Assembly (NCBI RefSeq): GCF_002930105.1
Contig: NZ_PJRN01000002.1
Coordinates: forward strand, 62,001-126,000
Source: Billgrantia saliphila
GTDB taxonomy: Bacteria > Pseudomonadota > Gammaproteobacteria > Pseudomonadales > Halomonadaceae
Length of the DNA: 64,000 bases
Direction: 5' to 3'
The number at the start of each line of letters is the position of its first letter. The stretch's first letter is position 1. The notes under the pieces are model-generated. The model saw nothing but the letters and a program-made list of their open reading frames with translations. It was not told the origin of the DNA and ran no database searches. The translations under genes were made by a program, and so were the position numbers. Of the stretch, positions 1-64,000 are shown one piece after another.

Positions 1-1
1 C

Positions 2-508
2 TGGGGGCAGCGCAATGGCGTCGACCCCTTCCTGCTGATGGGTATCGCCCGCCGCGAGAGCGCCTACAACCCCGAGGCACTGTCACCGGCTGGGGCACGC
101 GGCCTGATGCAGCTGATGCCGGGTACCGCGACCCTGCTGAGTCGGCAGCTCGGCATCAACGACCCCGGCCCCTACGGCGTTCTCGACCCGGAGCTCAATA
201 TTCGCCTGGGGAGCACCTACATTCGCGACATGGTCGACCGTTACCGCGGCAACCGCCTGGCCGCCGCCGCGGCCTACAACGCCGGCCCCGGACGGGTTGA
301 CCGCTGGCTGCGTGACGCACCGGAGGAGTTCGACTTGTTCGTCGAGGCCATTCCCTTCCGCGAGACGCGCGACTACGTTCAGGCAGTACTCTCTTATCGG
401 GTGATCTTCGAAAGCCTGGCCAACGGCGGCAGCACCGAAGGGGTCGTCATGCTCAGCGATGCGGAGACCACCATGCGCTATGACGCCTCGCTGCTGGCCC
501 GAAACTGA
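2..508 (+). CDS. Lytic transglycosylase, C-terminal SLT domain (5' end outside window)
   Basis: The reading frame is open from the window edge, so the start is missing and only the last 168 residues are seen. They form a Slt-type lysozyme-like domain, which cleaves the MurNAc-GlcNAc bond of peptidoglycan in the periplasm with 1,6-anhydro product formation. The catalytic glutamate is in RRESAYNP, followed by the family signatures SPAGARGLMQLMP and AAAYNAGPGRV. The ending RDYVQAVLSYRVIF fits the C-terminus of soluble Slt70-like enzymes. The full protein is probably much longer, with an alpha-superhelical N-terminal part, but this cannot be seen. The family is secure; the exact paralogue is not. 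Confidence 0.9.
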   Translation, partial: WGQRNGVDPFLLMGIARRESAYNPEALSPAGARGLMQLMPGTATLLSRQLGINDPGPYGVLDPELNIRLGSTYIRDMVDRYRGNRLAAAAAYNAGPGRVDRWLRDAPEEFDLFVEAIPFRETRDYVQAVLSYRVIFESLANGGSTEGVVMLSDAETTMRYDASLLARN

Positions 509-570
509 ATCGGAGAAAGGCATTCCGCGACAGGCCCCCGGCGGCATCGAGGCCTGTTGCGTCCCGGCGC

Positions 571-1212
571 TCAGCCAGGCTGACGTTCGAGCGCCAGCCT
601 GACGCCGAACGCGATCAATACCGTCCCGGTCACGCCGTTCAAAGCCCTGGCGAATAGTCGGCTGCCGAGCCAGCGCCCCGCGCCGCCTACCGTCACGACG
701 ATGGCGATCTGCCACAGGTTGGCGATCACGAAGTGGACGCCGGCCAGGAACAGCGATTTGATCAGCGCGGGGTCGCCCGGGGCGATGAACTGGGGCAGGA
801 AAGCCATGTAGAAGACCACGGTCTTTGGGTTGAGGACGTTGGAGAGCAGCCCCTCACGCAGCGGGCGCCATACCGGTATGGGCTGGCGCTCGCCCCCTAT
901 GGCCGCCATGGGCAGGCCGGAGCCGCGCCAGGCCGCCATCAACCCCGAAATGCCCAGCCAGATCAAGTAGCCCGCCCCGGCCAGCTTGAGGAGCCCGAAA
1001 GCCCATGCCGACTGCAACAGGATCAGCGATATCCCCAGGGCCGAAACGGTGGCATGGACGAACAGGCCACAGCAGATCGCCACGCTGGTGAGAACGCCGT
1101 CGCGAACCCCGCCACGCGCGGTGTTGCGGATCACCAGCAAGGTATCGACCCCAGGCGTCATGGACAGTAGCGTTATGGCGATCAGGAAAGGCCAGAACTG
1201 AGAATCCAACAT
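571..1212 (-). CDS. LysE/RhtB family amino-acid exporter
   Basis: This 213-residue hydrophobic protein has about six membrane segments and the LysE/RhtB N-terminal signature MTPGVDTLLVIRNTARGG. The family exports amino acids such as lysine, homoserine or threonine from the cytoplasm; the substrate cannot be told from sequence. The frame extends upstream to 1263, but ATG at 1212 is preceded by GGAGG with an eight-base spacer, so this start is chosen. The gene stands alone, convergent with the transglycosylase gene and divergent from cspA. The stop-free antisense frames across it are shadows. Confidence 0.88.
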   Translation of the reverse strand: MLDSQFWPFLIAITLLSMTPGVDTLLVIRNTARGGVRDGVLTSVAICCGLFVHATVSALGISLILLQSAWAFGLLKLAGAGYLIWLGISGLMAAWRGSGLPMAAIGGERQPIPVWRPLREGLLSNVLNPKTVVFYMAFLPQFIAPGDPALIKSLFLAGVHFVIANLWQIAIVVTVGGAGRWLGSRLFARALNGVTGTVLIAFGVRLALERQPG

Positions 1213-1574
1213 GGGGGTTACCTCCGCTAGGGTGTCGGTGTGGCAAGCTCGCACCCGCCGCATGCCGCGGCGACTTGGCGCGATGTCGTGCCGAAAACGG
1301 CATGGCGCAATCAGAGCAATGGGATTCTCTGGACGCTCCGATATTTTCTATCTACAGTGGATTGAGCGGACCGCATTGGCTGGAGCAGGTAGCATTAAAT
1401 GCCCCTTCGGCCCATCGCGCAAACCGCTGCGTTGGCCTGCAAGTGGAAAGTCGTCCGTTGTATTTCGCTTTGTCGATACACCCGAAGCGCACTTTTCTTC
1501 TCTTGCCCACGCACTTCGGGCCCGGCATCGCCGAGTGCCCAGCACGATCAATCTGTAAGTAAGGAAAATCGACA
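1213..1574. other. Intergenic region: lysE upstream / cspA leader
   Basis: These 362 bases between the divergent lysE-family and cspA genes hold no convincing gene. The part next to cspA is likely its 5' untranslated leader, since cspA mRNAs of this family often carry long structured leaders. A hairpin can be drawn at 1511-1538, with arms GCACTtCGG and CCGAGTGC, just before the cspA ribosome site. No strong -35/-10 pair could be picked with confidence. Confidence 0.5.
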
Positions 1575-1781
1575 ATGGCAACTGGCACTGTCAAGTGGTT
1601 CAACGATACCAAGGGCTACGGTTTCATCTCTCCGGACGACGGCGGTGATGACCTGTTCGCCCACTTCTCCGAGATTCAGGCTGAAGGCTTCAAGACCCTG
1701 CAGGACGGTCAGAAGGTCACCTTCGACGTAACCCAGGGCAAGAAAGGCCTTCAGGCCTCCAATATCCGGATCGCCAACTGA
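1575..1781 (+). CDS. CspA-family cold shock protein
   Basis: This 68-residue single cold-shock domain starts [18 protein letters not shown]. The RNP1-like motif is KGYGFI and the RNP2-like motif is DLFAHFSEI. It would bind single-stranded RNA and DNA as a chaperone and antiterminator in the cytoplasm. The length is exactly that of stand-alone CspA proteins. AAGGAAAA precedes the ATG. It is monocistronic, with a strong terminator about 60 bases downstream. Whether it is cold-induced or constitutive cannot be decided, because several paralogues are usual in one genome. Confidence 0.96.
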
Positions 1782-1838
1782 GGCATCGCCTCGTTCGATC
1801 CGACCCGGCTTCATGATCTCCAGCCGGGCAGCCATACG

Positions 1839-1866
1839 AAAGGCCCACCGCAAGGTGGGCCTTTTT
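1839..1866 (+). terminator. Rho-independent terminator after cspA
   Basis: A perfect 11-bp stem (AAAGGCCCACC / GGTGGGCCTTT) closes a GCAA tetraloop and runs into a T tract. It sits between cspA and the convergent lipoprotein gene and, because of the A run on the other side, may work in both directions. Confidence 0.93.
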
Positions 1867-1906
1867 CGTGCTCCTTCCTTCTGGCCAGCACAAGCCAGCT
1901 ACGGAT

Positions 1907-2731
1907 TCAGGATTCGGGTTCGGTCCGGGTCCGCCTTTCGGATTGGGACGCTTCGGGCTCGGTAGCGGATTCGGCTTGCGGCTCGGGCTCGATCCTCGGA
2001 AGGTCGCCTCCCGGCTCACTCTGCTCCGCCTCCTCGAACTGCTCGTCGAGCTGACGCTGCGCCTCTTCGAAGCGACGCTCGGTCTCTTCCAGCAACGCAT
2101 CGATATCCGACTGAGTGGTCTCACCACGACGCTCCGCCTCCTCGTCGATGGACGAGGTGCTGCGGTCGTCCTCCTCCATGGGCTCGAGACTCGACTCGAA
2201 GTCTGACGATCCTTCCATAGGCTCCAGCGTTGGTGCGTCGCGCTCGACCTCTTCGAACTGTTCGTCGATACGTCGCTGTGCCTCTTCGAAGCGGCGCTCG
2301 GTCTCCTCGATAATGGCCTCGACATCGGAACGAGTCGGCTCGCCGGGCAATGCGCCGCCCTCTTCCAATGTCTCGTCGGGCGTTTCGCCCAAGGCCTCGG
2401 CATCGGCTACGTCCTCTTCGTCCGGATCCGAGGCTGTGGGGGTTTCCTCCGTTCCCTGCCCCTCCTCTTCCCGCACCCGCTCGTCCTCCTGCGCCGACGG
2501 CGATGCCGAGGCAGCTCCGGCGTCGCTCTGCCGCTCTGCTCGCTGCGCTTCCTCAGCGCCCTCCTCCGCAGGCGGCGGCGTGGAAGGCTCTTCGCTCGTG
2601 CCGTCGGTCTCGGCAGCGGATTCCGTATCCTCAACCTGGGACGTGGCCTCCTCGTCGCCGTCTCCGCAGCCGGCCAGCCCCAGACCCAGGGTCAGCAGCA
2701 GCGCAGCAGTCATTCGGGGTGTCTTCGCCAT
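1907..2731 (-). CDS. Acidic repeat-containing lipoprotein, function unknown
   Basis: The 274-residue product has a lipoprotein signal peptide with the lipobox LAGC near residue 22, so it should be lipid-anchored in the envelope. The rest is extremely rich in Glu, Ser and Thr. The second half holds two copies of a roughly 73-residue unit, each beginning with SD(V/I) and containing EETERRFEEAQR followed by DEQFEE, predicted helical and coiled-coil forming. I do not recognise the family. Strong acidity is typical of envelope proteins in halophiles. It is transcribed on its own towards cspA. The long serine-rich open frame on the opposite strand is a shadow of its codon bias. Confidence 0.75.
   Translation of the reverse strand: MAKTPRMTAALLLTLGLGLAGCGDGDEEATSQVEDTESAAETDGTSEEPSTPPPAEEGAEEAQRAERQSDAGAASASPSAQEDERVREEEGQGTEETPTASDPDEEDVADAEALGETPDETLEEGGALPGEPTRSDVEAIIEETERRFEEAQRRIDEQFEEVERDAPTLEPMEGSSDFESSLEPMEEDDRSTSSIDEEAERRGETTQSDIDALLEETERRFEEAQRQLDEQFEEAEQSEPGGDLPRIEPEPQAESATEPEASQSERRTRTEPES
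2031..2329 (-). repeat. Two direct repeats inside the acidic lipoprotein gene
   Basis: Two diverged copies of an about 80-base segment lie at 2031-2110 and 2250-2329, a period of 219 bases (73 codons). Both encode the ETERRFEEAQR / DEQFEE helix. The periodicity is a whole number of codons, so it reflects an internal protein duplication. Confidence 0.8.
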
Positions 2732-2860
2732 TGGCTATCTCCCATCCATTAGAGGCCAGCAAAAGGGCCTTATTGCAGCAGAGCCCGGGAGCCGCTGCAA
2801 GCCGCCGGGTTCGCAAGTTCAAAAACTTGGACAACGCGGAAGGGAAACGATCCCTCCCGC

Positions 2861-4768
2861 TCAGTCGCCCATGGCGATCGGCAGCGGACACTCGAGCGAC
2901 CAGGCCACCGTCCGCAGCGCTTCTGCTTCACCCGCCGCGATGCAGCCATCGTGGCTGACGCAGCAAGCCAGGGCATTGACCAGCCGCTTGCGCTCATCGC
3001 CGCCCAGCCCGCTGCAGTGCGCCAGGGCCCGATCGAGCGCCTGGGGCGCTGCCGGCTCGGGACAGAACGTCAGCGACAAGCCCAGCTCTACGGCAGCCGC
3101 CCGGAATGCTTCCCGCGCCCGAGCCACGTCGACCTCGCCCGCCAGTGCCAGGCTCGATAGCAGCCGGCCAATGGGCTCGACGTTCTGCTCCAGGCCGGTC
3201 TGCCGCTTGCCCTTCGGCATCACGCCTTCGATGCCGACCATCACCAGGCGATGCAGCGCCCACTGCAGCATACCGGGTTCGTTCTCGGCCGCCATCAACC
3301 GGGCGAGACATTCGCGAAAACGGGCGTACTGGGTCGTCGCCAGTTGACGCAGCACGGGCAGCGCCAGTTCGATCAGCGGCAGCCGATGGCCCGGTTCGAG
3401 CTCGGCCAAGGCTGGCATCAAGCGATCGAGTTCGACGAGAACTTCCGGTAACGCCGCCTCGATCAGGGCCTGGCGCTGGCGCGCTCGGCTGGCCGGATCG
3501 GCCCCCATCAGAATGCCGTAGACCAGCGCCCGGGCGGCATAAGGCTCGTGCGCGGCCTCGAGCAGACGACGGTCGAGATCGCTCAGTGTACGGTGCGCCT
3601 GGCGGAGATCCTCGTCGCGCGGCTCCCCGATCCGTCGCGCCGGCGCCGTGCCGGCCACATGGACCAGACCGCTTGCCGGAGCGCCTGTCCGCCGCCGCTC
3701 GGCGTCATCTTCGGCATGCGAGGCTTGCCCGGGACCGACTCGGTCATGCATGGGATGCGGCTCGGGCAGGTGGCCGTTCCACTCGGGATCGAGACGTCGA
3801 ATGCGCGTCTCGAGCGGAGGATGGGTGGCGGTCAGCCGGCTCAGGTGACGCGACCCGCTGCCGAAGAAGAGATGACTGAACTCCTCGGCGCGAGCCGTAC
3901 GCAGCTCGGACCCCTGGGCCGCCACGCGCTTGAGGGCATCGGCCAGGCCCGCCGGATTGCGGGTGTACTGAACGGCACTGGCATCGGCCAGGTATTCGCG
4001 CTGGCGGCTGACCGCGGCCTTGATCAGATTGCCGCACAAGGTCCCCACGAAGCCCACCACCATCAGCGCCACGCCGGCAGCAAGCAGCACGACGTGACCA
4101 TTGCCGCGGCGCGAGCCGCGCACCACGCGTCGTGTCGCCATGCCTCGCAACAGCATGCGACCGACGAGACCGATCACCAGGATGCCATACAGCAGCGCAA
4201 TCAGACGCATGTTGAGGCGCATATCGCCATGCAGGACGTGACTGAACTCATGGGCGATCACACCCTGCAGTTCATCACGCGTAAGCGCCTGAATGGCGCC
4301 ACGGGTCACGCCGATGGCCGCATCCTGAGTCGTGTGTCCGGCGGCGAAGGCGTTGATGGCGGTCTCGGGCAGGACATAGACCGCCGGCACGGGAAGCCCG
4401 GCAGCGATGGCCATCTCCTCGACCACGTTCAATAGGCGGCGCTCCTCGGCATCGCGCGTGTCGCCATTGATGGGGCGACCGCCCAAGGCCTCCGCCACCG
4501 CGGCCCCGCCGGCGCGAAGCTGAAAATGCCGGATCAGACTGCCGCTGACGATCACCACCAGCACGCCGACGATCACGCCGCCAAGCAGCCGCGGGTCCAG
4601 CACGCGGGCCAACGGATCGCCGCCGGGCTGGCCGCCCTCCAGCAGCACCGTGGCCAAGGCCACTACCAGCACGGCGGCAGCGACCATACCCAGTACGGCG
4701 ACGATCAGCAGCGCGACCAGCCAGAGGGTCAGTCGCCTGGCTCGCGCCTGGGCACCGAAGAAATCCAT
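2861..4768 (-). CDS. Membrane M48-family zinc metallopeptidase (HtpX-like)
   Basis: The N-terminus has two membrane segments (about residues 13-43 and 62-80). The zinc-protease motif HEFSH follows at residues 173-177, then two more hydrophobic segments and a REYLADASAV stretch carrying the likely third zinc ligand. Such proteases act in membrane-protein quality control. At 635 residues it is about twice HtpX length; the extra C-terminal 300 residues are a soluble helical region of unknown role. It lies 12 bases after lemA on the same strand, and lemA plus M48 protease is a known pairing, so the two probably form one operon. Confidence 0.87.
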   Translation of the reverse strand: MDFFGAQARARRLTLWLVALLIVAVLGMVAAAVLVVALATVLLEGGQPGGDPLARVLDPRLLGGVIVGVLVVIVSGSLIRHFQLRAGGAAVAEALGGRPINGDTRDAEERRLLNVVEEMAIAAGLPVPAVYVLPETAINAFAAGHTTQDAAIGVTRGAIQALTRDELQGVIAHEFSHVLHGDMRLNMRLIALLYGILVIGLVGRMLLRGMATRRVVRGSRRGNGHVVLLAAGVALMVVGFVGTLCGNLIKAAVSRQREYLADASAVQYTRNPAGLADALKRVAAQGSELRTARAEEFSHLFFGSGSRHLSRLTATHPPLETRIRRLDPEWNGHLPEPHPMHDRVGPGQASHAEDDAERRRTGAPASGLVHVAGTAPARRIGEPRDEDLRQAHRTLSDLDRRLLEAAHEPYAARALVYGILMGADPASRARQRQALIEAALPEVLVELDRLMPALAELEPGHRLPLIELALPVLRQLATTQYARFRECLARLMAAENEPGMLQWALHRLVMVGIEGVMPKGKRQTGLEQNVEPIGRLLSSLALAGEVDVARAREAFRAAAVELGLSLTFCPEPAAPQALDRALAHCSGLGGDERKRLVNALACCVSHDGCIAAGEAEALRTVAWSLECPLPIAMGD

Positions 4769-4780
4769 GGCCGCGAGCCG

Positions 4781-5377
4781 TCAGAAACCGACGCGCGGAG
4801 CCGTCTGGATTTCGGCGCTGTCGTCGAACTCCAGCAGCGCCGCATCCTCACGATGCCCGAGCGGCCCTGCCAACAGCACCGGCGGAAAGCTCTGCTTATA
4901 GGTGTTGTACTGCATCACCGCATCATTGAACGCCTGGCGGGCGAAGGCCACCCGGTTCTCGGTGCTGGTGAGCGTCTCGGAGAGCTGGCGCATGTTGTCG
5001 GAGGCCTTGAGCTCCGGATAGGCCTCCATGACCACATTGAGCCGCCCCAGGGCGGCGCCCAGCGCCCCCTCGGCGCCGGCCAGCTCGGCCATGGCGCCGG
5101 GCTCGCCCGGACGGGCGGCCGCGGTTTGCAGTCCCGACAGCGCGGCATTGCGCGCCTCGGTGACGGCCGTCAGCGTCTCGCGCTCATGCGCCATGTAGGC
5201 CTTGGCGGTCTCCACCAGGTTGGGAATAAGGTCGTAACGGCGCTTGAGCTGCACTTCGATCTGGGCAAAGGCGTTCTGGTAGCGGTTCTTCAACGCCACC
5301 AGGCGGTTGTATATGCTGACGCCGTAGATCACCAGCAGGGCCAGCGCTACCAGTAGCACGATTGTCGTGATTTGCAT
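4781..5377 (-). CDS. LemA family protein
   Basis: A 198-residue protein with one N-terminal membrane helix (residues 3-19) followed by the LemA signature YNRLVALKNRYQNAFAQIEV and a helical-bundle domain containing RYDLIPNLVETAKAY. The molecular function of LemA proteins is not established; they are membrane-anchored helical bundles on the periplasmic or outer side. AGGAG seven bases upstream supports this start. It is the first gene of a pair with the M48 protease and is divergent from the CPA2 antiporter gene. Confidence 0.9.
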   Translation of the reverse strand: MQITTIVLLVALALLVIYGVSIYNRLVALKNRYQNAFAQIEVQLKRRYDLIPNLVETAKAYMAHERETLTAVTEARNAALSGLQTAAARPGEPGAMAELAGAEGALGAALGRLNVVMEAYPELKASDNMRQLSETLTSTENRVAFARQAFNDAVMQYNTYKQSFPPVLLAGPLGHREDAALLEFDDSAEIQTAPRVGF

Positions 5378-5482
5378 GTTATCTCCTCGTCGCCGGCTGC
5401 CGATGAAGACCTCGCCAGTGCCATTTTGCGAAGCAAACTCTTACACTCAGCCCTCGGACACATTATCAGAACATGGGGATAG

Positions 5483-7081
5483 ATGATCGAAGCCGCCTAC
5501 ATCGTAGCCGCTTTCCTCGGCGGCGTGACCGCTCTGGCCGTCCGCCTTCCGCCGCTGGTCGGATTCCTGGCGGCCGGCTTCGTCCTCAATATGCTGGGCT
5601 ACGAGTCGACCCCCCTGCTGACGACCATTGCGGATGTCGGGGTGACCCTGCTGTTGTTCAGCATTGGCTTGAAGCTCAACGTCCGCCACCTGCTCAAGGG
5701 CGAGGTCTGGGGAAGCGCCTCGCTGCACATGATAGGGTCGAGCCTGCTCTTTCTCGCCATTCTCGGAGCGCTCAAGTGGCTGGGACTGAGGCTGCTGGGT
5801 GACGCCACCTGGGCCACGCTGTTGCTCCTGGGCTTCGCGCTTTCCTTTTCGAGCACGGTCTTCGTGGTCAAGGTCCTTGAGAAGCGAAGCGAGACCCAGT
5901 CTGCCCATGGCCGCCTGGCCATCGGGGTGCTGATCATGCAGGACGTCTTCGCCGTGGTATTCATTTCGGCCTCGTCCGGCGAGCTACCGAGCCCCTGGGC
6001 CATCGGATTGCTGCTGTTGATCCCACTGGCGCCGCTGCTGCGCCAAACGCTGGATCGCCTCGGGCATGGCGAGATGCAGATGCTCTTCGGCATGATCCTG
6101 GCGCTGGTGCTCGGCTATGGCCTGTTCGATGCGGTGGGGCTCAAGGGCGATCTCGGCGCCTTGGTCGTCGGCCTGCTGCTGGCCCCACATCCCGCTGCCG
6201 GCAACCTGTCCCGCTCGATGTTCAATCTCAAGGAGCTACTGCTGGTGGGCTTCTTCCTGAGCATCGGCTTTACCAGCACACCGGATTGGGGAATGCTGGG
6301 CATCGCTCTGCTGCTGGTCGCCGCGCTCCCCCTCAAGAGCTTGCTCTATCAGCTGATCTTCATGCGCTTTCCGATGCGCCGCCGCACCTCGCTGCTGGCC
6401 ACCTTGACCCTCACCAATTACTCGGAATTCGGCCTGATCGTGGGCGCCCTGGCCGTTTCGACAGGCTGGCTGGCACCGGAGTGGCTGGTCGTGCTGTCGC
6501 TGGCGGTGGCCATGAGCTTCGCCTTCTCCGCGGCACTCAATATGGTAAGCGAGAGCGTATACCGCCACGTCGAGGGCCTGCTGCCTCCGTCACGGGAGGT
6601 CGACCTGCCCCCCCGGGAGCGACCGATCGAAATCGGCGATGCACAGGCCGTGGTACTCGGCATGGGACGCATCGGGCGCAGCGTTTACCGACGCCTGCGC
6701 AAGGAATATGGCCTGCGGGTGCTGGGCATCGATAGCAATCCGAAAACCGTCGCGGAGCTGAGCGAGAGAGGCTTCAACCTGCTGGAGGGCGATGCGGTGG
6801 ATTCGGATTTCTGGGATAAGCTATTGATGTCGGAGGACGTTCAGTTGGTCATACTGGCCATGCCGCACCATTCGGGCAATCTGTTCGCCCTGCAGCAGCT
6901 GCGAAATCGCCAGTTTCCGGGTCGCATCACGGCGGTGGTCGAATACCCCGAGGAGATCGAGCCGATTCGCGAACTGGGAGCCAATGCGGTCTTCCACGTC
7001 TATGACGAGGCGGGGCGCGCCCTGGCGGACAGCGCCGCCGCGAATGCGGGTGTACCCCCCGTGACGCAGCAGATCGGCTGA
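5483..7081 (+). CDS. CPA2-family cation:proton antiporter with TrkA-N domain
   Basis: About twelve membrane segments occupy residues 1-360. A cytoplasmic nucleotide-binding RCK/TrkA-N domain follows, with the Rossmann motif GMGRIG from about residue 393 and the acidic strand end GIDSN. The 532-residue layout resembles KefB/KefC and YbaL, which exchange K+ or Na+ for protons under nucleotide control. Ion specificity cannot be deduced, but such transporters are central to salt adaptation. There is no C-terminal TrkA-C domain. A small membrane-protein gene follows 38 bases later and may be co-transcribed. Confidence 0.9.
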   Translation: MIEAAYIVAAFLGGVTALAVRLPPLVGFLAAGFVLNMLGYESTPLLTTIADVGVTLLLFSIGLKLNVRHLLKGEVWGSASLHMIGSSLLFLAILGALKWLGLRLLGDATWATLLLLGFALSFSSTVFVVKVLEKRSETQSAHGRLAIGVLIMQDVFAVVFISASSGELPSPWAIGLLLLIPLAPLLRQTLDRLGHGEMQMLFGMILALVLGYGLFDAVGLKGDLGALVVGLLLAPHPAAGNLSRSMFNLKELLLVGFFLSIGFTSTPDWGMLGIALLLVAALPLKSLLYQLIFMRFPMRRRTSLLATLTLTNYSEFGLIVGALAVSTGWLAPEWLVVLSLAVAMSFAFSAALNMVSESVYRHVEGLLPPSREVDLPPRERPIEIGDAQAVVLGMGRIGRSVYRRLRKEYGLRVLGIDSNPKTVAELSERGFNLLEGDAVDSDFWDKLLMSEDVQLVILAMPHHSGNLFALQQLRNRQFPGRITAVVEYPEEIEPIRELGANAVFHVYDEAGRALADSAAANAGVPPVTQQIG

Positions 7082-7119
7082 TCGACGACAGTTTTCTATT
7101 TCACAACGAGAGAGATTCC

Positions 7120-7407
7120 ATGCAGGACTTCTTCACCTGGCTTGGCCGCACCTTGGGCGAGATCATCCGCTTCGTGGTTGACCTGCTGCTTGTCTTCTTC
7201 CAGAACCTGGGCGCTTCCGTGCGCAACTTTTTCGATGCCTTGACGAACGCGCTGGGCATACCACCCACGCTGATCAGCCTGGGGGTTCTCCTGCTCGGCC
7301 TGTGGCTGCTCTACTTGGCGCTGCGCGCCCTGTTGCGCCGACGCCTGTTCGCCACCTTGATCTGGGCGGTGCTAGGCGTAACCGTCCTGAGCTGGCTGAT
7401 CTATTGA
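7120..7407 (+). CDS. Small membrane protein of unknown function
   Basis: A 95-residue protein with an amphipathic or hydrophobic N-terminal half (about residues 15-30), then two hydrophobic segments around 50-70 and 78-95 separated by the basic stretch RALLRRR. GAGAGA precedes the ATG. I do not recognise the family. It follows the antiporter gene closely on the same strand, so an operon is likely. It ends before a strong intergenic hairpin that separates it from the convergent pepN. Confidence 0.7.
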   Translation: MQDFFTWLGRTLGEIIRFVVDLLLVFFQNLGASVRNFFDALTNALGIPPTLISLGVLLLGLWLLYLALRALLRRRLFATLIWAVLGVTVLSWLIY

Positions 7408-7425
7408 TTGGGCGAAGACGTGATC

Positions 7426-7463
7426 GGGCGAGGGGCTGCCGCTTGCGCGCTATCCCCTCGCCC
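7426..7463. terminator. Hairpin between small membrane protein gene and pepN
   Basis: A 10-bp perfect stem (GGGCGAGGGG / CCCCTCGCCC) with an 18-base loop lies between convergent genes. Neither side has a T run, so it may be a Rho-dependent or protective structure rather than a canonical terminator. Confidence 0.5.
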
Positions 7464-7473
7464 AAGATGGAGC

Positions 7474-10110
7474 TCACTGCGCCAGAGCTTTCTCGACCAC
7501 TTCGTAGACATTCGGAGAGAGAGGCTCGGCGCGGATACGCTCGAGTTCGCGTTTCATCAATTCCTGGCGAGGCTCGTCGAAGCGCTGCCAGCGCGTGAGC
7601 GGCGTGACCAGTCGCGCGGCAATCTCGGGATTGAGCCGGTTGAGTTCGATCACCACGTCGGCCAGCAACCGATAACCCTCGCCGTCGGCACGGTGGAAAT
7701 TGATACGGTTCTGGTTGGCAAAGGTGCCTACCAGCGCCCTCACCCGATTGGGATTCTTCAGCGAGAAGGCGGGATGTCCCATCAGGTATCTGACACGTTC
7801 CAGGGCATCCGCCTGCGGCCGGGTGACCTGGATGGCGAACCACTGGTCCATGACCAGCGGATCGTGGGCCCACTTCTCGCCAAAGGCGCGCAGCGCCGGG
7901 TCGGCCAGGTCTTCGCGACTGCTGTGAGTCAATAGCGTCAGCGCATGACGCACGTCGGTCATGCTGTGGTCGGCCGCGAACTGCTGCTGGGCAAGCTCGA
8001 TCGCCTGCTCGTCCTCAATCGCCATCAGGTAGGAGAGCGCCACGTTCTTCAGCTTGCGCTGGCCGATCTGTTCGGGTGTCGGCGCGTAGGGAGCCTCGCT
8101 GCGATTCTCCTCGTAGAGACGCAGGAAGTCGTCGCCCAGCGCCGCGGCCAGCGACTGCTTGACGAAGGTGCGCGCGGCATGGATCGCCTCGACATCCACC
8201 AAAGGCTGCTGCTCTGCAATGTAGGCTTCGCTGGGCAGCGTCAACATCTCGGCCATCACCGCCTTGTCGTCGCTGCCACGCTCCAGCAGGGCGCGGAAGG
8301 CCTCAACCACGCGCGGATCCATGACCTTCTCGACGCCGTTGCGGTGGGCGGCGATCAGATCGTCCAGCGCCAGCATGGCCAGCCGTTGCCCGGCGTCCCA
8401 GCGATTGAAACCGTCAGAGTCGTTGGCCAGCAGAAAGGCCAGGTCCTCGCGACTGTAGGGGAAGCGCAGCTGCACCGGAGCCGAGAAGCCCCGCAGCAGC
8501 GATGGCACGGGCGCCTCGGGCACGTCGGTGAAGATGAAGGTCTGCTCCGCCTCGCGCAGGTGGATGACTCCATCGCTACCTAGCGACTCGCCGTCCAGGT
8601 TCAGCGCCAGGTCGCGTCCGGACTTGGTTCCCACCAGCCCCATGCGAACGGGAATGTGCAGCGCCTGCTTCTCGGGCTGGTCGGGCGTGGCGGGGGTACG
8701 CTGGCGCAGGGTGAGACGATACTCGGCATGGGCATAGTCGTACTCGCCGTGTGCGTCGATCTCCGGAGTGCCGGCCTGGGAGTACCACAACATGAACTGC
8801 GAAAGATCCGTCCCGGAGGCCTCGGCCATGCAGCCGACGAAATCCTCGATGGTCACTGCCTGACCATCGAAGCGTTCGAAATAGAGGTCGCTGCCGCGAC
8901 GGAAGGCCTCCCAGCCCACCAGGTTGCACAGCATGCGCACCACTTCGGCGCCTTTCTCATAGATGGTCAGGGTGTAGAAGTTGCTGATCTCGATGTAATG
9001 ATCGGGACGCACCGGGTGAGCGGTGGGGCCGGCATCCTCGGCGAACTGGGCGGTACGGAAGAAGGCCACGTCCTCGATACGTTTCACCGGGGCCGAGTTA
9101 ACGTCGGCGGAGAAGCACTGGTCGCGAAACACCGTGAAGCCCTCCTTGAGCGAGAGCTGGAACCAATCGCGACAGGTGACTCGGTTACCCGACCAGTTGT
9201 GGAAGTACTCGTGGGCGACGATCCCTTCGACGCGCTGAAAGGCGGCGTCGGTAGCGGTATGCGTATGGGTCAGCACCGCCGCCGAGTTGAAGATGTTGAG
9301 CCCCTTGTTCTCCATGGCGCCCATGTTGAAATCGTCGACCGCCACGATCATGAACAGGTCCAGGTCGTATTCGCGTCCGTAGGTCTGCTCATCCCATTGC
9401 ATGGCCCGCTTGAGCGAGGTCATGGCATGGTCGGTCTTGCCCAGGTTCGCCTCCTCTACCCAGATCTGCAGGGTAACGTCTCGCCCGCTCATGGTGGTGA
9501 AGCGGTCCTCTACCTTCTGCAGGTCACCGGCCACCAATGCGAACAGGTAGCTGGGCTTGGGGAACGGGTCGTCCCAAGTGACGAAATGCCTGCCATCGGG
9601 CAGTTCGCCCCGCTCCACCGGGTTGCCGTTGGATAGCAGCACGGGCAGGTTCGCCTTGTCGCCCACCACGGTGGTGGAGAAGGTGGCCATGACATCGGGT
9701 CGGTCGGGATAGTAGGTGATCCGACGAAACCCCTCGGCCTCGCACTGGGTGCAGTACATGCCGTTGGAGAGGTACAGCCCCTCCAGCGCCGTGTTCTCCC
9801 GCGGTGCAATCTCGACCACGGTGTCGAGCAGGAAGCGTTCGGGGGGGCGATGCACGGTCAGGCCGGCATCGCTCAATGCATATTCGTCCTCGGCCAGCGC
9901 CTGGCCGTCGATGGCGATCGACTTCAGGACCAGTTGCTCGCCATCCAGCACGAGCGGCTCGCCGGCCTGCCACTCGGGATGCCGCTCGACATGCAGGCGG
10001 GCCTGGACGCGGGTCGCGCCGGGATCAAGGTCGAAGCGCAATTCAGTGTGACGAATGCGATAGGCGGGCGGCCGATAGTCGTGTCGATAAGTCGGCTTGG
10101 GTTCTGACAT
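7474..10110 (-). CDS. pepN: Aminopeptidase N (M1 family)
   Basis: The 878-residue product is a gluzincin aminopeptidase that removes N-terminal residues from cytoplasmic peptides. The exopeptidase motif GAMEN lies at residues 264-268 and the zinc site HEYFH at 300-304, with the third ligand in LKEG (Glu323). Length and motif positions match the E. coli PepN type. The frame is open to 10215, but ATG at 10110 has AGGAG at correct spacing and starts MSEPKPTYRHDY as in the family. It is a single gene, followed by convergent transcription. Confidence 0.97.
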   Translation of the reverse strand: MSEPKPTYRHDYRPPAYRIRHTELRFDLDPGATRVQARLHVERHPEWQAGEPLVLDGEQLVLKSIAIDGQALAEDEYALSDAGLTVHRPPERFLLDTVVEIAPRENTALEGLYLSNGMYCTQCEAEGFRRITYYPDRPDVMATFSTTVVGDKANLPVLLSNGNPVERGELPDGRHFVTWDDPFPKPSYLFALVAGDLQKVEDRFTTMSGRDVTLQIWVEEANLGKTDHAMTSLKRAMQWDEQTYGREYDLDLFMIVAVDDFNMGAMENKGLNIFNSAAVLTHTHTATDAAFQRVEGIVAHEYFHNWSGNRVTCRDWFQLSLKEGFTVFRDQCFSADVNSAPVKRIEDVAFFRTAQFAEDAGPTAHPVRPDHYIEISNFYTLTIYEKGAEVVRMLCNLVGWEAFRRGSDLYFERFDGQAVTIEDFVGCMAEASGTDLSQFMLWYSQAGTPEIDAHGEYDYAHAEYRLTLRQRTPATPDQPEKQALHIPVRMGLVGTKSGRDLALNLDGESLGSDGVIHLREAEQTFIFTDVPEAPVPSLLRGFSAPVQLRFPYSREDLAFLLANDSDGFNRWDAGQRLAMLALDDLIAAHRNGVEKVMDPRVVEAFRALLERGSDDKAVMAEMLTLPSEAYIAEQQPLVDVEAIHAARTFVKQSLAAALGDDFLRLYEENRSEAPYAPTPEQIGQRKLKNVALSYLMAIEDEQAIELAQQQFAADHSMTDVRHALTLLTHSSREDLADPALRAFGEKWAHDPLVMDQWFAIQVTRPQADALERVRYLMGHPAFSLKNPNRVRALVGTFANQNRINFHRADGEGYRLLADVVIELNRLNPEIAARLVTPLTRWQRFDEPRQELMKRELERIRAEPLSPNVYEVVEKALAQ

Positions 10111-10180
10111 CGGGATGGCTCCTGTCCATGGTCGAGGGCCATTGTAAGGGTGCCGACTACCGAACCTCAAAGGCGCCGGC

Positions 10181-10594
10181 TCAGCGCCGCAGCAAACGCA
10201 CCGGAGACACGCCACCCGCCGACACTCTGGCAGGCTCGGGCCGCGTGACGATCCAGAGCCCCAACAGTGCCAGCCCGATCGTTAGGGCGATCTTCAGCCA
10301 CAGAAGACTAAGAGTCAGCAGCAGGGTCAGGATGGAAAGCGTCAGCATTCCTCCGGCGAGCCATTTGGCATGGCGTGGGATCGCCCTCTCCCCTTCCCAT
10401 GCCGCCACGGTCGGGCCGAAGCGGGGATGTTCGCGAATCCACAGGGCGAAGCGCGGCGAGCCGCGCGTTGCCGCCCACACGGCCAGCAGCATGAAGCAGG
10501 TCGTGGGCATCAGTGGCAGGAACATGCCGATGACACCGAGGCCGAAGCTGATCCAGGCCAGGACGATGTAGAACGCGCGACCTAGCGAATGCAT
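10181..10594 (-). CDS. YbaN / DUF454 family inner-membrane protein
   Basis: A 137-residue protein with hydrophobic segments near residues 8-35 and a long one at about 85-115, plus the family motif GMFLPLMPTTCFMLLA. The function is unknown in the family. Two in-frame ATGs exist: the first (10600) directly abuts GGGAG, while the one at 10594 has a six-base spacer and is preferred. It sits between hsp20 and pepN, all on the minus strand, with its own ribosome site and no obvious operon link. Confidence 0.82.
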   Translation of the reverse strand: MHSLGRAFYIVLAWISFGLGVIGMFLPLMPTTCFMLLAVWAATRGSPRFALWIREHPRFGPTVAAWEGERAIPRHAKWLAGGMLTLSILTLLLTLSLLWLKIALTIGLALLGLWIVTRPEPARVSAGGVSPVRLLRR

Positions 10595-10713
10595 GTACAT
10601 CTCCCGAGGCGAAGCATGCCATTTGCCTACATTGAAGCCTATTCACCCTGCGGGAGCCAATCGCCTGTGGCTATAGCGACGTTCAACGCCTTCTACCGTG
10701 GCGGCGGGCGTAT

Positions 10714-10748
10714 CGAAAGACAGCGAGCTCGCCCCTAGGCGAGCTCGC
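10714..10748 (-). terminator. Terminator after hsp20
   Basis: A perfect 11-bp stem GCGAGCTCGCC / GGCGAGCTCGC with a 4-base loop lies 25 bases beyond the hsp20 stop. On the minus strand it is followed by a short T-rich stretch. Confidence 0.65.
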
Positions 10749-10772
10749 GAGAGAACGAGGCTCAGCGCCATG

Positions 10773-11309
10773 TCACCGGATGGGGATTTCGCGGCGATTC
10801 GACGCTGTTGCCTCGGGGTTGCGCGGAACGCGAACGGTCAACACCCCATTGGAAAAGGACGCCTCGATGCCATCGGGCCTGGCATCGCTAGGCAGGTCGA
10901 GGACCCGACGGAAGCTGCCGTAGGCGCGCTCGATACGCTGGTAGCGATCCTCACGGGAGCTGCTTTCCTGCCGCTTCTCGCCCTGAATGACCAGGCGATG
11001 GTCTTCGAGGGAGAGTTTGATGTCCTTCTCCTCCACGCCCGGCACTTCGACGCTGATCAGGTACTCATCGTCGCGCTCGGCGATATCGAGCTGGGGACGC
11101 AACAGGCTCGGCACATCGCCGAAGCGAGTCCCGAGGCTCGGCATACCGAACTGGCGCATCACATTGTCCATCCAGCGATCCAGTTCCTGATGCATGCCCA
11201 GCAGCGGAGAAATCTCGCCATGCCGGGCTTCCGCCGGCACCGAGGGCCGGGGCGCATCGGCACTTTCGCTCTTGAACCAGTTCCACGGAGAGAATTTCTG
11301 CAGATTCAT
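10773..11309 (-). CDS. Hsp20 / alpha-crystallin small heat shock protein
   Basis: A 178-residue holdase chaperone that binds unfolding proteins in the cytoplasm. The alpha-crystallin domain covers about residues 65-165 and includes DEYLISVEVPGVEEKDIKL and the FSNGVLTVRVPR strand. The C-terminal IPI in REIPIR is the IxI oligomerisation motif. ATG at 11309 has AGGAGG at about seven bases, so the 24 bases of frame upstream are excluded. A heat-shock-like promoter lies upstream, just beyond the yajQ stop, and a hairpin terminator follows, so it is probably monocistronic. Confidence 0.93.
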   Translation of the reverse strand: MNLQKFSPWNWFKSESADAPRPSVPAEARHGEISPLLGMHQELDRWMDNVMRQFGMPSLGTRFGDVPSLLRPQLDIAERDDEYLISVEVPGVEEKDIKLSLEDHRLVIQGEKRQESSSREDRYQRIERAYGSFRRVLDLPSDARPDGIEASFSNGVLTVRVPRNPEATASNRREIPIR

Positions 11310-11392
11310 ACGCCACCTCCTGTTCGATCTCATCGATTACGTGACGCATAGCGGATGGTGCCTGTTCGGCACCCTGCTTTTGCAATCGAACA

Positions 11393-11419
11393 ATTAGTGG
11401 CGTCGAGCTGAATTTCAAG
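11393..11419 (-). promoter_or_regulatory. Putative sigma-32 promoter of hsp20
   Basis: On the minus strand CTTGAAA (11419-11413) matches the heat-shock -35 consensus exactly. After 12 bases it is followed by CCACTAAT (11400-11393), a partial match to CCCCATNT. The expected start is about 75 bases before the hsp20 ATG. The leader contains a GGTGCC / GGCACC hairpin at 11357-11373. Confidence 0.5.
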
Positions 11420-11427
11420 GGGGTCGA

Positions 11428-11913
11428 TCAATCGCGGAAATTGTCGAACTGAAGGGCCAGGTCAGGCCCCTCTTCGCCGCGCAGCATAGCCATCACCTGC
11501 TGCAGGTCGTCACGCTTCTTGCCGGTCACGCGCACCTTGTCACCCTGGATCTGTGCCTGCACCTTGAGCTTGCTGTCCTTGATGCGCTTGACGATGTCCT
11601 TGGCCTCCTTCTGTTCCAGCCCCTGCTTGAGCTTGACGTCCTGGCGCGCCCGCACACCCGAGAGTTCGGGCTCCTGAACCTCCATGCAGCGCGCGTCGAT
11701 GCCCCTCGCGATCAACCGACTGCGCAGCACGTCGAGCATCTGCTTGAGCTGGAAATCCACTTCGGCCTCGAGCTGAACCGTATCGTCGTTGAGCTCGAAG
11801 CTCGCCGTGACGCCCTTGAAGTCGAAACGCCCCTGAATCTCGCGGTTGGCCTGGTCGACCGCGTTGCTGGCTTCATGCTTGTCGTACTCGGAAACGATAT
11901 CGAAGGAAGGCAT
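11428..11913 (-). CDS. YajQ family nucleotide-binding protein
   Basis: The 161-residue protein starts [14 protein letters not shown] and carries [12 protein letters not shown], both signatures of YajQ (UPF0234). It has two ferredoxin-like domains and the usual length. Some family members bind cyclic di-GMP and affect transcription, which is of interest because a PilZ-controlled polysaccharide locus lies about 3 kb away. Binding is not shown here. Its neighbours on the same strand are a GNAT gene upstream and hsp20 downstream. Confidence 0.94.
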
Positions 11914-11974
11914 GGCGTTGTCCTGATTGCCGGTGATGTCGGAAGTCTAACAGCCAAGGTCGCACCCTGCGCGC

Positions 11975-12445
11975 CTACGTCGGAAGCGACGCCGACGCAT
12001 CGAGTGGCTTGACCATCTGCCAGCCGGCGCAGCCGTCCTCATAGTAAGCCTCGAGCCAGCGCTCGAGGCGAAACCCCATGCGCCGATAGAGCCCCAGAGC
12101 GATGCGGTTGTCCGCACGCACCTCAAGCCCGAGCGCCTGAGCCCCGCGTGCCGCAGCCTGATGCTCCAGCGCCTCGAGCAAACGTCGGCCCAATCCGCTG
12201 CCACGCGCTTCGGGATGAATACAGAACGAGTAGAGCCGGGCGCGAACGCTGCCGCGACGAAACAGCAGGGTGCCATAGCCCAGCAGGCGTCCGTCGTTCT
12301 CTGCCACCCAGCTTTCGGCATGCGCCCGGTTGAGCAGGTGCCAGAGCTGGCGCCGAGTGAAGCGGTCGCCACTGAAAGCGACCAGTTCCAGGCGATAAAG
12401 CGCATCCAGGTCCTGGGGACGAGCCTGGCGCAATGTGACGGTCAT
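11975..12445 (-). CDS. GNAT-family N-acetyltransferase (RimI-like)
   Basis: A 156-residue GNAT domain. Motif A appears as FCIHPEARGSGLGRRLLEAL with the RGSGLG acetyl-CoA pyrophosphate loop, and LEVRADNRIALGLYRRMGF resembles RimI-type protein N-terminal acetyltransferases. The substrate is unknown. GGGAG precedes the ATG. It is divergent, 172 bases away, from a RimK-like ATP-grasp gene. GNATs and RimK-like ligases recur as neighbours, which suggests a shared peptide or protein modification pathway. This is inference. Confidence 0.86.
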   Translation of the reverse strand: MTVTLRQARPQDLDALYRLELVAFSGDRFTRRQLWHLLNRAHAESWVAENDGRLLGYGTLLFRRGSVRARLYSFCIHPEARGSGLGRRLLEALEHQAAARGAQALGLEVRADNRIALGLYRRMGFRLERWLEAYYEDGCAGWQMVKPLDASASLPT

Positions 12446-12509
12446 TCAGTCATCTCCCGAGAGGGACCAGTCAAAGGGGTATCACCGACAAGTCTGCCAG
12501 TCGGGACGA

Positions 12510-12522
12510 TGAAATCATTTCA
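12510..12522. promoter_or_regulatory. 13-bp dyad in divergent GNAT/RimK-like promoter region
   Basis: TGAAAT-C-ATTTCA is a perfect inverted repeat midway between the two divergent genes and is more AT-rich than its surroundings. It could be an operator serving both; no regulator is identified. Confidence 0.35.
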
Positions 12523-12617
12523 CCCGCCGTCACGCTTGTCGACCACGAGATGCGACGGCATGCTGGCGACATTCACCGGCGCTAGTGCCGCCCTCGCCAA
12601 CCGAATGGAATTCGCCC

Positions 12618-14120
12618 ATGTGTCCCTTGCGTATCGTTGTCGACCGACAGGAAGACTGGCAGCCCTACTACCCCTCCGAAGACCTGGTCAGCGCCGACGA
12701 TTTCCTTGCCCTGGATCGGCGTCACCGCGCCGCCGCCGATCAGGACCGCAGCACGCACGTGATCAATCTTTGCGGTGAGCTCGATTATCTTGGCACCGGC
12801 TATTACGTCTCGCTGCTCGCTCAGGCGCGCGGACAGCGCGTGTTGCCCTCGGTGGAAACGCTCAACGAGCTATCGCGCAAGGCCCTGGTCGACCTGCAAC
12901 TGGATTCGCTGGCACCGCTGCTGGGAGAACTGGCGCGTCGGGGCAAGCTCGCTGGTGACAGCGTGACCCTGCATGTGCTGTTCGGTGAATGCCGCGAGCC
13001 CGAGCTGGCGCGGCTCGCGCGCAAGCTTTTCGAGCGTCTTCCCTGTCCCCTGCTCGAGGCACGCCTGGTAAGACGCCACGATCTGTGGCGGCTGGCCCGG
13101 GTCAAACCGCTCACACTGCGTGACCTGAGCGCAGACGAGCAGGATCTCTTCGCCGTGGCGCTCAATCGCCACTCACGCAAGGTCTGGCGCACGCCGAAGG
13201 CGCGGCGCCGCTACCGCTTCGATCTGGCCATTCTGGTCGACCCCAAGGAGGCCATGCCGCCGAGCAACCGTAGCGCTCTAAAAGCCTTCATTCGCGCCGG
13301 CCGCAAACTGGGAATCGACGTTTCGCTGATCACCCGCCGCGACGCAGGCCGGCTCGCCGAATTCGATGGCCTGTTCATTCGCGAGACTACGGCGCTGGAT
13401 CACCATACCTACCGCATGGCACGACTCGCCGAGCATGAGGGGCTGGTGGTGATCGATGCTCCCCGCGACATCCTGCGCTGCACCAACAAGGTGTACTTGC
13501 ACGCGCTGCTGCGTGCCCGTGGCGTACCGGCGCCCGACGGCGTGCTGCTCAAGCGGCGCGACCGCCGACCGCTGGCCGAGCGAGTCGCCGGCCTGAGCTT
13601 TCCCATGGTGCTCAAGATCCCTGATGGCTCCTTCTCTCGCGGCGTGGTCAAGATCGAGTCGCTGGAACAGCTCGAGCGCGAGGCCAGACGCCTATTCGAG
13701 GATTCCGCCCTTCTGCTGCTGCAGGAGTGGCTACCCACCGAATACGACTGGCGCATCGGTGTGCTCGGCGGCCAGGTACTCTTCGCCAGCCGCTACTATA
13801 TGGCGCGGGGTCATTGGCAGATTTACGACCACTCGGGGGCGCGGGTGAAGAGCGGCGGCTTCACCACCCATGACCCGGCCGAGGTCCCGCCCGCCGTAAT
13901 CAAGGCCGCCCTCAAGGCCACCCGACTGATCGGAGACGGCCTCTATGGCGTTGACCTCAAGCAGGCCGGGGATCGCGTCGTGGTCATCGAAGTGAACGAC
14001 AACCCCAACGTGGATGCCGGTGTCGAGGATACCGTCCTGGGTCGCGCGCTTTATGAGCGCATCATGCGCGTCTTCCTCGCCCGGATGGAGATGCGCGTTC
14101 GCGCTCGAGCAAGTGAGTGA
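12618..14120 (+). CDS. RimK-like ATP-grasp ligase with N-terminal RLAN-type domain
   Basis: A 500-residue protein in two parts. The N-terminal third starts CPLRIVVDRQEDWQPYYPSE and matches the domain that precedes ATP-grasp in this RimK subfamily. The C-terminal ATP-grasp domain carries CTNKVYLHALLRARGVPAP, FPMVLKIPDGSFSRGVVKI, LLQEWLPTEYDWRIGV, and the metal/ATP motif VIEVNDNPNVDAG. Such enzymes form amide bonds between a carboxylate and an amine; the substrate of this subfamily is not established. The preferred ATG at 12618 gives the family N-terminus; an in-frame GTG lies at 12585. It is divergent from the GNAT gene. Confidence 0.85.
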   Translation: MCPLRIVVDRQEDWQPYYPSEDLVSADDFLALDRRHRAAADQDRSTHVINLCGELDYLGTGYYVSLLAQARGQRVLPSVETLNELSRKALVDLQLDSLAPLLGELARRGKLAGDSVTLHVLFGECREPELARLARKLFERLPCPLLEARLVRRHDLWRLARVKPLTLRDLSADEQDLFAVALNRHSRKVWRTPKARRRYRFDLAILVDPKEAMPPSNRSALKAFIRAGRKLGIDVSLITRRDAGRLAEFDGLFIRETTALDHHTYRMARLAEHEGLVVIDAPRDILRCTNKVYLHALLRARGVPAPDGVLLKRRDRRPLAERVAGLSFPMVLKIPDGSFSRGVVKIESLEQLEREARRLFEDSALLLLQEWLPTEYDWRIGVLGGQVLFASRYYMARGHWQIYDHSGARVKSGGFTTHDPAEVPPAVIKAALKATRLIGDGLYGVDLKQAGDRVVVIEVNDNPNVDAGVEDTVLGRALYERIMRVFLARMEMRVRARASE

Positions 14121-14180
14121 AGGTACGTCGCCAGACGGTAACACCGCCGCCTTACTCAAAAAAACAATTAACATCAATTA

Positions 14181-14203
14181 GTTACTTAGTCAGATAGAGT
14201 AAC
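14181..14203. promoter_or_regulatory. Candidate activator-binding dyad upstream of sigma-54 promoter
   Basis: GTTACT (14181-14186) and AGTAAC (14198-14203) form a perfect inverted repeat with an 11-base centre. It is 157 bases upstream of the -24 element, a usual distance for a sigma-54 enhancer-binding protein. The cognate protein is unknown. Confidence 0.4.
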
Positions 14204-14359
14204 CGTCGCCAATTGGAGACAGTGCAACCCCTTGATCTGCAAGCATACCTCGACTCAAGACTCAGCATGTCTGTTTTTGGCGACACATTTTAGCACACTG
14301 TTTCTTCATTTCCCTGCCTGGACTCTTGCAAGCCTTTGTTTCTAAGGTGGTTGGCTTAA

Positions 14360-14376
14360 TTGGCGCGGATGTTGCC
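14360..14376 (+). promoter_or_regulatory. Predicted sigma-54 (-24/-12) promoter of the polysaccharide operon
   Basis: TTGGCGCGGATGTTGCC compares with the consensus YTGGCACGrNNNTTGCW. It has invariant GG and GC exactly ten bases apart, and only two mismatches (A to G in the -24 box and the final W). Predicted transcription start is near 14387, about 112 bases before the ugd ATG. Confidence 0.68.
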
Positions 14377-14498
14377 TACCTTAAGACACGCAACAACACG
14401 CAATCTGGCCCTGAGCGTCATGTGACGCCGGTACAAACTCCGGCGCAATGGCGCCGTTTGGATGAATGGGGCCCAACCATCAAGGAGCGACGACGATC

Positions 14499-15845
14499 AT
14501 GAGGATTACCATCTTCGGTTCTGGCTATGTGGGTCTTGTAACCGGTGCCTGCCTGGCCGACGTCGGCCACGACGTCATGTGTGTCGATGTGGACGAGCAG
14601 AAAGTGGCTCGCCTCAACGCCGGTGAAGTCCCCATCTACGAGCCCGGTCTCGAGGACCTGATCAGCAATAACATGGCCGCCGGACGTATCCGCTTTACCA
14701 CCGATGCCGCCGAGGCGGTGAAATTCGGCCTGCTCCAGTTCATCGCCGTCGGTACGCCCTCCGACCAGGATGGCAGCGCGGACCTCAAGTACGTGCTGAA
14801 GGTCGCCGAGACCATCGGTGCACACATGGACGAGTACAAGATCATCGTCGACAAGTCGACCGTGCCGGTAGGTACCGCCAGCAAGGTCGAGCGGACCGTG
14901 GCCGCCGAGCTGGAAAAGCGCGGCCTGAACCACGAGTTCGATGTTTGCTCCAACCCCGAATTCCTCAAGGAGGGGGCGGCGATCGAGGACTTTTCGCGCG
15001 GTTCGCGCATTATCGTCGGGACCGATTCGGAGCGCGTGAAGAAGGCGATGCTGGAGTGCTACGGACCGTACAACCGTCAGCGCGACAAGATGATGTTCAT
15101 GGGCGTGCGCAGCGCCGAGCTGACCAAGTATGCGGCCAATGCCATGCTGGCGACCAAGATCAGCTTCATCAACGAGATCGCCAACCTGGCCGAGCGTCTC
15201 GGCGCAGACGTCGAGGAGGTTCGCCACGGCATCGGCTCCGACCCACGTATCGGCTACAGCTTCATCTACCCGGGCTGCGGCTACGGCGGCTCCTGCTTTC
15301 CCAAGGACGTCAAGGCACTGGCGCACACTGCCGAGGAAATCGGTCATCCGGCCGAAATGATCAAGGCCGTTGAGCGGGTCAACGCCCGACAGAAGAACAA
15401 GCTGTTCGAGAAGCTCTGCCAAGCCTTCGACGGTCAGCTCGCCGGCAAGACCATCGCCCTTTGGGGCCTGGCGTTCAAACCCAACACCGACGATATGCGC
15501 GAAGCACCCAGCCGCGCCCTGATGGAAGCCCTGTGGGATGCGGGCGCCCACGTTCAGGCATACGATCCCGAGGCTACCGAGGAGTGTCGTCGTATCTACG
15601 GCGAGCGTGACGATCTAGTGCTGGCCGATCGCCGGGACGACGCTCTGGAAGGCGCGCATGCACTGGTCATCTGCACCGAATGGAAGGCCTTCCGCACCAT
15701 CGACTTTCCCAAGCTGCGCGAGACGCTCGCGGAGCCGGTGGTCGTCGATGGGCGCAATCTCTATTCGCCCGAGACCGTCAAGGCTGCCGGGCTTGCCTAT
15801 TACGGTATCGGCCGGGGCGATTCCGTGCGGCCTGTGCTGGCCTGA
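14499..15845 (+). CDS. UDP-glucose 6-dehydrogenase
   Basis: The enzyme oxidises UDP-glucose to UDP-glucuronate with two NAD+. The 448-residue protein begins [19 protein letters not shown] (Rossmann fold). It has the [14 protein letters not shown] signature and the catalytic-cysteine loop [16 protein letters not shown]. These motifs match UDP-glucose rather than GDP-mannose dehydrogenases; AlgD has a different N-terminus and a shorter NPEFLRE-type continuation. AAGGAG lies 11 bases before ATG 14499. It is the first gene of the polysaccharide operon, nine bases before the synthase gene, so the polymer precursor is probably UDP-glucuronate. Confidence 0.93.
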
Positions 15846-15854
15846 GGTGTCGAC

Positions 15855-17783
15855 ATGACCCCCACTCCCCGAAACCATTCGACCGCCAGTCGAGTCACGG
15901 AGCTGACCACGTTCCTGTTCGGCATGGCGCTGTTGGTGGTGATTCTCAGCGAGTTGCCCTCGGAAGTGTTCTCGCCGGAGTCGGAGAGTTTCATCTTCGT
16001 CATTGGCGGGATCGCCATCTGGCGCTACTCCTGGTGGGCCATCCAGGCCGTGCGTTCGGTCTGGTACAACCGGGTCGTCTTTCCCAAGCTGCGGGCCGAA
16101 GCGGATGCCGTCGGTGAGCTGGAGCGGCCACCGGAGCTGTTCGTGCTCTGCACCTCGTTTCGTATCGAGGCGCAGGTGAACTTCCAAGTCTACGATGCGC
16201 TGATCCGCGAGGCTCGCGACTACGGTGTGCCGACGACGATCTTCGCCTCGGTATCGGACCGCACCGACGTCGACGTCATCACTCACGTGATGGACGACCA
16301 TGACTGGCCGTCCAACGTCGAGGTGCGCTACATGTTCCAGAAGGGGGACGGTAAGCGTTCGGCCATGGCTGAAGTGCTGCGTGCGATCTCCCGGCGCCTA
16401 CCGGCGCCGGGGTCGCTGCTGATCTCGATGGACGGCGACATTCGTCTCGAGCCGGGTACGCTCTCGCGCTCGCTCTCCTTCTTCGTGTCGCAGGATGACC
16501 TGGGCGCGCTGACCACCAACAACCAGGCCGTCGTCACCGGCAACGACGCCACCCGTGAGTGGTACGACCTGCGCTATGCCCAGCGCCACCTGATGATGAG
16601 TTCGATGTCGCTGTCCCGGCGACTGCTGGTGCTGACCGGTCGCTATAGCGTATTCCGCGCCGATCTGGCGACCCAGCCGGACTTCATCGAACTGATCGAG
16701 AGCGACCATGTCCACCACTGGCGATTCGGCAACTTCAAGTTCCTCTCCGGCGATGACAAGTCGTCCTGGTTCTGGCTGCTGAAGAATGGCTGGCGCATGA
16801 TCTACATACCGGACGTCTTCGTGACGGGCTTCGAGGAGTTGCCCGACAGGCGCCGCTTCTTTGCCTCGACCACCGATCTGATGCGGCGCTGGTACGGCAA
16901 CATGCTGCGTACCAGCAACCGAGCGATCGCCCTGGGACCGCGCCCGATGGGCATCTTCACCTGGTGGAGCCTGATCGATCAGCGTCTCTCCATGTGGACG
17001 ACCCTCGTGGGCCCAACGGTGGTCACGCTGGTCACGCTGTTCGTGAGGCCCTCGTTCTTCTTCGCCTACGTGCTGTGGATTCTGTTCACCCGCGGCATCG
17101 CCACCTTGATCCTGGCCTGGCAGCGCGGACGCTACAGCATGCTGTGGATACCGCTGATCTACTACAACCAGGTCTGGGGCGCGATTCTCAAGACTTATGT
17201 CAGCTTCCGCTTCAATCGGCAGAAGTGGTCGCGCCAAGGCATCTCGGCGGGAGAACCCGATGACCCGGTGGCGGCGCGCCGTCAGCGTCGCATGGGGCAC
17301 GTGCTGCACGGCTTCGTCTACGGCGTGATGCTGTTCGCGTTGATGCTCGGCACTGGCGTGCTGCAGCCGCCGGACCGCGCCTCGCTGCACATCGCTCTCG
17401 ATCAGGGCTGGGAGCGCAACCACGAGCCCGAACGGCTGGATCGCTGGCTCGCTGCCCTGCTCGTCGACAACCACGGAGAGACCGTTCATCTGCCCACCGG
17501 GTACTTCCAGCTCGAAGGCTCGCTTCTCGATGCCATCGAGCAGGGCTCACTCTCCGACACCCGGCGCATCAGCGGAACGGCCGAAGCCACCACCCTCGCG
17601 GTCTCCCCCGCCGTGGCGGAGAGGCTGCTGGGGCCGGACGGCGAACCCCTCCAGGGCGACGTCCAGTGCACCACGCAGGCCAATTGCCGGATGACTCTCA
17701 ACGAACACGACCTGACTCTCGTCAACGTACGACTCAGGGTCGAACCTGTCGCCGCTGCAGAGGTGGCGACAGCGGGACCTTGA
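15855..17783 (+). CDS. Alg8-like processive glycosyltransferase (GT2) with C-terminal extension
   Basis: A 642-residue inner-membrane synthase. There are two N-terminal helices (about residues 16-34 and 46-64), then a cytoplasmic GT2 domain with DGD at 193-195, GDDKSSWFWLLKNG at 299-312 and RRWYGNMLRTSNRA at 344-356, then C-terminal helices ending near residue 503. These motifs align with Alg8 of the alginate synthase, which runs about 494 residues. The extra 139 residues after the last helix would be periplasmic; their stretch HLPTGYFQLEGSLL resembles the start of a beta-helix. With UDP-glucuronate supplied by the preceding gene, a glucuronate polymer is the likely product (inference). Confidence 0.86.
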   Translation: MTPTPRNHSTASRVTELTTFLFGMALLVVILSELPSEVFSPESESFIFVIGGIAIWRYSWWAIQAVRSVWYNRVVFPKLRAEADAVGELERPPELFVLCTSFRIEAQVNFQVYDALIREARDYGVPTTIFASVSDRTDVDVITHVMDDHDWPSNVEVRYMFQKGDGKRSAMAEVLRAISRRLPAPGSLLISMDGDIRLEPGTLSRSLSFFVSQDDLGALTTNNQAVVTGNDATREWYDLRYAQRHLMMSSMSLSRRLLVLTGRYSVFRADLATQPDFIELIESDHVHHWRFGNFKFLSGDDKSSWFWLLKNGWRMIYIPDVFVTGFEELPDRRRFFASTTDLMRRWYGNMLRTSNRAIALGPRPMGIFTWWSLIDQRLSMWTTLVGPTVVTLVTLFVRPSFFFAYVLWILFTRGIATLILAWQRGRYSMLWIPLIYYNQVWGAILKTYVSFRFNRQKWSRQGISAGEPDDPVAARRQRRMGHVLHGFVYGVMLFALMLGTGVLQPPDRASLHIALDQGWERNHEPERLDRWLAALLVDNHGETVHLPTGYFQLEGSLLDAIEQGSLSDTRRISGTAEATTLAVSPAVAERLLGPDGEPLQGDVQCTTQANCRMTLNEHDLTLVNVRLRVEPVAAAEVATAGP

Positions 17784-17802
17784 CGCAAGGAGCGACCTAC
17801 GG

Positions 17803-19368
17803 ATGGCTGATCACTTTTCCAACGATGACCCCAAGCGGCACGAGCCAACGCTCGGAGGGAACCGAGCCAGGGGAACCGAACAAGGGCACGCCGAGTCCGG
17901 CAGCCCCAATCACGACGCCACTCGCCTGAGCAAAGGTGACCGGCTGCAGCATGAACGGCGCGACGAGCGGGGCTATATCCGCGTCACGCTGCCGTTCCGT
18001 GTAGCGCTCGATGATAGGGACGAGACGACCCTCGCTGGACACGATGTCTCGCTCGGCGGCTTCTCGGCTCACAGCGAACACCATTTCGAGCCCGGCGACA
18101 AAATCTCGGCCTCGCTGCTGATGATGGCAGGCGCCACCGAGCTGATCGTGCCGCTGCGCGCCGAGTGCCTGCGCTCGACCGCCTCGGCGGCGGGCCAGGG
18201 ATACGACATCAGCTTCGAGATCGTGGAGATCGAGCCTCAGCATCGCGAGCTATTGCGTCAGATCATACGCAGTGCGCTCAGCGGCCGTTCGCCCAATATC
18301 GAAGGCTTGATGGCGGGGGAGGATCCGCAGACGCCGCGCAAGCGAAAGGCGACCAAACCGCAGCCACCCGCACGGCCGCCGAAGCCGATGGGCCGTTACA
18401 TACTGCTCTTCGTCGCCATCGGCGTGCTGGTGCTGGTGGGCGCGGCCACGGCCTACCGCAACTTCATGCTGATCGAGCCCAGCTTCGCCGCCGTCACGGC
18501 GCCGCGTATCGACATTCGCGCCCCTGGGCCGGGCCTGCTGGGTGAGCATGATCTGACCGCCGGCGACCGGGTCGAGCGCGACCAGCTCCTGACCAAAGTC
18601 GTCAACAGCGACCTGGAGTCGGACCTGATCCTTGCCGAGGCGGCGCTGGATTACAACGAGCGGTTGATCGAGAACCTGCGCGAAAATATCGAAGGCGGCG
18701 CGCAGCGAGTCAGCCTGGCCAATTCAGCGCAGCCGGCCAGCGGTGACACCATGACCTTCGAGTCGGTGTCGCCCGAGATAGCCCAGGCGCGTATCGATCA
18801 GTTCGAGACGGTGCGGGACTATGAAAGCTCCCGTATCGCCGCCCTCGAGGCGCGCATGGCGAGCAACGATATCTACAGCCCCTGCGACTGCCTGGTGGCC
18901 TGGGCCCTGAGCAGCGCCGACGGGGTCTATATCAACGAGAGCGAGCGGATCATGACCCTGATCCGAACCGATGAGGATGACGTACTGGTCGAGGCGCTGG
19001 TTCACATGAGCGACATCAGCCGCATCGAGCCCAACCAGCAGGCCTACGTGACCCTGGCCAACTCCTCCCAGCCGATCCGCGCCCGGGTCCGCAACGTCGC
19101 TCTCGACGTCGAACGCCAGCCCCGCGCCGGCTTCCCGAGCTGGGTTCGCCAACAGCAAAACGTCGCAAGCGTGCTGCTCGTGCCCGAAGACCCTCTGCCC
19201 GCCGACAGCGTCGGTCAGCCCGTGGACGTGCGCTTCACCGAGGCTCCCCTGCTCGGCGCCGCTTCGGAGCGGATCTGGCAGGGGGTACGTACCGTGATTC
19301 AATTCGGCGACGACATCTATCGCGCTGCGATTCAGGAGGATGACGATGAAAATGCCGATGAAGGCTAA
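17803..19368 (+). CDS. Alg44-like PilZ / HlyD-type co-polymerase
   Basis: A 521-residue protein with the Alg44 layout. A PilZ domain has the c-di-GMP motifs RxxxR (Arg56, Arg60 in RGYIR) and DxSxxG (Asp81, Ser83, Gly86). A basic linker and one membrane helix (about 195-220) follow, then a periplasmic HlyD-like part with a helical hairpin (about 270-350) and beta-rich lipoyl-like segments. All c-di-GMP-contacting motif residues are intact, so the synthase should be activated by c-di-GMP. AAGGAG precedes the ATG. The end of the gene overlaps the next coding region by 23 bases, suggesting coupled translation. Confidence 0.87.
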   Translation: MADHFSNDDPKRHEPTLGGNRARGTEQGHAESGSPNHDATRLSKGDRLQHERRDERGYIRVTLPFRVALDDRDETTLAGHDVSLGGFSAHSEHHFEPGDKISASLLMMAGATELIVPLRAECLRSTASAAGQGYDISFEIVEIEPQHRELLRQIIRSALSGRSPNIEGLMAGEDPQTPRKRKATKPQPPARPPKPMGRYILLFVAIGVLVLVGAATAYRNFMLIEPSFAAVTAPRIDIRAPGPGLLGEHDLTAGDRVERDQLLTKVVNSDLESDLILAEAALDYNERLIENLRENIEGGAQRVSLANSAQPASGDTMTFESVSPEIAQARIDQFETVRDYESSRIAALEARMASNDIYSPCDCLVAWALSSADGVYINESERIMTLIRTDEDDVLVEALVHMSDISRIEPNQQAYVTLANSSQPIRARVRNVALDVERQPRAGFPSWVRQQQNVASVLLVPEDPLPADSVGQPVDVRFTEAPLLGAASERIWQGVRTVIQFGDDIYRAAIQEDDDENADEG

Positions 19369-20227
19369 CGCAATCCAATCAGTACTGCTGAGCGGGGCCG
19401 CCGTCGGACTGGCGGCTCTGTCCACGACGACGCTGGCCGACGAGGCAGAGGATGCGGTCGTTGCCATTCCGCAAGAGGAAGCCTGCTCGCAGCGTTATAC
19501 GCTGGCCGAATCGCCGCGTCCGCGGCAGGCCGCCAACGGCCATGCGGCGGTCCGCGAAGGCTTCCACACCAAGCGTCACTGGGGCACCGAGGAGAACGTC
19601 GAACGCCTGGGTGCCGAGCACACCGAGATCGACGAACCCGGGCTACGCGTGCACTACCCCGCCGGCACTTCCTCGCCCGGCGAGGAGCCCCTTGGCGGGG
19701 CAGGCTTCTATAGCGATCCCCCCTCGCTGAAGGGGGCCGAGCAAGCGTGCCTGAGCTACATGGTGCGTTTCCCGGCGAATTTCGACTTCGTCAAGGGTGG
19801 CAAATTACCGGGGCTGTATGGCGGTGAAGCCCCGTCTGGAGGAGAGGATGTCAACGGCAAGAATGGGTTTTCCATGCGCCTGATGTGGCGCGAGGAGGGA
19901 GAGGGTGAGCTCTATCCCTATGTGGTCGGCTTCGAGGGCGAGTCGGTGGGACGCGGCTTCTGGCGTTTTCCTCTCGGCCAGTGGGTTACCGTCGAGCAGG
20001 AAGTGATACTCAACGATCCCGGCCAGGAGAATGGCATCGCCCGGCTATGGGTCGATGGGCGCCCGGTGCTGGAACAACAGAATATCGTCTATCGTACCTC
20101 GCCCTCGGTCACCATCGATGGACTGATGTTTTCCACTTTCTTCGGCGGCACCGGCGAAGGCTGGCGAACACCGCGAGACCAGTATGTGGATTTCGCTGCC
20201 TTCCGCTTCTATGTTCCCAGCACCTGA
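19346..20227 (+). CDS. Polysaccharide lyase, PL14-like (first copy)
   Basis: A 293-residue protein with a signal peptide (cleavage near residue 31). It carries the PL14 motifs KGGKLPGLYGG (150-160), FSMRLMWRE (175-183) and ELYPYVVG (188-195). Lys153, Ser176, Arg178, Tyr190 and Tyr192 correspond to catalytic or binding residues described for Chlorella virus lyase vAL-1, which cleaves glucuronate-containing polymers by beta-elimination. Three in-frame ATGs cluster at the start; 19346 has AGGAGG six bases upstream and is preferred over 19340. It would act in the periplasm to trim or clear polymer. A second copy lies at 24251. Confidence 0.82.
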   Translation: MKMPMKANAIQSVLLSGAAVGLAALSTTTLADEAEDAVVAIPQEEACSQRYTLAESPRPRQAANGHAAVREGFHTKRHWGTEENVERLGAEHTEIDEPGLRVHYPAGTSSPGEEPLGGAGFYSDPPSLKGAEQACLSYMVRFPANFDFVKGGKLPGLYGGEAPSGGEDVNGKNGFSMRLMWREEGEGELYPYVVGFEGESVGRGFWRFPLGQWVTVEQEVILNDPGQENGIARLWVDGRPVLEQQNIVYRTSPSVTIDGLMFSTFFGGTGEGWRTPRDQYVDFAAFRFYVPST

Positions 20228-20263
20228 CGATACCTCTCGAGCGCCGACGGAGTGACGCCGATC

Positions 20264-21511
20264 ATGCCCCTTGCCCTTTTCAAAGGACGCTTTTCCCATT
20301 GCCTGGCAGGCTTCGTGACGCTGGCGCTCGTTGCGCCATGGAGCAGCGCCGACAGCACGGAGCTGCTTTCCCGCGACGAGCGGATGGAGCTGGACCTGTC
20401 CGAGTACAGGGTCACCGACCCCGATGCCAGCTATTTCGATGTCGAGGCGCGCATGGAATTGCTGCGTGAAACCGACAATGCCGTTCTTCTTCAGGAAATT
20501 GACGAGCGCACGCTGGGGCCCAGTTGCCAGCAGCTACTCAATCAGGAGCCGCTCACCACCCGCGGCGCAATCCCCGGCTACTACCCCAGTCCCGAGGAGT
20601 GGGAACTCGCCAGTGAACCGCTGTTCGCCTTCGAGGATAGCGTCTCGGGGCTTGCCGGCGCCTTCGTCGCCAGCGGCGACGTGTTCTATGCCGAGTGCCT
20701 GGTGCGATACCTGCATCGCTGGGCCGAGGCCAAGGCGTTGACCACCTTCGTATTCGATTCGAACGATCCCCAAGCCTGGTTCGCTTCGGAATCGATGCTG
20801 TTCGCCGCGGCCATGGCCTACTCCATCGTGCGTCCCTATATCGATGGCATGGAGGGAGAGCGCAAGGAGATCGAGCAGTGGATGCATGGGCTCGCCCTGC
20901 AGCACTCGGCGTTCCCGGGCCAGCCCGAGGAGAGCTGTTGCAACAACCACTTCTATCGCCGAGCGCTCTACGCCAGCATGATCGGCGTGCTCGTCGAGGA
21001 CGACGAGCTGTTTCGCTTCGGTGTCAGCGCGATCTATTCCGCGCTGCACGACATGACCGAAGAGGGAGCCCTGCCGCTCGAGGTAAGCCGTGGTCGCCGC
21101 GCAACGCACTACCAGAACTATGCGCTCATTTACCTGATCACCAATATGCAGATCATCCATCGCCAGGGCTATGACATCTTCGACTTGGAGTACCAGGGCA
21201 ATACGATCCACGACGGGGTCGATTTCCTCTTCGAGATCCTCGACAACCCGGCCGCTCTTGGCGACTACGCCCCGCTCGAGCAATACACGGGCTTTCTCAA
21301 GGATCCGCAGTACTTTACCTGGATGGACATCTACCTCTCGCACTTCGATCACCCGCGTGTGAGTGATTTCGTGAAACGCGTGCGGCCCCTGTACAACCGC
21401 AGCGCGGGAGGATTCATCACACTGTACTTCATGGATCCCGATGCTCAGGAGCACGTCTATCTGGATGAGGAACGCCGACGCAGCGAGGCCTTCCGCGGCC
21501 TGGGCGAGTGA
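20264..21511 (+). CDS. AlgL-like (PL5-related) lyase, first copy
   Basis: A 415-residue secreted protein (signal peptide to about residue 29) with an alpha-helical alginate-lyase fold. ECLVRYLHRWAEAKAL and NNHFYR (Asn227, Asn228, His229) match AlgL. Arg279 and Tyr286 keep the seven-residue spacing of the AlgL catalytic Arg and Tyr. The Trp that follows NNHSY in AlgL is Arg232 here, so substrate choice is probably changed. It would clear polymer in the periplasm, as AlgL does for alginate. ATG 20264 is chosen; GTG at 20252 is possible. A second copy lies at 25197. Confidence 0.84.
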   Translation: MPLALFKGRFSHCLAGFVTLALVAPWSSADSTELLSRDERMELDLSEYRVTDPDASYFDVEARMELLRETDNAVLLQEIDERTLGPSCQQLLNQEPLTTRGAIPGYYPSPEEWELASEPLFAFEDSVSGLAGAFVASGDVFYAECLVRYLHRWAEAKALTTFVFDSNDPQAWFASESMLFAAAMAYSIVRPYIDGMEGERKEIEQWMHGLALQHSAFPGQPEESCCNNHFYRRALYASMIGVLVEDDELFRFGVSAIYSALHDMTEEGALPLEVSRGRRATHYQNYALIYLITNMQIIHRQGYDIFDLEYQGNTIHDGVDFLFEILDNPAALGDYAPLEQYTGFLKDPQYFTWMDIYLSHFDHPRVSDFVKRVRPLYNRSAGGFITLYFMDPDAQEHVYLDEERRRSEAFRGLGE

Positions 21512-21547
21512 GAGTTGACACACCACGACATAGCTAGAGGGGAACAC

Positions 21548-24187
21548 ATGGAAAGGACGACGAATTGGACTCGACCCACCCCAACGCTGCGGCCAGCCGC
21601 AGCGTTAGTTCTGGCTGCCTGGCTCTCCGGCTGTGCCGCGACCGGTGGACCCTCCTCTGGCGACCACGCCCCGCCCGTCCCGGCGGAGTATGCAGCCTGG
21701 TTCGGTGGCGTGGTCGAGGCCCGCATCGACGGGAATGATTGGGACGCCATCAATTACAGTCGAACGCTAATCGAGCAAGGCCGACACGAGGAAGCGATCG
21801 ATCGCCTCGAGGCGCTCATGACGCGCAACATACCGCCCGCGTTCTACGAGATGGGCAAGCTTTACGAGCGCGGCGAAGTGGTAGAGGAGGATCCTGCCAA
21901 AGCCGCTCAGTATTATGGAAAAGCGCTGGAGCGGCCCTCTTCGGTTCGCGGCAACGTTTCACTGAATCTCGCCCGGCTCTATCAGGAAGGCCGAGGGGTC
22001 GAGCGCAACGACGTGCTGGCCTACCACCTGCTGCGACAGGCAGTCGACGCCAACCTCGGCCGTGATGCCGAGGTGCGCCTCGGCATGCTGCTGGCCGAAG
22101 GTGGCGAAGGCGTGGAAGCCGACCCCGAGCTTGCCAAGCACCTTCTCGAACGCGCTGCCGAACAAGGCAACGCAAAAGCCCTGCAGGCGCTGGCCGAGGC
22201 CCACTCCGCCGGCGGCTGGCTGGAGGAACAACCGGCCGAGGCCATGGATTACGCCCAGCGCTACGCAGAGGCCCTCGAGACACAGGCCAACCGGGGCGAT
22301 ACCGGGGCCATGCTCCAACTGGCCTCCCTTTACTCGGAGGATGGCCTGCTCGGCGACCAGCCGGACCAACGCATTCATTGGCTGCGCCAGGCCGCCGAAG
22401 CCGGCGATCTCGACGCTCTGGCCAGGGTCGGTCGGGAAATGGTTGCCGCCGGTGAGCATAGCCAGGGTATGGAGCTGCTTGAGGAGGCCGCCAGCCAAGG
22501 ACATGTCGACGCCATGGCCTACTACGGCGAGGCCCTGCTTTCCCCCGAAGGCGGCAGGCCGGAGCCGGTTCGCGCCGAACGTTGGCTGAGAGAAGCCATC
22601 GACAGAGGCTCGCTCGATGCTCAGGTCATCCTGGGGCGGGCCCTGGTGGAAGGCCAGGGCGGGCTCAACGACCTGCCACGAGGCATGAACCTTCTGGAAC
22701 AGGCCGCCGAGCAGGACCATCCATTGGCCCTGGCCCAACTGGGCGCCCTCTATCTCGACGACGAGCGCGTCGCCGGTCAACCCTATATTGCCGTCGATTA
22801 TCTCGAGCGCGGCCATCAGCTCGGCCATCCCTGGGCCACCCAGCAGCTCGGTGCGGCCTATCTCGAAGGGCGCGGTGTCGCGCCGGAGCCCAGCCGCGCC
22901 GAGGAATTGCTGAGCGAAGCCGCCGCACGCGGCCAGGCGGGCGCCATGCGTCTCCTGGGTGAAGCCTACCTGTCGGGCGAAGCCCTGGAGTTCCATCCCA
23001 GTCGCGGCGAGGAACTGCTGCGTCAGGCGGCCGAGGCCGGCGATACGACGGCCATGACCCAGCTCGGCGAGGCCTACCTGGAAGGACCGCTCGACGACCC
23101 GTCGCAGGGTGTCGATCTGCTGACCCAGGCGGCCCAGCAGGGCGACGCCTATGCCATGGTCGTACTGGGTCGCGCCTATCGAAAAGGCAATGGCGTCGAG
23201 CGCGATCTGGACGAAGCCACCCGCTGGCTGACTCGCGCCCAGGAGGCCGGACACGAGTCGGCCGACGACGCCCTCACCTACGTCCAGCGCGACCTGGGGG
23301 CCCAAGGCGATATCGACGCCTTGGTGTCAGCCGCAGAGGACGGACACCCGGGCGCCATGGCCGATCTTGGCCGCGCCTTTCTCGATGGACAGGGTGTCGA
23401 GCGCGATGCGGCCCGGGGCGAACGCTGGCTGGAACGCGCCCACGAGGCAGGCCATGCCGGCGCCGCAGCCAGCCTCGGAAGAATGCACATGGACCGTGGA
23501 AGCCACCAGCGCGGCATCGAATATCTGGAAGCCGCCGTGGCCAGAGGGCACGCGGGGGCTCGGGCCGACCTGGGCGAGGCCTATCTGACCGGTAATCACG
23601 TCGAGCGCGATGTGGAGCGGGGCCTGGAGCTGGTAACCGCCGCCGCCGAGGCGGGATCGCCGCACGCCGCCTTTACGCTGGCCGAACTCTACCAGGAAGG
23701 TGACGGGGTCGAGCCGGATGCCGAGCAGGCGGAACGCTGGTATCGTCAAGCCATAAGCAGCGGCGCTCGCTACGCTAAAGCCGGCCTGGGCAGGGCATTG
23801 CTCAGGGGCGAAGGTGCCGTCGCCCAGGACGTCGACGAAGGTCTTCAGCTGTTGCAGGAGGCTGCCGACCAGGGCGATCCCGGCGCTCAGGCGACCTTGG
23901 GACGCGAATACCTGCGTGGCGAGATTCTCGAGCGCGATCCTGAGAAAGGGGCGGATTATCTCTACGAATCCGCCAGCCAGGGGCACGCCAGTGCCCGTCT
24001 CGCCCTGGCCGAAGCCTATCTTTCTGCCCGTGGCCTGGAGCGGGCCAACCAGGAGCAGGCTCTGCTATGGCTGGACGAGGTTTTCGAGAGTGAAGGTCAG
24101 TTGGCCGTCGAAACCCTGCGCCAGTTGCTGACGGATGAGGCGGCAGTAGCCGCGGCGAGCGACGTAGAAGTGGCCGAGGACGAGTGA
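21548..24187 (+). CDS. AlgK-like Sel1-repeat outer-membrane lipoprotein
   Basis: An 879-residue protein with a lipoprotein signal (lipobox LSGC near residue 33). Roughly twenty Sel1/TPR-like repeats of about 36 residues follow, with recurring AAEQGN / LGEAYLEG / GVERD patterns, and an acidic tail. Alginate AlgK is a shorter lipoprotein of the same repeat type that scaffolds the periplasm and localises the porin AlgE. Position inside the operon supports the same role here, but the protein is nearly twice as long. AGAGGGG precedes the ATG. A terminator-like hairpin follows directly, before the second lyase pair. Confidence 0.83.
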   Translation: MERTTNWTRPTPTLRPAAALVLAAWLSGCAATGGPSSGDHAPPVPAEYAAWFGGVVEARIDGNDWDAINYSRTLIEQGRHEEAIDRLEALMTRNIPPAFYEMGKLYERGEVVEEDPAKAAQYYGKALERPSSVRGNVSLNLARLYQEGRGVERNDVLAYHLLRQAVDANLGRDAEVRLGMLLAEGGEGVEADPELAKHLLERAAEQGNAKALQALAEAHSAGGWLEEQPAEAMDYAQRYAEALETQANRGDTGAMLQLASLYSEDGLLGDQPDQRIHWLRQAAEAGDLDALARVGREMVAAGEHSQGMELLEEAASQGHVDAMAYYGEALLSPEGGRPEPVRAERWLREAIDRGSLDAQVILGRALVEGQGGLNDLPRGMNLLEQAAEQDHPLALAQLGALYLDDERVAGQPYIAVDYLERGHQLGHPWATQQLGAAYLEGRGVAPEPSRAEELLSEAAARGQAGAMRLLGEAYLSGEALEFHPSRGEELLRQAAEAGDTTAMTQLGEAYLEGPLDDPSQGVDLLTQAAQQGDAYAMVVLGRAYRKGNGVERDLDEATRWLTRAQEAGHESADDALTYVQRDLGAQGDIDALVSAAEDGHPGAMADLGRAFLDGQGVERDAARGERWLERAHEAGHAGAAASLGRMHMDRGSHQRGIEYLEAAVARGHAGARADLGEAYLTGNHVERDVERGLELVTAAAEAGSPHAAFTLAELYQEGDGVEPDAEQAERWYRQAISSGARYAKAGLGRALLRGEGAVAQDVDEGLQLLQEAADQGDPGAQATLGREYLRGEILERDPEKGADYLYESASQGHASARLALAEAYLSARGLERANQEQALLWLDEVFESEGQLAVETLRQLLTDEAAVAAASDVEVAEDE

Positions 24188-24193
24188 GGCCAC

Positions 24194-24226
24194 GACCTGG
24201 CCCGTAAACGGGCCAGGTCATTTCTT
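24194..24226 (+). terminator. Intra-cluster terminator after the AlgK-like gene
   Basis: A perfect 11-bp stem GACCTGGCCCG / CGGGCCAGGTC with a TAAA loop is followed by ATTTCTT. It lies between the AlgK-like gene and the second lyase pair and would reduce or uncouple expression of the downstream pair. Confidence 0.75.
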
Positions 24227-24250
24227 CTCCCATTCAGGCTGCAGGAATCG

Positions 24251-25147
24251 ATGATGACATTAGTTTTGCACGCTCGGCTGACGTTTGCCGGTGGCGTGGC
24301 ATTGGCATGCCTGAGCGGTATGCCGAGCCCTGTCAGCGCAAAGGATGACCCCAGTGCGCTCTCCACACCTCGTTTGGCTCCCTGTTCCGAGCGCTACCCC
24401 GTGGTCGCCCAGCTACGCCCTCTTCGCTGGGATCAGACGGCCAAGCAATCCATACGCGAGGATTTCACTTCGACCCGCGACTGGGGGACCGAGAATAACA
24501 CCTCGTTACTTCCCGCCATGACCAGTGGCCTGCCCGAGCCTGCCCTGCGGGTGCATTACCCTGCCGGCAGCTCTTCTCCCAGCGATGCCGATCAGGAAGG
24601 GGTCCCACGCGGAGGGGCCGGATTCTATACCGAGCACGCCGACTTGCAATACACCGACCGGGCATGTCTACACTATCTGTTACGGTTCGATACGAATTTT
24701 GACTTCGTCAAGGGAGGTAAGCTTCCCGGGCTCTATGGCGGCGAGGCGCCCAGCGGTGGCGAAAAGGTCACCGGTGAGAACGGTTTTTCCATGCGCCTGA
24801 TGTGGCGCGAGGATGGCCAGGGCGAACTCTATCCCTACGTGGTCGGCCACGAAGGGGATTCCATCGGACGCGGTGCGTGGTATTTCCCCACGGGCCGCTG
24901 GATCAGCGTTGAACAGGAACTGATCCTCAATACGCCCGGGAAGGAGGATGGGTTGGTCCGTCTATGGATCGATGGCTGGCCGATCCTCGAGCGCCGGGAT
25001 CTCGTCTACCGCACCCAGTCGGATGTGGGCATAGACGGCCTGATGTTCTCCACCTTCTTCGGCGGCACCGGCGAGAAGTGGCGAACGCCTCGCGATCAGC
25101 ATGTCGATTTCGCCGCCTTTCGCCTTCACGCACCCAAGCGAAGATAG
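24251..25147 (+). CDS. Polysaccharide lyase, PL14-like (second copy)
   Basis: A 298-residue paralogue of the protein at 19346. It has a signal peptide to about residue 30 and then the same motifs KGGKLPGLYGGEAPSGGE, FSMRLMWRE, ELYPYVVG and TFFGGTGEKWRTPRDQ. All residues assigned to PL14 catalysis are kept, so both copies should be active. The C-terminal two thirds are very similar, while the signal region and residues 30-100 have diverged. AGGA lies four bases before ATG 24251 and seven before ATG 24254, so either may be used. The gene is followed within 50 bases by the second AlgL-like gene. Confidence 0.82.
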   Translation: MMTLVLHARLTFAGGVALACLSGMPSPVSAKDDPSALSTPRLAPCSERYPVVAQLRPLRWDQTAKQSIREDFTSTRDWGTENNTSLLPAMTSGLPEPALRVHYPAGSSSPSDADQEGVPRGGAGFYTEHADLQYTDRACLHYLLRFDTNFDFVKGGKLPGLYGGEAPSGGEKVTGENGFSMRLMWREDGQGELYPYVVGHEGDSIGRGAWYFPTGRWISVEQELILNTPGKEDGLVRLWIDGWPILERRDLVYRTQSDVGIDGLMFSTFFGGTGEKWRTPRDQHVDFAAFRLHAPKRR

Positions 25148-25196
25148 CGGCTGTTCTACCAGCCGCGGCGTTATCGATGCAGGAGGCTGGTACGCT

Positions 25197-26450
25197 ATGA
25201 CACTTCGTCTACAGGACGTTCAGACCATAACCGCTCGCCGCATGGCGGCTCCCATCACCATCATGGCCCTGTTGGCCTATGCCGTGCCCTCGGCATTCGC
25301 CATGTCGCTCGAAGAGCGCAAGGACCTCGATCTCTCCGAGTACGAGGTCACCCATCCAGAGGCCTCCTACTTCGAGGTCGACGAGCGCATGGCACTGCTG
25401 CAGGAGACGGACAATAGTCTCCTTCTCCAGCACCGCAATGAACTCGCCAAGCACGCTCCGAGCTGTCAGCAGCGGCTCGAGCTTCCCCCCATCACCGATA
25501 AGATGCGCATCCCGGGCTTCTATCCCACCCCGGACGATTGGCGGCTCGCCACCGAGCCGCTATTTGCCTTTGAGGATACAGTTACCGAATTGGCTGGTGC
25601 TTATGTGGCCAGCAGCGATGATTACTACGCTGAGTGCCTGGTACAGTTCCTCGATCAGTGGGCTGGCGAGGATGCCCTGCTGGACTTTCACTATCATTGG
25701 TCGGACCCGCAGGCGTGGTTCTCGCTGGAATCGATGATCTTCGCTGCCGCCATGGCGTATTCGGTGGTCGAACCCGGGATAGAAGGGATGCGGGAAGAGC
25801 GAGATCGCGTCGAATCCTGGCTCAATGAGCTCGCCAGCGTGCACATGGAGATCGAAGGGGCCGACAGCAGCTGCTGCAACAACCACTTCTATCGGCGCGC
25901 ACTTTACGCGACCATGGTGGGCGTGCTGACCGAGGACGACAAGATGTTTCGCTTCGGCGTGAGCGCTATCCATTCCGCGCTGCACGACATGACCGAGGAA
26001 GGGGCTTTCCCCTTGGAGATGCAGCGTGGCCGGCGCGCGACGCACTACCAGAATTATGCCCTGCTCTATCTCATTCCCATCATTGAGATCGCATCCCGCC
26101 AAGGCTACGACATCTACGATCTGGAGGTCGGTGGCAGCACCATCCACGATGCGGTCGATTTCACCATGGAAATCCTCGAGAACCCCGCGCAGCTCGGCGA
26201 CCTAGCTCCGCGCGATCAGTACACTGGCTTTCTCAAGGACGACCAATACTTCGCCTGGATGGAAATGTACCGCAAACGCTTCGATGACGATCGCTTCGAC
26301 GATCTCCTGGCACCAATGCGACCCATTTACAATCGCAGCGCCGGCGGTTATGCAACGCTCTACTTCATGGAACCCGAAGTGCAAACGCATATCGTACCCG
26401 ACGAGGAAGAGCGTCAATCCCGTGCTCTCAAGGGGCTCGCCGATCAATGA
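25197..26450 (+). CDS. AlgL-like (PL5-related) lyase, second copy
   Basis: A 417-residue paralogue of the lyase at 20264. It keeps NNHFYRRALYATM and the Arg-x6-Tyr pattern in RRATHYQNYALLYL, and likewise has Arg where AlgL has Trp after NNHSY. AGGAGG ten bases upstream supports ATG 25197; the hydrophobic signal core is about residues 16-31, ending at SAFA. An internal ATG at 25242 is less well supported. The last gene of the cluster, it is followed by a bidirectional terminator facing purA. The tandem order PL14 then AlgL-like repeats that of the first pair. Confidence 0.83.
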   Translation: MTLRLQDVQTITARRMAAPITIMALLAYAVPSAFAMSLEERKDLDLSEYEVTHPEASYFEVDERMALLQETDNSLLLQHRNELAKHAPSCQQRLELPPITDKMRIPGFYPTPDDWRLATEPLFAFEDTVTELAGAYVASSDDYYAECLVQFLDQWAGEDALLDFHYHWSDPQAWFSLESMIFAAAMAYSVVEPGIEGMREERDRVESWLNELASVHMEIEGADSSCCNNHFYRRALYATMVGVLTEDDKMFRFGVSAIHSALHDMTEEGAFPLEMQRGRRATHYQNYALLYLIPIIEIASRQGYDIYDLEVGGSTIHDAVDFTMEILENPAQLGDLAPRDQYTGFLKDDQYFAWMEMYRKRFDDDRFDDLLAPMRPIYNRSAGGYATLYFMEPEVQTHIVPDEEERQSRALKGLADQ

Positions 26451-26505
26451 CGACCGTCACGACGCATGCCCTCCGAGACAGTAACGAGTGGCAGCGCCTG
26501 GCAAC

Positions 26506-26531
26506 GAAGAGGCCGGCTAGCCGGCCTCTTC
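26506..26531. terminator. Bidirectional terminator between lyase cluster and purA
   Basis: A perfect palindrome with 11-bp arms (GAAGAGGCCGG / CCGGCCTCTTC) around CTAG lies between convergent transcription units and can serve both strands. Confidence 0.82.
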
Positions 26532-26549
26532 ACCCCTGCAAAGCGCGCG

Positions 26550-27863
<1,314 letters not shown>

Positions 27864-27972
27864 TCAGCGCCGCGTACGTGCGCGTCGATGATCCGGCCCG
27901 CGGGCCGCGCTCGGAAACCGGCGCGCGTCGCCGGTGCCGTCCAGTTGTGGCATCCGTCGCTCGAGCGGATGC

Positions 27973-29148
27973 CTAGAGGGCCACCGTCTGCCAGCGGCCG
28001 TCGTCGTGCACCAGCCGCCGGCTGCAACGATGCGCCTCGGGGGGCGTCGACTGTCCGGGCAGTGCCTGTACCACCCGGTGTCCGCCCGCACGCAGCGCAG
28101 CGATCGCCTCGGCCACGCCTTCGCCCTCGGCGGGCGCCCAGATACCGTCGCAAGCCGGCTCGCTCTGCACCAGGGTGGCCAGCTGCTTCAGGTCCATCGA
28201 GAAGCCCGTGGCCGGTCGCGCCCGGCCGAAGGCGCGGCCGGTATCGTCATAGCGCCCGCCCTTGGCCAACGCCTGACCGTAGCCCGGCACGAAGGCGGCG
28301 AACATCATCCCGGTGTGATACTGGTAGCCACGCAGTTCGGCCAGATCGAAGTACAGATCCACCTCGGGATGCTCACGCTGCACGCCGCGATGCAGCGAAC
28401 TCAGCTGCGCCAGTGCTTCCCCGACTGCCGCCGGCGCGCCGTCGAAGACGCTGCGCGCCGTCTCCAGCACATCGGCATCGCCATGCAGCCGCCCCAGCGC
28501 CATGAACATCTCCGCCAGGGCGGGGTCTGCAACGCTTGCCTCGACCTGAGCCGCCAGCGCCCCGGGCGACTTCAACTCAAGCGCCTCGAACAGCGCGCGC
28601 TCCTGGTCGGGGTTCAGCGCGGCCGCCTGCACCAGGCTACGGTAGATGCCGATGTGTCCCAGCGCCAGGTGCACCTCGTCGGCACCGGCCACCTTGAGGC
28701 TCGTCAGCGCCAGGTGCAGGATCTCGAGATCGGCTTCCAGCCCGGCATGGCCGAACAGCTCGACTCCCACCTGCACCGGACTGCGCCCTCCCTGATGCTG
28801 GTCGGCCTTGGCACGCAGAACATTGGTGCAGTAGCACAGCCTGGCCGGCCCCTGATGGCGCATCGAGTGGGCGTCCATGCGCGCCACCTGAGGTGTTACG
28901 TCGGCGCTGACCCCCATGAGGCGGCCGGTGAGCTGGTCGGTGAGCTTGAAGGTCTGCAGCTCGAGGTCGGTACCGGTACCGGTCAGCAGCGAGTCGAGGA
29001 ACTCCACCGGCGGCGGCATCACCTGGTCGTATCCCCAGCGATAATAGAGGTCGAGCAGTGCCCGGCGCAGCTCTTCCATACGGCTCGCCTGAGGCGGCAG
29101 CACCTCGTCCATGCCGTCGGGCAATAGCCAGCGGTCAGCAATGGTCAT
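27973..29148 (-). CDS. hisZ: ATP phosphoribosyltransferase regulatory subunit
   Basis: HisZ is a catalytically dead histidyl-tRNA-synthetase-like protein that assembles with short-form HisG and gives histidine feedback control. The 391-residue protein begins MTIADRWLLPDGMDEVLPPQA and contains the class II-like DVTPQVARMDA segment. The frame is open to 29211, but ATG 29148 with AGGA upstream matches the family start. It lies between hflC and purA, its usual place. The DUF2065 gene often found between hflC and hisZ is missing. Confidence 0.95.
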   Translation of the reverse strand: MTIADRWLLPDGMDEVLPPQASRMEELRRALLDLYYRWGYDQVMPPPVEFLDSLLTGTGTDLELQTFKLTDQLTGRLMGVSADVTPQVARMDAHSMRHQGPARLCYCTNVLRAKADQHQGGRSPVQVGVELFGHAGLEADLEILHLALTSLKVAGADEVHLALGHIGIYRSLVQAAALNPDQERALFEALELKSPGALAAQVEASVADPALAEMFMALGRLHGDADVLETARSVFDGAPAAVGEALAQLSSLHRGVQREHPEVDLYFDLAELRGYQYHTGMMFAAFVPGYGQALAKGGRYDDTGRAFGRARPATGFSMDLKQLATLVQSEPACDGIWAPAEGEGVAEAIAALRAGGHRVVQALPGQSTPPEAHRCSRRLVHDDGRWQTVAL

Positions 29149-29205
29149 GTTGTCAATCCTGCAAGACGAAGGGGCGGGACGAAAAGACACGAAGCCAAAA
29201 AAGGC

Positions 29206-29233
29206 CCACAAAAAAACCGGGCCACGCCCGGTT
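29206..29233 (-). terminator. Terminator after hflC
   Basis: On the minus strand AACCGGGC-GTG-GCCCGGTT is followed by a run of seven Ts. It falls between hflC and hisZ, so hisZ-purA may have its own promoter in addition to read-through. Confidence 0.85.
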
Positions 29234-29317
29234 GACGGATTCTATCACGTTTGTCGGCGGGATGAACCCCGCGAGACCACGGCGGACGACCCAAGGGCCG
29301 TCCGCCGCAGCGGGACG

Positions 29318-30214
29318 TCATCCCTCGCCTGAAGCGTCGTCCTGTATCGACGGCCCTTTGAGATAGCGGAAGAAATCGCTCGAGGGATCCAGCACCAGCA
29401 TGTCGCGCTCACCGTCGAAGCTGCTGCGATAGGCGTTCAGGCTGCGCCAGAAGCTGAAGAATTCCTGATCTTGTCCATAGGCTTCGGAGAAGATCGCCGC
29501 CGCCTCGGCATCCCCTTCACCGCGCAGGGTTTCGGCACGCTCGGTGGCCTGGGCCAGCAGCACCTGACGCCGGCGATCGGCGTTGGCGCGAATCCGCTCG
29601 GCCTCTTCCTGCCCCTGGGCGCGCCATTCGCGGGCCTCCCGCTCACGCTCCGACCGCATGCGGTCGTAAACGGCCGCCGACACGTCGTCTGGCAAGTCGA
29701 TGCGCTTGACTCGAATGTCAAGGATCGACACGCCCAGCTCCTCGCGCATCAACGAATCGAGCTCTTCGGTGGGACGGATCATCAAGTCGTCGCGCCGCTC
29801 GGCGATGATCTGCTGGAGATCCAGACGACCGAACTCGTTACGTAGACTCTCGTCGACCCGCGGCTGGATCAGGCGAATCGCCATCGTCTCGTCACCCGAT
29901 GTCGCCTCGTAGTAACGCGTGGGGTTAACCACCTGCCACTTGACGAAGGAGTCGACGATCACCGCCTTCTGCTCGAGCGTCAGATAACGGCTGGTATCGG
30001 TATCCAGCGTCAACACCCGGGTATCGAACTTGCGCACGGTCTGGGTGATCGGCACCTTGAAGTGCAGCCCCGGCTGGATGTTCTCTTCGATGACCTCACC
30101 GAAGCGCAGCTTGACCGCGCGCTCGGTCTCGTCGACCACATAGAGACTATTGCTCGCGAGCCAAGCCACCGCCGCCAGGCCGCCCACGATGATCAAGGAA
30201 CGGTTGTTCACCAT
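29318..30214 (-). CDS. hflC: HflC, SPFH-domain subunit of the FtsH-modulating complex
   Basis: A 298-residue membrane-anchored protein with one N-terminal helix (about residues 5-20) and a periplasmic SPFH/band-7 domain starting VVDETERAVKLRFGEV. A coiled-coil segment rich in EREREAREWRAQGQEEAERI follows. With HflK it forms a large cage around FtsH and modulates proteolysis of membrane proteins. The hflK stop codon directly abuts the hflC ATG, so translation is coupled. A terminator follows about 85 bases downstream. Confidence 0.97.
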   Translation of the reverse strand: MVNNRSLIIVGGLAAVAWLASNSLYVVDETERAVKLRFGEVIEENIQPGLHFKVPITQTVRKFDTRVLTLDTDTSRYLTLEQKAVIVDSFVKWQVVNPTRYYEATSGDETMAIRLIQPRVDESLRNEFGRLDLQQIIAERRDDLMIRPTEELDSLMREELGVSILDIRVKRIDLPDDVSAAVYDRMRSEREREAREWRAQGQEEAERIRANADRRRQVLLAQATERAETLRGEGDAEAAAIFSEAYGQDQEFFSFWRSLNAYRSSFDGERDMLVLDPSSDFFRYLKGPSIQDDASGEG

Positions 30215-31444
30215 TTAGCGGCCCTCCCTGCGAATACCACCGTTATTGCTGCTTTGCGAGGTCGACGAGGTACGCAGGCGCTCGAGCACGCGCGGATCGA
30301 GCTCGCCGCTCTCGCCGTCGGCATTGCTGCCGCCTTCGCCCTCGCCACGGTTCCCGCTGCCGGGCCGCTGGTCTAGCGGCAGGTACATCAGAGGGGCATC
30401 GTCGCTGACGTCGAGCAGTACTTTCGGCGTGCGAGCGAAGACGTCGGCCATGGCATCGATGTAGAGACGCTCTCGCATGATCTCCGGTGCGTTGCGATAC
30501 TGCGTGAGCAGCGCGTTGAAGCGGTTGACCTGACCCTGGGCCTCGGCCACCACGGATTCGCGATACCCCTGCCCCTGCTCGACCAGACGCTGCGCCTGAC
30601 CTTGGGCAGCCGGGATGATGGCGTTGGCGTAGGCCATGCCCTCGTTGATAGTGCGCTGACGGTCCTCGCGCGCCCGGATCACGTCGTCGAAGGCATCGAT
30701 GACCGGCGCCGGGGCCGACGTCGATTCGATGTTGATGGTTTGCAGTCGGATACCGGTGCCGTAGCTATCCAGATAGGTCTGCAGACGGCTCGCCACGGAG
30801 TTGCCGAGAATCTCGCGTCCCGAGGTGAGAATGTCGATCATGTCGGTGCCGCCCACCACGTGGCGCAGCGCGCTGTCCAGCGCGTTCTCGATTGAGAGCT
30901 GCGGATTGCGCACGTTGAGCACGAAATCGCGTGGGCTGTTCACTTGATACTGGGCCGAGATCTCGACCTCGACGATATTCTCGTCGCGGGTCAGCATCGA
31001 CTGGGTCTGGGTCAGCGAGCGCACGCGCGTCACGTTGACCATGCGTACGTCATCGATCAACGGCGGATTCCAGTGCAGGCCGGGATTGACGACTTCCTGG
31101 AACTTGCCGAAACGCAGCACCACCCCACGCTCCGACTGGTCGACCAGATAAAAGCCCAGGGCCGCCCAGATACACAGGGCGACGATGAGCAGCAGCCCGG
31201 GCAGAGCGAAGGTATTGCGCGGACGACCACCGCCGCCTTTGCCGCCACGACCGCCACCGCCCTTGCCGCCGCGGCCGCCGAGCATGTTGTTGAGCTTGTC
31301 CTGAAACTTCTTTAGCGCCTCATCGAGATCGGGAGGGCCCTGGTTGCCGCCACGATTCCCACCACCGCCGCCATTGCCGCCGCGTCGCCCCCCGCCACTC
31401 CAAGGGTCATGCTGGTTACCGCCACCCGGCTCATTCCAAGCCAT
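30215..31444 (-). CDS. hflK: HflK, SPFH-domain subunit of the FtsH-modulating complex
   Basis: A 409-residue protein with a glycine-rich cytoplasmic N-terminus (MAWNEPGGGNQHDPW, then GGRGGKGG repeats), one helix at about residues 75-95 (LLLIVALCIWAALGFYLVD), and the SPFH domain QSERGVVLRFGKFQEVVNPG. It is the partner of HflC, encoded immediately downstream. The frame is open to 31525; ATG 31444 is chosen because it gives the conserved MAWNEPG start. The gene sits 147 bases downstream of hflX in the superoperon. Confidence 0.96.
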   Translation of the reverse strand: MAWNEPGGGNQHDPWSGGGRRGGNGGGGGNRGGNQGPPDLDEALKKFQDKLNNMLGGRGGKGGGGRGGKGGGGRPRNTFALPGLLLIVALCIWAALGFYLVDQSERGVVLRFGKFQEVVNPGLHWNPPLIDDVRMVNVTRVRSLTQTQSMLTRDENIVEVEISAQYQVNSPRDFVLNVRNPQLSIENALDSALRHVVGGTDMIDILTSGREILGNSVASRLQTYLDSYGTGIRLQTINIESTSAPAPVIDAFDDVIRAREDRQRTINEGMAYANAIIPAAQGQAQRLVEQGQGYRESVVAEAQGQVNRFNALLTQYRNAPEIMRERLYIDAMADVFARTPKVLLDVSDDAPLMYLPLDQRPGSGNRGEGEGGSNADGESGELDPRVLERLRTSSTSQSSNNGGIRREGR

Positions 31445-31511
31445 ACGTCGTCTCCACTCTGCGTTGCTCCCTCGCCGACGTCGCTGCGGCCAAGGAGTCG
31501 GTTGCCATCCT

Positions 31512-31529
31512 GTCTTTGGCGCCAAAGAC
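31512..31529. promoter_or_regulatory. 18-bp perfect palindrome between hflX and hflK
   Basis: GTCTTTGGCGCCAAAGAC is a perfect palindrome with no loop in the 147-base gap between hflX and hflK. It could be an operator or, as RNA, a short structure. No known regulator site is recognised. Confidence 0.4.
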
Positions 31530-31591
31530 GCCTGGTACCGTTATTGTGCGAGAAAAGCCCGACACCCCCGTCGAGCCTTCGATCCGAAGCG

Positions 31592-32908
31592 TCAGGCGTC
31601 CCACTCCGGTCGCTCATGCAGCTCCGGCGGCAGGTAGTCCTCCGCCCGCTCGCCCAGTCGGGCCATTAGCTGCAAAAAATCGCGCCGGGGAAGGCGCACG
31701 TCGAGCTGGACCCGACCGCCTTCCTCGTAATGCTCACTGCGCACCGCTCCCAGTTCGTGCAGGCCTGCGCGCAGACGTCCCTGCTCCGGAGTAAGCGCCA
31801 TGGCAAAATCGATCACATCATTGGCCAGGCATTCGGACAAGGCCTGCTCGAGCAGATCGAGCCCGCGCCCATCCCGAGCCGACAGCCAGACCGTCTGAGG
31901 ACGACCGTGACCATCGCGCTCGATGCGCGGCGCACTGTCGAGCAAGTCGATCTTGTTCATGACCTTGAGCATCGGCACGTCCAGCGCGCCGATTTCGTCG
32001 AGCACCTCCTCGACCTGGGCCACGTTGAGCTCGCGATCGGGATCGGCGGCATCGATCACGTGAACCAGCAGCGACGCCTCGGCCGCTTCCTGCAGCGTGG
32101 CCTGGAAGGCTTCGACCAGCTTGTGAGGCAGGTGGCGGATGAAGCCGACGGTATCGGCCAGCACCACCGGGCCGACGTCACCAACCTCCAGCCGCCTCAA
32201 GGTGGGGTCGAGGGTAGCGAACAACTGATCCGCCGCATAGACCTTCGCTTCGGTCAGGGCGTTGAATAGCGTCGACTTGCCGGCGTTGGTATAGCCGACC
32301 AGCGACACGCTGGGGATCTCCGCCCGGGCCCGCGCGCGACGGTTCTGGCTGCGCTGGCTGCGCACCTTGTCGAGCCGCTTGTGGATCGCCTTGATGCGCG
32401 CACGCAGCAGGCGACGGTCGGTCTCGAGCTGGGTCTCGCCGGGGCCGCGCAGGCCGATCCCCCCTTTCTGTCGTTCCAGGTGGGTCCAGCCCCGCACCAG
32501 GCGGGTAGACATGTACTCGAGCTGCGCCAGTTCAACCTGCAGCTTACCTTCGTGAGTGCGCGCACGCTGGGCGAAGATATCGAGGATCAGCCCGGTGCGA
32601 TCCAGTACGCGACACTTGAGCTCACGCTCCAGGTTACGCTCCTGGGAAGGGCTCAGGCTGTGGTTGAAAATGGCCAGTTCAGCGCCGTGCACTTCCAGCG
32701 CCCCGCGGAGCTCCTCCACCTTGCCACTGCCGATGAAGGTGCGCGAATCGGGCCGATGCCGGCTACCACTGAGCAGCATGGCCGGCTCGGCGCCGGCGGA
32801 ACGAACCAATTCCAAGAACTCGCCCGGATCCTCGCGTTCGCGCTCATCCTGGAAGTCGACATGAACCAGTACAGCCGTTTCGCCGGCATCGGGTCGTTCA
32901 AAAAACAA
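31592..32908 (-). CDS. hflX: HflX ribosome-associated GTPase
   Basis: A 438-residue protein with the HflX N-terminal domain (SGSRHRPDSRTFIGSGKVEEL), a coiled-coil linker, and a G domain with G1 GYTNAGKST, G3 DTVGF and G4 NKID. HflX splits stalled ribosomes after stress. It lies nine bases after hfq on the same strand, as in E. coli and most gammaproteobacteria, so it is part of the miaA-hfq-hflX unit. Family length and motifs are complete. Confidence 0.97.
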   Translation of the reverse strand: MFFERPDAGETAVLVHVDFQDEREREDPGEFLELVRSAGAEPAMLLSGSRHRPDSRTFIGSGKVEELRGALEVHGAELAIFNHSLSPSQERNLERELKCRVLDRTGLILDIFAQRARTHEGKLQVELAQLEYMSTRLVRGWTHLERQKGGIGLRGPGETQLETDRRLLRARIKAIHKRLDKVRSQRSQNRRARARAEIPSVSLVGYTNAGKSTLFNALTEAKVYAADQLFATLDPTLRRLEVGDVGPVVLADTVGFIRHLPHKLVEAFQATLQEAAEASLLVHVIDAADPDRELNVAQVEEVLDEIGALDVPMLKVMNKIDLLDSAPRIERDGHGRPQTVWLSARDGRGLDLLEQALSECLANDVIDFAMALTPEQGRLRAGLHELGAVRSEHYEEGGRVQLDVRLPRRDFLQLMARLGERAEDYLPPELHERPEWDA

Positions 32909-32917
32909 TCAATAACC

Positions 32918-33169
32918 TCATGCGTTGGTGTCCGGCTGAGCCGCGGGATCCTGCGGCGGCAAACGCACGTTGCGCGAAGGCACCACTGTGGAAATCGCAT
33001 GCTTGTAAACCATCTGGCTGACGGTGTTGCGCAACAGAATGACGAATTGATCGAACGACTCGATCTGACCCTGCAGCTTGATGCCGTTGACCAGGAAAAT
33101 CGAAACCGGAATGCGCTCCTTACGCAGGATGTTCAGGTACGGGTCTTGAAGGGACTGCCCTTTGGACAT
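32918..33169 (-). CDS. hfq: RNA chaperone Hfq
   Basis: An 83-residue Sm-like protein. The Sm1 motif is [20 protein letters not shown] and the Sm2 motif [13 protein letters not shown], with the conserved YKHA. It forms a hexamer that pairs small RNAs with mRNAs. The C-terminal tail is very short ([13 protein letters not shown]), as in pseudomonads. ATG 33169, starting [13 protein letters not shown], is chosen although the frame is open to 33286; GGGAGAGG lies upstream. Confidence 0.98.
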
Positions 33170-33292
33170 GTTACCTCTCCCTAAAACGTTCTCATGAGGG
33201 GTGGAAGTTGTGTTCTTGGGTTGTCTGCCATACGGCACGACACCATGCCGGTCCGGCCTGGTCACCCGGCCACTCGAAGCCATCATATTACG

Positions 33293-34231
33293 CTAAGAGC
33301 CCGTTTCACGCACGAATTTCAGGATATCCGACAGCGCGTCGGGGGCCTGGCTATCGACCCAGCACAACGCCGGCCAGCTACGCAGCCAAGTCAGCTGACG
33401 CTTGGCCAGCTGCCGGGTCGCCACGACGGTGCGGTGACGCAGCCACTCGATATCGCCGGCTCCGTCGAGAAACTCCCAGACCTGCCGATAGCCTACGCTC
33501 TTCATCGATGGCAGGCCGGGATGCAGGTCTCCGCGGGCTCTCAACGCCGCTACCTCATCGATCAGGCCGCTTTCCAGCATGAGTTCGAAACGCGCTGCAA
33601 TCCGCTCATGCAGAATGCCACGATCGCAAGGGGCGAGTCCTATCGACAGCACTTTCCACGGGAAGTTTTCAGGATGTTGCCTGCGCCATAGTTCGGTAAG
33701 CGTCTCGCCACTGGCGCGATACACCTCGAGCGCACGTATCAGCCGCTGAGGATCGTTGGGGTGGATGCGCTCGGCGGATTCGGGATCGATCCTGGCCAGC
33801 TCGGCATGCAGCGCCGCCAGCCCGCCGCACTCGGCCTCTCGCGCCAGCGTTTCGCGAATCGCCGGATCGGCGGCCGGCAGATTGGCCACACCCTCGAGCA
33901 GACGCTTGGCATACATCATGGTGCCCCCCACCAGCAGCGGGATACGGCCCGCTGCGGTGATTTGCCGCATCTCGCGGCGGGCATCCTCGCGAAAGTCGGC
34001 CGCCGAATAGGGATCGGCCGGGTCGCGTATGTCGATCAGCCGGTGAGGAGCGCGGGCCAGTTCCTGGGGCGATGGCTTGGCGCTACCGATATCCATGCCG
34101 CGATAGACCATGGCCGAGTCCATGCTGATCAGCTCGCAGTCGAGCCGTTCGTGCAGAGCGATGGCCAGGTCGGTCTTGCCGGCGGCGGTGGGCCCCATCA
34201 GCAGGATGGCGAGCGGACGTTCGTCAGGCAT
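33293..34231 (-). CDS. miaA: tRNA dimethylallyltransferase
   Basis: MiaA transfers dimethylallyl to N6 of A37 in tRNAs reading UNN codons. The 312-residue protein has the P-loop [11 protein letters not shown] and the [16 protein letters not shown] segment with the catalytic Asp. The frame is open upstream to 34321, overlapping mutL, but ATG 34231 gives the family N-terminus 14 bases after the mutL stop. It belongs to the mutL-miaA-hfq-hflX operon order found throughout gammaproteobacteria. Confidence 0.97.
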
Positions 34232-34245
34232 CGATGTGACGCTCC

Positions 34246-36174
34246 CTACTGTCCCCGCAGGAAGAGCCGGTCCAGCTCCCTGAGCGACATCTCGGTCCAG
34301 GTGGGGCGGCCATGGTTGCACTGACCGCTACGCTCGGTACGCTCCATGTCGCGCAGCAGAGCGTTCATCTCCGCCGTGGTCAGGCGGCGGTTGGCGCGTA
34401 CGCTGCCATGACAAGCCATGGTCGCCAGCAGTTCGTTGACGTGCGCCTCCAGCCGATCCGAACGACCGTAGCGCTCGAGGTCGGCGAGCATGTCGCGAAC
34501 CAGCGGCTCGACGTCTGCGTCCACAAGCAGCGCCGGCACCTGGCGCACCAGCAGCGTCTCGGGCCCAGCCACGTCGAGTTCGACGCCGAAGCGGGCGAAG
34601 GCATCACGTTCGGCTTCGGCGGTGGCCACTTCGGCCGCGCTGGCCGCCAGCGATACCGGCACCAGTAGCGGCTGGGCCTCCAGCGCACCGCCGTGCACCT
34701 GGGCCTTCATGCGCTCGTAGACGATCCGCTCGTGGGCGGCGTGCATGTCGACGATCGCCATGCCGTGGGCCGTCTGCGAGAGGATATAGATCCCGTGTAA
34801 CTGGGCGACGGCATAGCCCAGCGGAGGCACGCCGGTGGCATCCGCCTCCGGCATGACGGCGGACCTTTGCCGCGCCGTGATCGGCGTCTCCGCCTCAGGC
34901 GGCGCCAGCGCGACGTCGGCTTCGCCTTCTGCGACAGGAGCCTGGGGCGTCAGCAGGCGTTCCTCGTGTTCGGGGTGCAGTGCGCGATAACCGGACATGA
35001 AGGCGCGCACGCGATCGGCCGTGACACGCTGGCCGCCGTCCTCGGCTTCATGCAGTGCCATGGGCTGCTGCTGCCAGCGCCCCGCCGCCTCGCGCACTTC
35101 CCACTCGGGTTCGGCCGCCGCCTCGGCGGCTGGCGTCTCGCGCTCCCCCGGTCGCGCTTCGGCCAGCGCCCGGTGCAGGCTGGAGAAGAGAAAATCGTGG
35201 ACCATCCGTCCGTCGCGAAAGCGCACCTCGTGCTTGGTGGGATGCACGTTGACGTCCACCACCAGCGGGTCGACTTCCAGATAGAGAACGAAGACCGGAT
35301 GACGACCATGAAACAGCACATCTCGGTAGGCTTGGCGGATGGCGTGCGCCACCAATCGGTCGCGCACCACGCGGCCATTGACGAAGAAGTACTGCTGATC
35401 GGCTTGAGCACGCGAATGCGTGGGCAAGCCCACCCAGCCCCACAGGCGCAGGTTGCCGGCTTCGAGGTCGAGATGCAGGGCGTTGTCGAGAAAGCTCTTT
35501 CCCAGCAGCGCGGCGACGCGGCGCTCGCGACGAGGTGCGTCGTCTCCCGCAGGAAGCTGGTGTACGGTCTTCTGGTTGTGGCGCAGCACCCAGGCGATAT
35601 CGAAGCGCGACAGGGCCAGGCGCCGGAACGCCTCCTCCACGTGGCCGTATTCGGTCTTCTCCGTACGCAGGAACTTGCGCCGGGCCGGCGTATTGAAGAA
35701 TAGGTCGCGCACTGTCACGGAAGTCCCGCGCGGGTGCGGTGCCGGCGTAACCCGCGGCTCCATCTGGCGCCCCTCGGCTATCACGCGCCAACCATGGCGA
35801 GGGTCATCATCGACATTGGCGATCAGTTCGAGGCGCGAGACCGAGCTGATCGAAGCCAGCGCCTCGCCGCGAAAGCCAAGACTGGCCACGCCTTCGAGAT
35901 CCTCGAGCGAAGCTATCTTGCTGGTGGCATGACGCGACAGCGCCAGTGGCAGGTCGCTCTCGGCGATGCCGCTGCCATCGTCGCGTACGCGGATCAGGCG
36001 CGTACCACCCGCCTCTAGCTCCACCTCGACACGGGTGCTACCTGCATCGATTGCATTCTCGACCAACTCCTTGACCACCGAGGCGGGGCGTTCGACCACC
36101 TCCCCGGCGGCGATCTGGTTGGCAAGCCTGGGGTCCAGCACCTGGATGCGCTGCGTCTCGCGAAGTACCGTCAT
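34246..36174 (-). CDS. mutL: DNA mismatch repair protein MutL
   Basis: A 642-residue protein. The N-terminal GHKL ATPase has [20 protein letters not shown] and [11 protein letters not shown] proline- and acid-rich linker lies at about 340-440, and the rest is the C-terminal dimerisation domain. The latter holds [12 protein letters not shown], which fits the D-x-H-A-x2-E-x4-E endonuclease motif, plus MACHGSVRA and CNHGRPTW metal-site motifs. The protein is therefore of the nicking type used in MutH-lacking bacteria. The ATG overlaps the amiB stop (ATGA), coupling translation. Confidence 0.97.
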
Positions 36175-37655
36175 GAGCGGGGAATCCGTAATACCTGCCC
36201 GACGCGGATCACGTCGCCGTTGAGCTCGTTGGCCTGCTTGAGCTGGCCCACCGGCACGCCGTGACGCGCGGCAATCTGGGAAAGCGTGTCACCGGGCTGG
36301 ATGCGGTATTCGTTGCTAGAGGGCGAGCGCTGGTTGTCCCGCTGCCAGGCGAGCAGGCTGGCCGGTGGCGGGTTGCTGCGAAAATGCGAACGCAGCCCGG
36401 CGAAGATCGATTCGGCCAGCCGCTGCTGGTGACCCGAATCGCGCAGACGGCTCTCTTCGTCGGGATTGGAGATGAAGCCGGTCTCGATCAGCAACGAGGG
36501 GATGTCGGGCGACTTCAGCACCATGAACCCGGCCTGCTCGACACGCGACTTGTGCAGCCGGTTCACGCGCCCCAACTGGTCGAGCACCTGGCCGCCGATG
36601 GCCAGTGAATCATTGAGCGTTGCCGTCATGGTCAAGTCGAGCAGCACGCCGCGCAGCACCTCGTCCTTGTCGTTGAGCGACAGGTTGCCGTCCACCCCGC
36701 CGATCAGATCGGCCTGGTTTTCACTGGCCGCCAACCATTGAGCGGTTTCGGAGGTAGCGCCGCGCTGGGACAGGGCGTAGACGGAACTGCCGTTGGGCCG
36801 AGGGCTGTTGAAGGCATCGGCGTGGATGGAGACGAAGAAGTCGGCCTTCTGCTCGCGGGCGATACGGGTGCGCTGACGCAGGCCCACATAATAGTCGCCA
36901 TCACGAATCATCACGGCGCGAAAGCCTTCGGTGTCGTCGACCAGTCGCTGCAGGCGTCGGGCGATCTCCATTACCACGTCTTTTTCACGAATACCGCTGG
37001 GTCCGATGGCGCCGGGGTCTTCTCCGCCGTGCCCGGCGTCGACCGCAATGATGATGTCTCGCCGCGGGTGGGGAGCTGCCGGCTGGCTCGCCACCGCCGC
37101 ATCGACATCCACGCTCGGCGCTTCGTCCGACTCGCCGCGGTGCCGATTGGCGGCGATCTCCTGCTCGCGGATCATGGCCTCGATGGGGTCGATGGGATTT
37201 TGTACCGCGCTCTCCCCAGGGTATTCCATGTCGACCACCAGGCGGTGACCGTACTGCTCGTTGGGGGGCAGCGTGAAGTGTCGCGGCTCCACTTCGCGCG
37301 AGAGCTCCAGCACCACGCGCAAGCCGCCGCCATCGCGAACCCCGCTGCGCACTGCCGTGATGGCGCTGCCCTCCAGCTCCAGGCTCGCCAGGTCGGTATC
37401 GAGGCCGCTCTGGTCGAGATCGATCACCAGACGCCGCGGATTGTCGAGCGTGAAAATGTTGGCCTCGGCATGGTCGGAAAGATCGAATACCAGTCGCGCA
37501 TGGTCCGGCGCCGCCCACAGGCGAATATTGTCGACCTGGGCTGCCCGCGCCGGCGCATCGGGCAGCAGGGTCAGGCATAGAATCGTCAGCAGGCCGATGC
37601 CGGCCGTCAGCGGCCAGTCGAAGAGGCGTGCGAACGAGGATCGAATATGGCTCAC
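36171..37655 (-). CDS. amiB: N-acetylmuramoyl-L-alanine amidase with AMIN and LysM domains
   Basis: A 494-residue periplasmic amidase that cuts peptide stems from peptidoglycan during cell separation. It has a signal peptide, an AMIN domain (about residues 40-140), an Amidase_3 catalytic domain with [21 protein letters not shown] and LIETGFISN, and a C-terminal LysM repeat containing [18 protein letters not shown]. The frame is open far upstream, but GTG at 37655 overlaps the tsaE stop (GTGA) and gives a normal signal sequence. It matches AmiB in its standard mutL-linked location. Confidence 0.92.
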
Positions 37656-38152
37656 GGCGTTTCGGGTTCCCGGTCGATGATCATGTCGGCAAGGGCGGCA
37701 TCCTGCGCCAGGGTGGCCACGACGCCCCGGCCATGGGCCGTAGAAGCCTCGAGTGTGGCCAGGCGCCCGGTGCCGTCCAGACACAAGGTGACGACCAGGT
37801 CCGGAGGCGGCAGCCAGCCGGCGCCGCGGCTCGGCCACTCGACCAGGCATAGGGCATCGTCGGCGAACAGGTCGCGACCACCGATGAACTCCAGCTCCTC
37901 GGGGTCGCCCAGGCGATACAGGTCAAAGTGATGGATGCGCCGTCCTTCGAGCTCGTAGGGCTCGACCAAGGTATACGTAGGGCTCTTCACCGCACCCTCA
38001 TGGCCGTGAGCACGCAGGACGCCGCGTGCCAGCGTGGTCTTGCCTGCCCCCAATTCGCCTTCGAGATAGACGCGTCCGCGCCCTGCCAAGGCTTCGCCGA
38101 GGCGCTGCCCGAAGACGACCTGGCGCTCTTCGTCATCGAGTCGCACGCGCAT
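37652..38152 (-). CDS. tsaE: tRNA threonylcarbamoyladenosine ATPase TsaE
   Basis: A 166-residue P-loop ATPase of the TsaBDE complex that makes t6A37 in tRNA. It has the Walker A motif GELGAGKTT, then SPTYTLVEPYE and the HFDLYRLGDPEELE motif. The tail of about 20 residues is longer than usual. ATG 38152 is chosen; the gene overlaps the nnr 3' end by 20 bases and the amiB start by four, so all three are tightly coupled. Confidence 0.94.
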   Translation of the reverse strand: MRVRLDDEERQVVFGQRLGEALAGRGRVYLEGELGAGKTTLARGVLRAHGHEGAVKSPTYTLVEPYELEGRRIHHFDLYRLGDPEELEFIGGRDLFADDALCLVEWPSRGAGWLPPPDLVVTLCLDGTGRLATLEASTAHGRGVVATLAQDAALADMIIDREPETP

Positions 38153-39698
38153 CCTGTCCCCCTGCAAGCGAGTAAAAGCCCGGACCGAACCCGGGGTTGA
38201 CGAGAACTCGCGCATAGGATGCCAGATCGGCGGCCAGCAGACCACGTTCACCCCCGTCGCGTGCCGCCTGATCGCCGGCAAGGGCGTGCACCGTCACGCC
38301 AAGCCGCGCCGCAGTCTCCAGCGGCACGCCCTGCGCCAGCAGCGCGCCGAGAATACCCGAAAGAACGTCGCCCATGCCTCCCGAGGCCATGCCGGGATTG
38401 CCATAGGGGCAGACCGCCATCCCCTCCGGCCCTGCCACCAGGCTGCCGGCCCCCTTCAGCACCACGACACCCCCGCGTCGCTGCTGCAGCTCGCGCGCGG
38501 CGGCGGGACGGTCGGCTTCGATGTCTGCCGCACTGCATCCCAGCAGACGCGCGGCCTCGCCCGGATGCGGCGTAAGAATCCAGTCGTCTCGCCGCAGACC
38601 GTCGAAGCGTGACGCCAGCAGGTTGAGTCCATCGGCATCGATCACCATCGGCTTCGACTCACCCAGCGCCGCCTGCAGCATGCTTTGTCCCCAGGCCCCT
38701 TGTCCGAGTCCCGGACCTACCACCAACACATCGGCCCTGGCCGGTAGCTCGCCCAGTTCGGCGGCGCCGCGCATGCCATGCACCATCACCTCGGGACGAT
38801 AGGTCAGGCAGGCCGTGACATGCTCCGGCGCCGTGGCCAGGCTGATCTTGCCCGCTCCCAGGCGAGCGGCGGCTTCGCTCGCCAGCAGCGCCGCCCCGCC
38901 GAACCCCGGCGCCCCGCCCAGGATCAAGACATGCCCCATGCCTCCCTTGTGCGCGTCACGCTCGCGGGGCGGTAGCCACGTCGCGATCAGTTCACGATCG
39001 AGTAAATGAGCGGCCGGCACCAGGTCGGCATGGGCCAGCGCATCGACGCCCAGGGCGCGAAAATGCACCTCACCCACCAGTGCCGGGGCCCGCCCCGTAT
39101 GCAGCCCGATCTTGTCGCCGATGAAGGTCACCGTGCGGGTGGCGCGCACGGCCACCCCGAGTGTGGCACCGGTATCCGCCGCCAGCCCCGAGGGAATGTC
39201 GATGGCAAGTACCGGCAAGCCGCTGGCGTTGATCGCCTCGATCGCGTCGCGAAATTCACCCGTTACTTCGCCAGCGATCCCCGTGCCGAGCAGCGCATCG
39301 ACGATCACCTCACCGCTGAAGGCGATTCCCGCCCGCCATGGTTCGCTACCGACGCCGGCCGCACTTGCCATCTCGGCGGCGCGCGCGGCATCCCCCCGAA
39401 GCGCCTCGGGTGGCTTGAGCGCGATACGCTGTACCTCGATACCGGCGACCGCCGCAAGCGCCGCAAGCACGTGGCCGTCGCCACCGTTGTTGCCGCCGCC
39501 ACACAGCACGGTCAGCCGCTTCACACCCGACCAGCGCGCCTTGAGGCTTTGCCAGGCCGCCGTGGCCGCCCGCTGCATCAGGGCGAAACCTTCCACCCCG
39601 CCGGCCATGGTTCGACGGTCGAGTTCGCGAACCTGTGCGGCATGATAGAGCGGGCGAAGCGCGTCGTGTGCCGGTCGATCGGAACGATTGCTGGACAT
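38133..39698 (-). CDS. nnr: Bifunctional NAD(P)HX epimerase / dehydratase
   Basis: Repairs hydrated NADH and NADPH. The 521-residue protein fuses an N-terminal YjeF epimerase domain (CGGGNNGGDGHVLA near residue 65) to a C-terminal ADP/ATP-dependent dehydratase of the ribokinase-like fold (HKGGMGHVLILGGAPGFGGA; GNPGMASGGMGDVLSG near residue 445). Both halves are complete. ATG 39698 is chosen over the longer frame because GGGGGAG lies just upstream. It is the first gene of the minus-strand superoperon and is divergent from queG, as in E. coli. Confidence 0.95.
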   Translation of the reverse strand: MSSNRSDRPAHDALRPLYHAAQVRELDRRTMAGGVEGFALMQRAATAAWQSLKARWSGVKRLTVLCGGGNNGGDGHVLAALAAVAGIEVQRIALKPPEALRGDAARAAEMASAAGVGSEPWRAGIAFSGEVIVDALLGTGIAGEVTGEFRDAIEAINASGLPVLAIDIPSGLAADTGATLGVAVRATRTVTFIGDKIGLHTGRAPALVGEVHFRALGVDALAHADLVPAAHLLDRELIATWLPPRERDAHKGGMGHVLILGGAPGFGGAALLASEAAARLGAGKISLATAPEHVTACLTYRPEVMVHGMRGAAELGELPARADVLVVGPGLGQGAWGQSMLQAALGESKPMVIDADGLNLLASRFDGLRRDDWILTPHPGEAARLLGCSAADIEADRPAAARELQQRRGGVVVLKGAGSLVAGPEGMAVCPYGNPGMASGGMGDVLSGILGALLAQGVPLETAARLGVTVHALAGDQAARDGGERGLLAADLASYARVLVNPGFGPGFYSLAGGQDARATR

Positions 39699-39799
39699 CC
39701 GGTGTCTCCCCCGTCTGCGTTGCTTTATCATGGGGAGTGTAAGCGTCGTGACGCTTGCGCCAATCCCCCGCCACGTTTTTGCCCGGTTTTTTCTCGATC

Positions 39800-40903
39800 A
39801 TGCCTGTATCCGCGACTCTGGACGCTCATGCCCTGGCTGAGCTTGCCACGACCATCAAGACCTGGGGCCGCGAACTGGGCTTCCAGCAGGTGGGCATTGC
39901 CGATGTCGACCTGGCGGACGACGAGCGTCACCTGCAGCGCTGGCTGGAGGCCGGCCATCACGGCGAGATGGGCTTCATGGCCAAGCACGGCACCAAGCGC
40001 ACGCGCCCCGAGGAACTCGTTCCCGGCACTCTGCGCGTGATCAGCGTGCGCCTCGACTATCTTCCCGCCGAGGTGGAGAGCGCCAAGGTGCTGGGCCAGC
40101 CCCAGACGGCATACGTCTCGCGCTATGCCGTCGGTCGCGACTACCACAAGCTGATGCGCAAACGCCTGGCCACCCTGGCCAGGTGGATCGAAGAGCGGGT
40201 CGGCTCCTTCGGCTATCGCGCCTTCGTCGACTCGGCGCCGGTTATGGAGCGGGCACTGGCACGCAAGGCCGGGCTCGGTTGGGTTGGCAAGAATGCCATG
40301 CTACTCAACCCACGCGCCGGCTCGCTGTTCTTCCTGGGCGAACTCTACGTCGACCTGCCGCTGCCGGTCGATCCGCCGTTCGACGCCGAGCACTGCGGCA
40401 GTTGCAGCGCCTGTCGCACGGCCTGCCCCACCGGCGCCATCATCGAGGACAAGGTGGTAGATGCGCGCGCCTGCATCTCCTATCTCACCATCGAGCTGTT
40501 CGGTGCCATCCCCGAGCGTTATCGCGAGGCCATGGGCAACCGCGTGTTCGGCTGCGACGACTGCCAACTGGTCTGCCCTTTCACCCGCTTCGCCCGCGCC
40601 ACGGCGGAGAATGACTTCGCTCCTCGCCACGACCTCGACCGGGCCAGCCTGGTATCGCTGTTCGCCTGGGGCGAGGAAGAGTTCCTCGACAAGACCGCCG
40701 GCAGCCCGATCCGCCGCATCGGCTACGAGCGCTGGCTGCGCAACCTGGCCGTAGGGCTGGGCAACGCCCCCTGGAGCGAAGCCGTGGAAGCTGCCCTGCG
40801 CGCTCGACTCGCCTACCCTTCCGACCTGGTGCGCGAGCATGTGCGCTGGGCGCTCGGCCGACAGCGGAAGAAGCGTGACCGAGTCATCGCCAGTCAAGCC
40901 TAG
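39800..40903 (+). CDS. queG: Epoxyqueuosine reductase
   Basis: QueG performs the last step of queuosine synthesis in tRNA, reducing epoxyqueuosine with cobalamin and two 4Fe-4S clusters. The 367-residue protein has the ferredoxin motifs CGSCSACRTACPTGA and CDDCQLVCPF and the conserved N-terminal FQQVGIADVDL and YVSRYAVGRDYHK. ATG 39800 is chosen, starting MPVSATLDAHALAEL. It is divergent from nnr across about 100 bases, the classic arrangement. Confidence 0.96.
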   Translation: MPVSATLDAHALAELATTIKTWGRELGFQQVGIADVDLADDERHLQRWLEAGHHGEMGFMAKHGTKRTRPEELVPGTLRVISVRLDYLPAEVESAKVLGQPQTAYVSRYAVGRDYHKLMRKRLATLARWIEERVGSFGYRAFVDSAPVMERALARKAGLGWVGKNAMLLNPRAGSLFFLGELYVDLPLPVDPPFDAEHCGSCSACRTACPTGAIIEDKVVDARACISYLTIELFGAIPERYREAMGNRVFGCDDCQLVCPFTRFARATAENDFAPRHDLDRASLVSLFAWGEEEFLDKTAGSPIRRIGYERWLRNLAVGLGNAPWSEAVEAALRARLAYPSDLVREHVRWALGRQRKKRDRVIASQA

Positions 40904-41002
40904 CGACCCACGAGAAGTAGCCGCTGTACAAAGCTCCAACGCTAGCGGCGCCGGGGACAGGGCGAAGCGGAGGTCTTTTGCACGCCTCTTCCTAATACCG
41001 AA

Positions 41003-41587
41003 TCACTCCTCCTCGTCGCGCTCGCTGCCGGCCAGCCGCAGAAAACTATTGCGATAGTGCGCGAGTTCAGCCACCGACTCGCGAATGTCATCGAGCGCCT
41101 GGTGAGTGTTGCGCTTGCTGAAACCGGCCAGCGCTCCCGGGTTCCAGCGCTTGGCCAGCTCCTTCAGGGTCGAGACATCCAGGTTGCGGTAATGGAAGAA
41201 CGCCAGCAGCTCGGGCATCTCGCGCTCGAGAAAGCGCCGGTCCTGATGCACGCTGTTGCCGCACATGGGCGAAACCCCGGGCACCACGTACTGCTGCAGA
41301 AACTCGAGCGTCTGGCGCTCGGCCTCGGCGGTATCGATCCGGCTGCGCTTGACCCGCTCGACCAGTCCCGACTCACCATGAGTCTTCTGGTTCCACTCAT
41401 CCATGCCCGCAAGCAGGCTGTCGGGCTGATGCACGGCAAGGACCGGCCCCTCGGCAATCAGGTTCAGTTCGCTGTCGGTGATCAGGGTCGCCACTTCGAT
41501 GATGCGCTCGCGGTCGGGTTCGAGCCCGGTCATCTCGAGGTCGATCCACACCAGCAGGTCCTCGCGAGGCGCGGAAGTGTTGGGCAT
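41003..41587 (-). CDS. orn: Oligoribonuclease
   Basis: A 194-residue DEDDh 3'-5' exonuclease that degrades the last 2-5 nucleotides of RNA and also clears pGpG from c-di-GMP breakdown. Its motifs are WIDLEMTGL (Exo I), [16 protein letters not shown] (Exo II) and [13 protein letters not shown] (Exo III). Family length is normal. Because Orn removes pGpG, it links indirectly to the c-di-GMP-controlled polysaccharide locus upstream. It is divergent from rsgA, as in most gammaproteobacteria. Confidence 0.97.
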
Positions 41588-41673
41588 TGGTCAGGCTCCA
41601 GGTTGATGGCGCAGCAGGACAGGCAGGGCCACGCTGGTTACAATACCGCTATTGTAACGATCTTCGGGCGCCC

Positions 41674-42705
41674 ATGAACAAACGCAAGCTCAGTCGCCAG
41701 CAGCGCTGGCGAGTCGAGAAGATACAGGCAGAACGCGAGCGTCGGGCCGACCAGCGCGACGCCGAGGATTCGCAGAAGCTCGCCGCGGGGGAATACGGTC
41801 CCGAGCGACCCGGCCGGGTCATCGCGCATTTCGGCCGCACCCTCGACGTCCAGGGCGCCCATGGCGATACCGTGCGCTGCCACCTCCGCGCCAACCTCGA
41901 AGGCCTGGTGACCGGTGATCGGGTCGTGTGGCGTGCCACCCACGATGCCGAAGGTCACGCCGTCGAAGGCGTCGTGGTGGCACGCAGCGAGCGCCAGAAC
42001 GTGCTGGAGCGCCCCGACGCCCGCGGCCAGCTCAAGCCGGTGGCGGCCAACATCGATCAGATCCTGATCGTCTTCGCCGTCGAGCCGGCGCCTCACCCTA
42101 ATCTGATCGATCGCTACCTGGTAGCGGCCGAGGCGACCGGCATCGCCCCGGCGCTGGTGCTCAACAAAATCGACCTGCTGCCCGAGAGCGGCGGCGAGCT
42201 GCGCGACCTGCTGGCCCGCTACGAAGCGCTCGGCTACCCGGTGGTGGCCACCACCACGGCCCGCGAGGCGGGGCTCGACGCGCTCCTGGCACGCCTGGCC
42301 GGCCGCACGTCGGTATTCGTCGGCCAGAGCGGCGTGGGCAAGTCGTCATTGATCGACCGCCTGCTGCCGGACGAGGAACTGCGTATCGGCGCGCTGTCGA
42401 AGGATTCGCGCAAGGGCACGCACACCACCACCACGGCGCGCCTCTATCGCCTACCCGCAGCCGACGACGCCGAGCTGATCGACTCCCCCGGCATCCGCGA
42501 GTTCGGCCTGATGCACCTGGACGAGCACCAGGTCGCCGAGGGTTTCATCGAGTTTCGCGACCATCTCGGCCACTGCCACTTCCGCGACTGCCGCCACCGG
42601 CAAGAGCCTGGCTGCGCCCTGCTGGAAGCCGTGGAGCGGGGCGACATCCACCCGCAGCGTTTTGCCAGCTACCGTCATATCGTCGATAGTCTCAACGAGA
42701 CCTGA
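41674..42705 (+). CDS. rsgA: Small ribosomal subunit maturation GTPase RsgA
   Basis: A 343-residue circularly permuted GTPase. It has an N-terminal OB fold, then G4 NKIDLLPES, then G1 GQSGVGKSSLID, G3 DSPGIREFGL, and a C-terminal zinc knuckle CHFRDCRHRQEPGC. It checks late 30S assembly. The order of G motifs is diagnostic. ATG 41674 (MNKRKLSRQQRWRVEKIQ) matches the family start; the frame is open 87 bases further upstream but lacks a ribosome site. Confidence 0.97.
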   Translation: MNKRKLSRQQRWRVEKIQAERERRADQRDAEDSQKLAAGEYGPERPGRVIAHFGRTLDVQGAHGDTVRCHLRANLEGLVTGDRVVWRATHDAEGHAVEGVVVARSERQNVLERPDARGQLKPVAANIDQILIVFAVEPAPHPNLIDRYLVAAEATGIAPALVLNKIDLLPESGGELRDLLARYEALGYPVVATTTAREAGLDALLARLAGRTSVFVGQSGVGKSSLIDRLLPDEELRIGALSKDSRKGTHTTTTARLYRLPAADDAELIDSPGIREFGLMHLDEHQVAEGFIEFRDHLGHCHFRDCRHRQEPGCALLEAVERGDIHPQRFASYRHIVDSLNET

Positions 42706-42745
42706 TCAGGCCGACATTGCGACAACGAGCCTAGAGGAGAGCGCC

Positions 42746-43576
42746 ATGAGTTCCGAAGAGAATCTGCTACCGCTGATCGTCGAACCCGAACAGCTCGCCG
42801 AACACCTCGACGCTCCACAGCTGCTGATCGTCGACGTGCCGCTCAAGGCCGAGAGCTATGAAGAGGGCCATGTGCCGGGCGCGGTCTTCCTCGACCATCG
42901 TCGGCTGATGAAGGGCGACGGTGACGTGCCCAACGATGTGCCGAGCCCCGAGGCGCTGTCGCAGCTCTTTTCGTCGCTCGGCCTGACCCGTGACACCCAC
43001 GTGGTTGCATACGACGACGAAGGCGGCGGCTGGGCCGGGCGCCTGCTTTGGACGCTGGAGCTGATCGGCCATGCCCGCTACTCCTACCTCAACGGCGGCA
43101 TCCACGCCTGGCGACAGGCCGGCCAGCCCGTATCGCGCGAAAACTCCACTCCCAGGTCCAGCGACTACGAGGCCGAGTTCCTCCATCCGGAAGTCGCCAT
43201 CGATCGGGCCGAACTTCAGGAACGCCTCGGCGAAAAGGGCTTTGCGGTATGGGATGCTCGTTCGCCGGCGGAGTATCGCGGCGAGAAGGGCGAGAACAAG
43301 CGGCTCGGCCATCTCCCCGGCGCGGTGAACATGGAGTGGACCGAGGCCATGGACCGCGAGCGAGCGCTGCGCATCCGCGACTATGCCGAACTCATCACCG
43401 AACTCGAAGCGCTGGGGCTCACGCCGGATATGGAAGTGATCACTCACTGTCAGAGCCATCACCGTAGCGGTTTTACCTGGCTGGTGGGCAAGGCGCTAGG
43501 CTTCGAGAAGATCCGCGGTTACGCCGGCTCCTGGAAAGAGTGGGGCAACCGCGACGATACGCCGATAGAAAAGTAA
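42746..43576 (+). CDS. Two-domain rhodanese-type sulfurtransferase
   Basis: A 276-residue protein with two rhodanese domains. The C-terminal domain carries the active-site cysteine in HCQSHHRSG; the N-terminal domain has YDDEGGGWAGR in place of a cysteine loop and is inactive. It would transfer sulfane sulfur from thiosulfate or 3-mercaptopyruvate to thiophilic acceptors in the cytoplasm. The loop is unlike the CG(S/T)GVTA loop of SseA, so thiosulfate may be preferred; this is uncertain. AGAGGAGA precedes the ATG. It lies 40 bases after rsgA and before psd. Confidence 0.88.
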   Translation: MSSEENLLPLIVEPEQLAEHLDAPQLLIVDVPLKAESYEEGHVPGAVFLDHRRLMKGDGDVPNDVPSPEALSQLFSSLGLTRDTHVVAYDDEGGGWAGRLLWTLELIGHARYSYLNGGIHAWRQAGQPVSRENSTPRSSDYEAEFLHPEVAIDRAELQERLGEKGFAVWDARSPAEYRGEKGENKRLGHLPGAVNMEWTEAMDRERALRIRDYAELITELEALGLTPDMEVITHCQSHHRSGFTWLVGKALGFEKIRGYAGSWKEWGNRDDTPIEK

Positions 43577-43742
43577 GCCATGCGTTGGAAGCTGGAGGCC
43601 AACCTGTTATCACCCGCCTCCGGGCTAAGGTTTCCTTCAAGCGTCCAGCCGCGAGCGGCGCTCTTCCAGCTTCAAGCTCAAGGGCGCTTAGCCCACCCGA
43701 CCGACCATCTACCCCAAAGACCTCTGAAGAGACTTCTCGTCC
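43577..43742. repeat. Intergenic region with palindromic TCTTC element
   Basis: This 166-base gap between the sulfurtransferase and psd contains GCCGC-GA-GCGGC followed by GCTCTTC (43648-43666) and alternating AGCTTCAAGCT-like words. A related element occurs twice near 47552-47598. It looks like a short dispersed intergenic repeat rather than coding sequence. Confidence 0.4.
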
Positions 43743-44600
43743 GTGCCGCTATCCAAGTTATTTTCCCTGATCCAGTACCCTATTCCCCATCATCTGCTTT
43801 CGCGGCTGGTGGGGTTTCTCGCCGAATGCCGCGTGGCCTGGCTGAAGGATGGGCTGATCCGCGCCTTCATCAAGGCCTTCGAGGTCGACATGCGCGAGGC
43901 CGCCGAGCCCGACATTCGCGCCTATGCCACCTTCAACGACTTCTTCACGCGCAAGCTCAAAGCGGATGCCCGCCCTCTCGGCAAGGGCCTGCTCTCCCCC
44001 GCAGACGGCACCCTGTCGCAGTTCGGTGCCATCGAAGCCGACCGCCTGCTCCAGGCGAAGGGTCATCGCTTTTCCGTGGCCGACCTGCTCGGGGGCGATG
44101 AGGAAGCGGCAAGACGTTACCGCGGCGGCAGCTATGCCAACGTCTACCTCTCGCCCAAGGATTATCATCGGGTGCACATGCCGTTGGCCGGCACCCTGAC
44201 CGAGATGGTCTACGTGCCGGGACGGCTGTTCTCGGTCAACTCCGCCACCACCGACCACGTGCCCAACCTGTTCGCGCGCAACGAGAGGCTGGTGTGCCAC
44301 TTCGACACCGAGTACGGCCCCATGGTCGTGGTGCTGGTGGGCGCCATGATCGTCGCCGCCATCGAGACCGTATGGGCCGGGCAGATCACCCCGCTCTCGG
44401 GCCAGGTGCAACGTATCCGCTTTGATAAACCGATCTCGCTCGAGCGCGGCGAGGAAATGGGCCGCTTCAAGCTCGGCTCCACCGTGGTGATGGCCTTCGC
44501 CGGGAAGGTCGATTTCGACGATCGCCTTGCCCCCAAGACCAAGGTGAGCGTGTGCGAGTCGCTGGGCAACTTTCCCAACCCCGGCCCCGCATTCGCCTAG
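43743..44600 (+). CDS. psd: Phosphatidylserine decarboxylase proenzyme
   Basis: Psd converts phosphatidylserine to phosphatidylethanolamine at the inner membrane. The 285-residue proenzyme has [26 protein letters not shown], the [13 protein letters not shown] segment with a catalytic His, and the LGST self-cleavage site in [11 protein letters not shown], where a pyruvoyl group forms on Ser. The start is GTG at 43743. The location next to rsgA and epmA is conserved in gammaproteobacteria. Confidence 0.97.
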
Positions 44601-44615
44601 TGCGACCCGACAGCG

Positions 44616-45590
44616 CTAACAGTTGGGCGTGGCGAAGGCGATAACTTCCGCCACGCTCGCCCTGCCCAGGGCGAGCTGAATCAACCGATCGATCCCCAGC
44701 GCCACGCCGCTGCCCGCCGGCATACCGTGCGCCAGCGCCGCCAGCAGCCGCCGATCGACGTCCACCTCGGGCAGGCCCAGCCGGCGCCGGGCGACATTGT
44801 CTTCATCAAAGCGTTGGCGCTGCTCCTCGGCGTCGGTGAGTTCGTCGTAGCCATTGGCGAGCTCCACCCCTTCGAGGTAGACCTCGAAGCGCGACGCCAC
44901 CCACTCACCATCCTCCGGATCGCGATGACGCCGCGCCAGCGCCGCCTGGCTCGCGGGATAGTCCACCACCACGTCGAGCCCGTCACGCCCCAGTTCGGGC
45001 TCGACGACGAGGCTCATCAGCAGGTCGAGGCAGTCGTCGCGCTCGGCAGCGCCCATGTCTAGCCCGCCGCGTACGCCGGCAATCCGGCGCAACGTATCGA
45101 GCTCAACGCCGAACGGATCGAATCCCAACACCTCGCGGAACAGCTCGCGGTAGCGCCGCTGGCGCAGCGGCCCCGGGTCGCGGCCAAGCACGACATGGAT
45201 CAGCGCCGTCGTCTCGGCGATCAAGGCCTCGAGAGAGTAGCCTGGCCGGTACCACTCCAGCATGGTGAACTCGATATTATGCCGACGACCCACCTCACCG
45301 TCGCGGAAGCTGCGCGCGAGCTGAAAGACCGGTCCGCTGCCGGCGGCCAGCAACCGCTTCATGTGGAACTCGGGCGAGGTCTGCAGCCACAGTCGCTCGC
45401 ACCCCGCCGGCGTGGTCGCCTCGAGCGACAGCGATGCCAGGAGCACATCGGTGCTCCCGCCGTGGCCCAGCACCGGCGTCTCCACCTCCAGCACGCCGCG
45501 CTCGGCGAAGAAGGCGCGCACCTCGGTCAGCAGCCGCGCTCGCTCGCGCAGCGTCTCGATACTTGCCGTCGGCCGCCAGTCAGTTGCCAT
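44616..45590 (-). CDS. epmA: Elongation factor P beta-lysine ligase
   Basis: A 324-residue class II lysyl-tRNA-synthetase-like enzyme without an anticodon domain. It attaches (R)-beta-lysine to Lys34 of EF-P. Motif 2-like FQLARSFRDGEVGRRHNIEFTMLEWYR and motif 3-like GSGVALGIDRLIQLAL are clear. Its substrate protein efp and the partner aminomutase epmB lie next to it, so the pathway is complete here. It is transcribed after efp on the minus strand but separated from it by a terminator. Confidence 0.96.
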   Translation of the reverse strand: MATDWRPTASIETLRERARLLTEVRAFFAERGVLEVETPVLGHGGSTDVLLASLSLEATTPAGCERLWLQTSPEFHMKRLLAAGSGPVFQLARSFRDGEVGRRHNIEFTMLEWYRPGYSLEALIAETTALIHVVLGRDPGPLRQRRYRELFREVLGFDPFGVELDTLRRIAGVRGGLDMGAAERDDCLDLLMSLVVEPELGRDGLDVVVDYPASQAALARRHRDPEDGEWVASRFEVYLEGVELANGYDELTDAEEQRQRFDEDNVARRRLGLPEVDVDRRLLAALAHGMPAGSGVALGIDRLIQLALGRASVAEVIAFATPNC

Positions 45591-45603
45591 GCTGTCTTAC
45601 CTC

Positions 45604-45636
45604 TAAAAACAAGGAAGCCACGCCCTTGAGCGTGGC
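45604..45636 (-). terminator. Terminator between efp and epmA
   Basis: On the minus strand the stem GCCACGC / GCGTGGC with a six-base loop is followed by TTCCTTGTTTTT. It ends the efp transcript just before the epmA start; the 198-base gap has no other recognised feature. Confidence 0.75.
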
Positions 45637-45788
45637 CACCAAATCTACACCGCCGAACTCGCGGCCTCTCCGAGCGCATCCCTGACTAGGCGAATTCCAA
45701 CGCAACGGCGGAGTATGGTTTCCCAAATGAGCACGTTAAGGCGGAATTCAACGACGTCAGGGGTGCGCGTAGGAAGGCTTTCGCCCCA

Positions 45789-46355
45789 TCAGGCGCGGGA
45801 GACGTACTCGCCGGACCTAGTATCGACCTTCAACACTTCACCCTGGTTGATGAAAAGCGGCACACGCACCACGGCACCGGAGGAGAGCGTGGCCGGCTTG
45901 GAGCCCCCCTGAGCGGTATCGCCCTTCAGGCCCGGATCGGTCTCGACCACTTCCAGCTCGATGAAGTTGGGCGGCGTCACGCTGATGGCGTTGTCGTTCC
46001 ACAGCGTCACGGTGTAGGCCACCTGCTCCTTGAGCCACTTGAGCGTATCGCCAAGGGCCTTCTTCTCCACCGCGTACTGCTCGAAGGAGCCGTCGGTCTT
46101 CATGAAGTACCACATGTCGCCGTCGTTGTAGAGATACTCCATCTCGAGGTCCACCACGTCGGCGCCTTCGAGGGATTCGCCCGACTTGAAGGTGCGTTCC
46201 CACACGCGGCCGGTGATCAGGTTACGCAGCTTCACGCGGTTGAACGCCTGGCCCTTGCCCGGCTTGACGAACTCGTTCTCGACGATCGAGCAGGGGTCGC
46301 CGTCCAGCATTACCTTCAGACCGCCCTTGAATTCGTTGGTAGAATAGCTAGCCAT
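45789..46355 (-). CDS. efp: Translation elongation factor P
   Basis: A 188-residue, three-domain EF-P that rescues ribosomes stalled at polyprolines. Lys34 in KPGKGQAF is the site beta-lysylated by EpmA/EpmB. The frame is open to 46763, but ATG 46355 ([20 protein letters not shown]) is the family start; GAGAGGGA lies just upstream. It is divergent from epmB and upstream of epmA. Confidence 0.98.
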
Positions 46356-46455
46356 GTTCCCTCTCGAATGATCGGCGCGCCGTAGCAGGCTCTCGACGCG
46401 CAAGAAACGTATCGACGGGGATTCGAGCCCCGCCCCTTTGTGACTGGTGTGCCGC

Positions 46456-47502
46456 ATGATAACCCGAACCTCCGCCCTTTTGCAGAGACCGGAAACGCCG
46501 AGCGCTGACGTGACGCCCTTGACGTTGCAGAGCGCCTGGCAGACCCAGTTGTCGAGGGCGATCCGCGACCCGCGCGAGCTTTGCCGACGGCTTGGGCTGG
46601 ACGATGCCTGGCTACCCGGCGCCGAGCGCGGCCACACGCTGTTCGAGGTGCGAGTGCCCGAAGCCTTCCTGGCGCGCATGCGCCATGGCGATCCCCACGA
46701 TCCGCTGCTGCGCCAGGTGCTGCCGCTCGCCACCGAGGACGAGAGCATACCCGGATACGTCACCGATCCACTGGCCGAGGCCGAGCATACGCCGGGGCCG
46801 GGGCTGATCCATAAGTACGCCGGTCGCGTGCTGCTGATCGCGAGCCCCGCCTGCGCGGTGAACTGCCGCTACTGCTTTCGCCGCCACTTCCCTTATGGTG
46901 ACAACAGCCCCTCCCGCAACCAGTGGGAGCGCTCGCTCGAGACGCTGCGTGATGACCCGAGCATTCACGAAGCCATCCTTTCCGGCGGCGATCCGCTGGC
47001 GGCCAGCGACCGTCAGCTCGGCTGGCTGGTCGAGCGGCTCGAGGCCATCCCGCATCTCAAGCGCCTGCGTCTCCATACCCGCCTGCCGGTGGTGATCCCG
47101 GATCGCATCGACGAGGCCCTGCTCGGCTGGCTCGGCACTACGCGGCTGCAGAGGGTCGTGGTGTTGCACGTCAACCATGCCCAGGAGATCGACGGCGCCG
47201 TGATCGATGCCTGTGCACGCCTCAAACGGGCCGGCGTCACCCTGCTCAACCAGAGCGTGCTGCTGCGCGGCGTCAACGACTCCGTCGAGGCACTGGCAGA
47301 ACTCTCCGAGCGGCTGTTCGAGGCCGATGTGCTGCCCTACTACCTGCACGTACTCGACCCGGTGGCGGGGGCCGCCCATTTCGACGTGCCCGACGAAGAG
47401 GCCCGCGAACTGGTCGCGGGCCTGCGGGGTGTACTGCCGGGCTTCCTGATGCCACGCCTGGTCAGGGAGGTTCCGGGCGAGGCGAGCAAGACGCCGCTCT
47501 GA
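46456..47502 (+). CDS. epmB: EF-P (S)-lysine 2,3-aminomutase
   Basis: A 348-residue radical-SAM, PLP-dependent enzyme that turns lysine into (R)-beta-lysine for EF-P modification. The CxxxCxxC iron-sulfur motif appears as [15 protein letters not shown], and [13 protein letters not shown] and HVNHAQEI match the family. It is shorter than catabolic lysine aminomutases, as expected for EpmB. ATG 46456 is chosen; GTG nine bases upstream is possible. It is divergent from efp across 100 bases. Confidence 0.95.
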
Positions 47503-47551
47503 GAGGAAAGAGAGAAGAGAGAGCGGTGGATTTCTTTCTACCTTCTTTTCA

Positions 47552-47598
47552 GGCGCGTAGCGCCGATCTTCCCTCTCATGGCGGCGTAGCCGCTCTTC
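47552..47598. repeat. Two copies of a short palindromic TCTTC element
   Basis: GGCGC-GTA-GCGCC followed by GATCTTC (47552-47571) and GCGGC-GTA-GCCGC followed by TCTTC (within 47580-47598) lie in the 102-base gap between epmB and leuA, downstream of a purine-rich tract. They share architecture with the element at 43648. Confidence 0.45.
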
Positions 47599-47604
47599 AC
47601 TGCC

Positions 47605-49311
47605 TCAGGCCAGCGTCGACGCAGTCACATTGGCCGCCGCCGGCTCGTTGGAAACATGCCGGTTGATAGCGCTCATCACCGCCTTCATCGAGGCGCTGGT
47701 GATGCTCTCGTCGGTGCCCACGCCGAACACCGCCTTGCCGTCGATGCGCACCTCCACGTAGGCGATCGCCTCGGCATCGGCGCCTTGTCCACGCGAGTGT
47801 TCGTGGTAATCGATGATCTCGACGTCGTGACCGGCAGCCGCCAGCGCCTTGATGAAGGCCGCCAGTGGACCGTTGCCCTCGCCGTGAATCGTGCGGCGTT
47901 CGCCGCGCTCTTCGATCGCAGCCTCCAGGCTCACCTTGGGGCTGTCGGGCTCGGAGGAGAGTCGGTGATTGACCAGCGCATAGGGCTCGGCACGAGCCAG
48001 GTACTCGTCGGCAAACGCCTGGTAGATCATCTGAGAGGTAATCTCCTTGCCCGTGCGATCGGCCACCTCCTGCACCACCTGGCTGAATTCGATGGAGAGT
48101 CGGCGCGGCAGCTCGATGCCGTGCTCCTGTTCCAGCAGATAGGAGACCCCACCCTTTCCCGACTGGCTGTTGACCCGGATCACCGCCTCGTAGCTGCGGC
48201 CCACATCCAGCGGATCGATAGGCAGGTAGGGCACTTCCCACATGGCGTCCGGGTTGGCACGGCGCTCGGCCATGCCCTTCTTTATGGCATCCTGGTGGGA
48301 GCCGGAAAAGGCGGTGAACACGAGGTCGCCCACGTAGGGGTGGCGCGGGTGCACCGGCAGCTGGTTGCAGTACTCCACCTCACGCATGATCGGCGTGATG
48401 TTGGAGAAGTCGAGCCCCGGATTCACGCCCTGGGTATAGAGGTTCATGGCGAGCGTCACGATGTCGACATTGCCGGTGCGCTCGCCGTTGCCGAACAGGG
48501 TGCCCTCGACGCGATCGGCACCGGCCATCACGGTGAGTTCGGCCGCCGCTACGCCGGTGCCGCGGTCGTTGTGCGGGTGCACGCTGACGATCAAGTGATC
48601 GCGATTCTCCACGTTGCGACAGAACCACTCCACCTGGTCGGCGTAGTTGTTGGGTGTCGCCGCTTCCACCGTGGCCGGCAGGTTGACGATCATCTTCTTC
48701 TCGGCGCTGGCGCCGTAGGCCTCCATCACCGCCTCGACCACCTCCTTGGCGAAGTCCATCTCGGTGGTGGTGAACAACTCCGGCGAGTACTGGAAGGTCC
48801 AGCGGGTTTCCGGCGCCGCCGCCATCAACTCACGAATCTGGGCGGTGGCATCCACGGCGATACCGATGCACTCCTCCTTGCTCACGTTGAACACCACGCG
48901 GCGAAACACCGGATCGGTGGCGTTGTAGACGTGAACGATGGCGCTCTTCGCTCCCTTCAGCGCCTCGAAGGTGCGTTCGATCAGATGCGGGCGAGCCTGG
49001 GTCAACACTTGGATGGTGACGTCGTTCGGTATCTTGTCCTGCTCGATCAACGTGCGCACGAAGTCGAAGTCGGTCTGCGAAGCCGAGGGGAAGCCAACTT
49101 CGATCTCCTTGAAACCGATCTTCACCAGCAGATCGAAGAAACGTTGCTTGCGCTCCTGGTCCATGGGGTCGATCAGCGCCTGGTTACCGTCACGCAGGTC
49201 GACGCTGCACCAGGCGGGCGGCGATTCGATCCGGCGGTTCGGCCATTGTCGATCGGGCAGGTCGACAGCGACGAAGGGGCGGTACTTGGCGGCGGGGTTA
49301 TCGATCATCAT
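47605..49311 (-). CDS. leuA: 2-isopropylmalate synthase
   Basis: LeuA condenses 2-oxoisovalerate with acetyl-CoA, the first committed step of leucine synthesis. The 568-residue protein has a TIM barrel with [15 protein letters not shown] and [17 protein letters not shown] (metal-binding HxH region) and a C-terminal LeuA regulatory domain from about residue 430 that senses leucine. It is of the longer LeuA type. GGGAG lies nine bases before the ATG. An attenuation leader with a leucine-rich peptide precedes it. Confidence 0.97.
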
Positions 49312-49514
49312 GGCGTTGTTCTCCCTGGCTGGCGGCGCTGGTCTCGAAGACGGATGGCATCAGAAACGGCAACGCCCCGACTGCGCGAAGCATACCGGGG
49401 CGTCCTTGATACATGGTGAAAGCTCCCACACGACCGTCGACGGTCGGGCAGGCACGGCAATCACGATGGGGGGCAATTCGGAAGGAAGACATTTCGGCAC
49501 CTCAACTGACCTGG
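49312..49514 (-). other. leuA leader downstream of the attenuator
   Basis: About 200 bases between the attenuator hairpin and leuA contain no supported gene. An open frame starting at 49492 lacks family features. The RNA can form a second hairpin with 8-bp arms ACGCCCCG / CGGGGCGT and a 16-base loop around 49371-49402, without a T run. A CGACCGTCGACGGTCG palindrome also lies at 49432-49447. Confidence 0.5.
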
Positions 49515-49542
49515 ACAAAAAACACGATACGCAAAGGTATCG
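49515..49542 (-). terminator. leuA attenuator
   Basis: On the minus strand CGATAC-CTTTGC-GTATCG is followed by TGTTTTTTG, an intrinsic terminator. It starts 10 bases after the stop of a leucine-rich leader peptide, so it is the expected attenuator of the leuA transcript. Confidence 0.8.
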
Positions 49543-49552
49543 ACCGGCACGC

Positions 49553-49609
49553 TCAAAGGCCGGCTAGTAGTCGTAGGTCTAGGTCGAAGTGGCGAAACGA
49601 TGTATTCAT
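49553..49609 (-). CDS. leuL: leu operon leader peptide
   Basis: A short frame encodes MNTSFRHFDLDLRLLAGL (18 residues). Five of its last nine residues are leucine, four encoded by the rare codon CTA (order CTA-GAC-CTA-CGA-CTA-CTA) and the last by CTT. The stop lies 10 bases before an intrinsic terminator and about 240 bases before leuA. Ribosome stalling at scarce Leu-tRNA would favour read-through. No Shine-Dalgarno is visible, but a TTGACA -35 places the likely transcription start at or next to the ATG, so it may be a leaderless leader peptide. Confidence 0.82.
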   Translation of the reverse strand: MNTSFRHFDLDLRLLAGL

Positions 49610-49615
49610 GTTCAC

Positions 49616-49644
49616 AGAAAATCAGCTTGGGAAGCCCTTGTCAA
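49616..49644 (-). promoter_or_regulatory. Putative promoter of the leuL-leuA transcript
   Basis: On the minus strand a consensus TTGACA (49644-49639) is followed after 17 bases by TTTTCT (49621-49616), a weak -10. The predicted start coincides with the leader peptide ATG. Confidence 0.5.
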
Positions 49645-49660
49645 GCAAGGCGCAATCGCA

Positions 49661-49993
49661 CTACTCCGAATCGGCGCGGCGCCACCATTCCAGCAAAGCG
49701 ACAGGTACCGACTCTTCGACGGCACAAAGCTTCCAGATTTCGCAGCCACTGTCGTCCTCGACGCTCAACTGCAGCCATCGTCGATCGGCTCCCGCGGGCT
49801 CTGCATCGCCGCGACAGCTCTCGGCGACGAGCTCCAGCAACCGCTGCAGTTCGGCGCGCTGAGATTCGCTGCAGCGGGCGCAGTCGAGACGACGCGGACG
49901 TGCGAGGCCCGGGAAATGCGCCAGGCCGCCCTCACGTTTGAGCCGCAGCACGCTGGCCGAGGTCAGCCGCGGTGGATGCGACGCGTCGCTCAT
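49661..49993 (-). CDS. Protealysin inhibitor emfourin-like protein
   Basis: A 110-residue protein whose SASVLRLKREGGLAHFPGL and RPRRLDCARCSESQRAELQRL segments resemble emfourin, the small protein inhibitor of protealysin-type M4 proteases. The second half has LSVEDDSGCEIWKL. Its ATG overlaps the stop of the M4 protease gene (ATGA), so the two are translationally coupled, exactly the arrangement known for protealysin and emfourin. It would bind and silence the protease inside the cell. The family call rests on motif and context together. Confidence 0.8.
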   Translation of the reverse strand: MSDASHPPRLTSASVLRLKREGGLAHFPGLARPRRLDCARCSESQRAELQRLLELVAESCRGDAEPAGADRRWLQLSVEDDSGCEIWKLCAVEESVPVALLEWWRRADSE

Positions 49994-51033
49994 GGCAGAA
50001 CCCCTACCCCTCGCCACGCCTCGTGCACCGCCGCGACCTCCCGGCTCGACGAGCCGAAACGCCGACTGGCGTTGTCGATCGTCAATTCGGCGAAAGCAAT
50101 GAACTCGCAATCGCTGGCCAGCCGAGGGTCGATCAGGGTGTCGTACCAGACCGGCCCGACACTCTCCCACGCATATCCACCCAGCGACACGGCGGCATGA
50201 TGGTAGGCGCGGTTGGGGATTCCCGAATTGATGTGCACTCCGCCGTGGTCGTCCTGCGTCTCGACGAAGTCGTTCATGTGACCCGGCTGCGGGTCACGAC
50301 CAAGCAGCGGATCGTCATAAGCCGTGCCGGGCTCTGCCATCGAGCGCAGCGCATGTCCCGCGACGCGGTCGGTGAAAAGTCCCGCGCCGATCAACCAGTC
50401 GGCCTCCTCCGCCGACTGCCGGTCGCGGTACTGCTTGGCCAAGCTGCCGAACACGTCAGCCAGCGACTCGTTCAAGGCACCGGCCTGGTAGGCATAGACC
50501 AGGGCCGCCTCATGCTCGATCACGCCATGGGCAAGCTCATGGGCGACGATGTCCACGGCAATGGTGAAGCGGTTGAACAGTTCGCCGTCGCCATCGCCGA
50601 AGACCATCTGGCGGCCGTCCCAGAAGGCGTTCTCATAGTCCTGGCCATAGTGCACCGTAGCCATCAGCGGCATGCCCCGGTCATCGAGCGAATGACGCTG
50701 GAATACTTCCCAGAACAAGCGATAGGTATCGCCCAGACCATGATAGGCCTCGTCGACCGCCGGATCGCCGCTGTCGGCATCGCCTTCCGACCGGACCAGC
50801 TCACCCGGCAGGGTGCGGAGGTGTCGCGCATCGTGCACGTAGCGAGCCGACCGGCCGCGCTCGGCGCTACCCGCTGGCAACGTCAGCGCCGCGGCACGCG
50901 CCCGAAAATGGGCATCCTCATGCAGCGTCCGGCGCGCGCGGTCACGCAGCCGAGGCGAGGCGGAACCGGCGATCCGCTCTAGCAGATAGGGGGGCAAAAA
51001 GGCCTGGGGCCTGGCGATGGCAAAGCGGGTCAT
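49990..51033 (-). CDS. M4-family metalloprotease, protealysin-like
   Basis: A 347-residue thermolysin-family zinc protease. The site HELAH in VDIVAHELAHGVIEHEA is followed by NESLADVFG with the third ligand Glu, then DDHGGVHINSGIPNRAYHHAA. There is a short propeptide with the protealysin-type FLPPYLLERIA near the N-terminus, and no signal peptide, as in protealysins. Of two ATGs, 51033 has GGGAG at six bases and is preferred over 51039. Downstream and overlapping lies the emfourin-like inhibitor. Confidence 0.92.
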   Translation of the reverse strand: MTRFAIARPQAFLPPYLLERIAGSASPRLRDRARRTLHEDAHFRARAAALTLPAGSAERGRSARYVHDARHLRTLPGELVRSEGDADSGDPAVDEAYHGLGDTYRLFWEVFQRHSLDDRGMPLMATVHYGQDYENAFWDGRQMVFGDGDGELFNRFTIAVDIVAHELAHGVIEHEAALVYAYQAGALNESLADVFGSLAKQYRDRQSAEEADWLIGAGLFTDRVAGHALRSMAEPGTAYDDPLLGRDPQPGHMNDFVETQDDHGGVHINSGIPNRAYHHAAVSLGGYAWESVGPVWYDTLIDPRLASDCEFIAFAELTIDNASRRFGSSSREVAAVHEAWRGVGVLP

Positions 51034-51114
51034 CTTCATCTCCCTTCGATTCCATGGACCCATCCTGTGAGTCCGGCTCTCACTGTCAGGCTCGCCTCGA
51101 TGCGGAAGGTTCCC

Positions 51115-51948
51115 TCATGAGTCCCGTCTTTCCAGCAACGCCTCCATGCGGGTCAGCTGATCGCGCAGTAGGCGTACATCCTGACGCAGGCCATGCAACT
51201 CTGCTGCCTCTCCTTCGCCGCTCTCCAACTGGACCTGAATGCTTTCCTTCTGCATCACATCGAGCACGATGCCAATCATCATATTGAGAAAAATGAAGGC
51301 ATTGAGAAAGATGAAGGTGAGAAAGAATATCCAGGCGTAGGGATAATGCTCCATGGTCGGGTAGAGCACCGCGGTGGCCCAGCTCTCGAAGGTAGCCACC
51401 TGGAACAGCGTCAGCATGGCCAAGGAAATATTGCCCCATAGCTTCTCGTCGACGCTGGCGAAAAGAAAACTGCCGATGGCGCCGTAGATGTAGAAAATGA
51501 TGAACATCAACAGCGCCACATAACCCATCCGCGGGATCGACTTGAACAGCGCCGCGATCAGCATGCGCAACTCGGGAATCATCGATACCAGGCGCAACAC
51601 GCGGAAGATGCGCAGCAGCCGCGCCAGCAGAACCATCTCGGAGTCATCCATGGGGATCAGGCTGGCGGTGACGATGAGAAAGTCGAAGACGTTCCAGCCG
51701 CGCTTGAAGAAGTTTCGAAGGCGCTTCTCCGCCGCCATGCGAATCAGAATTTCTACCAGGAAGAAGACGGTCACCGCCATGTCGAGCAGCAGCAGCCACT
51801 CCTGAAAAGGGCTGACTTCCTCCTCGTAGGTCTTGGCACCGATCAGCAGGGCCGAGACGACGATGATGGCAATCACCGTCAGCTCGAATGCCTTGTGCGC
51901 ACGCAGCCGCTCGAAGCGGTCGCGCCAGGTCTCAAAGGTCGCACTCAT
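51115..51948 (-). CDS. Bacterial voltage-gated sodium channel (BacNav-like)
   Basis: A 277-residue six-helix ion channel subunit. The S4 voltage sensor LLRIFRVLRLVSMIPELR has Arg at every third position. The pore loop TLFQVATFESWATAV aligns with the NaChBac filter around TLESWA, the sodium-selective Glu ring; Phe replaces Leu in the filter. A C-terminal coiled coil (about 245-277, rich in LRQDVRLLRDQLTRMEALLERR) would hold the tetramer. The ATG at 51948 starts MSATFETWRDRFERL. It is a lone gene between the M4 protease and an SDR. Confidence 0.9.
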   Translation of the reverse strand: MSATFETWRDRFERLRAHKAFELTVIAIIVVSALLIGAKTYEEEVSPFQEWLLLLDMAVTVFFLVEILIRMAAEKRLRNFFKRGWNVFDFLIVTASLIPMDDSEMVLLARLLRIFRVLRLVSMIPELRMLIAALFKSIPRMGYVALLMFIIFYIYGAIGSFLFASVDEKLWGNISLAMLTLFQVATFESWATAVLYPTMEHYPYAWIFFLTFIFLNAFIFLNMMIGIVLDVMQKESIQVQLESGEGEAAELHGLRQDVRLLRDQLTRMEALLERRDS

Positions 51949-52190
51949 GGGTATTCTCGAAAGCACTCTATGACAATAAGACGAACCCGCCGGAACCCTG
52001 AAGCCCCGCAGTCGCCCGGGCGGCGTGATGGTAGCACGCGTGCGAAACGAGGGGGCATACCCAGTGCGGACAGGCGAACTCACCCGACGTTACGGCAGCG
52101 AAACCTTTATTAACGCTCCCCGCCTTGTCCAGCCTGTCGCGTGCTGCCTACTTTCAAGTCATCACCTGCAACGGGAAAAGGAGTCCTGCC

Positions 52191-53045
52191 ATGAGCGAAC
52201 GGAAGCAACCTCCTCAGGAACAAGCCCATCAGCCCGGCGCCGAGTACAAGATGGACCCCAAGCCGGAGTACATTCGCACCAGCTACCGGGGCGTCGACAA
52301 GCTGAAGGACAAGGTGGCGATCATCACCGGCGGCGACAGTGGCATCGGCCGTGCCGTGGCGGTGCACTACGCCCGCGAAGGGGCAGACTGCACCATCGTT
52401 CACCTGGAAGAGGATACCGACGCCCGAGAGACCCAGTCGCTGATCGAGGCAGAGGGTCGGCGCTGTCTGGTGCTCAAAGGGGACGTAGGCGACCCGCGAT
52501 TCTGCGACGAGATCGTCGACAAGACCCTGGCGGAATTCGGCAAGCTGAACATCGTGGTGCACAACTCGGCAGAGCAACATGCCTGGGACGACATCACCGA
52601 TATTCCTCCGGACCAGTTGCAGCGCACCTTCCAGACCAACGTCTTCAGTCACTTCTATCTGACCAAGGCGGCCTTGCCCCACATGCACGAAGGCGACAGC
52701 ATCATCTGCACGTCGTCGATCAATGCCTTCAAGGGCAACCCTTCACTGATCGACTACACCGCTACAAAAGGGGCGATCCAAGGCCTGGTGCGCTCACTGG
52801 CCAAGCCGCTGGCTGAAAAAGGCATCCGCATCAATGCCGTGGCACCGGGACCGGTGTGGACGCCGCTTATCCCGGCAAGCTTTCCCGCCGAGAAGGTCGA
52901 ATCCTTCGGCGGCCAGGTCCCGATGGACCGTGCCGGCCAGCCTTCCGAGATGGGCCCGGCCTACGTCTACCTGGCCTGCGAGGAGTCCTCGTACATGAGC
53001 GGCCAGACACTGCACCTCAACGGTGGCGTAGTGCTCAACACCTGA
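52191..53045 (+). CDS. SDR-family oxidoreductase (YghA / GS39-like)
   Basis: A 284-residue short-chain dehydrogenase. Its N-terminal extension (QPGAEYKMDPKPEYIRTSYRG) is typical of the YghA and general-stress-protein-39 group. It has the nucleotide motif TGGDSGIGRAVA, an NSAEQ motif in place of NNAG, and the catalytic Ser in TSSINAF with YTATK. The substrate is unknown; relatives are stress-induced. The ATG at 52191 has AAAAGGAG upstream. It is a single gene, followed by a long hairpin. Confidence 0.9.
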   Translation: MSERKQPPQEQAHQPGAEYKMDPKPEYIRTSYRGVDKLKDKVAIITGGDSGIGRAVAVHYAREGADCTIVHLEEDTDARETQSLIEAEGRRCLVLKGDVGDPRFCDEIVDKTLAEFGKLNIVVHNSAEQHAWDDITDIPPDQLQRTFQTNVFSHFYLTKAALPHMHEGDSIICTSSINAFKGNPSLIDYTATKGAIQGLVRSLAKPLAEKGIRINAVAPGPVWTPLIPASFPAEKVESFGGQVPMDRAGQPSEMGPAYVYLACEESSYMSGQTLHLNGGVVLNT

Positions 53046-53058
53046 TGGCGAACCGCCC

Positions 53059-53096
53059 GCAAGACGCCCGCTCCATGTTTGGGGCGGGCGTCTTGC
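53059..53096 (+). terminator. Hairpin after the SDR gene
   Basis: A perfect 13-bp stem GCAAGACGCCCGC / GCGGGCGTCTTGC with a 12-base loop lies 13 bases after the SDR stop. There is no strong T run. Confidence 0.6.
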
Positions 53097-53148
53097 GTCG
53101 CGATTCCGCGCTGACATCGCGGCCGCTCGCTGGGGGAGAGAGAGCGGC

Positions 53149-53406
53149 TCAGGTGGTCAGCGGCGTCGGGGCGAGCAGCCCCAGCAACTCCTGGGCATGG
53201 TGAGCGGCCTCGCGACCCAGCGGGGTCATGTAGCCGCCGTCCGCCTGGGTCACGAGCCCCTTGGCGTGCAGACGCGCCGTGGCGGCGATCGCCGCAGGCG
53301 AGGCACTGGAGTGCACCTTGATGCCCTCCTGGTTGGTATCGAGATTGAACAGGCAGAGCACGTTCAGCTCTTCCAGCAAGTCAGCCGAAAACTGCGCTTG
53401 GGACAT
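53149..53406 (-). CDS. TIGR02647-type conserved small protein
   Basis: An 85-residue protein beginning SADLLEELNVLCLFNLDTNQ and continuing with ARLHAKGLVTQADGGYMTPLGREAAHHAQ. This matches a conserved gammaproteobacterial family of about 80 residues with a winged-helix-like pattern and unknown function, sometimes annotated as DNA-binding. It lies upstream of no clear operon partner; serB is 51 bases upstream on the same strand, so read-through from serB is possible. Confidence 0.8.
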   Translation of the reverse strand: MSQAQFSADLLEELNVLCLFNLDTNQEGIKVHSSASPAAIAATARLHAKGLVTQADGGYMTPLGREAAHHAQELLGLLAPTPLTT

Positions 53407-53457
53407 GATGACCTCCGATGCGATGGCGTCCTTCGAAGTTAAGCCAGTTGGGCTTGC

Positions 53458-54678
53458 TCAACCAGCGCGACCTTCGTCTTCAAGGTCTCCTTCGCGATAG
53501 CCCATGAGGAAGAGCACCGCATCGATGCCCAGGGTCGAGATCGACTGCCGGGCCTGGCTGCGTACCAGCGGCTTGGCGCGAAACGCGATGCCGAGCCCGG
53601 CGGTGGCGAGCATCTTGAGATCGTTGGCGCCGTCGCCCACGGCGATGGTCTGCTCCAGGGCCAAGCCTTCGCGCTCGGCGATCTCGCGCAGCAGATCGGC
53701 CTTGCGGCTAGCGTCGAGGATCGGCTCGCGCACCTCGCCGGTGACCTTGCCGTTCTCGATGACCAGTTCGTTGGCGTGGATCTCGTCGAAACCGAGCTTG
53801 TCCTGCAGGTGGCGAGCGAAGTAGGTGAAGCCGCCGGAGAGGATCGCAGTCCGATAGCCCAGGCGCTTCAAGTGTTTCATCAGCCGCTCGACGCCATCCA
53901 TCAACGGCAGTGCCTCGGCGATCTCGGCGAGCACCGCCTCATCGAGCCCCTTGAGCTTGGCCATGCGCTCGCGAAAGCTCTGCTGGAAGTCGAGTTCGCC
54001 GCGCATGGCGCGCTCGGTGACTGCCGCCACGTCCGCGTAGACGCCGTGGCGGCGCGCCAGCTCGTCGATCACCTCGGCCTGGATCAGGGTCGAATCCATG
54101 TCGAAGCAGACCAGGCGACGATGGCGGCGCCAGATCGAATCCTCCTGAATGGCGATGTCGACTCCGTGCATGGCCCCTAGCGCCAGAGCCTTCTCGCGCA
54201 GGCTGTCGAGGTCGATCTCGTCGCCACGCAACCAGCACTCCACGCACGAACCGAACGGCGGCGCCCCGCCATCGAGCGGCTCACGGCCGGAGAGGCGGTG
54301 TATCAGCTCCACGGTGAGGCCGTGCTCGGCGGTGAGCGCGCCGACTTCGGCCAGGATGCCGGCCGGCAGGTGCGGTGCCAGCAGGGTCAGGATCAGACGC
54401 GGCCGGTTGGCCTGCATGCTCCAGCGCTGGTAGTCCTCGGCTCCGACCTGAATGGCTTGCACGTCGAGCCCCAGCGTGTCGCCGGCCTCGGCCAGTGCGC
54501 CTTCCAAGTCGCTGTCGCGATCCAGTCCCACCAATGCCTCGAGCGAAACCATGCCGAAGGTCACACTCTGGTTGATGTCGAGCAGCCGTGCGCCGCTGCG
54601 CGCCATGGCCTGGCCCAGGCCGGCCAACTGGCCGGGTCGTGCCGCGCCGGTGGCGCGAATCAGCAGTCGTCGTGTCAT
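53458..54678 (-). CDS. serB: Phosphoserine phosphatase
   Basis: SerB makes serine from phosphoserine. The 406-residue protein has two N-terminal ACT-like domains (about residues 1-80 and 90-170) and a HAD phosphatase domain. The latter has [18 protein letters not shown] (DxDxT nucleophile), LSGGFTYFA and [10 protein letters not shown]. The two-ACT length is like that of pseudomonad and mycobacterial SerB. Its ATG overlaps the parC stop (ATGA), so it is translated together with topoisomerase IV subunit A. Confidence 0.95.
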
Positions 54679-56927
54679 TCCCCACTCTCCAGCCTATCGA
54701 CCTTCTGCAGGCCGCGGGGCAACTTGCTGCCGCGACGCCCACGCTCGCCGCGATAATAGTCCAGGTCGCCATCCTTCAGGGTCACGTGGCGTTTGCCGGA
54801 ATGTACCACCAGCGCCGCTCCGGTGGGCAGCACGACGAAGTCGCGCATCAGTTCCTCGCGCCGGGCCGCCCGGGCACCGGGAATGTCGATCATCTTGTTG
54901 CCCTTGCCCTTGGCCATCTCCGGCAACTGCTCCAACGGGAAGACCAGCAACCGCCCTTCGTTGGAAACGGCCGCCACCCACAGATCCTCGCCCTCCGGCA
55001 CGCGGACCGGCGACATGACACGGCAGCCCTTGGGCACCGAGAGCACGGCCTTGCCCGACTTGTTCTTGCCGATCAGCTCATCGAGACGCGCGACGAAGCC
55101 GTAGCCGCCGTCGCTGGCCAACAGGTAGCGTGCATCCGGCGACGCCAGCATCAACCCCGCCATGTGAGCGCCGGCCACCACGTTGGCCCGGCCGGTGACC
55201 GGCTCGCCCTGGCTACGGGCGCTGGGCAGGTTGTGGGCGGCCAGCGTATAGGCGCGCCCGGTGTCGTCTAGCAACACCAGCGGCTGGTTGGTCTTGCCGC
55301 GAACGGACAGGGCGAAGCGATCGCCGGACTTGTAGGAGAGCCCTTCCGGGTCGATGTCGTGCCCCTTGGCGGCACGAATCCAGCCCTTTTCGGAGAGCAC
55401 CACGGTGATGGGGTCGGCGCCGACCAGCTCGACTTCCGACAGCGCCCTGGCCCCTTCGCGCTCGACGATGGGCGAGCGGCGTTCGTCGCCGTGCTCGCGG
55501 GCCGCCTCGCGCAGCTCTTCCTCGATCAGGTCGGTGAGCTTGGCCTCGCTGCCGAGCAACTCCTTGAGGCGCTTGCGCTCGGCCTCGAGCGCATCCTGCT
55601 CACCGCGGATCTTCATCTCCTCGAGCTTGGCCAGGTGGCGCAGGCGCAGCTCGAGGATCGCCTCGGCCTGGCGGTCGGAAATGCCGAAGGCCGCCATCAG
55701 GGCACTCTTGGGCTCGTCCTCCTCGCGGATGATGCGGATCACCTCGTCGATATTGAGGTAGGCGGTAAGCAGGCCCTCGAGGATATGCAGACGATCCTCG
55801 ACCTTGCCCAGGCGGTACTCCAGGCGCCGGCGCACCGTGGTGCGACGGAAAGTGAGCCATTCGCCCAGCATGTCGGGCAGCGGCATCACCCGCGGGCGGC
55901 CGTCGAGTCCGATCACGTTGAGGTTGACCCGGATATTCTTCTCGAGATCGGTGGTGGCGAACAGGTGCGCCATCATCGCCTCGATGTCGACGCGATTGGA
56001 GCGCGGCTCGATCACCAGCCGGGTCGGCTCCTCGTGGGTCGACTCGTCGCGCAGATCGTCCACCATTGGCAGCTTCTTTGCCTGCATCTGCGCGGCGATC
56101 TGCTCCAGCACCTTGGATCCACTGACCTGGTAAGGCAGCGCGGTGACTACCACCTTGCCCTCTTCCATCACGTAGCGGGCACGCAGCTTCACCGAGCCGC
56201 GACCGCTCTCGTAGAGCTTCTGCAGATCGGCGCGCGGAGTGATGATCTCAGCCGCGGTGGGAAAGTCCGGTGCCGGCAAATGGTGGACCAGGTCGGCGGT
56301 GGTGGCCTCGGGGTGGCGCAGCAAGTGACAGGTGGCCTCGACCACTTCATGCACGTTGTGCGGCGGGATGTCAGTGGCCATGCCCACGGCGATGCCGGTG
56401 CCGCCGTTGAGCAGCACATGGGGCAGCCGCGCCGGCAGCACCACCGGCTCGTTCATGGTGCCGTCGAAGTTGGGCGTCCAGTCGACGGTACCCTGGCCCA
56501 GCTCGGCGAGCAGGACCTCGGCGAACTTCGAAAGCCGCGACTCGGTGTAGCGCATCGCCGCGAACGACTTGGGATCGTCGGGGCTGCCCCAGTTGCCCTG
56601 GCCGTCCACCAGCGGGTAGCGGTAGCTGAACGGCTGCGCCATCAGCACCATCGCCTCGTAGCAGGCGCTGTCGCCGTGCGGGTGGAACTTGCCCAACACG
56701 TCACCGACGGTACGCGCCGACTTCTTGTACTTGGCGCTGGCGTTCAGCGCCAGCTCGCGCATGGCGTAGACGATGCGACGTTGCACCGGCTTCATGCCGT
56801 CACCGATGTGCGGCAGCGCCCGGTCGAGGATGACGTACATCGAGTAGTCGAGGTACGCCTTCTCGGTATATTCGCGCAGCGAGAGACGCTCGACGTCGCC
56901 CTCCGCCACCTGGATATCCATGGTCAT
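54675..56927 (-). CDS. parC: DNA topoisomerase IV subunit A
   Basis: A 750-residue decatenating topoisomerase subunit. The winged-helix domain carries the catalytic Tyr127 in [10 protein letters not shown]. The quinolone region [13 protein letters not shown] has Ser87 and Glu91, the susceptible-type residues. The C-terminal beta-pinwheel runs from about residue 500. A start at the first ATG (56927) or third codon is possible. It is followed directly by serB and preceded by parE 118 bases upstream. The long plus-strand open frame here is a shadow. Confidence 0.97.
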
Positions 56928-56998
56928 GGGGTTAGCGCCCTTCTACCATCGATGAAAATTCGCGGACAGTGCCCGCACGAAACGTTCAGGAGAGCTCC

Positions 56999-57033
56999 GA
57001 GCCGCGAGCTTCGGGCTTCACACCCCGCGGCTC
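56999..57033. repeat. Palindromic repeat between parE and parC
   Basis: GAGCCGCG and CGCGGCTC form an 8-bp inverted repeat around AGCTTCGGGCTTC-rich sequence in the 118-base parE-parC gap, with further AGCTC words after it. It is similar in composition to the other short intergenic repeats in this window. Confidence 0.45.
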
Positions 57034-57045
57034 GTAGCTCATAGC

Positions 57046-59019
<1,974 letters not shown>

Positions 59020-59022
59020 TCA

Positions 59023-59640
59023 CTACCCCGACGTCCCCGGCGCCAGGCGATGCCCGCCATGAGCGAAGATCGCGGGCAGATAGTTCGCCAGCGGGCTGAA
59101 GACATGATCGCCACCCGGATGGATGACGGTTCTGGCGCCGCGATAGAGCGCGAAGGCATCGGCCGGGTCCAGGGTCTTGTCGGCGGAACCCAGCAGCAGC
59201 AGATAGCGCTCGGGCGCAACGACCCGCGGCGTCAATGCATCCAGCTCGTCGCGGTGGACCGTCTCGACGGTGAAGCGTTCGCCGGTGTGCTCGTTGATGA
59301 ACGCCTCGCCGATCCATTCCGAGACCAGCCGCGCCGGCCGCACCGCCGGGTTGATCAGCGCCGCCGAGAGGTCGTGGCGCTCGGCCAGACAGGTCGCCAG
59401 GAAGCCGCCCATGGAACTGCCGACCAATAGCGGACGGGGGCCGAGCTTCGTCAGCAGCGATTCCGCCAGCCGCAACGCCGCCAGCGGCCGGTGCGGCAGC
59501 TGCGGCGTCTCGCAGGGCAGCGCCAGCGCCGTACAGGCATCGCGCATCAATGCCGACTTGGGCGAACCGTAGCCGCTATTGAAACCATGCAGATAGAGAA
59601 CCCCGCTGGCCTGCTGCGGCGTCAGTGGCACAGTCAGCAT
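59023..59640 (-). CDS. YqiA/YcfP-type alpha/beta-fold esterase
   Basis: A 205-residue alpha/beta hydrolase with LYLHGFNSGYGSPKS, the nucleophile elbow GSSMGGF, and HPGGDHVFS holding the catalytic His. This pattern matches YqiA/YcfP (UPF0227) proteins, which have carboxylesterase activity of unknown physiological role. ATG 59640 is preferred over a TTG six bases upstream. Adjacent to parE, it repeats the conserved yqiA-parE order. Confidence 0.88.
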   Translation of the reverse strand: MLTVPLTPQQASGVLYLHGFNSGYGSPKSALMRDACTALALPCETPQLPHRPLAALRLAESLLTKLGPRPLLVGSSMGGFLATCLAERHDLSAALINPAVRPARLVSEWIGEAFINEHTGERFTVETVHRDELDALTPRVVAPERYLLLLGSADKTLDPADAFALYRGARTVIHPGGDHVFSPLANYLPAIFAHGGHRLAPGTSG

Positions 59641-59679
59641 ACCCAAGTCACTGTATACATTACCAGCGCTTCCCTTGCA

Positions 59680-61359
59680 TCAACGTTTGCTCTCTTTCTC
59701 CATTCTCCATACCGCCTCGATCAACGCCCGGGTGGAGGCGTCCATGCCCTCGTGGCCGCCATGCTCGGCCAGGATGCGCTCGGTCTCGCCGGCAATCTGC
59801 TTGCCCAGCTCCACGCCCCACTGATCGAAGGAGTTGATGCCCCAGATGGTGGCCTGGACGAATACCTTGTGCTCATAGAGCGCGATCAACGCCCCCAGCG
59901 TCGCAGGCGTCAGGCGGTCGAGCAGCAGCGTGGTGGAGGGTTGGTTGCCCCGGTAGCGCTTGTGCCCCGGCCGCTCGCCGGGCTCGTCGATGGCGTCGTC
60001 ACCGAGCATCAGCAGGCGCGATTGAGCAAAGCAGTTGGCCAGGGTCAGTCGGTGCTGGGCCTTGAGATGCTCGCGGGTCGCTGCGTCCTCGACGTCGTCG
60101 TAGCGCCTGAGCGGGGCGATGAAGTCGCAAACGACCGGCTGCGTGCCCTGGTGCAGGAGCTGATAGAAGGCATGCTGCGCATTGGGACCGAGCTGCCCCC
60201 ACAGTACCGGGCAGGTCGAATAGCTTACTTGACGCCCGTCGTGGGTCGCCGACTTGCCGTTGGATTCCATCTCGAGCTGCTCGAGGTAGGCGGCGAAGTA
60301 CTCCAGACGGCCATCGTAGGGCAGGATCGAGTGGGCGCGAATGTCGATAAAGTTGACATTCCAGATGCCCGCCAGCGCCAGCAGTACCGGCAGGTTGTCA
60401 CCCAGCGCGGCCTGCTCGAAGTGGCGGTCCATGGCGTGGGCTCCGGCCAGCAGGTCGCGGAAGTGCTGCATGCCGATGACCAGGGCAATGGGCAGACCGA
60501 TGGCGCCCCATAGCGAATAGCGACCGCCGACCCACTCCCAGAACAGCAACTGGTTGGACTCGGCGATGCCCCACTCGCTCATCTTGTCGGGCTTGGCGGA
60601 AACGCCGATGAAATGCTGGCGCATGACCATCTCTTCGTCGACGCCCTGAATGCCGTCCTCCACCAGGCGCGCCAACAGCCAGTCACGAGCGGTGCGAGCG
60701 TTCGACAGAGTGTCGATAGTGGTGAATGACTTCGACGAGATGACGAACAGCGTGGTCTCGGGATTGAAACGGGCGAGATAGTCGACGAGCTGGGAGCCGT
60801 CCATGGTGGAGGCGAAATGCACGTCGACATGGTGGGCGTCGTGGGGGCGGCAGTCGGCCAAGGCGTGGGTCACCATCAGCGGACCGAGGTCGGAACCGCC
60901 GACACCCAGATTGACCACGTCATGGATCGGCCTTCCGGTGGCGCCGCGCCACTGGCGAGCGTGGAAGCGCTCGACCATGGTGGCCATGCGATCCAGCGTG
61001 GCGTGAACGCCGGGCACCACATCTTCGCCGTCGACCTCGAGCGCAGCCTCCGGCGGCAGGCGCAGCGCGGTATGCAGCGCCGGACGATCCTCGCTGACGT
61101 TGACATGCTCACCGCTCAGCAGAGCCCGGATGCCTTCCGGCACACCGGCCTCGCGGGCCAATGCCAGCAGCAGTTCCAGCGTCTCGCCATCCCAACGCTG
61201 CTTCGACAGGTCGAGGGTGAGTCCCGCCGCCTCGCGGGTGAAGACCTCGCCTCGCGAGGCGTCCGTGAACAGCTCGCGCAGATGGCGCTGTCGCATCTCC
61301 TCGGCGTGCTCCGCCAGCCGCGTCCAGGCGGCCGTCCGGTCGATGGGGGCTTGGTTCAT
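59680..61359 (-). CDS. pgi: Glucose-6-phosphate isomerase
   Basis: Pgi interconverts glucose-6-phosphate and fructose-6-phosphate. The 559-residue protein carries the signatures NLGVGGSDLGPLMVTHAL, the SKSFTTIDTLSNARTARDWLL sugar-phosphate loop, and GGRYSLWGAIGLPIALVIG. Length and motifs are complete. AGGAGGATTG precedes the ATG. It is divergent from cmoA across about 210 bases that hold a GGCGCCG / CGGCGCC hairpin (61400-61419) but no gene. Confidence 0.97.
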   Translation of the reverse strand: MNQAPIDRTAAWTRLAEHAEEMRQRHLRELFTDASRGEVFTREAAGLTLDLSKQRWDGETLELLLALAREAGVPEGIRALLSGEHVNVSEDRPALHTALRLPPEAALEVDGEDVVPGVHATLDRMATMVERFHARQWRGATGRPIHDVVNLGVGGSDLGPLMVTHALADCRPHDAHHVDVHFASTMDGSQLVDYLARFNPETTLFVISSKSFTTIDTLSNARTARDWLLARLVEDGIQGVDEEMVMRQHFIGVSAKPDKMSEWGIAESNQLLFWEWVGGRYSLWGAIGLPIALVIGMQHFRDLLAGAHAMDRHFEQAALGDNLPVLLALAGIWNVNFIDIRAHSILPYDGRLEYFAAYLEQLEMESNGKSATHDGRQVSYSTCPVLWGQLGPNAQHAFYQLLHQGTQPVVCDFIAPLRRYDDVEDAATREHLKAQHRLTLANCFAQSRLLMLGDDAIDEPGERPGHKRYRGNQPSTTLLLDRLTPATLGALIALYEHKVFVQATIWGINSFDQWGVELGKQIAGETERILAEHGGHEGMDASTRALIEAVWRMEKESKR

Positions 61360-61572
61360 GTCAATCCTCCTTGACGTCGTTTCGCAAAGCGACTACTTCG
61401 GCGCCGGCGCAACGGCGCCGGGCGGGCATTCCATCGCCTCACAGGCTAGCCTTGTTTCCGCCTGTAAATCTACATTGGGCGTTTGTCATCGAAACATCGG
61501 CAGGGCCGCAGCCGTGCAGCCATGGGCCAGCCGGCGTAGAATGCGGGCCTGACCCATGCAACCGGCCCTATC

Positions 61573-62316
61573 ATGAGTGACGCATCTTATCGCGACGCGA
61601 TCTTCACCACACCCCTGGATAAAGTGGCGCGCTTCTCCTTCGACGAGCGGGTGGTGGCCTGCTTTCCCGACATGATCCGCCGCTCGGTGCCGGGCTACGG
61701 CCAGATACTGGGCATGCTGGGGCTGATTGCCGCCCGTCACCTGCGTCATGGCGCCCACGTCTACGACCTGGGTTGCTCGCTGGGCGCCGCCAGCCTGGCG
61801 CTCGCTGGTCAACTCCCCCCGGATGCCTTCCGTCTCACCGCGGTGGACATCTCGCCGGCGATGGTCGCCCGCGCTCGTGAGACGCTGGCGGAAGAGTGCC
61901 CCCGGCATGCCATCGAGGTCATCGAAGGCGATATCCGCAATCTGGACTATGAGCCGTCGGGCATGGTTATCCTCAACTTCACCCTGCAGTTCCTGCCGCC
62001 CGCGGATCGCGAAAGCCTGCTGGCTCGCCTCTATGCAGCGTTGGAGCCGGGGGGCGTCTTGGTGCTTTCGGAGAAAGTGGTGGATCCCGACGAGCGCGAC
62101 AACGCCTGGCGGGTGGAGCGCTACCACGATTTCAAGCGGGCCAACGGCTACAGCGACCTCGAGATCAGCCAGAAGCGCACTGCGCTGGAGAACGTACTGG
62201 TGCCGGACACCCTCGAGGCGCATCACGACCGTCTGACCCGCGCCGGCTTCTCGCGCTCGCTGACCTGGTTTCAGTACCTCAACTTCGCCTCGCTGGTCGC
62301 GTTCAAGGAGGCCTGA
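61573..62316 (+). CDS. cmoA: Carboxy-S-adenosyl-L-methionine synthase
   Basis: CmoA makes carboxy-SAM from SAM and prephenate for wobble-uridine cmo5U modification of tRNA. The 247-residue protein has FDERVVACFPDMIRRSVPGY at the N-terminus and the SAM motif VYDLGCSLGAASLAL. It lies one base before cmoB, so both enzymes of the modification are co-transcribed. Confidence 0.97.
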   Translation: MSDASYRDAIFTTPLDKVARFSFDERVVACFPDMIRRSVPGYGQILGMLGLIAARHLRHGAHVYDLGCSLGAASLALAGQLPPDAFRLTAVDISPAMVARARETLAEECPRHAIEVIEGDIRNLDYEPSGMVILNFTLQFLPPADRESLLARLYAALEPGGVLVLSEKVVDPDERDNAWRVERYHDFKRANGYSDLEISQKRTALENVLVPDTLEAHHDRLTRAGFSRSLTWFQYLNFASLVAFKEA

Positions 62317-62317
62317 C

Positions 62318-63310
62318 GTGGCGATTCCTCCCGAACAGCGCCCGCTCTATCGCGCCTTCATCGACCAGGGCCTGGATACCTGGCTCTCGCGCCTGCCCGC
62401 GCAGATGGCGCGCGGACTCGACCGCAGGCGCTACGGCGATCTGCCGGCCTGGGAAAAGGCGGTGGCCAAGCTGCCCACCCTGCCCCAAGCTCGCGGCGTA
62501 CGGCTGGACTGCGACATAGTGACGGTCGACTGTCGGCTCGACGACAGCCAGCGCCGCCAGTGCGAGAATCTGCTGCGCAAGCTGATGCCTTGGCGCAAGG
62601 GCCCCTATTCGCTGGCCGGCATTCATATCGATACCGAGTGGCGCTCCGACTGGAAGTGGCGGCGGGTCGCCCCGCACCTGGCCCCGCTGGCCGGCCGTCG
62701 CGTGCTCGACGTGGGCGGCGGCAGCGGCTACCACGCCTGGCGCATGGCCGGCGCGGGAGCGGCCTTCGTGCTGGTGATCGACCCCTCGCCACGCTTCTAC
62801 TACCAGTTCCAGGCCCTGCGCCATTTTGTCGGCGATGCCGACAATGGGCGCACCCACTTCCTGCCGGTGGGCGTCGAGGACGTGCCCGAGAAGCTCGCCT
62901 TCTTCGATACGGTGTTCTCCATGGGCGTGCTCTACCACAGACCCTCGCCGCTGGAGCATCTGCTGCAGCTGAAGGATGCCCTGCGTCCCGGTGGCGAACT
63001 GGTGCTGGAAACGCTGGTGGTGGAAGGCGACGAGACCACCGTGCTACTGCCCGGCGAGCGCTATGCCGCCATGCCCAACGTCTACTTTCTGCCCTCGTCC
63101 AAGGCGCTGTGTCAGTGGCTCGTGCGCTGCGGCTTCGACAACGTGCGGATGGTGGACGAAGCGCCCACTTCACTCGACGAGCAGCGCTCCACCGAGTGGA
63201 TGACCTTCCAGTCGCTGGCCGACTTCCTCGATCCGAATGACCCGACGCGCACCCGGGAAGGCTATCCCGCGCCGCGTCGGGCCGTAGTCATGGCCGAACG
63301 ACCGAGCTAG
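62318..63310 (+). CDS. cmoB: tRNA U34 carboxymethyltransferase
   Basis: A 330-residue enzyme that transfers the carboxymethyl group from carboxy-SAM to 5-hydroxyuridine 34. It has the helical N-terminal domain, WRSDWKWRRVAPHLAPLAGR before the SAM motif [19 protein letters not shown], and FSMGVLYHRPSPLEHL. Most relatives have GCGNGY where this has GGGSGY, a mild variant. The start codon is GTG. Its stop overlaps the stop of the convergent erythromycin-esterase-like gene at the CTAG palindrome. Confidence 0.96.
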   Translation: MAIPPEQRPLYRAFIDQGLDTWLSRLPAQMARGLDRRRYGDLPAWEKAVAKLPTLPQARGVRLDCDIVTVDCRLDDSQRRQCENLLRKLMPWRKGPYSLAGIHIDTEWRSDWKWRRVAPHLAPLAGRRVLDVGGGSGYHAWRMAGAGAAFVLVIDPSPRFYYQFQALRHFVGDADNGRTHFLPVGVEDVPEKLAFFDTVFSMGVLYHRPSPLEHLLQLKDALRPGGELVLETLVVEGDETTVLLPGERYAAMPNVYFLPSSKALCQWLVRCGFDNVRMVDEAPTSLDEQRSTEWMTFQSLADFLDPNDPTRTREGYPAPRRAVVMAERPS

Positions 63311-64000
63311 ATCCCGAAGGGATAGGTATCGGGGACTTCCTCGGGCCGCCACAGCTCGCCCTTGTCGAACGGTTCCACGGCGCGAGTCTCGTCTACATGG
63401 AAGACGGCGTCGAACTGATCGGCCACCGATGTCTGGAAATAGTGGCTGATGCGTTCCGACTCGGGGCGGTAGATCACGCCGATGGCGCGTTCCCATAGCG
63501 GTTCCTTCAGCGGCGCGGCACGCTCGCCGAGCGACAAGTAGAAATCGCCGACACCGCTATCGTGGAACAGCCGCTCGACACTGCCTGCCATGGAGGGCCT
63601 GACCTTGCGATGCTCCACCGGGCCGTCCCAGTCGCGGGCGGCCGAGACGAAACCGGTATGGGTGGTGAAGCCCACCAGCAGCGCCTGGTCGGCACCGAAA
63701 CGGTGGCGCACCAGCTGGCCGACGTTGTGCTGGCCGCGGTGCCAGCCCATGTCGGTGAACGAGGCATCGCCCAGGTGCGAGTTATGCGCCCACACCACCA
63801 CCTTGCCCTGGCCGCCCTGGCGACGCAGGTGTTCGCGCAGCTCGACGATGGTGTCGGTCATGTGCTCATCGCGCAGGTTCCAGGTATCCACCCGGGAGCC
63901 AAACATGGCGCGATAATAATGCTCCGCATTGACCACCACTCGGGCGTTCTGTTCGGCGAAGAACTGCTCGTCCTGCGAGCACCGGCCATCTTCATGCAGG
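63307..64000 (-). CDS. Erythromycin-esterase-family protein (5' end outside window)
   Basis: The last 230 residues of a protein in the Ere/SUCCOR-type hydrolase family. The frame continues to the window edge with CSQDEQFFAEQNARVVVNAEHYYRAMF. Conserved blocks include VVVWAHNSHLGDAS with the family His and GWHRGQHNVGQLVRHRFG. Known Ere enzymes open macrolide lactones, but many chromosomal members have unknown substrates, so resistance should not be assumed. An N-terminal phosphoribosyltransferase fusion, common in this family, cannot be checked here. Confidence 0.85.
   Translation of the reverse strand, partial: LHEDGRCSQDEQFFAEQNARVVVNAEHYYRAMFGSRVDTWNLRDEHMTDTIVELREHLRRQGGQGKVVVWAHNSHLGDASFTDMGWHRGQHNVGQLVRHRFGADQALLVGFTTHTGFVSAARDWDGPVEHRKVRPSMAGSVERLFHDSGVGDFYLSLGERAAPLKEPLWERAIGVIYRPESERISHYFQTSVADQFDAVFHVDETRAVEPFDKGELWRPEEVPDTYPFGI

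What the first reader, a model, noticed from the sequence alone, without database searches (positions are those of the whole stretch)
14121..26531. Alginate-like operon rewired for a glucuronate polymer
The cluster encodes the alginate synthase core (Alg8-like GT2, Alg44-like PilZ protein), an AlgK-like scaffold and AlgL-like lyases. However, the sugar-nucleotide enzyme is a UDP-glucose dehydrogenase, and the lyases include PL14 proteins whose viral relative vAL-1 cleaves glucuronate polymers. No AlgD, AlgG, AlgX, AlgE or acetylation genes are present. Together this suggests a c-di-GMP-controlled polyglucuronate (glucuronan-like) secretion system, which I do not know to have been described.
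Basis: partly seen in the sequence, partly recalled or inferred. Interest (0 to 1): 0.87.

Follow-up and report, generated by a model that had tools for sequence, protein, structure and literature searches.

The report
Alginate-like cluster for a glucuronate polymer
A salt-loving bacterium and many of its relatives carry a gene cluster that resembles the machinery for making alginate but is wired to a different sugar, so it probably makes a slimy chain of glucuronic acid, a polymer whose production genes appear not to be known.

Summary
The cluster is real (14499-26450, eight genes, one strand): UDP-glucose dehydrogenase, Alg8-family synthase, Alg44-like PilZ protein, PL14 and PL5 lyases, AlgK-like lipoprotein, second PL14-PL5 pair. 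Of 78 related loci, 35 have a Ugd-type dehydrogenase: 35 have PL14 and PL5, 0 have AlgG/X/E/I. Of 27 AlgD-type loci, 0 have PL14, 26 have AlgG/X/E/I. Dehydrogenase type changes once on the synthase tree. Six synthase positions separate the kinds. No AlgD was found in 25 of 25 synthase-bearing genomes tested. Best reading: a c-di-GMP-gated synthase that turns UDP-glucuronate into a glucuronan-like chain, cleared by lyases.

Against: no polymer data; the PL14s resemble alginate lyase AkAly30 more than vAL-1; the fold does not tell the donor (Alg8 matches hyaluronan synthase even better); no outer-membrane porin found; known glucuronan producers are rhizobia, whose loci seen here are AlgD-type. 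A 2020 survey reported atypical alginate operons lacking export or modification genes. New variant of a known kind.

The parts
14499..15845 (+). Ugd, UDP-glucose 6-dehydrogenase of the cluster (ORF can be read from 14466)
   Evidence: Pfam/NCBIfam; PDB sequence search, UDP-Glc DH 562 bits against GDP-Man DH 212 bits; 64.5% identical to a second Ugd elsewhere in the genome
15855..17783 (+). Alg8-family GT2 synthase, 642 aa; about 130-aa C-terminal extension (from about residue 510) of unknown family
   Evidence: PF13641; 41.7% identity to P. donghuensis Alg8 over 446 residues; tree; AlphaFold model pLDDT 87.5; no Pfam match in the extension
17803..19368 (+). Alg44-like protein: PilZ domain with RxxxR and DxSxxG, then HlyD/membrane-fusion part
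   Evidence: PF07238, PF13437; motif counts; 22% identity to Alg44
19340..20227 (+). PL14 polysaccharide lyase, signal-peptide-like N-terminus (by eye)
   Evidence: PF21294 214 bits; PDB relatives
20252..21511 (+). PL5 (alginate-lyase family) with the NNH and HYQNY motifs
   Evidence: PF05426; A1-III 1hv6 149 bits, 7fhu 95 bits; motifs
21515..24187 (+). AlgK-like Sel1 protein, 890 aa, lipobox-like N-terminus (by eye)
   Evidence: PF08238 252 bits; AlgK NCBIfam 115 bits, under its cut-off of 700
24251..25147 (+). second PL14 lyase, 56% identical to the first
   Evidence: PF21294
25101..26450 (+). second PL5 lyase, 62% identical to the first (longest ORF; the start probably lies further in)
   Evidence: PF05426; motifs

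Best explanation
The cluster makes a glucuronan-like polymer, most likely beta-1,4-linked poly-D-glucuronate. Ugd oxidises UDP-glucose to UDP-glucuronate; the Alg8-family GT2 polymerises it and passes the chain through the inner membrane; the Alg44-like partner switches the synthase on when c-di-GMP binds its PilZ domain; the AlgK-like lipoprotein scaffolds passage through the periplasm; PL5 and PL14 lyases clear or trim stray chains there, as AlgL does for alginate. Shown: gene content, its conservation, no AlgD/G/X/E found, PilZ motifs, PL5 motifs. Inferred: donor, linkage, c-di-GMP control, place and role of the lyases and scaffold. Unknown: the outer-membrane exit.
For: Dehydrogenase kind follows the synthase lineage: 35 of 78 loci Ugd-type, 27 AlgD-type, 16 with none in the stretch held; one change on the tree over the 56 rows that have a dehydrogenase. 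In 34 of 35 Ugd loci it lies within 450 bases upstream of the synthase, in 1 downstream. PL14 and PL5 in 35 of 35, AlgG/X/E/I in 0 of 35; AlgD-type: PL14 0 of 27, AlgG/X/E/I 26 of 27. In 25 synthase-bearing genomes the best AlgD match is 235 bits at 40% identity, while 3 of 3 alginate-type controls give 377, 553 and 981 bits (the last is the query itself). The own genome has a second Ugd elsewhere, which suggests that this copy serves the cluster. Residues F161 Q162 D165 S169 N223 L329 in 36 of 36 Ugd rows; R I T D E P in the AlgD rows (20 of 20, T165 19 of 20) and 3 of 3 AlgG-linked rows. PilZ RxxxR in 34 of 34 rows recovered (of 36), D 33, S 33, G 34. PL5: NNH in 45 of 45 rows, H[YF]QNY in 43 of 45. 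A PL5 enzyme, Smlt1473, cleaves poly-GlcA among other polymers (abstract of PMC8511899), and the PL14 vAL-1 is listed as EC 4.2.2.14 (PMC8618178 table; that this number means glucuronan lyase is recalled). AkAly30's Cys115-Cys124 pair, tied to polyM specificity (PMC8618178 section 9), has no counterpart in 35 of 35 PL14 rows with a readable motif (9 of 44 unread).
Confidence: 0.6

Rival explanations
1. A GlcA-containing heteropolymer: the synthase alternates UDP-glucuronate with a second UDP-sugar, as hyaluronan synthase does, and the lyases cut at the uronate.
For: The nearest solved fold is hyaluronan synthase; Smlt1473, a PL5, also cuts hyaluronate; a second UDP-sugar would not need a gene in the cluster.
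Against: Canonical Alg8, a homopolymer maker, matches the same structures even better; PL5 and PL14 are known mainly on 1,4-linked polyuronates (recalled); no second sugar-nucleotide gene is conserved in the cluster.
Confidence: 0.16
2. An unusual alginate system: the synthase still makes polymannuronate from GDP-mannuronate supplied from elsewhere.
For: Alg8-family synthase; nearest solved lyases are alginate lyases; PMC7112194 calls operons lacking export or modification genes 'atypical alginate operons' (passages).
Against: No AlgD found in 25 of 25 synthase-bearing genomes tested; a Ugd sits in the cluster in 35 loci; the synthase lacks the donor-loop residues of the AlgD-linked synthases; the PL14s lack the polyM disulfide.
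Confidence: 0.07
3. The synthase uses UDP-glucose (or another neutral donor) and Ugd is there for another pathway, such as LPS or capsule.
For: Ugd has many uses in the cell; four minimal relatives on the same side of the tree lack a linked dehydrogenase (L068-L070, L081).
Against: A second Ugd exists in the genome; Ugd is the first gene of the cluster in 34 of 35 loci; two families of uronate lyases are linked to the synthase in 35 of 35 Ugd loci.
Confidence: 0.08
4. Another uronate: UDP-glucuronate is changed by an epimerase to UDP-galacturonate or a different uronate before polymerisation.
For: The genome has further sugar-nucleotide dehydrogenases on contig 46; an epimerase elsewhere in the genome was not searched for.
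Against: No epimerase is conserved in the cluster; PL5 and PL14 are not known to act on polygalacturonate (recalled).
Confidence: 0.05

Closest known systems
Pseudomonas alginate system (algD-8-44-KEGXLIJFA)
   Same: Alg8-family GT2 (41.7% identity), Alg44-like PilZ + membrane-fusion protein, AlgK-like Sel1 protein, PL5 lyase, same order at the start (dehydrogenase, synthase, PilZ protein)
   Different: Dehydrogenase is Ugd, not AlgD; PL14 added; no AlgE, AlgG, AlgX, AlgI in the cluster; different donor-loop residues
'Atypical alginate operons' of the 2020 operon survey (PMC7112194)
   Same: Alginate-like operons that have lost export (algKE) or modification (algGXLIJF) genes
   Different: Seen in passages only: a term search of the main text found no Halomonas, AlgD or lyase; the survey reads them as alginate
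Rhizobial glucuronan (S. meliloti M5N1CS, Peteryoungia rosettiformans)
   Same: The proposed polymer, beta-1,4-glucuronan
   Different: Producer genes stated to be unknown (PMC10180729, passage); the three Rhizobium Alg8-type loci seen here carry an AlgD-type dehydrogenase and AlgG
Hyaluronan synthase
   Same: Membrane GT2 fold, uses UDP-glucuronate; best structural match
   Different: 12-14% identity; no PilZ partner (recalled); Alg8 matches it as well
PL14 lyases vAL-1 and AkAly30
   Same: PL14 domain; GGKLPG and MWR motifs shared with AkAly30
   Different: 35 bits to vAL-1 (first copy only), 107 bits to AkAly30; AkAly30's specificity disulfide is missing
PL5 lyases A1-III, Smlt1473, AlgL
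   Same: PL5 family and NNH / HYQNY motifs
   Different: 23-24% identity to P. donghuensis AlgL; nearest of known structure is A1-III; substrate unknown

Membership tests
Alginate biosynthesis system | GDP-mannose dehydrogenase (AlgD) | tested here: not met
   Ugd in the cluster; no AlgD found in 25 of 25 synthase-bearing genomes tested, 3 of 3 controls positive
Alginate biosynthesis system | Alg8-family GT2 synthase | tested here: met
   41.7% identity to Alg8; separate branch of the same tree
Alginate biosynthesis system | Alg44: PilZ with c-di-GMP motif plus membrane-fusion part | tested here: met
   PF07238 + PF13437, RxxxR and DxSxxG kept; binding itself not tested
Alginate biosynthesis system | AlgK scaffold lipoprotein | tested here: inconclusive
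   Sel1 repeats; AlgK model 115 bits, under its cut-off of 700; 24-33% identity in pieces
Alginate biosynthesis system | AlgE outer-membrane porin | tested here: not met
   PF13372: 0 in own genome and B. pellis; 3 in P. donghuensis, 2 of them over the cut-off; 0 in R. mesoamericanum, so the model misses some systems
Alginate biosynthesis system | AlgG epimerase | tested here: not met
   0 of 6 synthase-bearing genomes, 2 of 2 controls
Alginate biosynthesis system | AlgX / acetylation | tested here: not met
   PF16822: 0 in own genome and B. pellis, 4 in P. donghuensis, 0 in R. mesoamericanum; AlgI in 0 of 35 Ugd-type loci, not searched genome-wide
Alginate biosynthesis system | Polymer of mannuronate/guluronate | not testable with these tools
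   needs chemistry
Glucuronan producer | Extracellular beta-1,4-linked polyglucuronate | not testable with these tools
   no gene-level definition found; PMC10180729 says the genes are unknown (passage)
PL14 glucuronan lyase (vAL-1 kind) | PL14 domain with nearest kinship to vAL-1 | tested here: not met
   PF21294 met, but AkAly30 107 bits against vAL-1 35 bits; vAL-1 not listed for the second copy
PL5 lyases | PL5 domain and NNH / HYQNY motifs | tested here: met
   PF05426; both window copies; 45 of 45 and 43 of 45 rows in relatives
Hyaluronan synthase | HAS fold | tested here: inconclusive

The most novel reading that the evidence does not exclude
This is the first recognised gene cluster for a bacterial glucuronan, and alginate is one branch of a wider, perhaps older, family of Alg8/Alg44-type synthases whose other branches (Ugd-PL14-PL5 in Halomonadaceae, minimal synthase-Alg44-PL5 trios in Alphaproteobacteria, PilZ-synthase-PL14 in Microvirga and Pararoseomonas, PilZ-synthase pairs in Vibrionaceae) make polymers from UDP-sugars, with a few donor-loop residues marking the switch.
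Probability: 0.45. Interest if true: 0.82.

Novelty: new variant of a known kind. Interest (0 to 1): 0.66.

Why it matters
A 2023 paper states that the genes of glucuronan biosynthesis remain unknown (PMC10180729, passage seen). A synthase of this lineage in 69 of 201 sampled genomes of the window's family gives a directly testable candidate. It also offers a natural pair of sister synthases, one tied to GDP-mannuronate and one to UDP-glucuronate, that differ at a handful of conserved positions, which could show how membrane synthases choose their sugar. Annotation that calls such clusters 'alginate' would be wrong about the product.

Tried and rejected
Fold comparison as evidence for a UDP-GlcA donor: rejected after the Alg8 control matched hyaluronan synthase better (against 65, 66).

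Rhizobial loci as the glucuronan cluster: the Alg8-type loci of Rhizobium found here (L084, L085, L087) have an AlgD-type dehydrogenase and AlgG. A tblastn of plasmids gave 14 records at 38.7-42.3% identity, none from Sinorhizobium; chromosomes of S. meliloti or Peteryoungia were not searched by name.

Outer-membrane porin: of 23 loci compared I printed seven; the conserved ORFs beside the cluster look like housekeeping genes (names mostly by recall from the sequences) and no unassigned conserved gene stands in the cluster. A barrel gene elsewhere in the genome, other than AlgE, was not searched for.

Promoter scan (14000-14600, 0 found, 0.3 expected) and Rfam (12000-28600, 0 matches): nothing. 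C-terminal extension of the synthase: no Pfam match in the window's and two relatives' extensions.

Literature searches in which I saw no description of this cluster (listings, with passages where a paper is cited): 0 papers; 1 paper, on Ectopseudomonas. The library holds open-licence papers only, so a subscription paper or preprint could exist.
Full report
What is there. The window lies on a 364-kb contig of a 4.3-Mb genome; the nearest named relative by the synthase is Billgrantia pellis L5, 96% identity, so the host is a Halomonas-like bacterium. Eight genes run on the + strand from 14499 to 26450, between an RLAN/RimK ATP-grasp gene and minus-strand genes that I read as purA and hisZ (recalled from the sequence), hflC and hflK (Band_7, HflK_N).

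Gene identities. Pfam and NCBIfam give the three UDPG_MGDP_dh domains; Glyco_tranf_2_3; PilZ + HlyD_3; PL14; PL5; Sel1 repeats; PL14; PL5. Against solved structures the dehydrogenase scores 562 bits with UDP-glucose dehydrogenase 2y0e and 212 bits with GDP-mannose dehydrogenase 1mfz. The synthase has no significant PDB relative by sequence but is 41.7% identical to Alg8 of Pseudomonas donghuensis over 446 residues. The two PL14s are 56% and the two PL5s 62% identical.

What the genome lacks. The own genome has four dehydrogenases of the family over the Pfam cut-off and two weak matches under it. By NCBIfam scans of their N-terminal domains only, the three outside the window are Ugd-like, WecC-like and of the TviB/WecC group. 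The one most like AlgD is a Ugd at 39% identity; this second Ugd is 64.5% identical to the cluster's. In 25 synthase-bearing genomes (own, 18 of the same genus, 6 named) the best AlgD score is 235 bits at 40% identity; three alginate-type controls give 377, 553 and 981 bits, the last being the query itself. Of the 21 synthase-bearing genomes of the genus, own included, G024 and G034 were left out. AlgX and AlgE are not found in the own genome or B. pellis, with P. donghuensis ringing; Rhizobium mesoamericanum did not ring either, so these models miss some alginate-type systems. AlgG is not found in 6 of 6 synthase-bearing genomes, with 2 of 2 controls positive.

Comparative anatomy. I searched these with the eight window proteins and nine proteins of the P. 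donghuensis alginate operon and counted. Ugd-type: 35 loci (34 Halomonadaceae, by the origins printed, and Caenispirillum salinarum); Ugd scores 372-866 bits, AlgD 181-236. PL14 35 of 35, PL5 35 of 35 (always nearer the window's than AlgL), Alg44-like 35 of 35, Sel1 34 of 35 (L044 ends before it), AlgG/X/E/I 0 of 35. AlgD-type: 27 loci; PL14 0 of 27, AlgG/X/E/I 26 of 27; PL5 nearer AlgL in 20 and, weakly (up to 68 bits), nearer the window's in 4. The remaining 16 have no dehydrogenase match in the stretch held: L059 and L066 are cut copies on the Ugd side, L073 is a cut long-branch row beside the alginate set, three carry AlgG (L079, L080, L105), four are synthase-Alg44-PL5 trios (L068-L070, L081), two have PL14 (L086, L102), four are Vibrionaceae. 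A purA-like ORF has homologues in 16-18 of the 22 other loci compared and lies downstream of the cluster on the opposite strand in five of the seven loci printed (in L052 inside a longer ORF that I take for it); L056's stretch ends inside the cluster and Caenispirillum lacks it. So this is an old chromosomal place in Halomonadaceae, and the copy in Caenispirillum, an alphaproteobacterium with ugd moved downstream of the PilZ gene and nested among Halomonadaceae on the tree, suggests transfer.

Tree. A quick maximum-likelihood tree of 72 synthases (SH-aLRT only, several long branches warned of, unrooted, seven Pseudomonas loci missed by my ORF matching) puts 20 AlgD-linked and 3 AlgG-linked rows in one set (100) and the 36 Ugd-linked rows, 2 cut rows and the 4 minimal PL5 rows in another (97). 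Over the 56 rows with a dehydrogenase the type changes once.

Residues. Aligned on the window synthase, Ugd rows are F161 Q162 D165 S169 N223 L329 in 36 of 36. AlgD rows are R161, I162, D169, E223 and P329 in 20 of 20 and T165 in 19 of 20; the AlgG-linked rows are the same in 3 of 3. Positions 161-169 surround the invariant G-x-G-K-R motif and 223 follows the TT motif; by analogy with other GT2 synthases (recalled) these line the donor site, which I could not measure on the model. The four minimal PL5 rows share F161, Q162, N223 and L329 in 4 of 4. The Microvirga/Pararoseomonas and Vibrionaceae rows keep Q162 and N223 (6 of 6) but differ at 161. All 22 same-genus loci read FQDSNL. A wider class search (10 of 369 genomes, own included) brought nine distant relatives at 37-43% identity. 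Two of them (L118, L119) read like alginate synthases and have partial AlgD matches at the edge of the stretch. The other seven, and L027, have no AlgD match in their short flanks; they read Q162 in 7 of 8 and E223 in 8 of 8, and one (L121) has a weak AlgG match (80 bits). So I162 marks the AlgD-linked synthases well, while E223 is not exclusive to them. These positions are correlated with dehydrogenase type; they are not shown to set the donor.

Control of synthesis. The PilZ RxxxR and DxSxxG motifs are kept in the Ugd group (34 rows of 36 recovered: R 34, R 34, D 33, S 33, G 34). PMC8461298 (passages) describes c-di-GMP binding to Alg44 through RxxxR and its presumed action on Alg8. c-di-GMP control here is inferred from this.

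Lyases. Nearest solved PL5s: A1-III alginate lyase 149 bits, 7fhu 95 bits (which I take to be Smlt1473), 4ozv 49 bits (recalled as P. aeruginosa AlgL). Smlt1473 cleaves hyaluronate, poly-GlcA, poly-ManA and poly-GulA depending on pH (abstract of PMC8511899). Nearest PL14: AkAly30 (5gmt) 107 bits, vAL-1 35 bits; for the second copy AkAly30 107 bits and vAL-1 not listed. In AkAly30 the Cys115-Cys124 disulfide supports polyM specificity (PMC8618178 section 9). In the alignment the two loop cysteines of 5gmt stand nine apart, as these should (matched by spacing, the numbering is offset); in 35 of 35 readable PL14 rows, both window copies included, that stretch holds no cysteine and is 14 residues against 18. 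So lyase kinship is compatible with poly-GlcA but does not prove it, and taken alone leans to alginate-type enzymes.

Spread. Of 201 genomes sampled from the window's family, 69, in 11 of 24 genera, have the synthase at E under 1e-30, the lowest listed identity being 57%. Neighbourhoods were not read in that search.

What is known. No paper in the library holds glucuronan, biosynthesis, synthase and Alg8 together (0), and the searches for a Halomonas cluster gave nothing on it. PMC10180729 (passages) says the genes of glucuronan synthesis are unknown. PMC7112194 (passages) reports 'atypical' alginate operons with loss of export or modification genes in deep-sea bacteria; that is the nearest prior observation, and its main text has no word beginning with Halomon.

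Verdict. Filing this as an alginate system fails on AlgD, AlgE, AlgG and AlgX. It works like one: same synthase family, same kind of c-di-GMP partner, scaffold and lyase. The most likely product is a glucuronate polymer (0.6). The outer-membrane step and the product remain open.

Noticed in passing
window 17385-17783: C-terminal extension of about 130 residues on the synthase, predicted mixed alpha/beta and probably periplasmic, no Pfam match; missing in the Litchfieldella and Franzmannia synthases.
   Followed up: partly
L068 4532-9009, L069 9830-13975, L070 403-4516, L081 9878-13982: Minimal trio of synthase, Alg44-like protein and window-type PL5 in Alphaproteobacteria, with no dehydrogenase match in the stretch held and a degraded PilZ c-di-GMP motif.
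   Followed up: partly
L086 7999-12297, L102 7833-12117: Microvirga and Pararoseomonas: PilZ-like (weak match in L086) protein, Alg8-family synthase and a PL14 lyase side by side, no PL5 match.
   Followed up: partly
L088 8295-11401, L090 8310-11401, L091 8385-11500, L098 8250-11431: Vibrionaceae: a protein with a weak Alg44-like match followed by an Alg8-family synthase at about 40% identity, without lyase or dehydrogenase matches.
   Followed up: no
L061 9989-20561: Caenispirillum salinarum (Alphaproteobacteria) has the Ugd-type cluster with ugd moved behind the PilZ gene, nested among Halomonadaceae on the tree: likely horizontal transfer.
   Followed up: partly
L035 18473-18589: In the nearest relative, Billgrantia pellis, only a short PL5 match (58 bits) is left where the window has its second PL14-PL5 pair.
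   Followed up: no
L066 9887-12422: Halomonas saccharevitans has a divergent synthase (57%) without a dehydrogenase match in 10 kb upstream; the contig ends soon after.
   Followed up: partly
window 12585-14120: RLAN/RimK-type ATP-grasp gene directly upstream of the cluster on the same strand; its B. pellis counterpart has homologues in 5 of the 22 other loci compared.
   Followed up: no
L120-L126, L027: A divergent lineage of Alg8-like synthases with no AlgD match in short flanks; three (L124-L126) lie in open frames of 882-896 residues.
   Followed up: no
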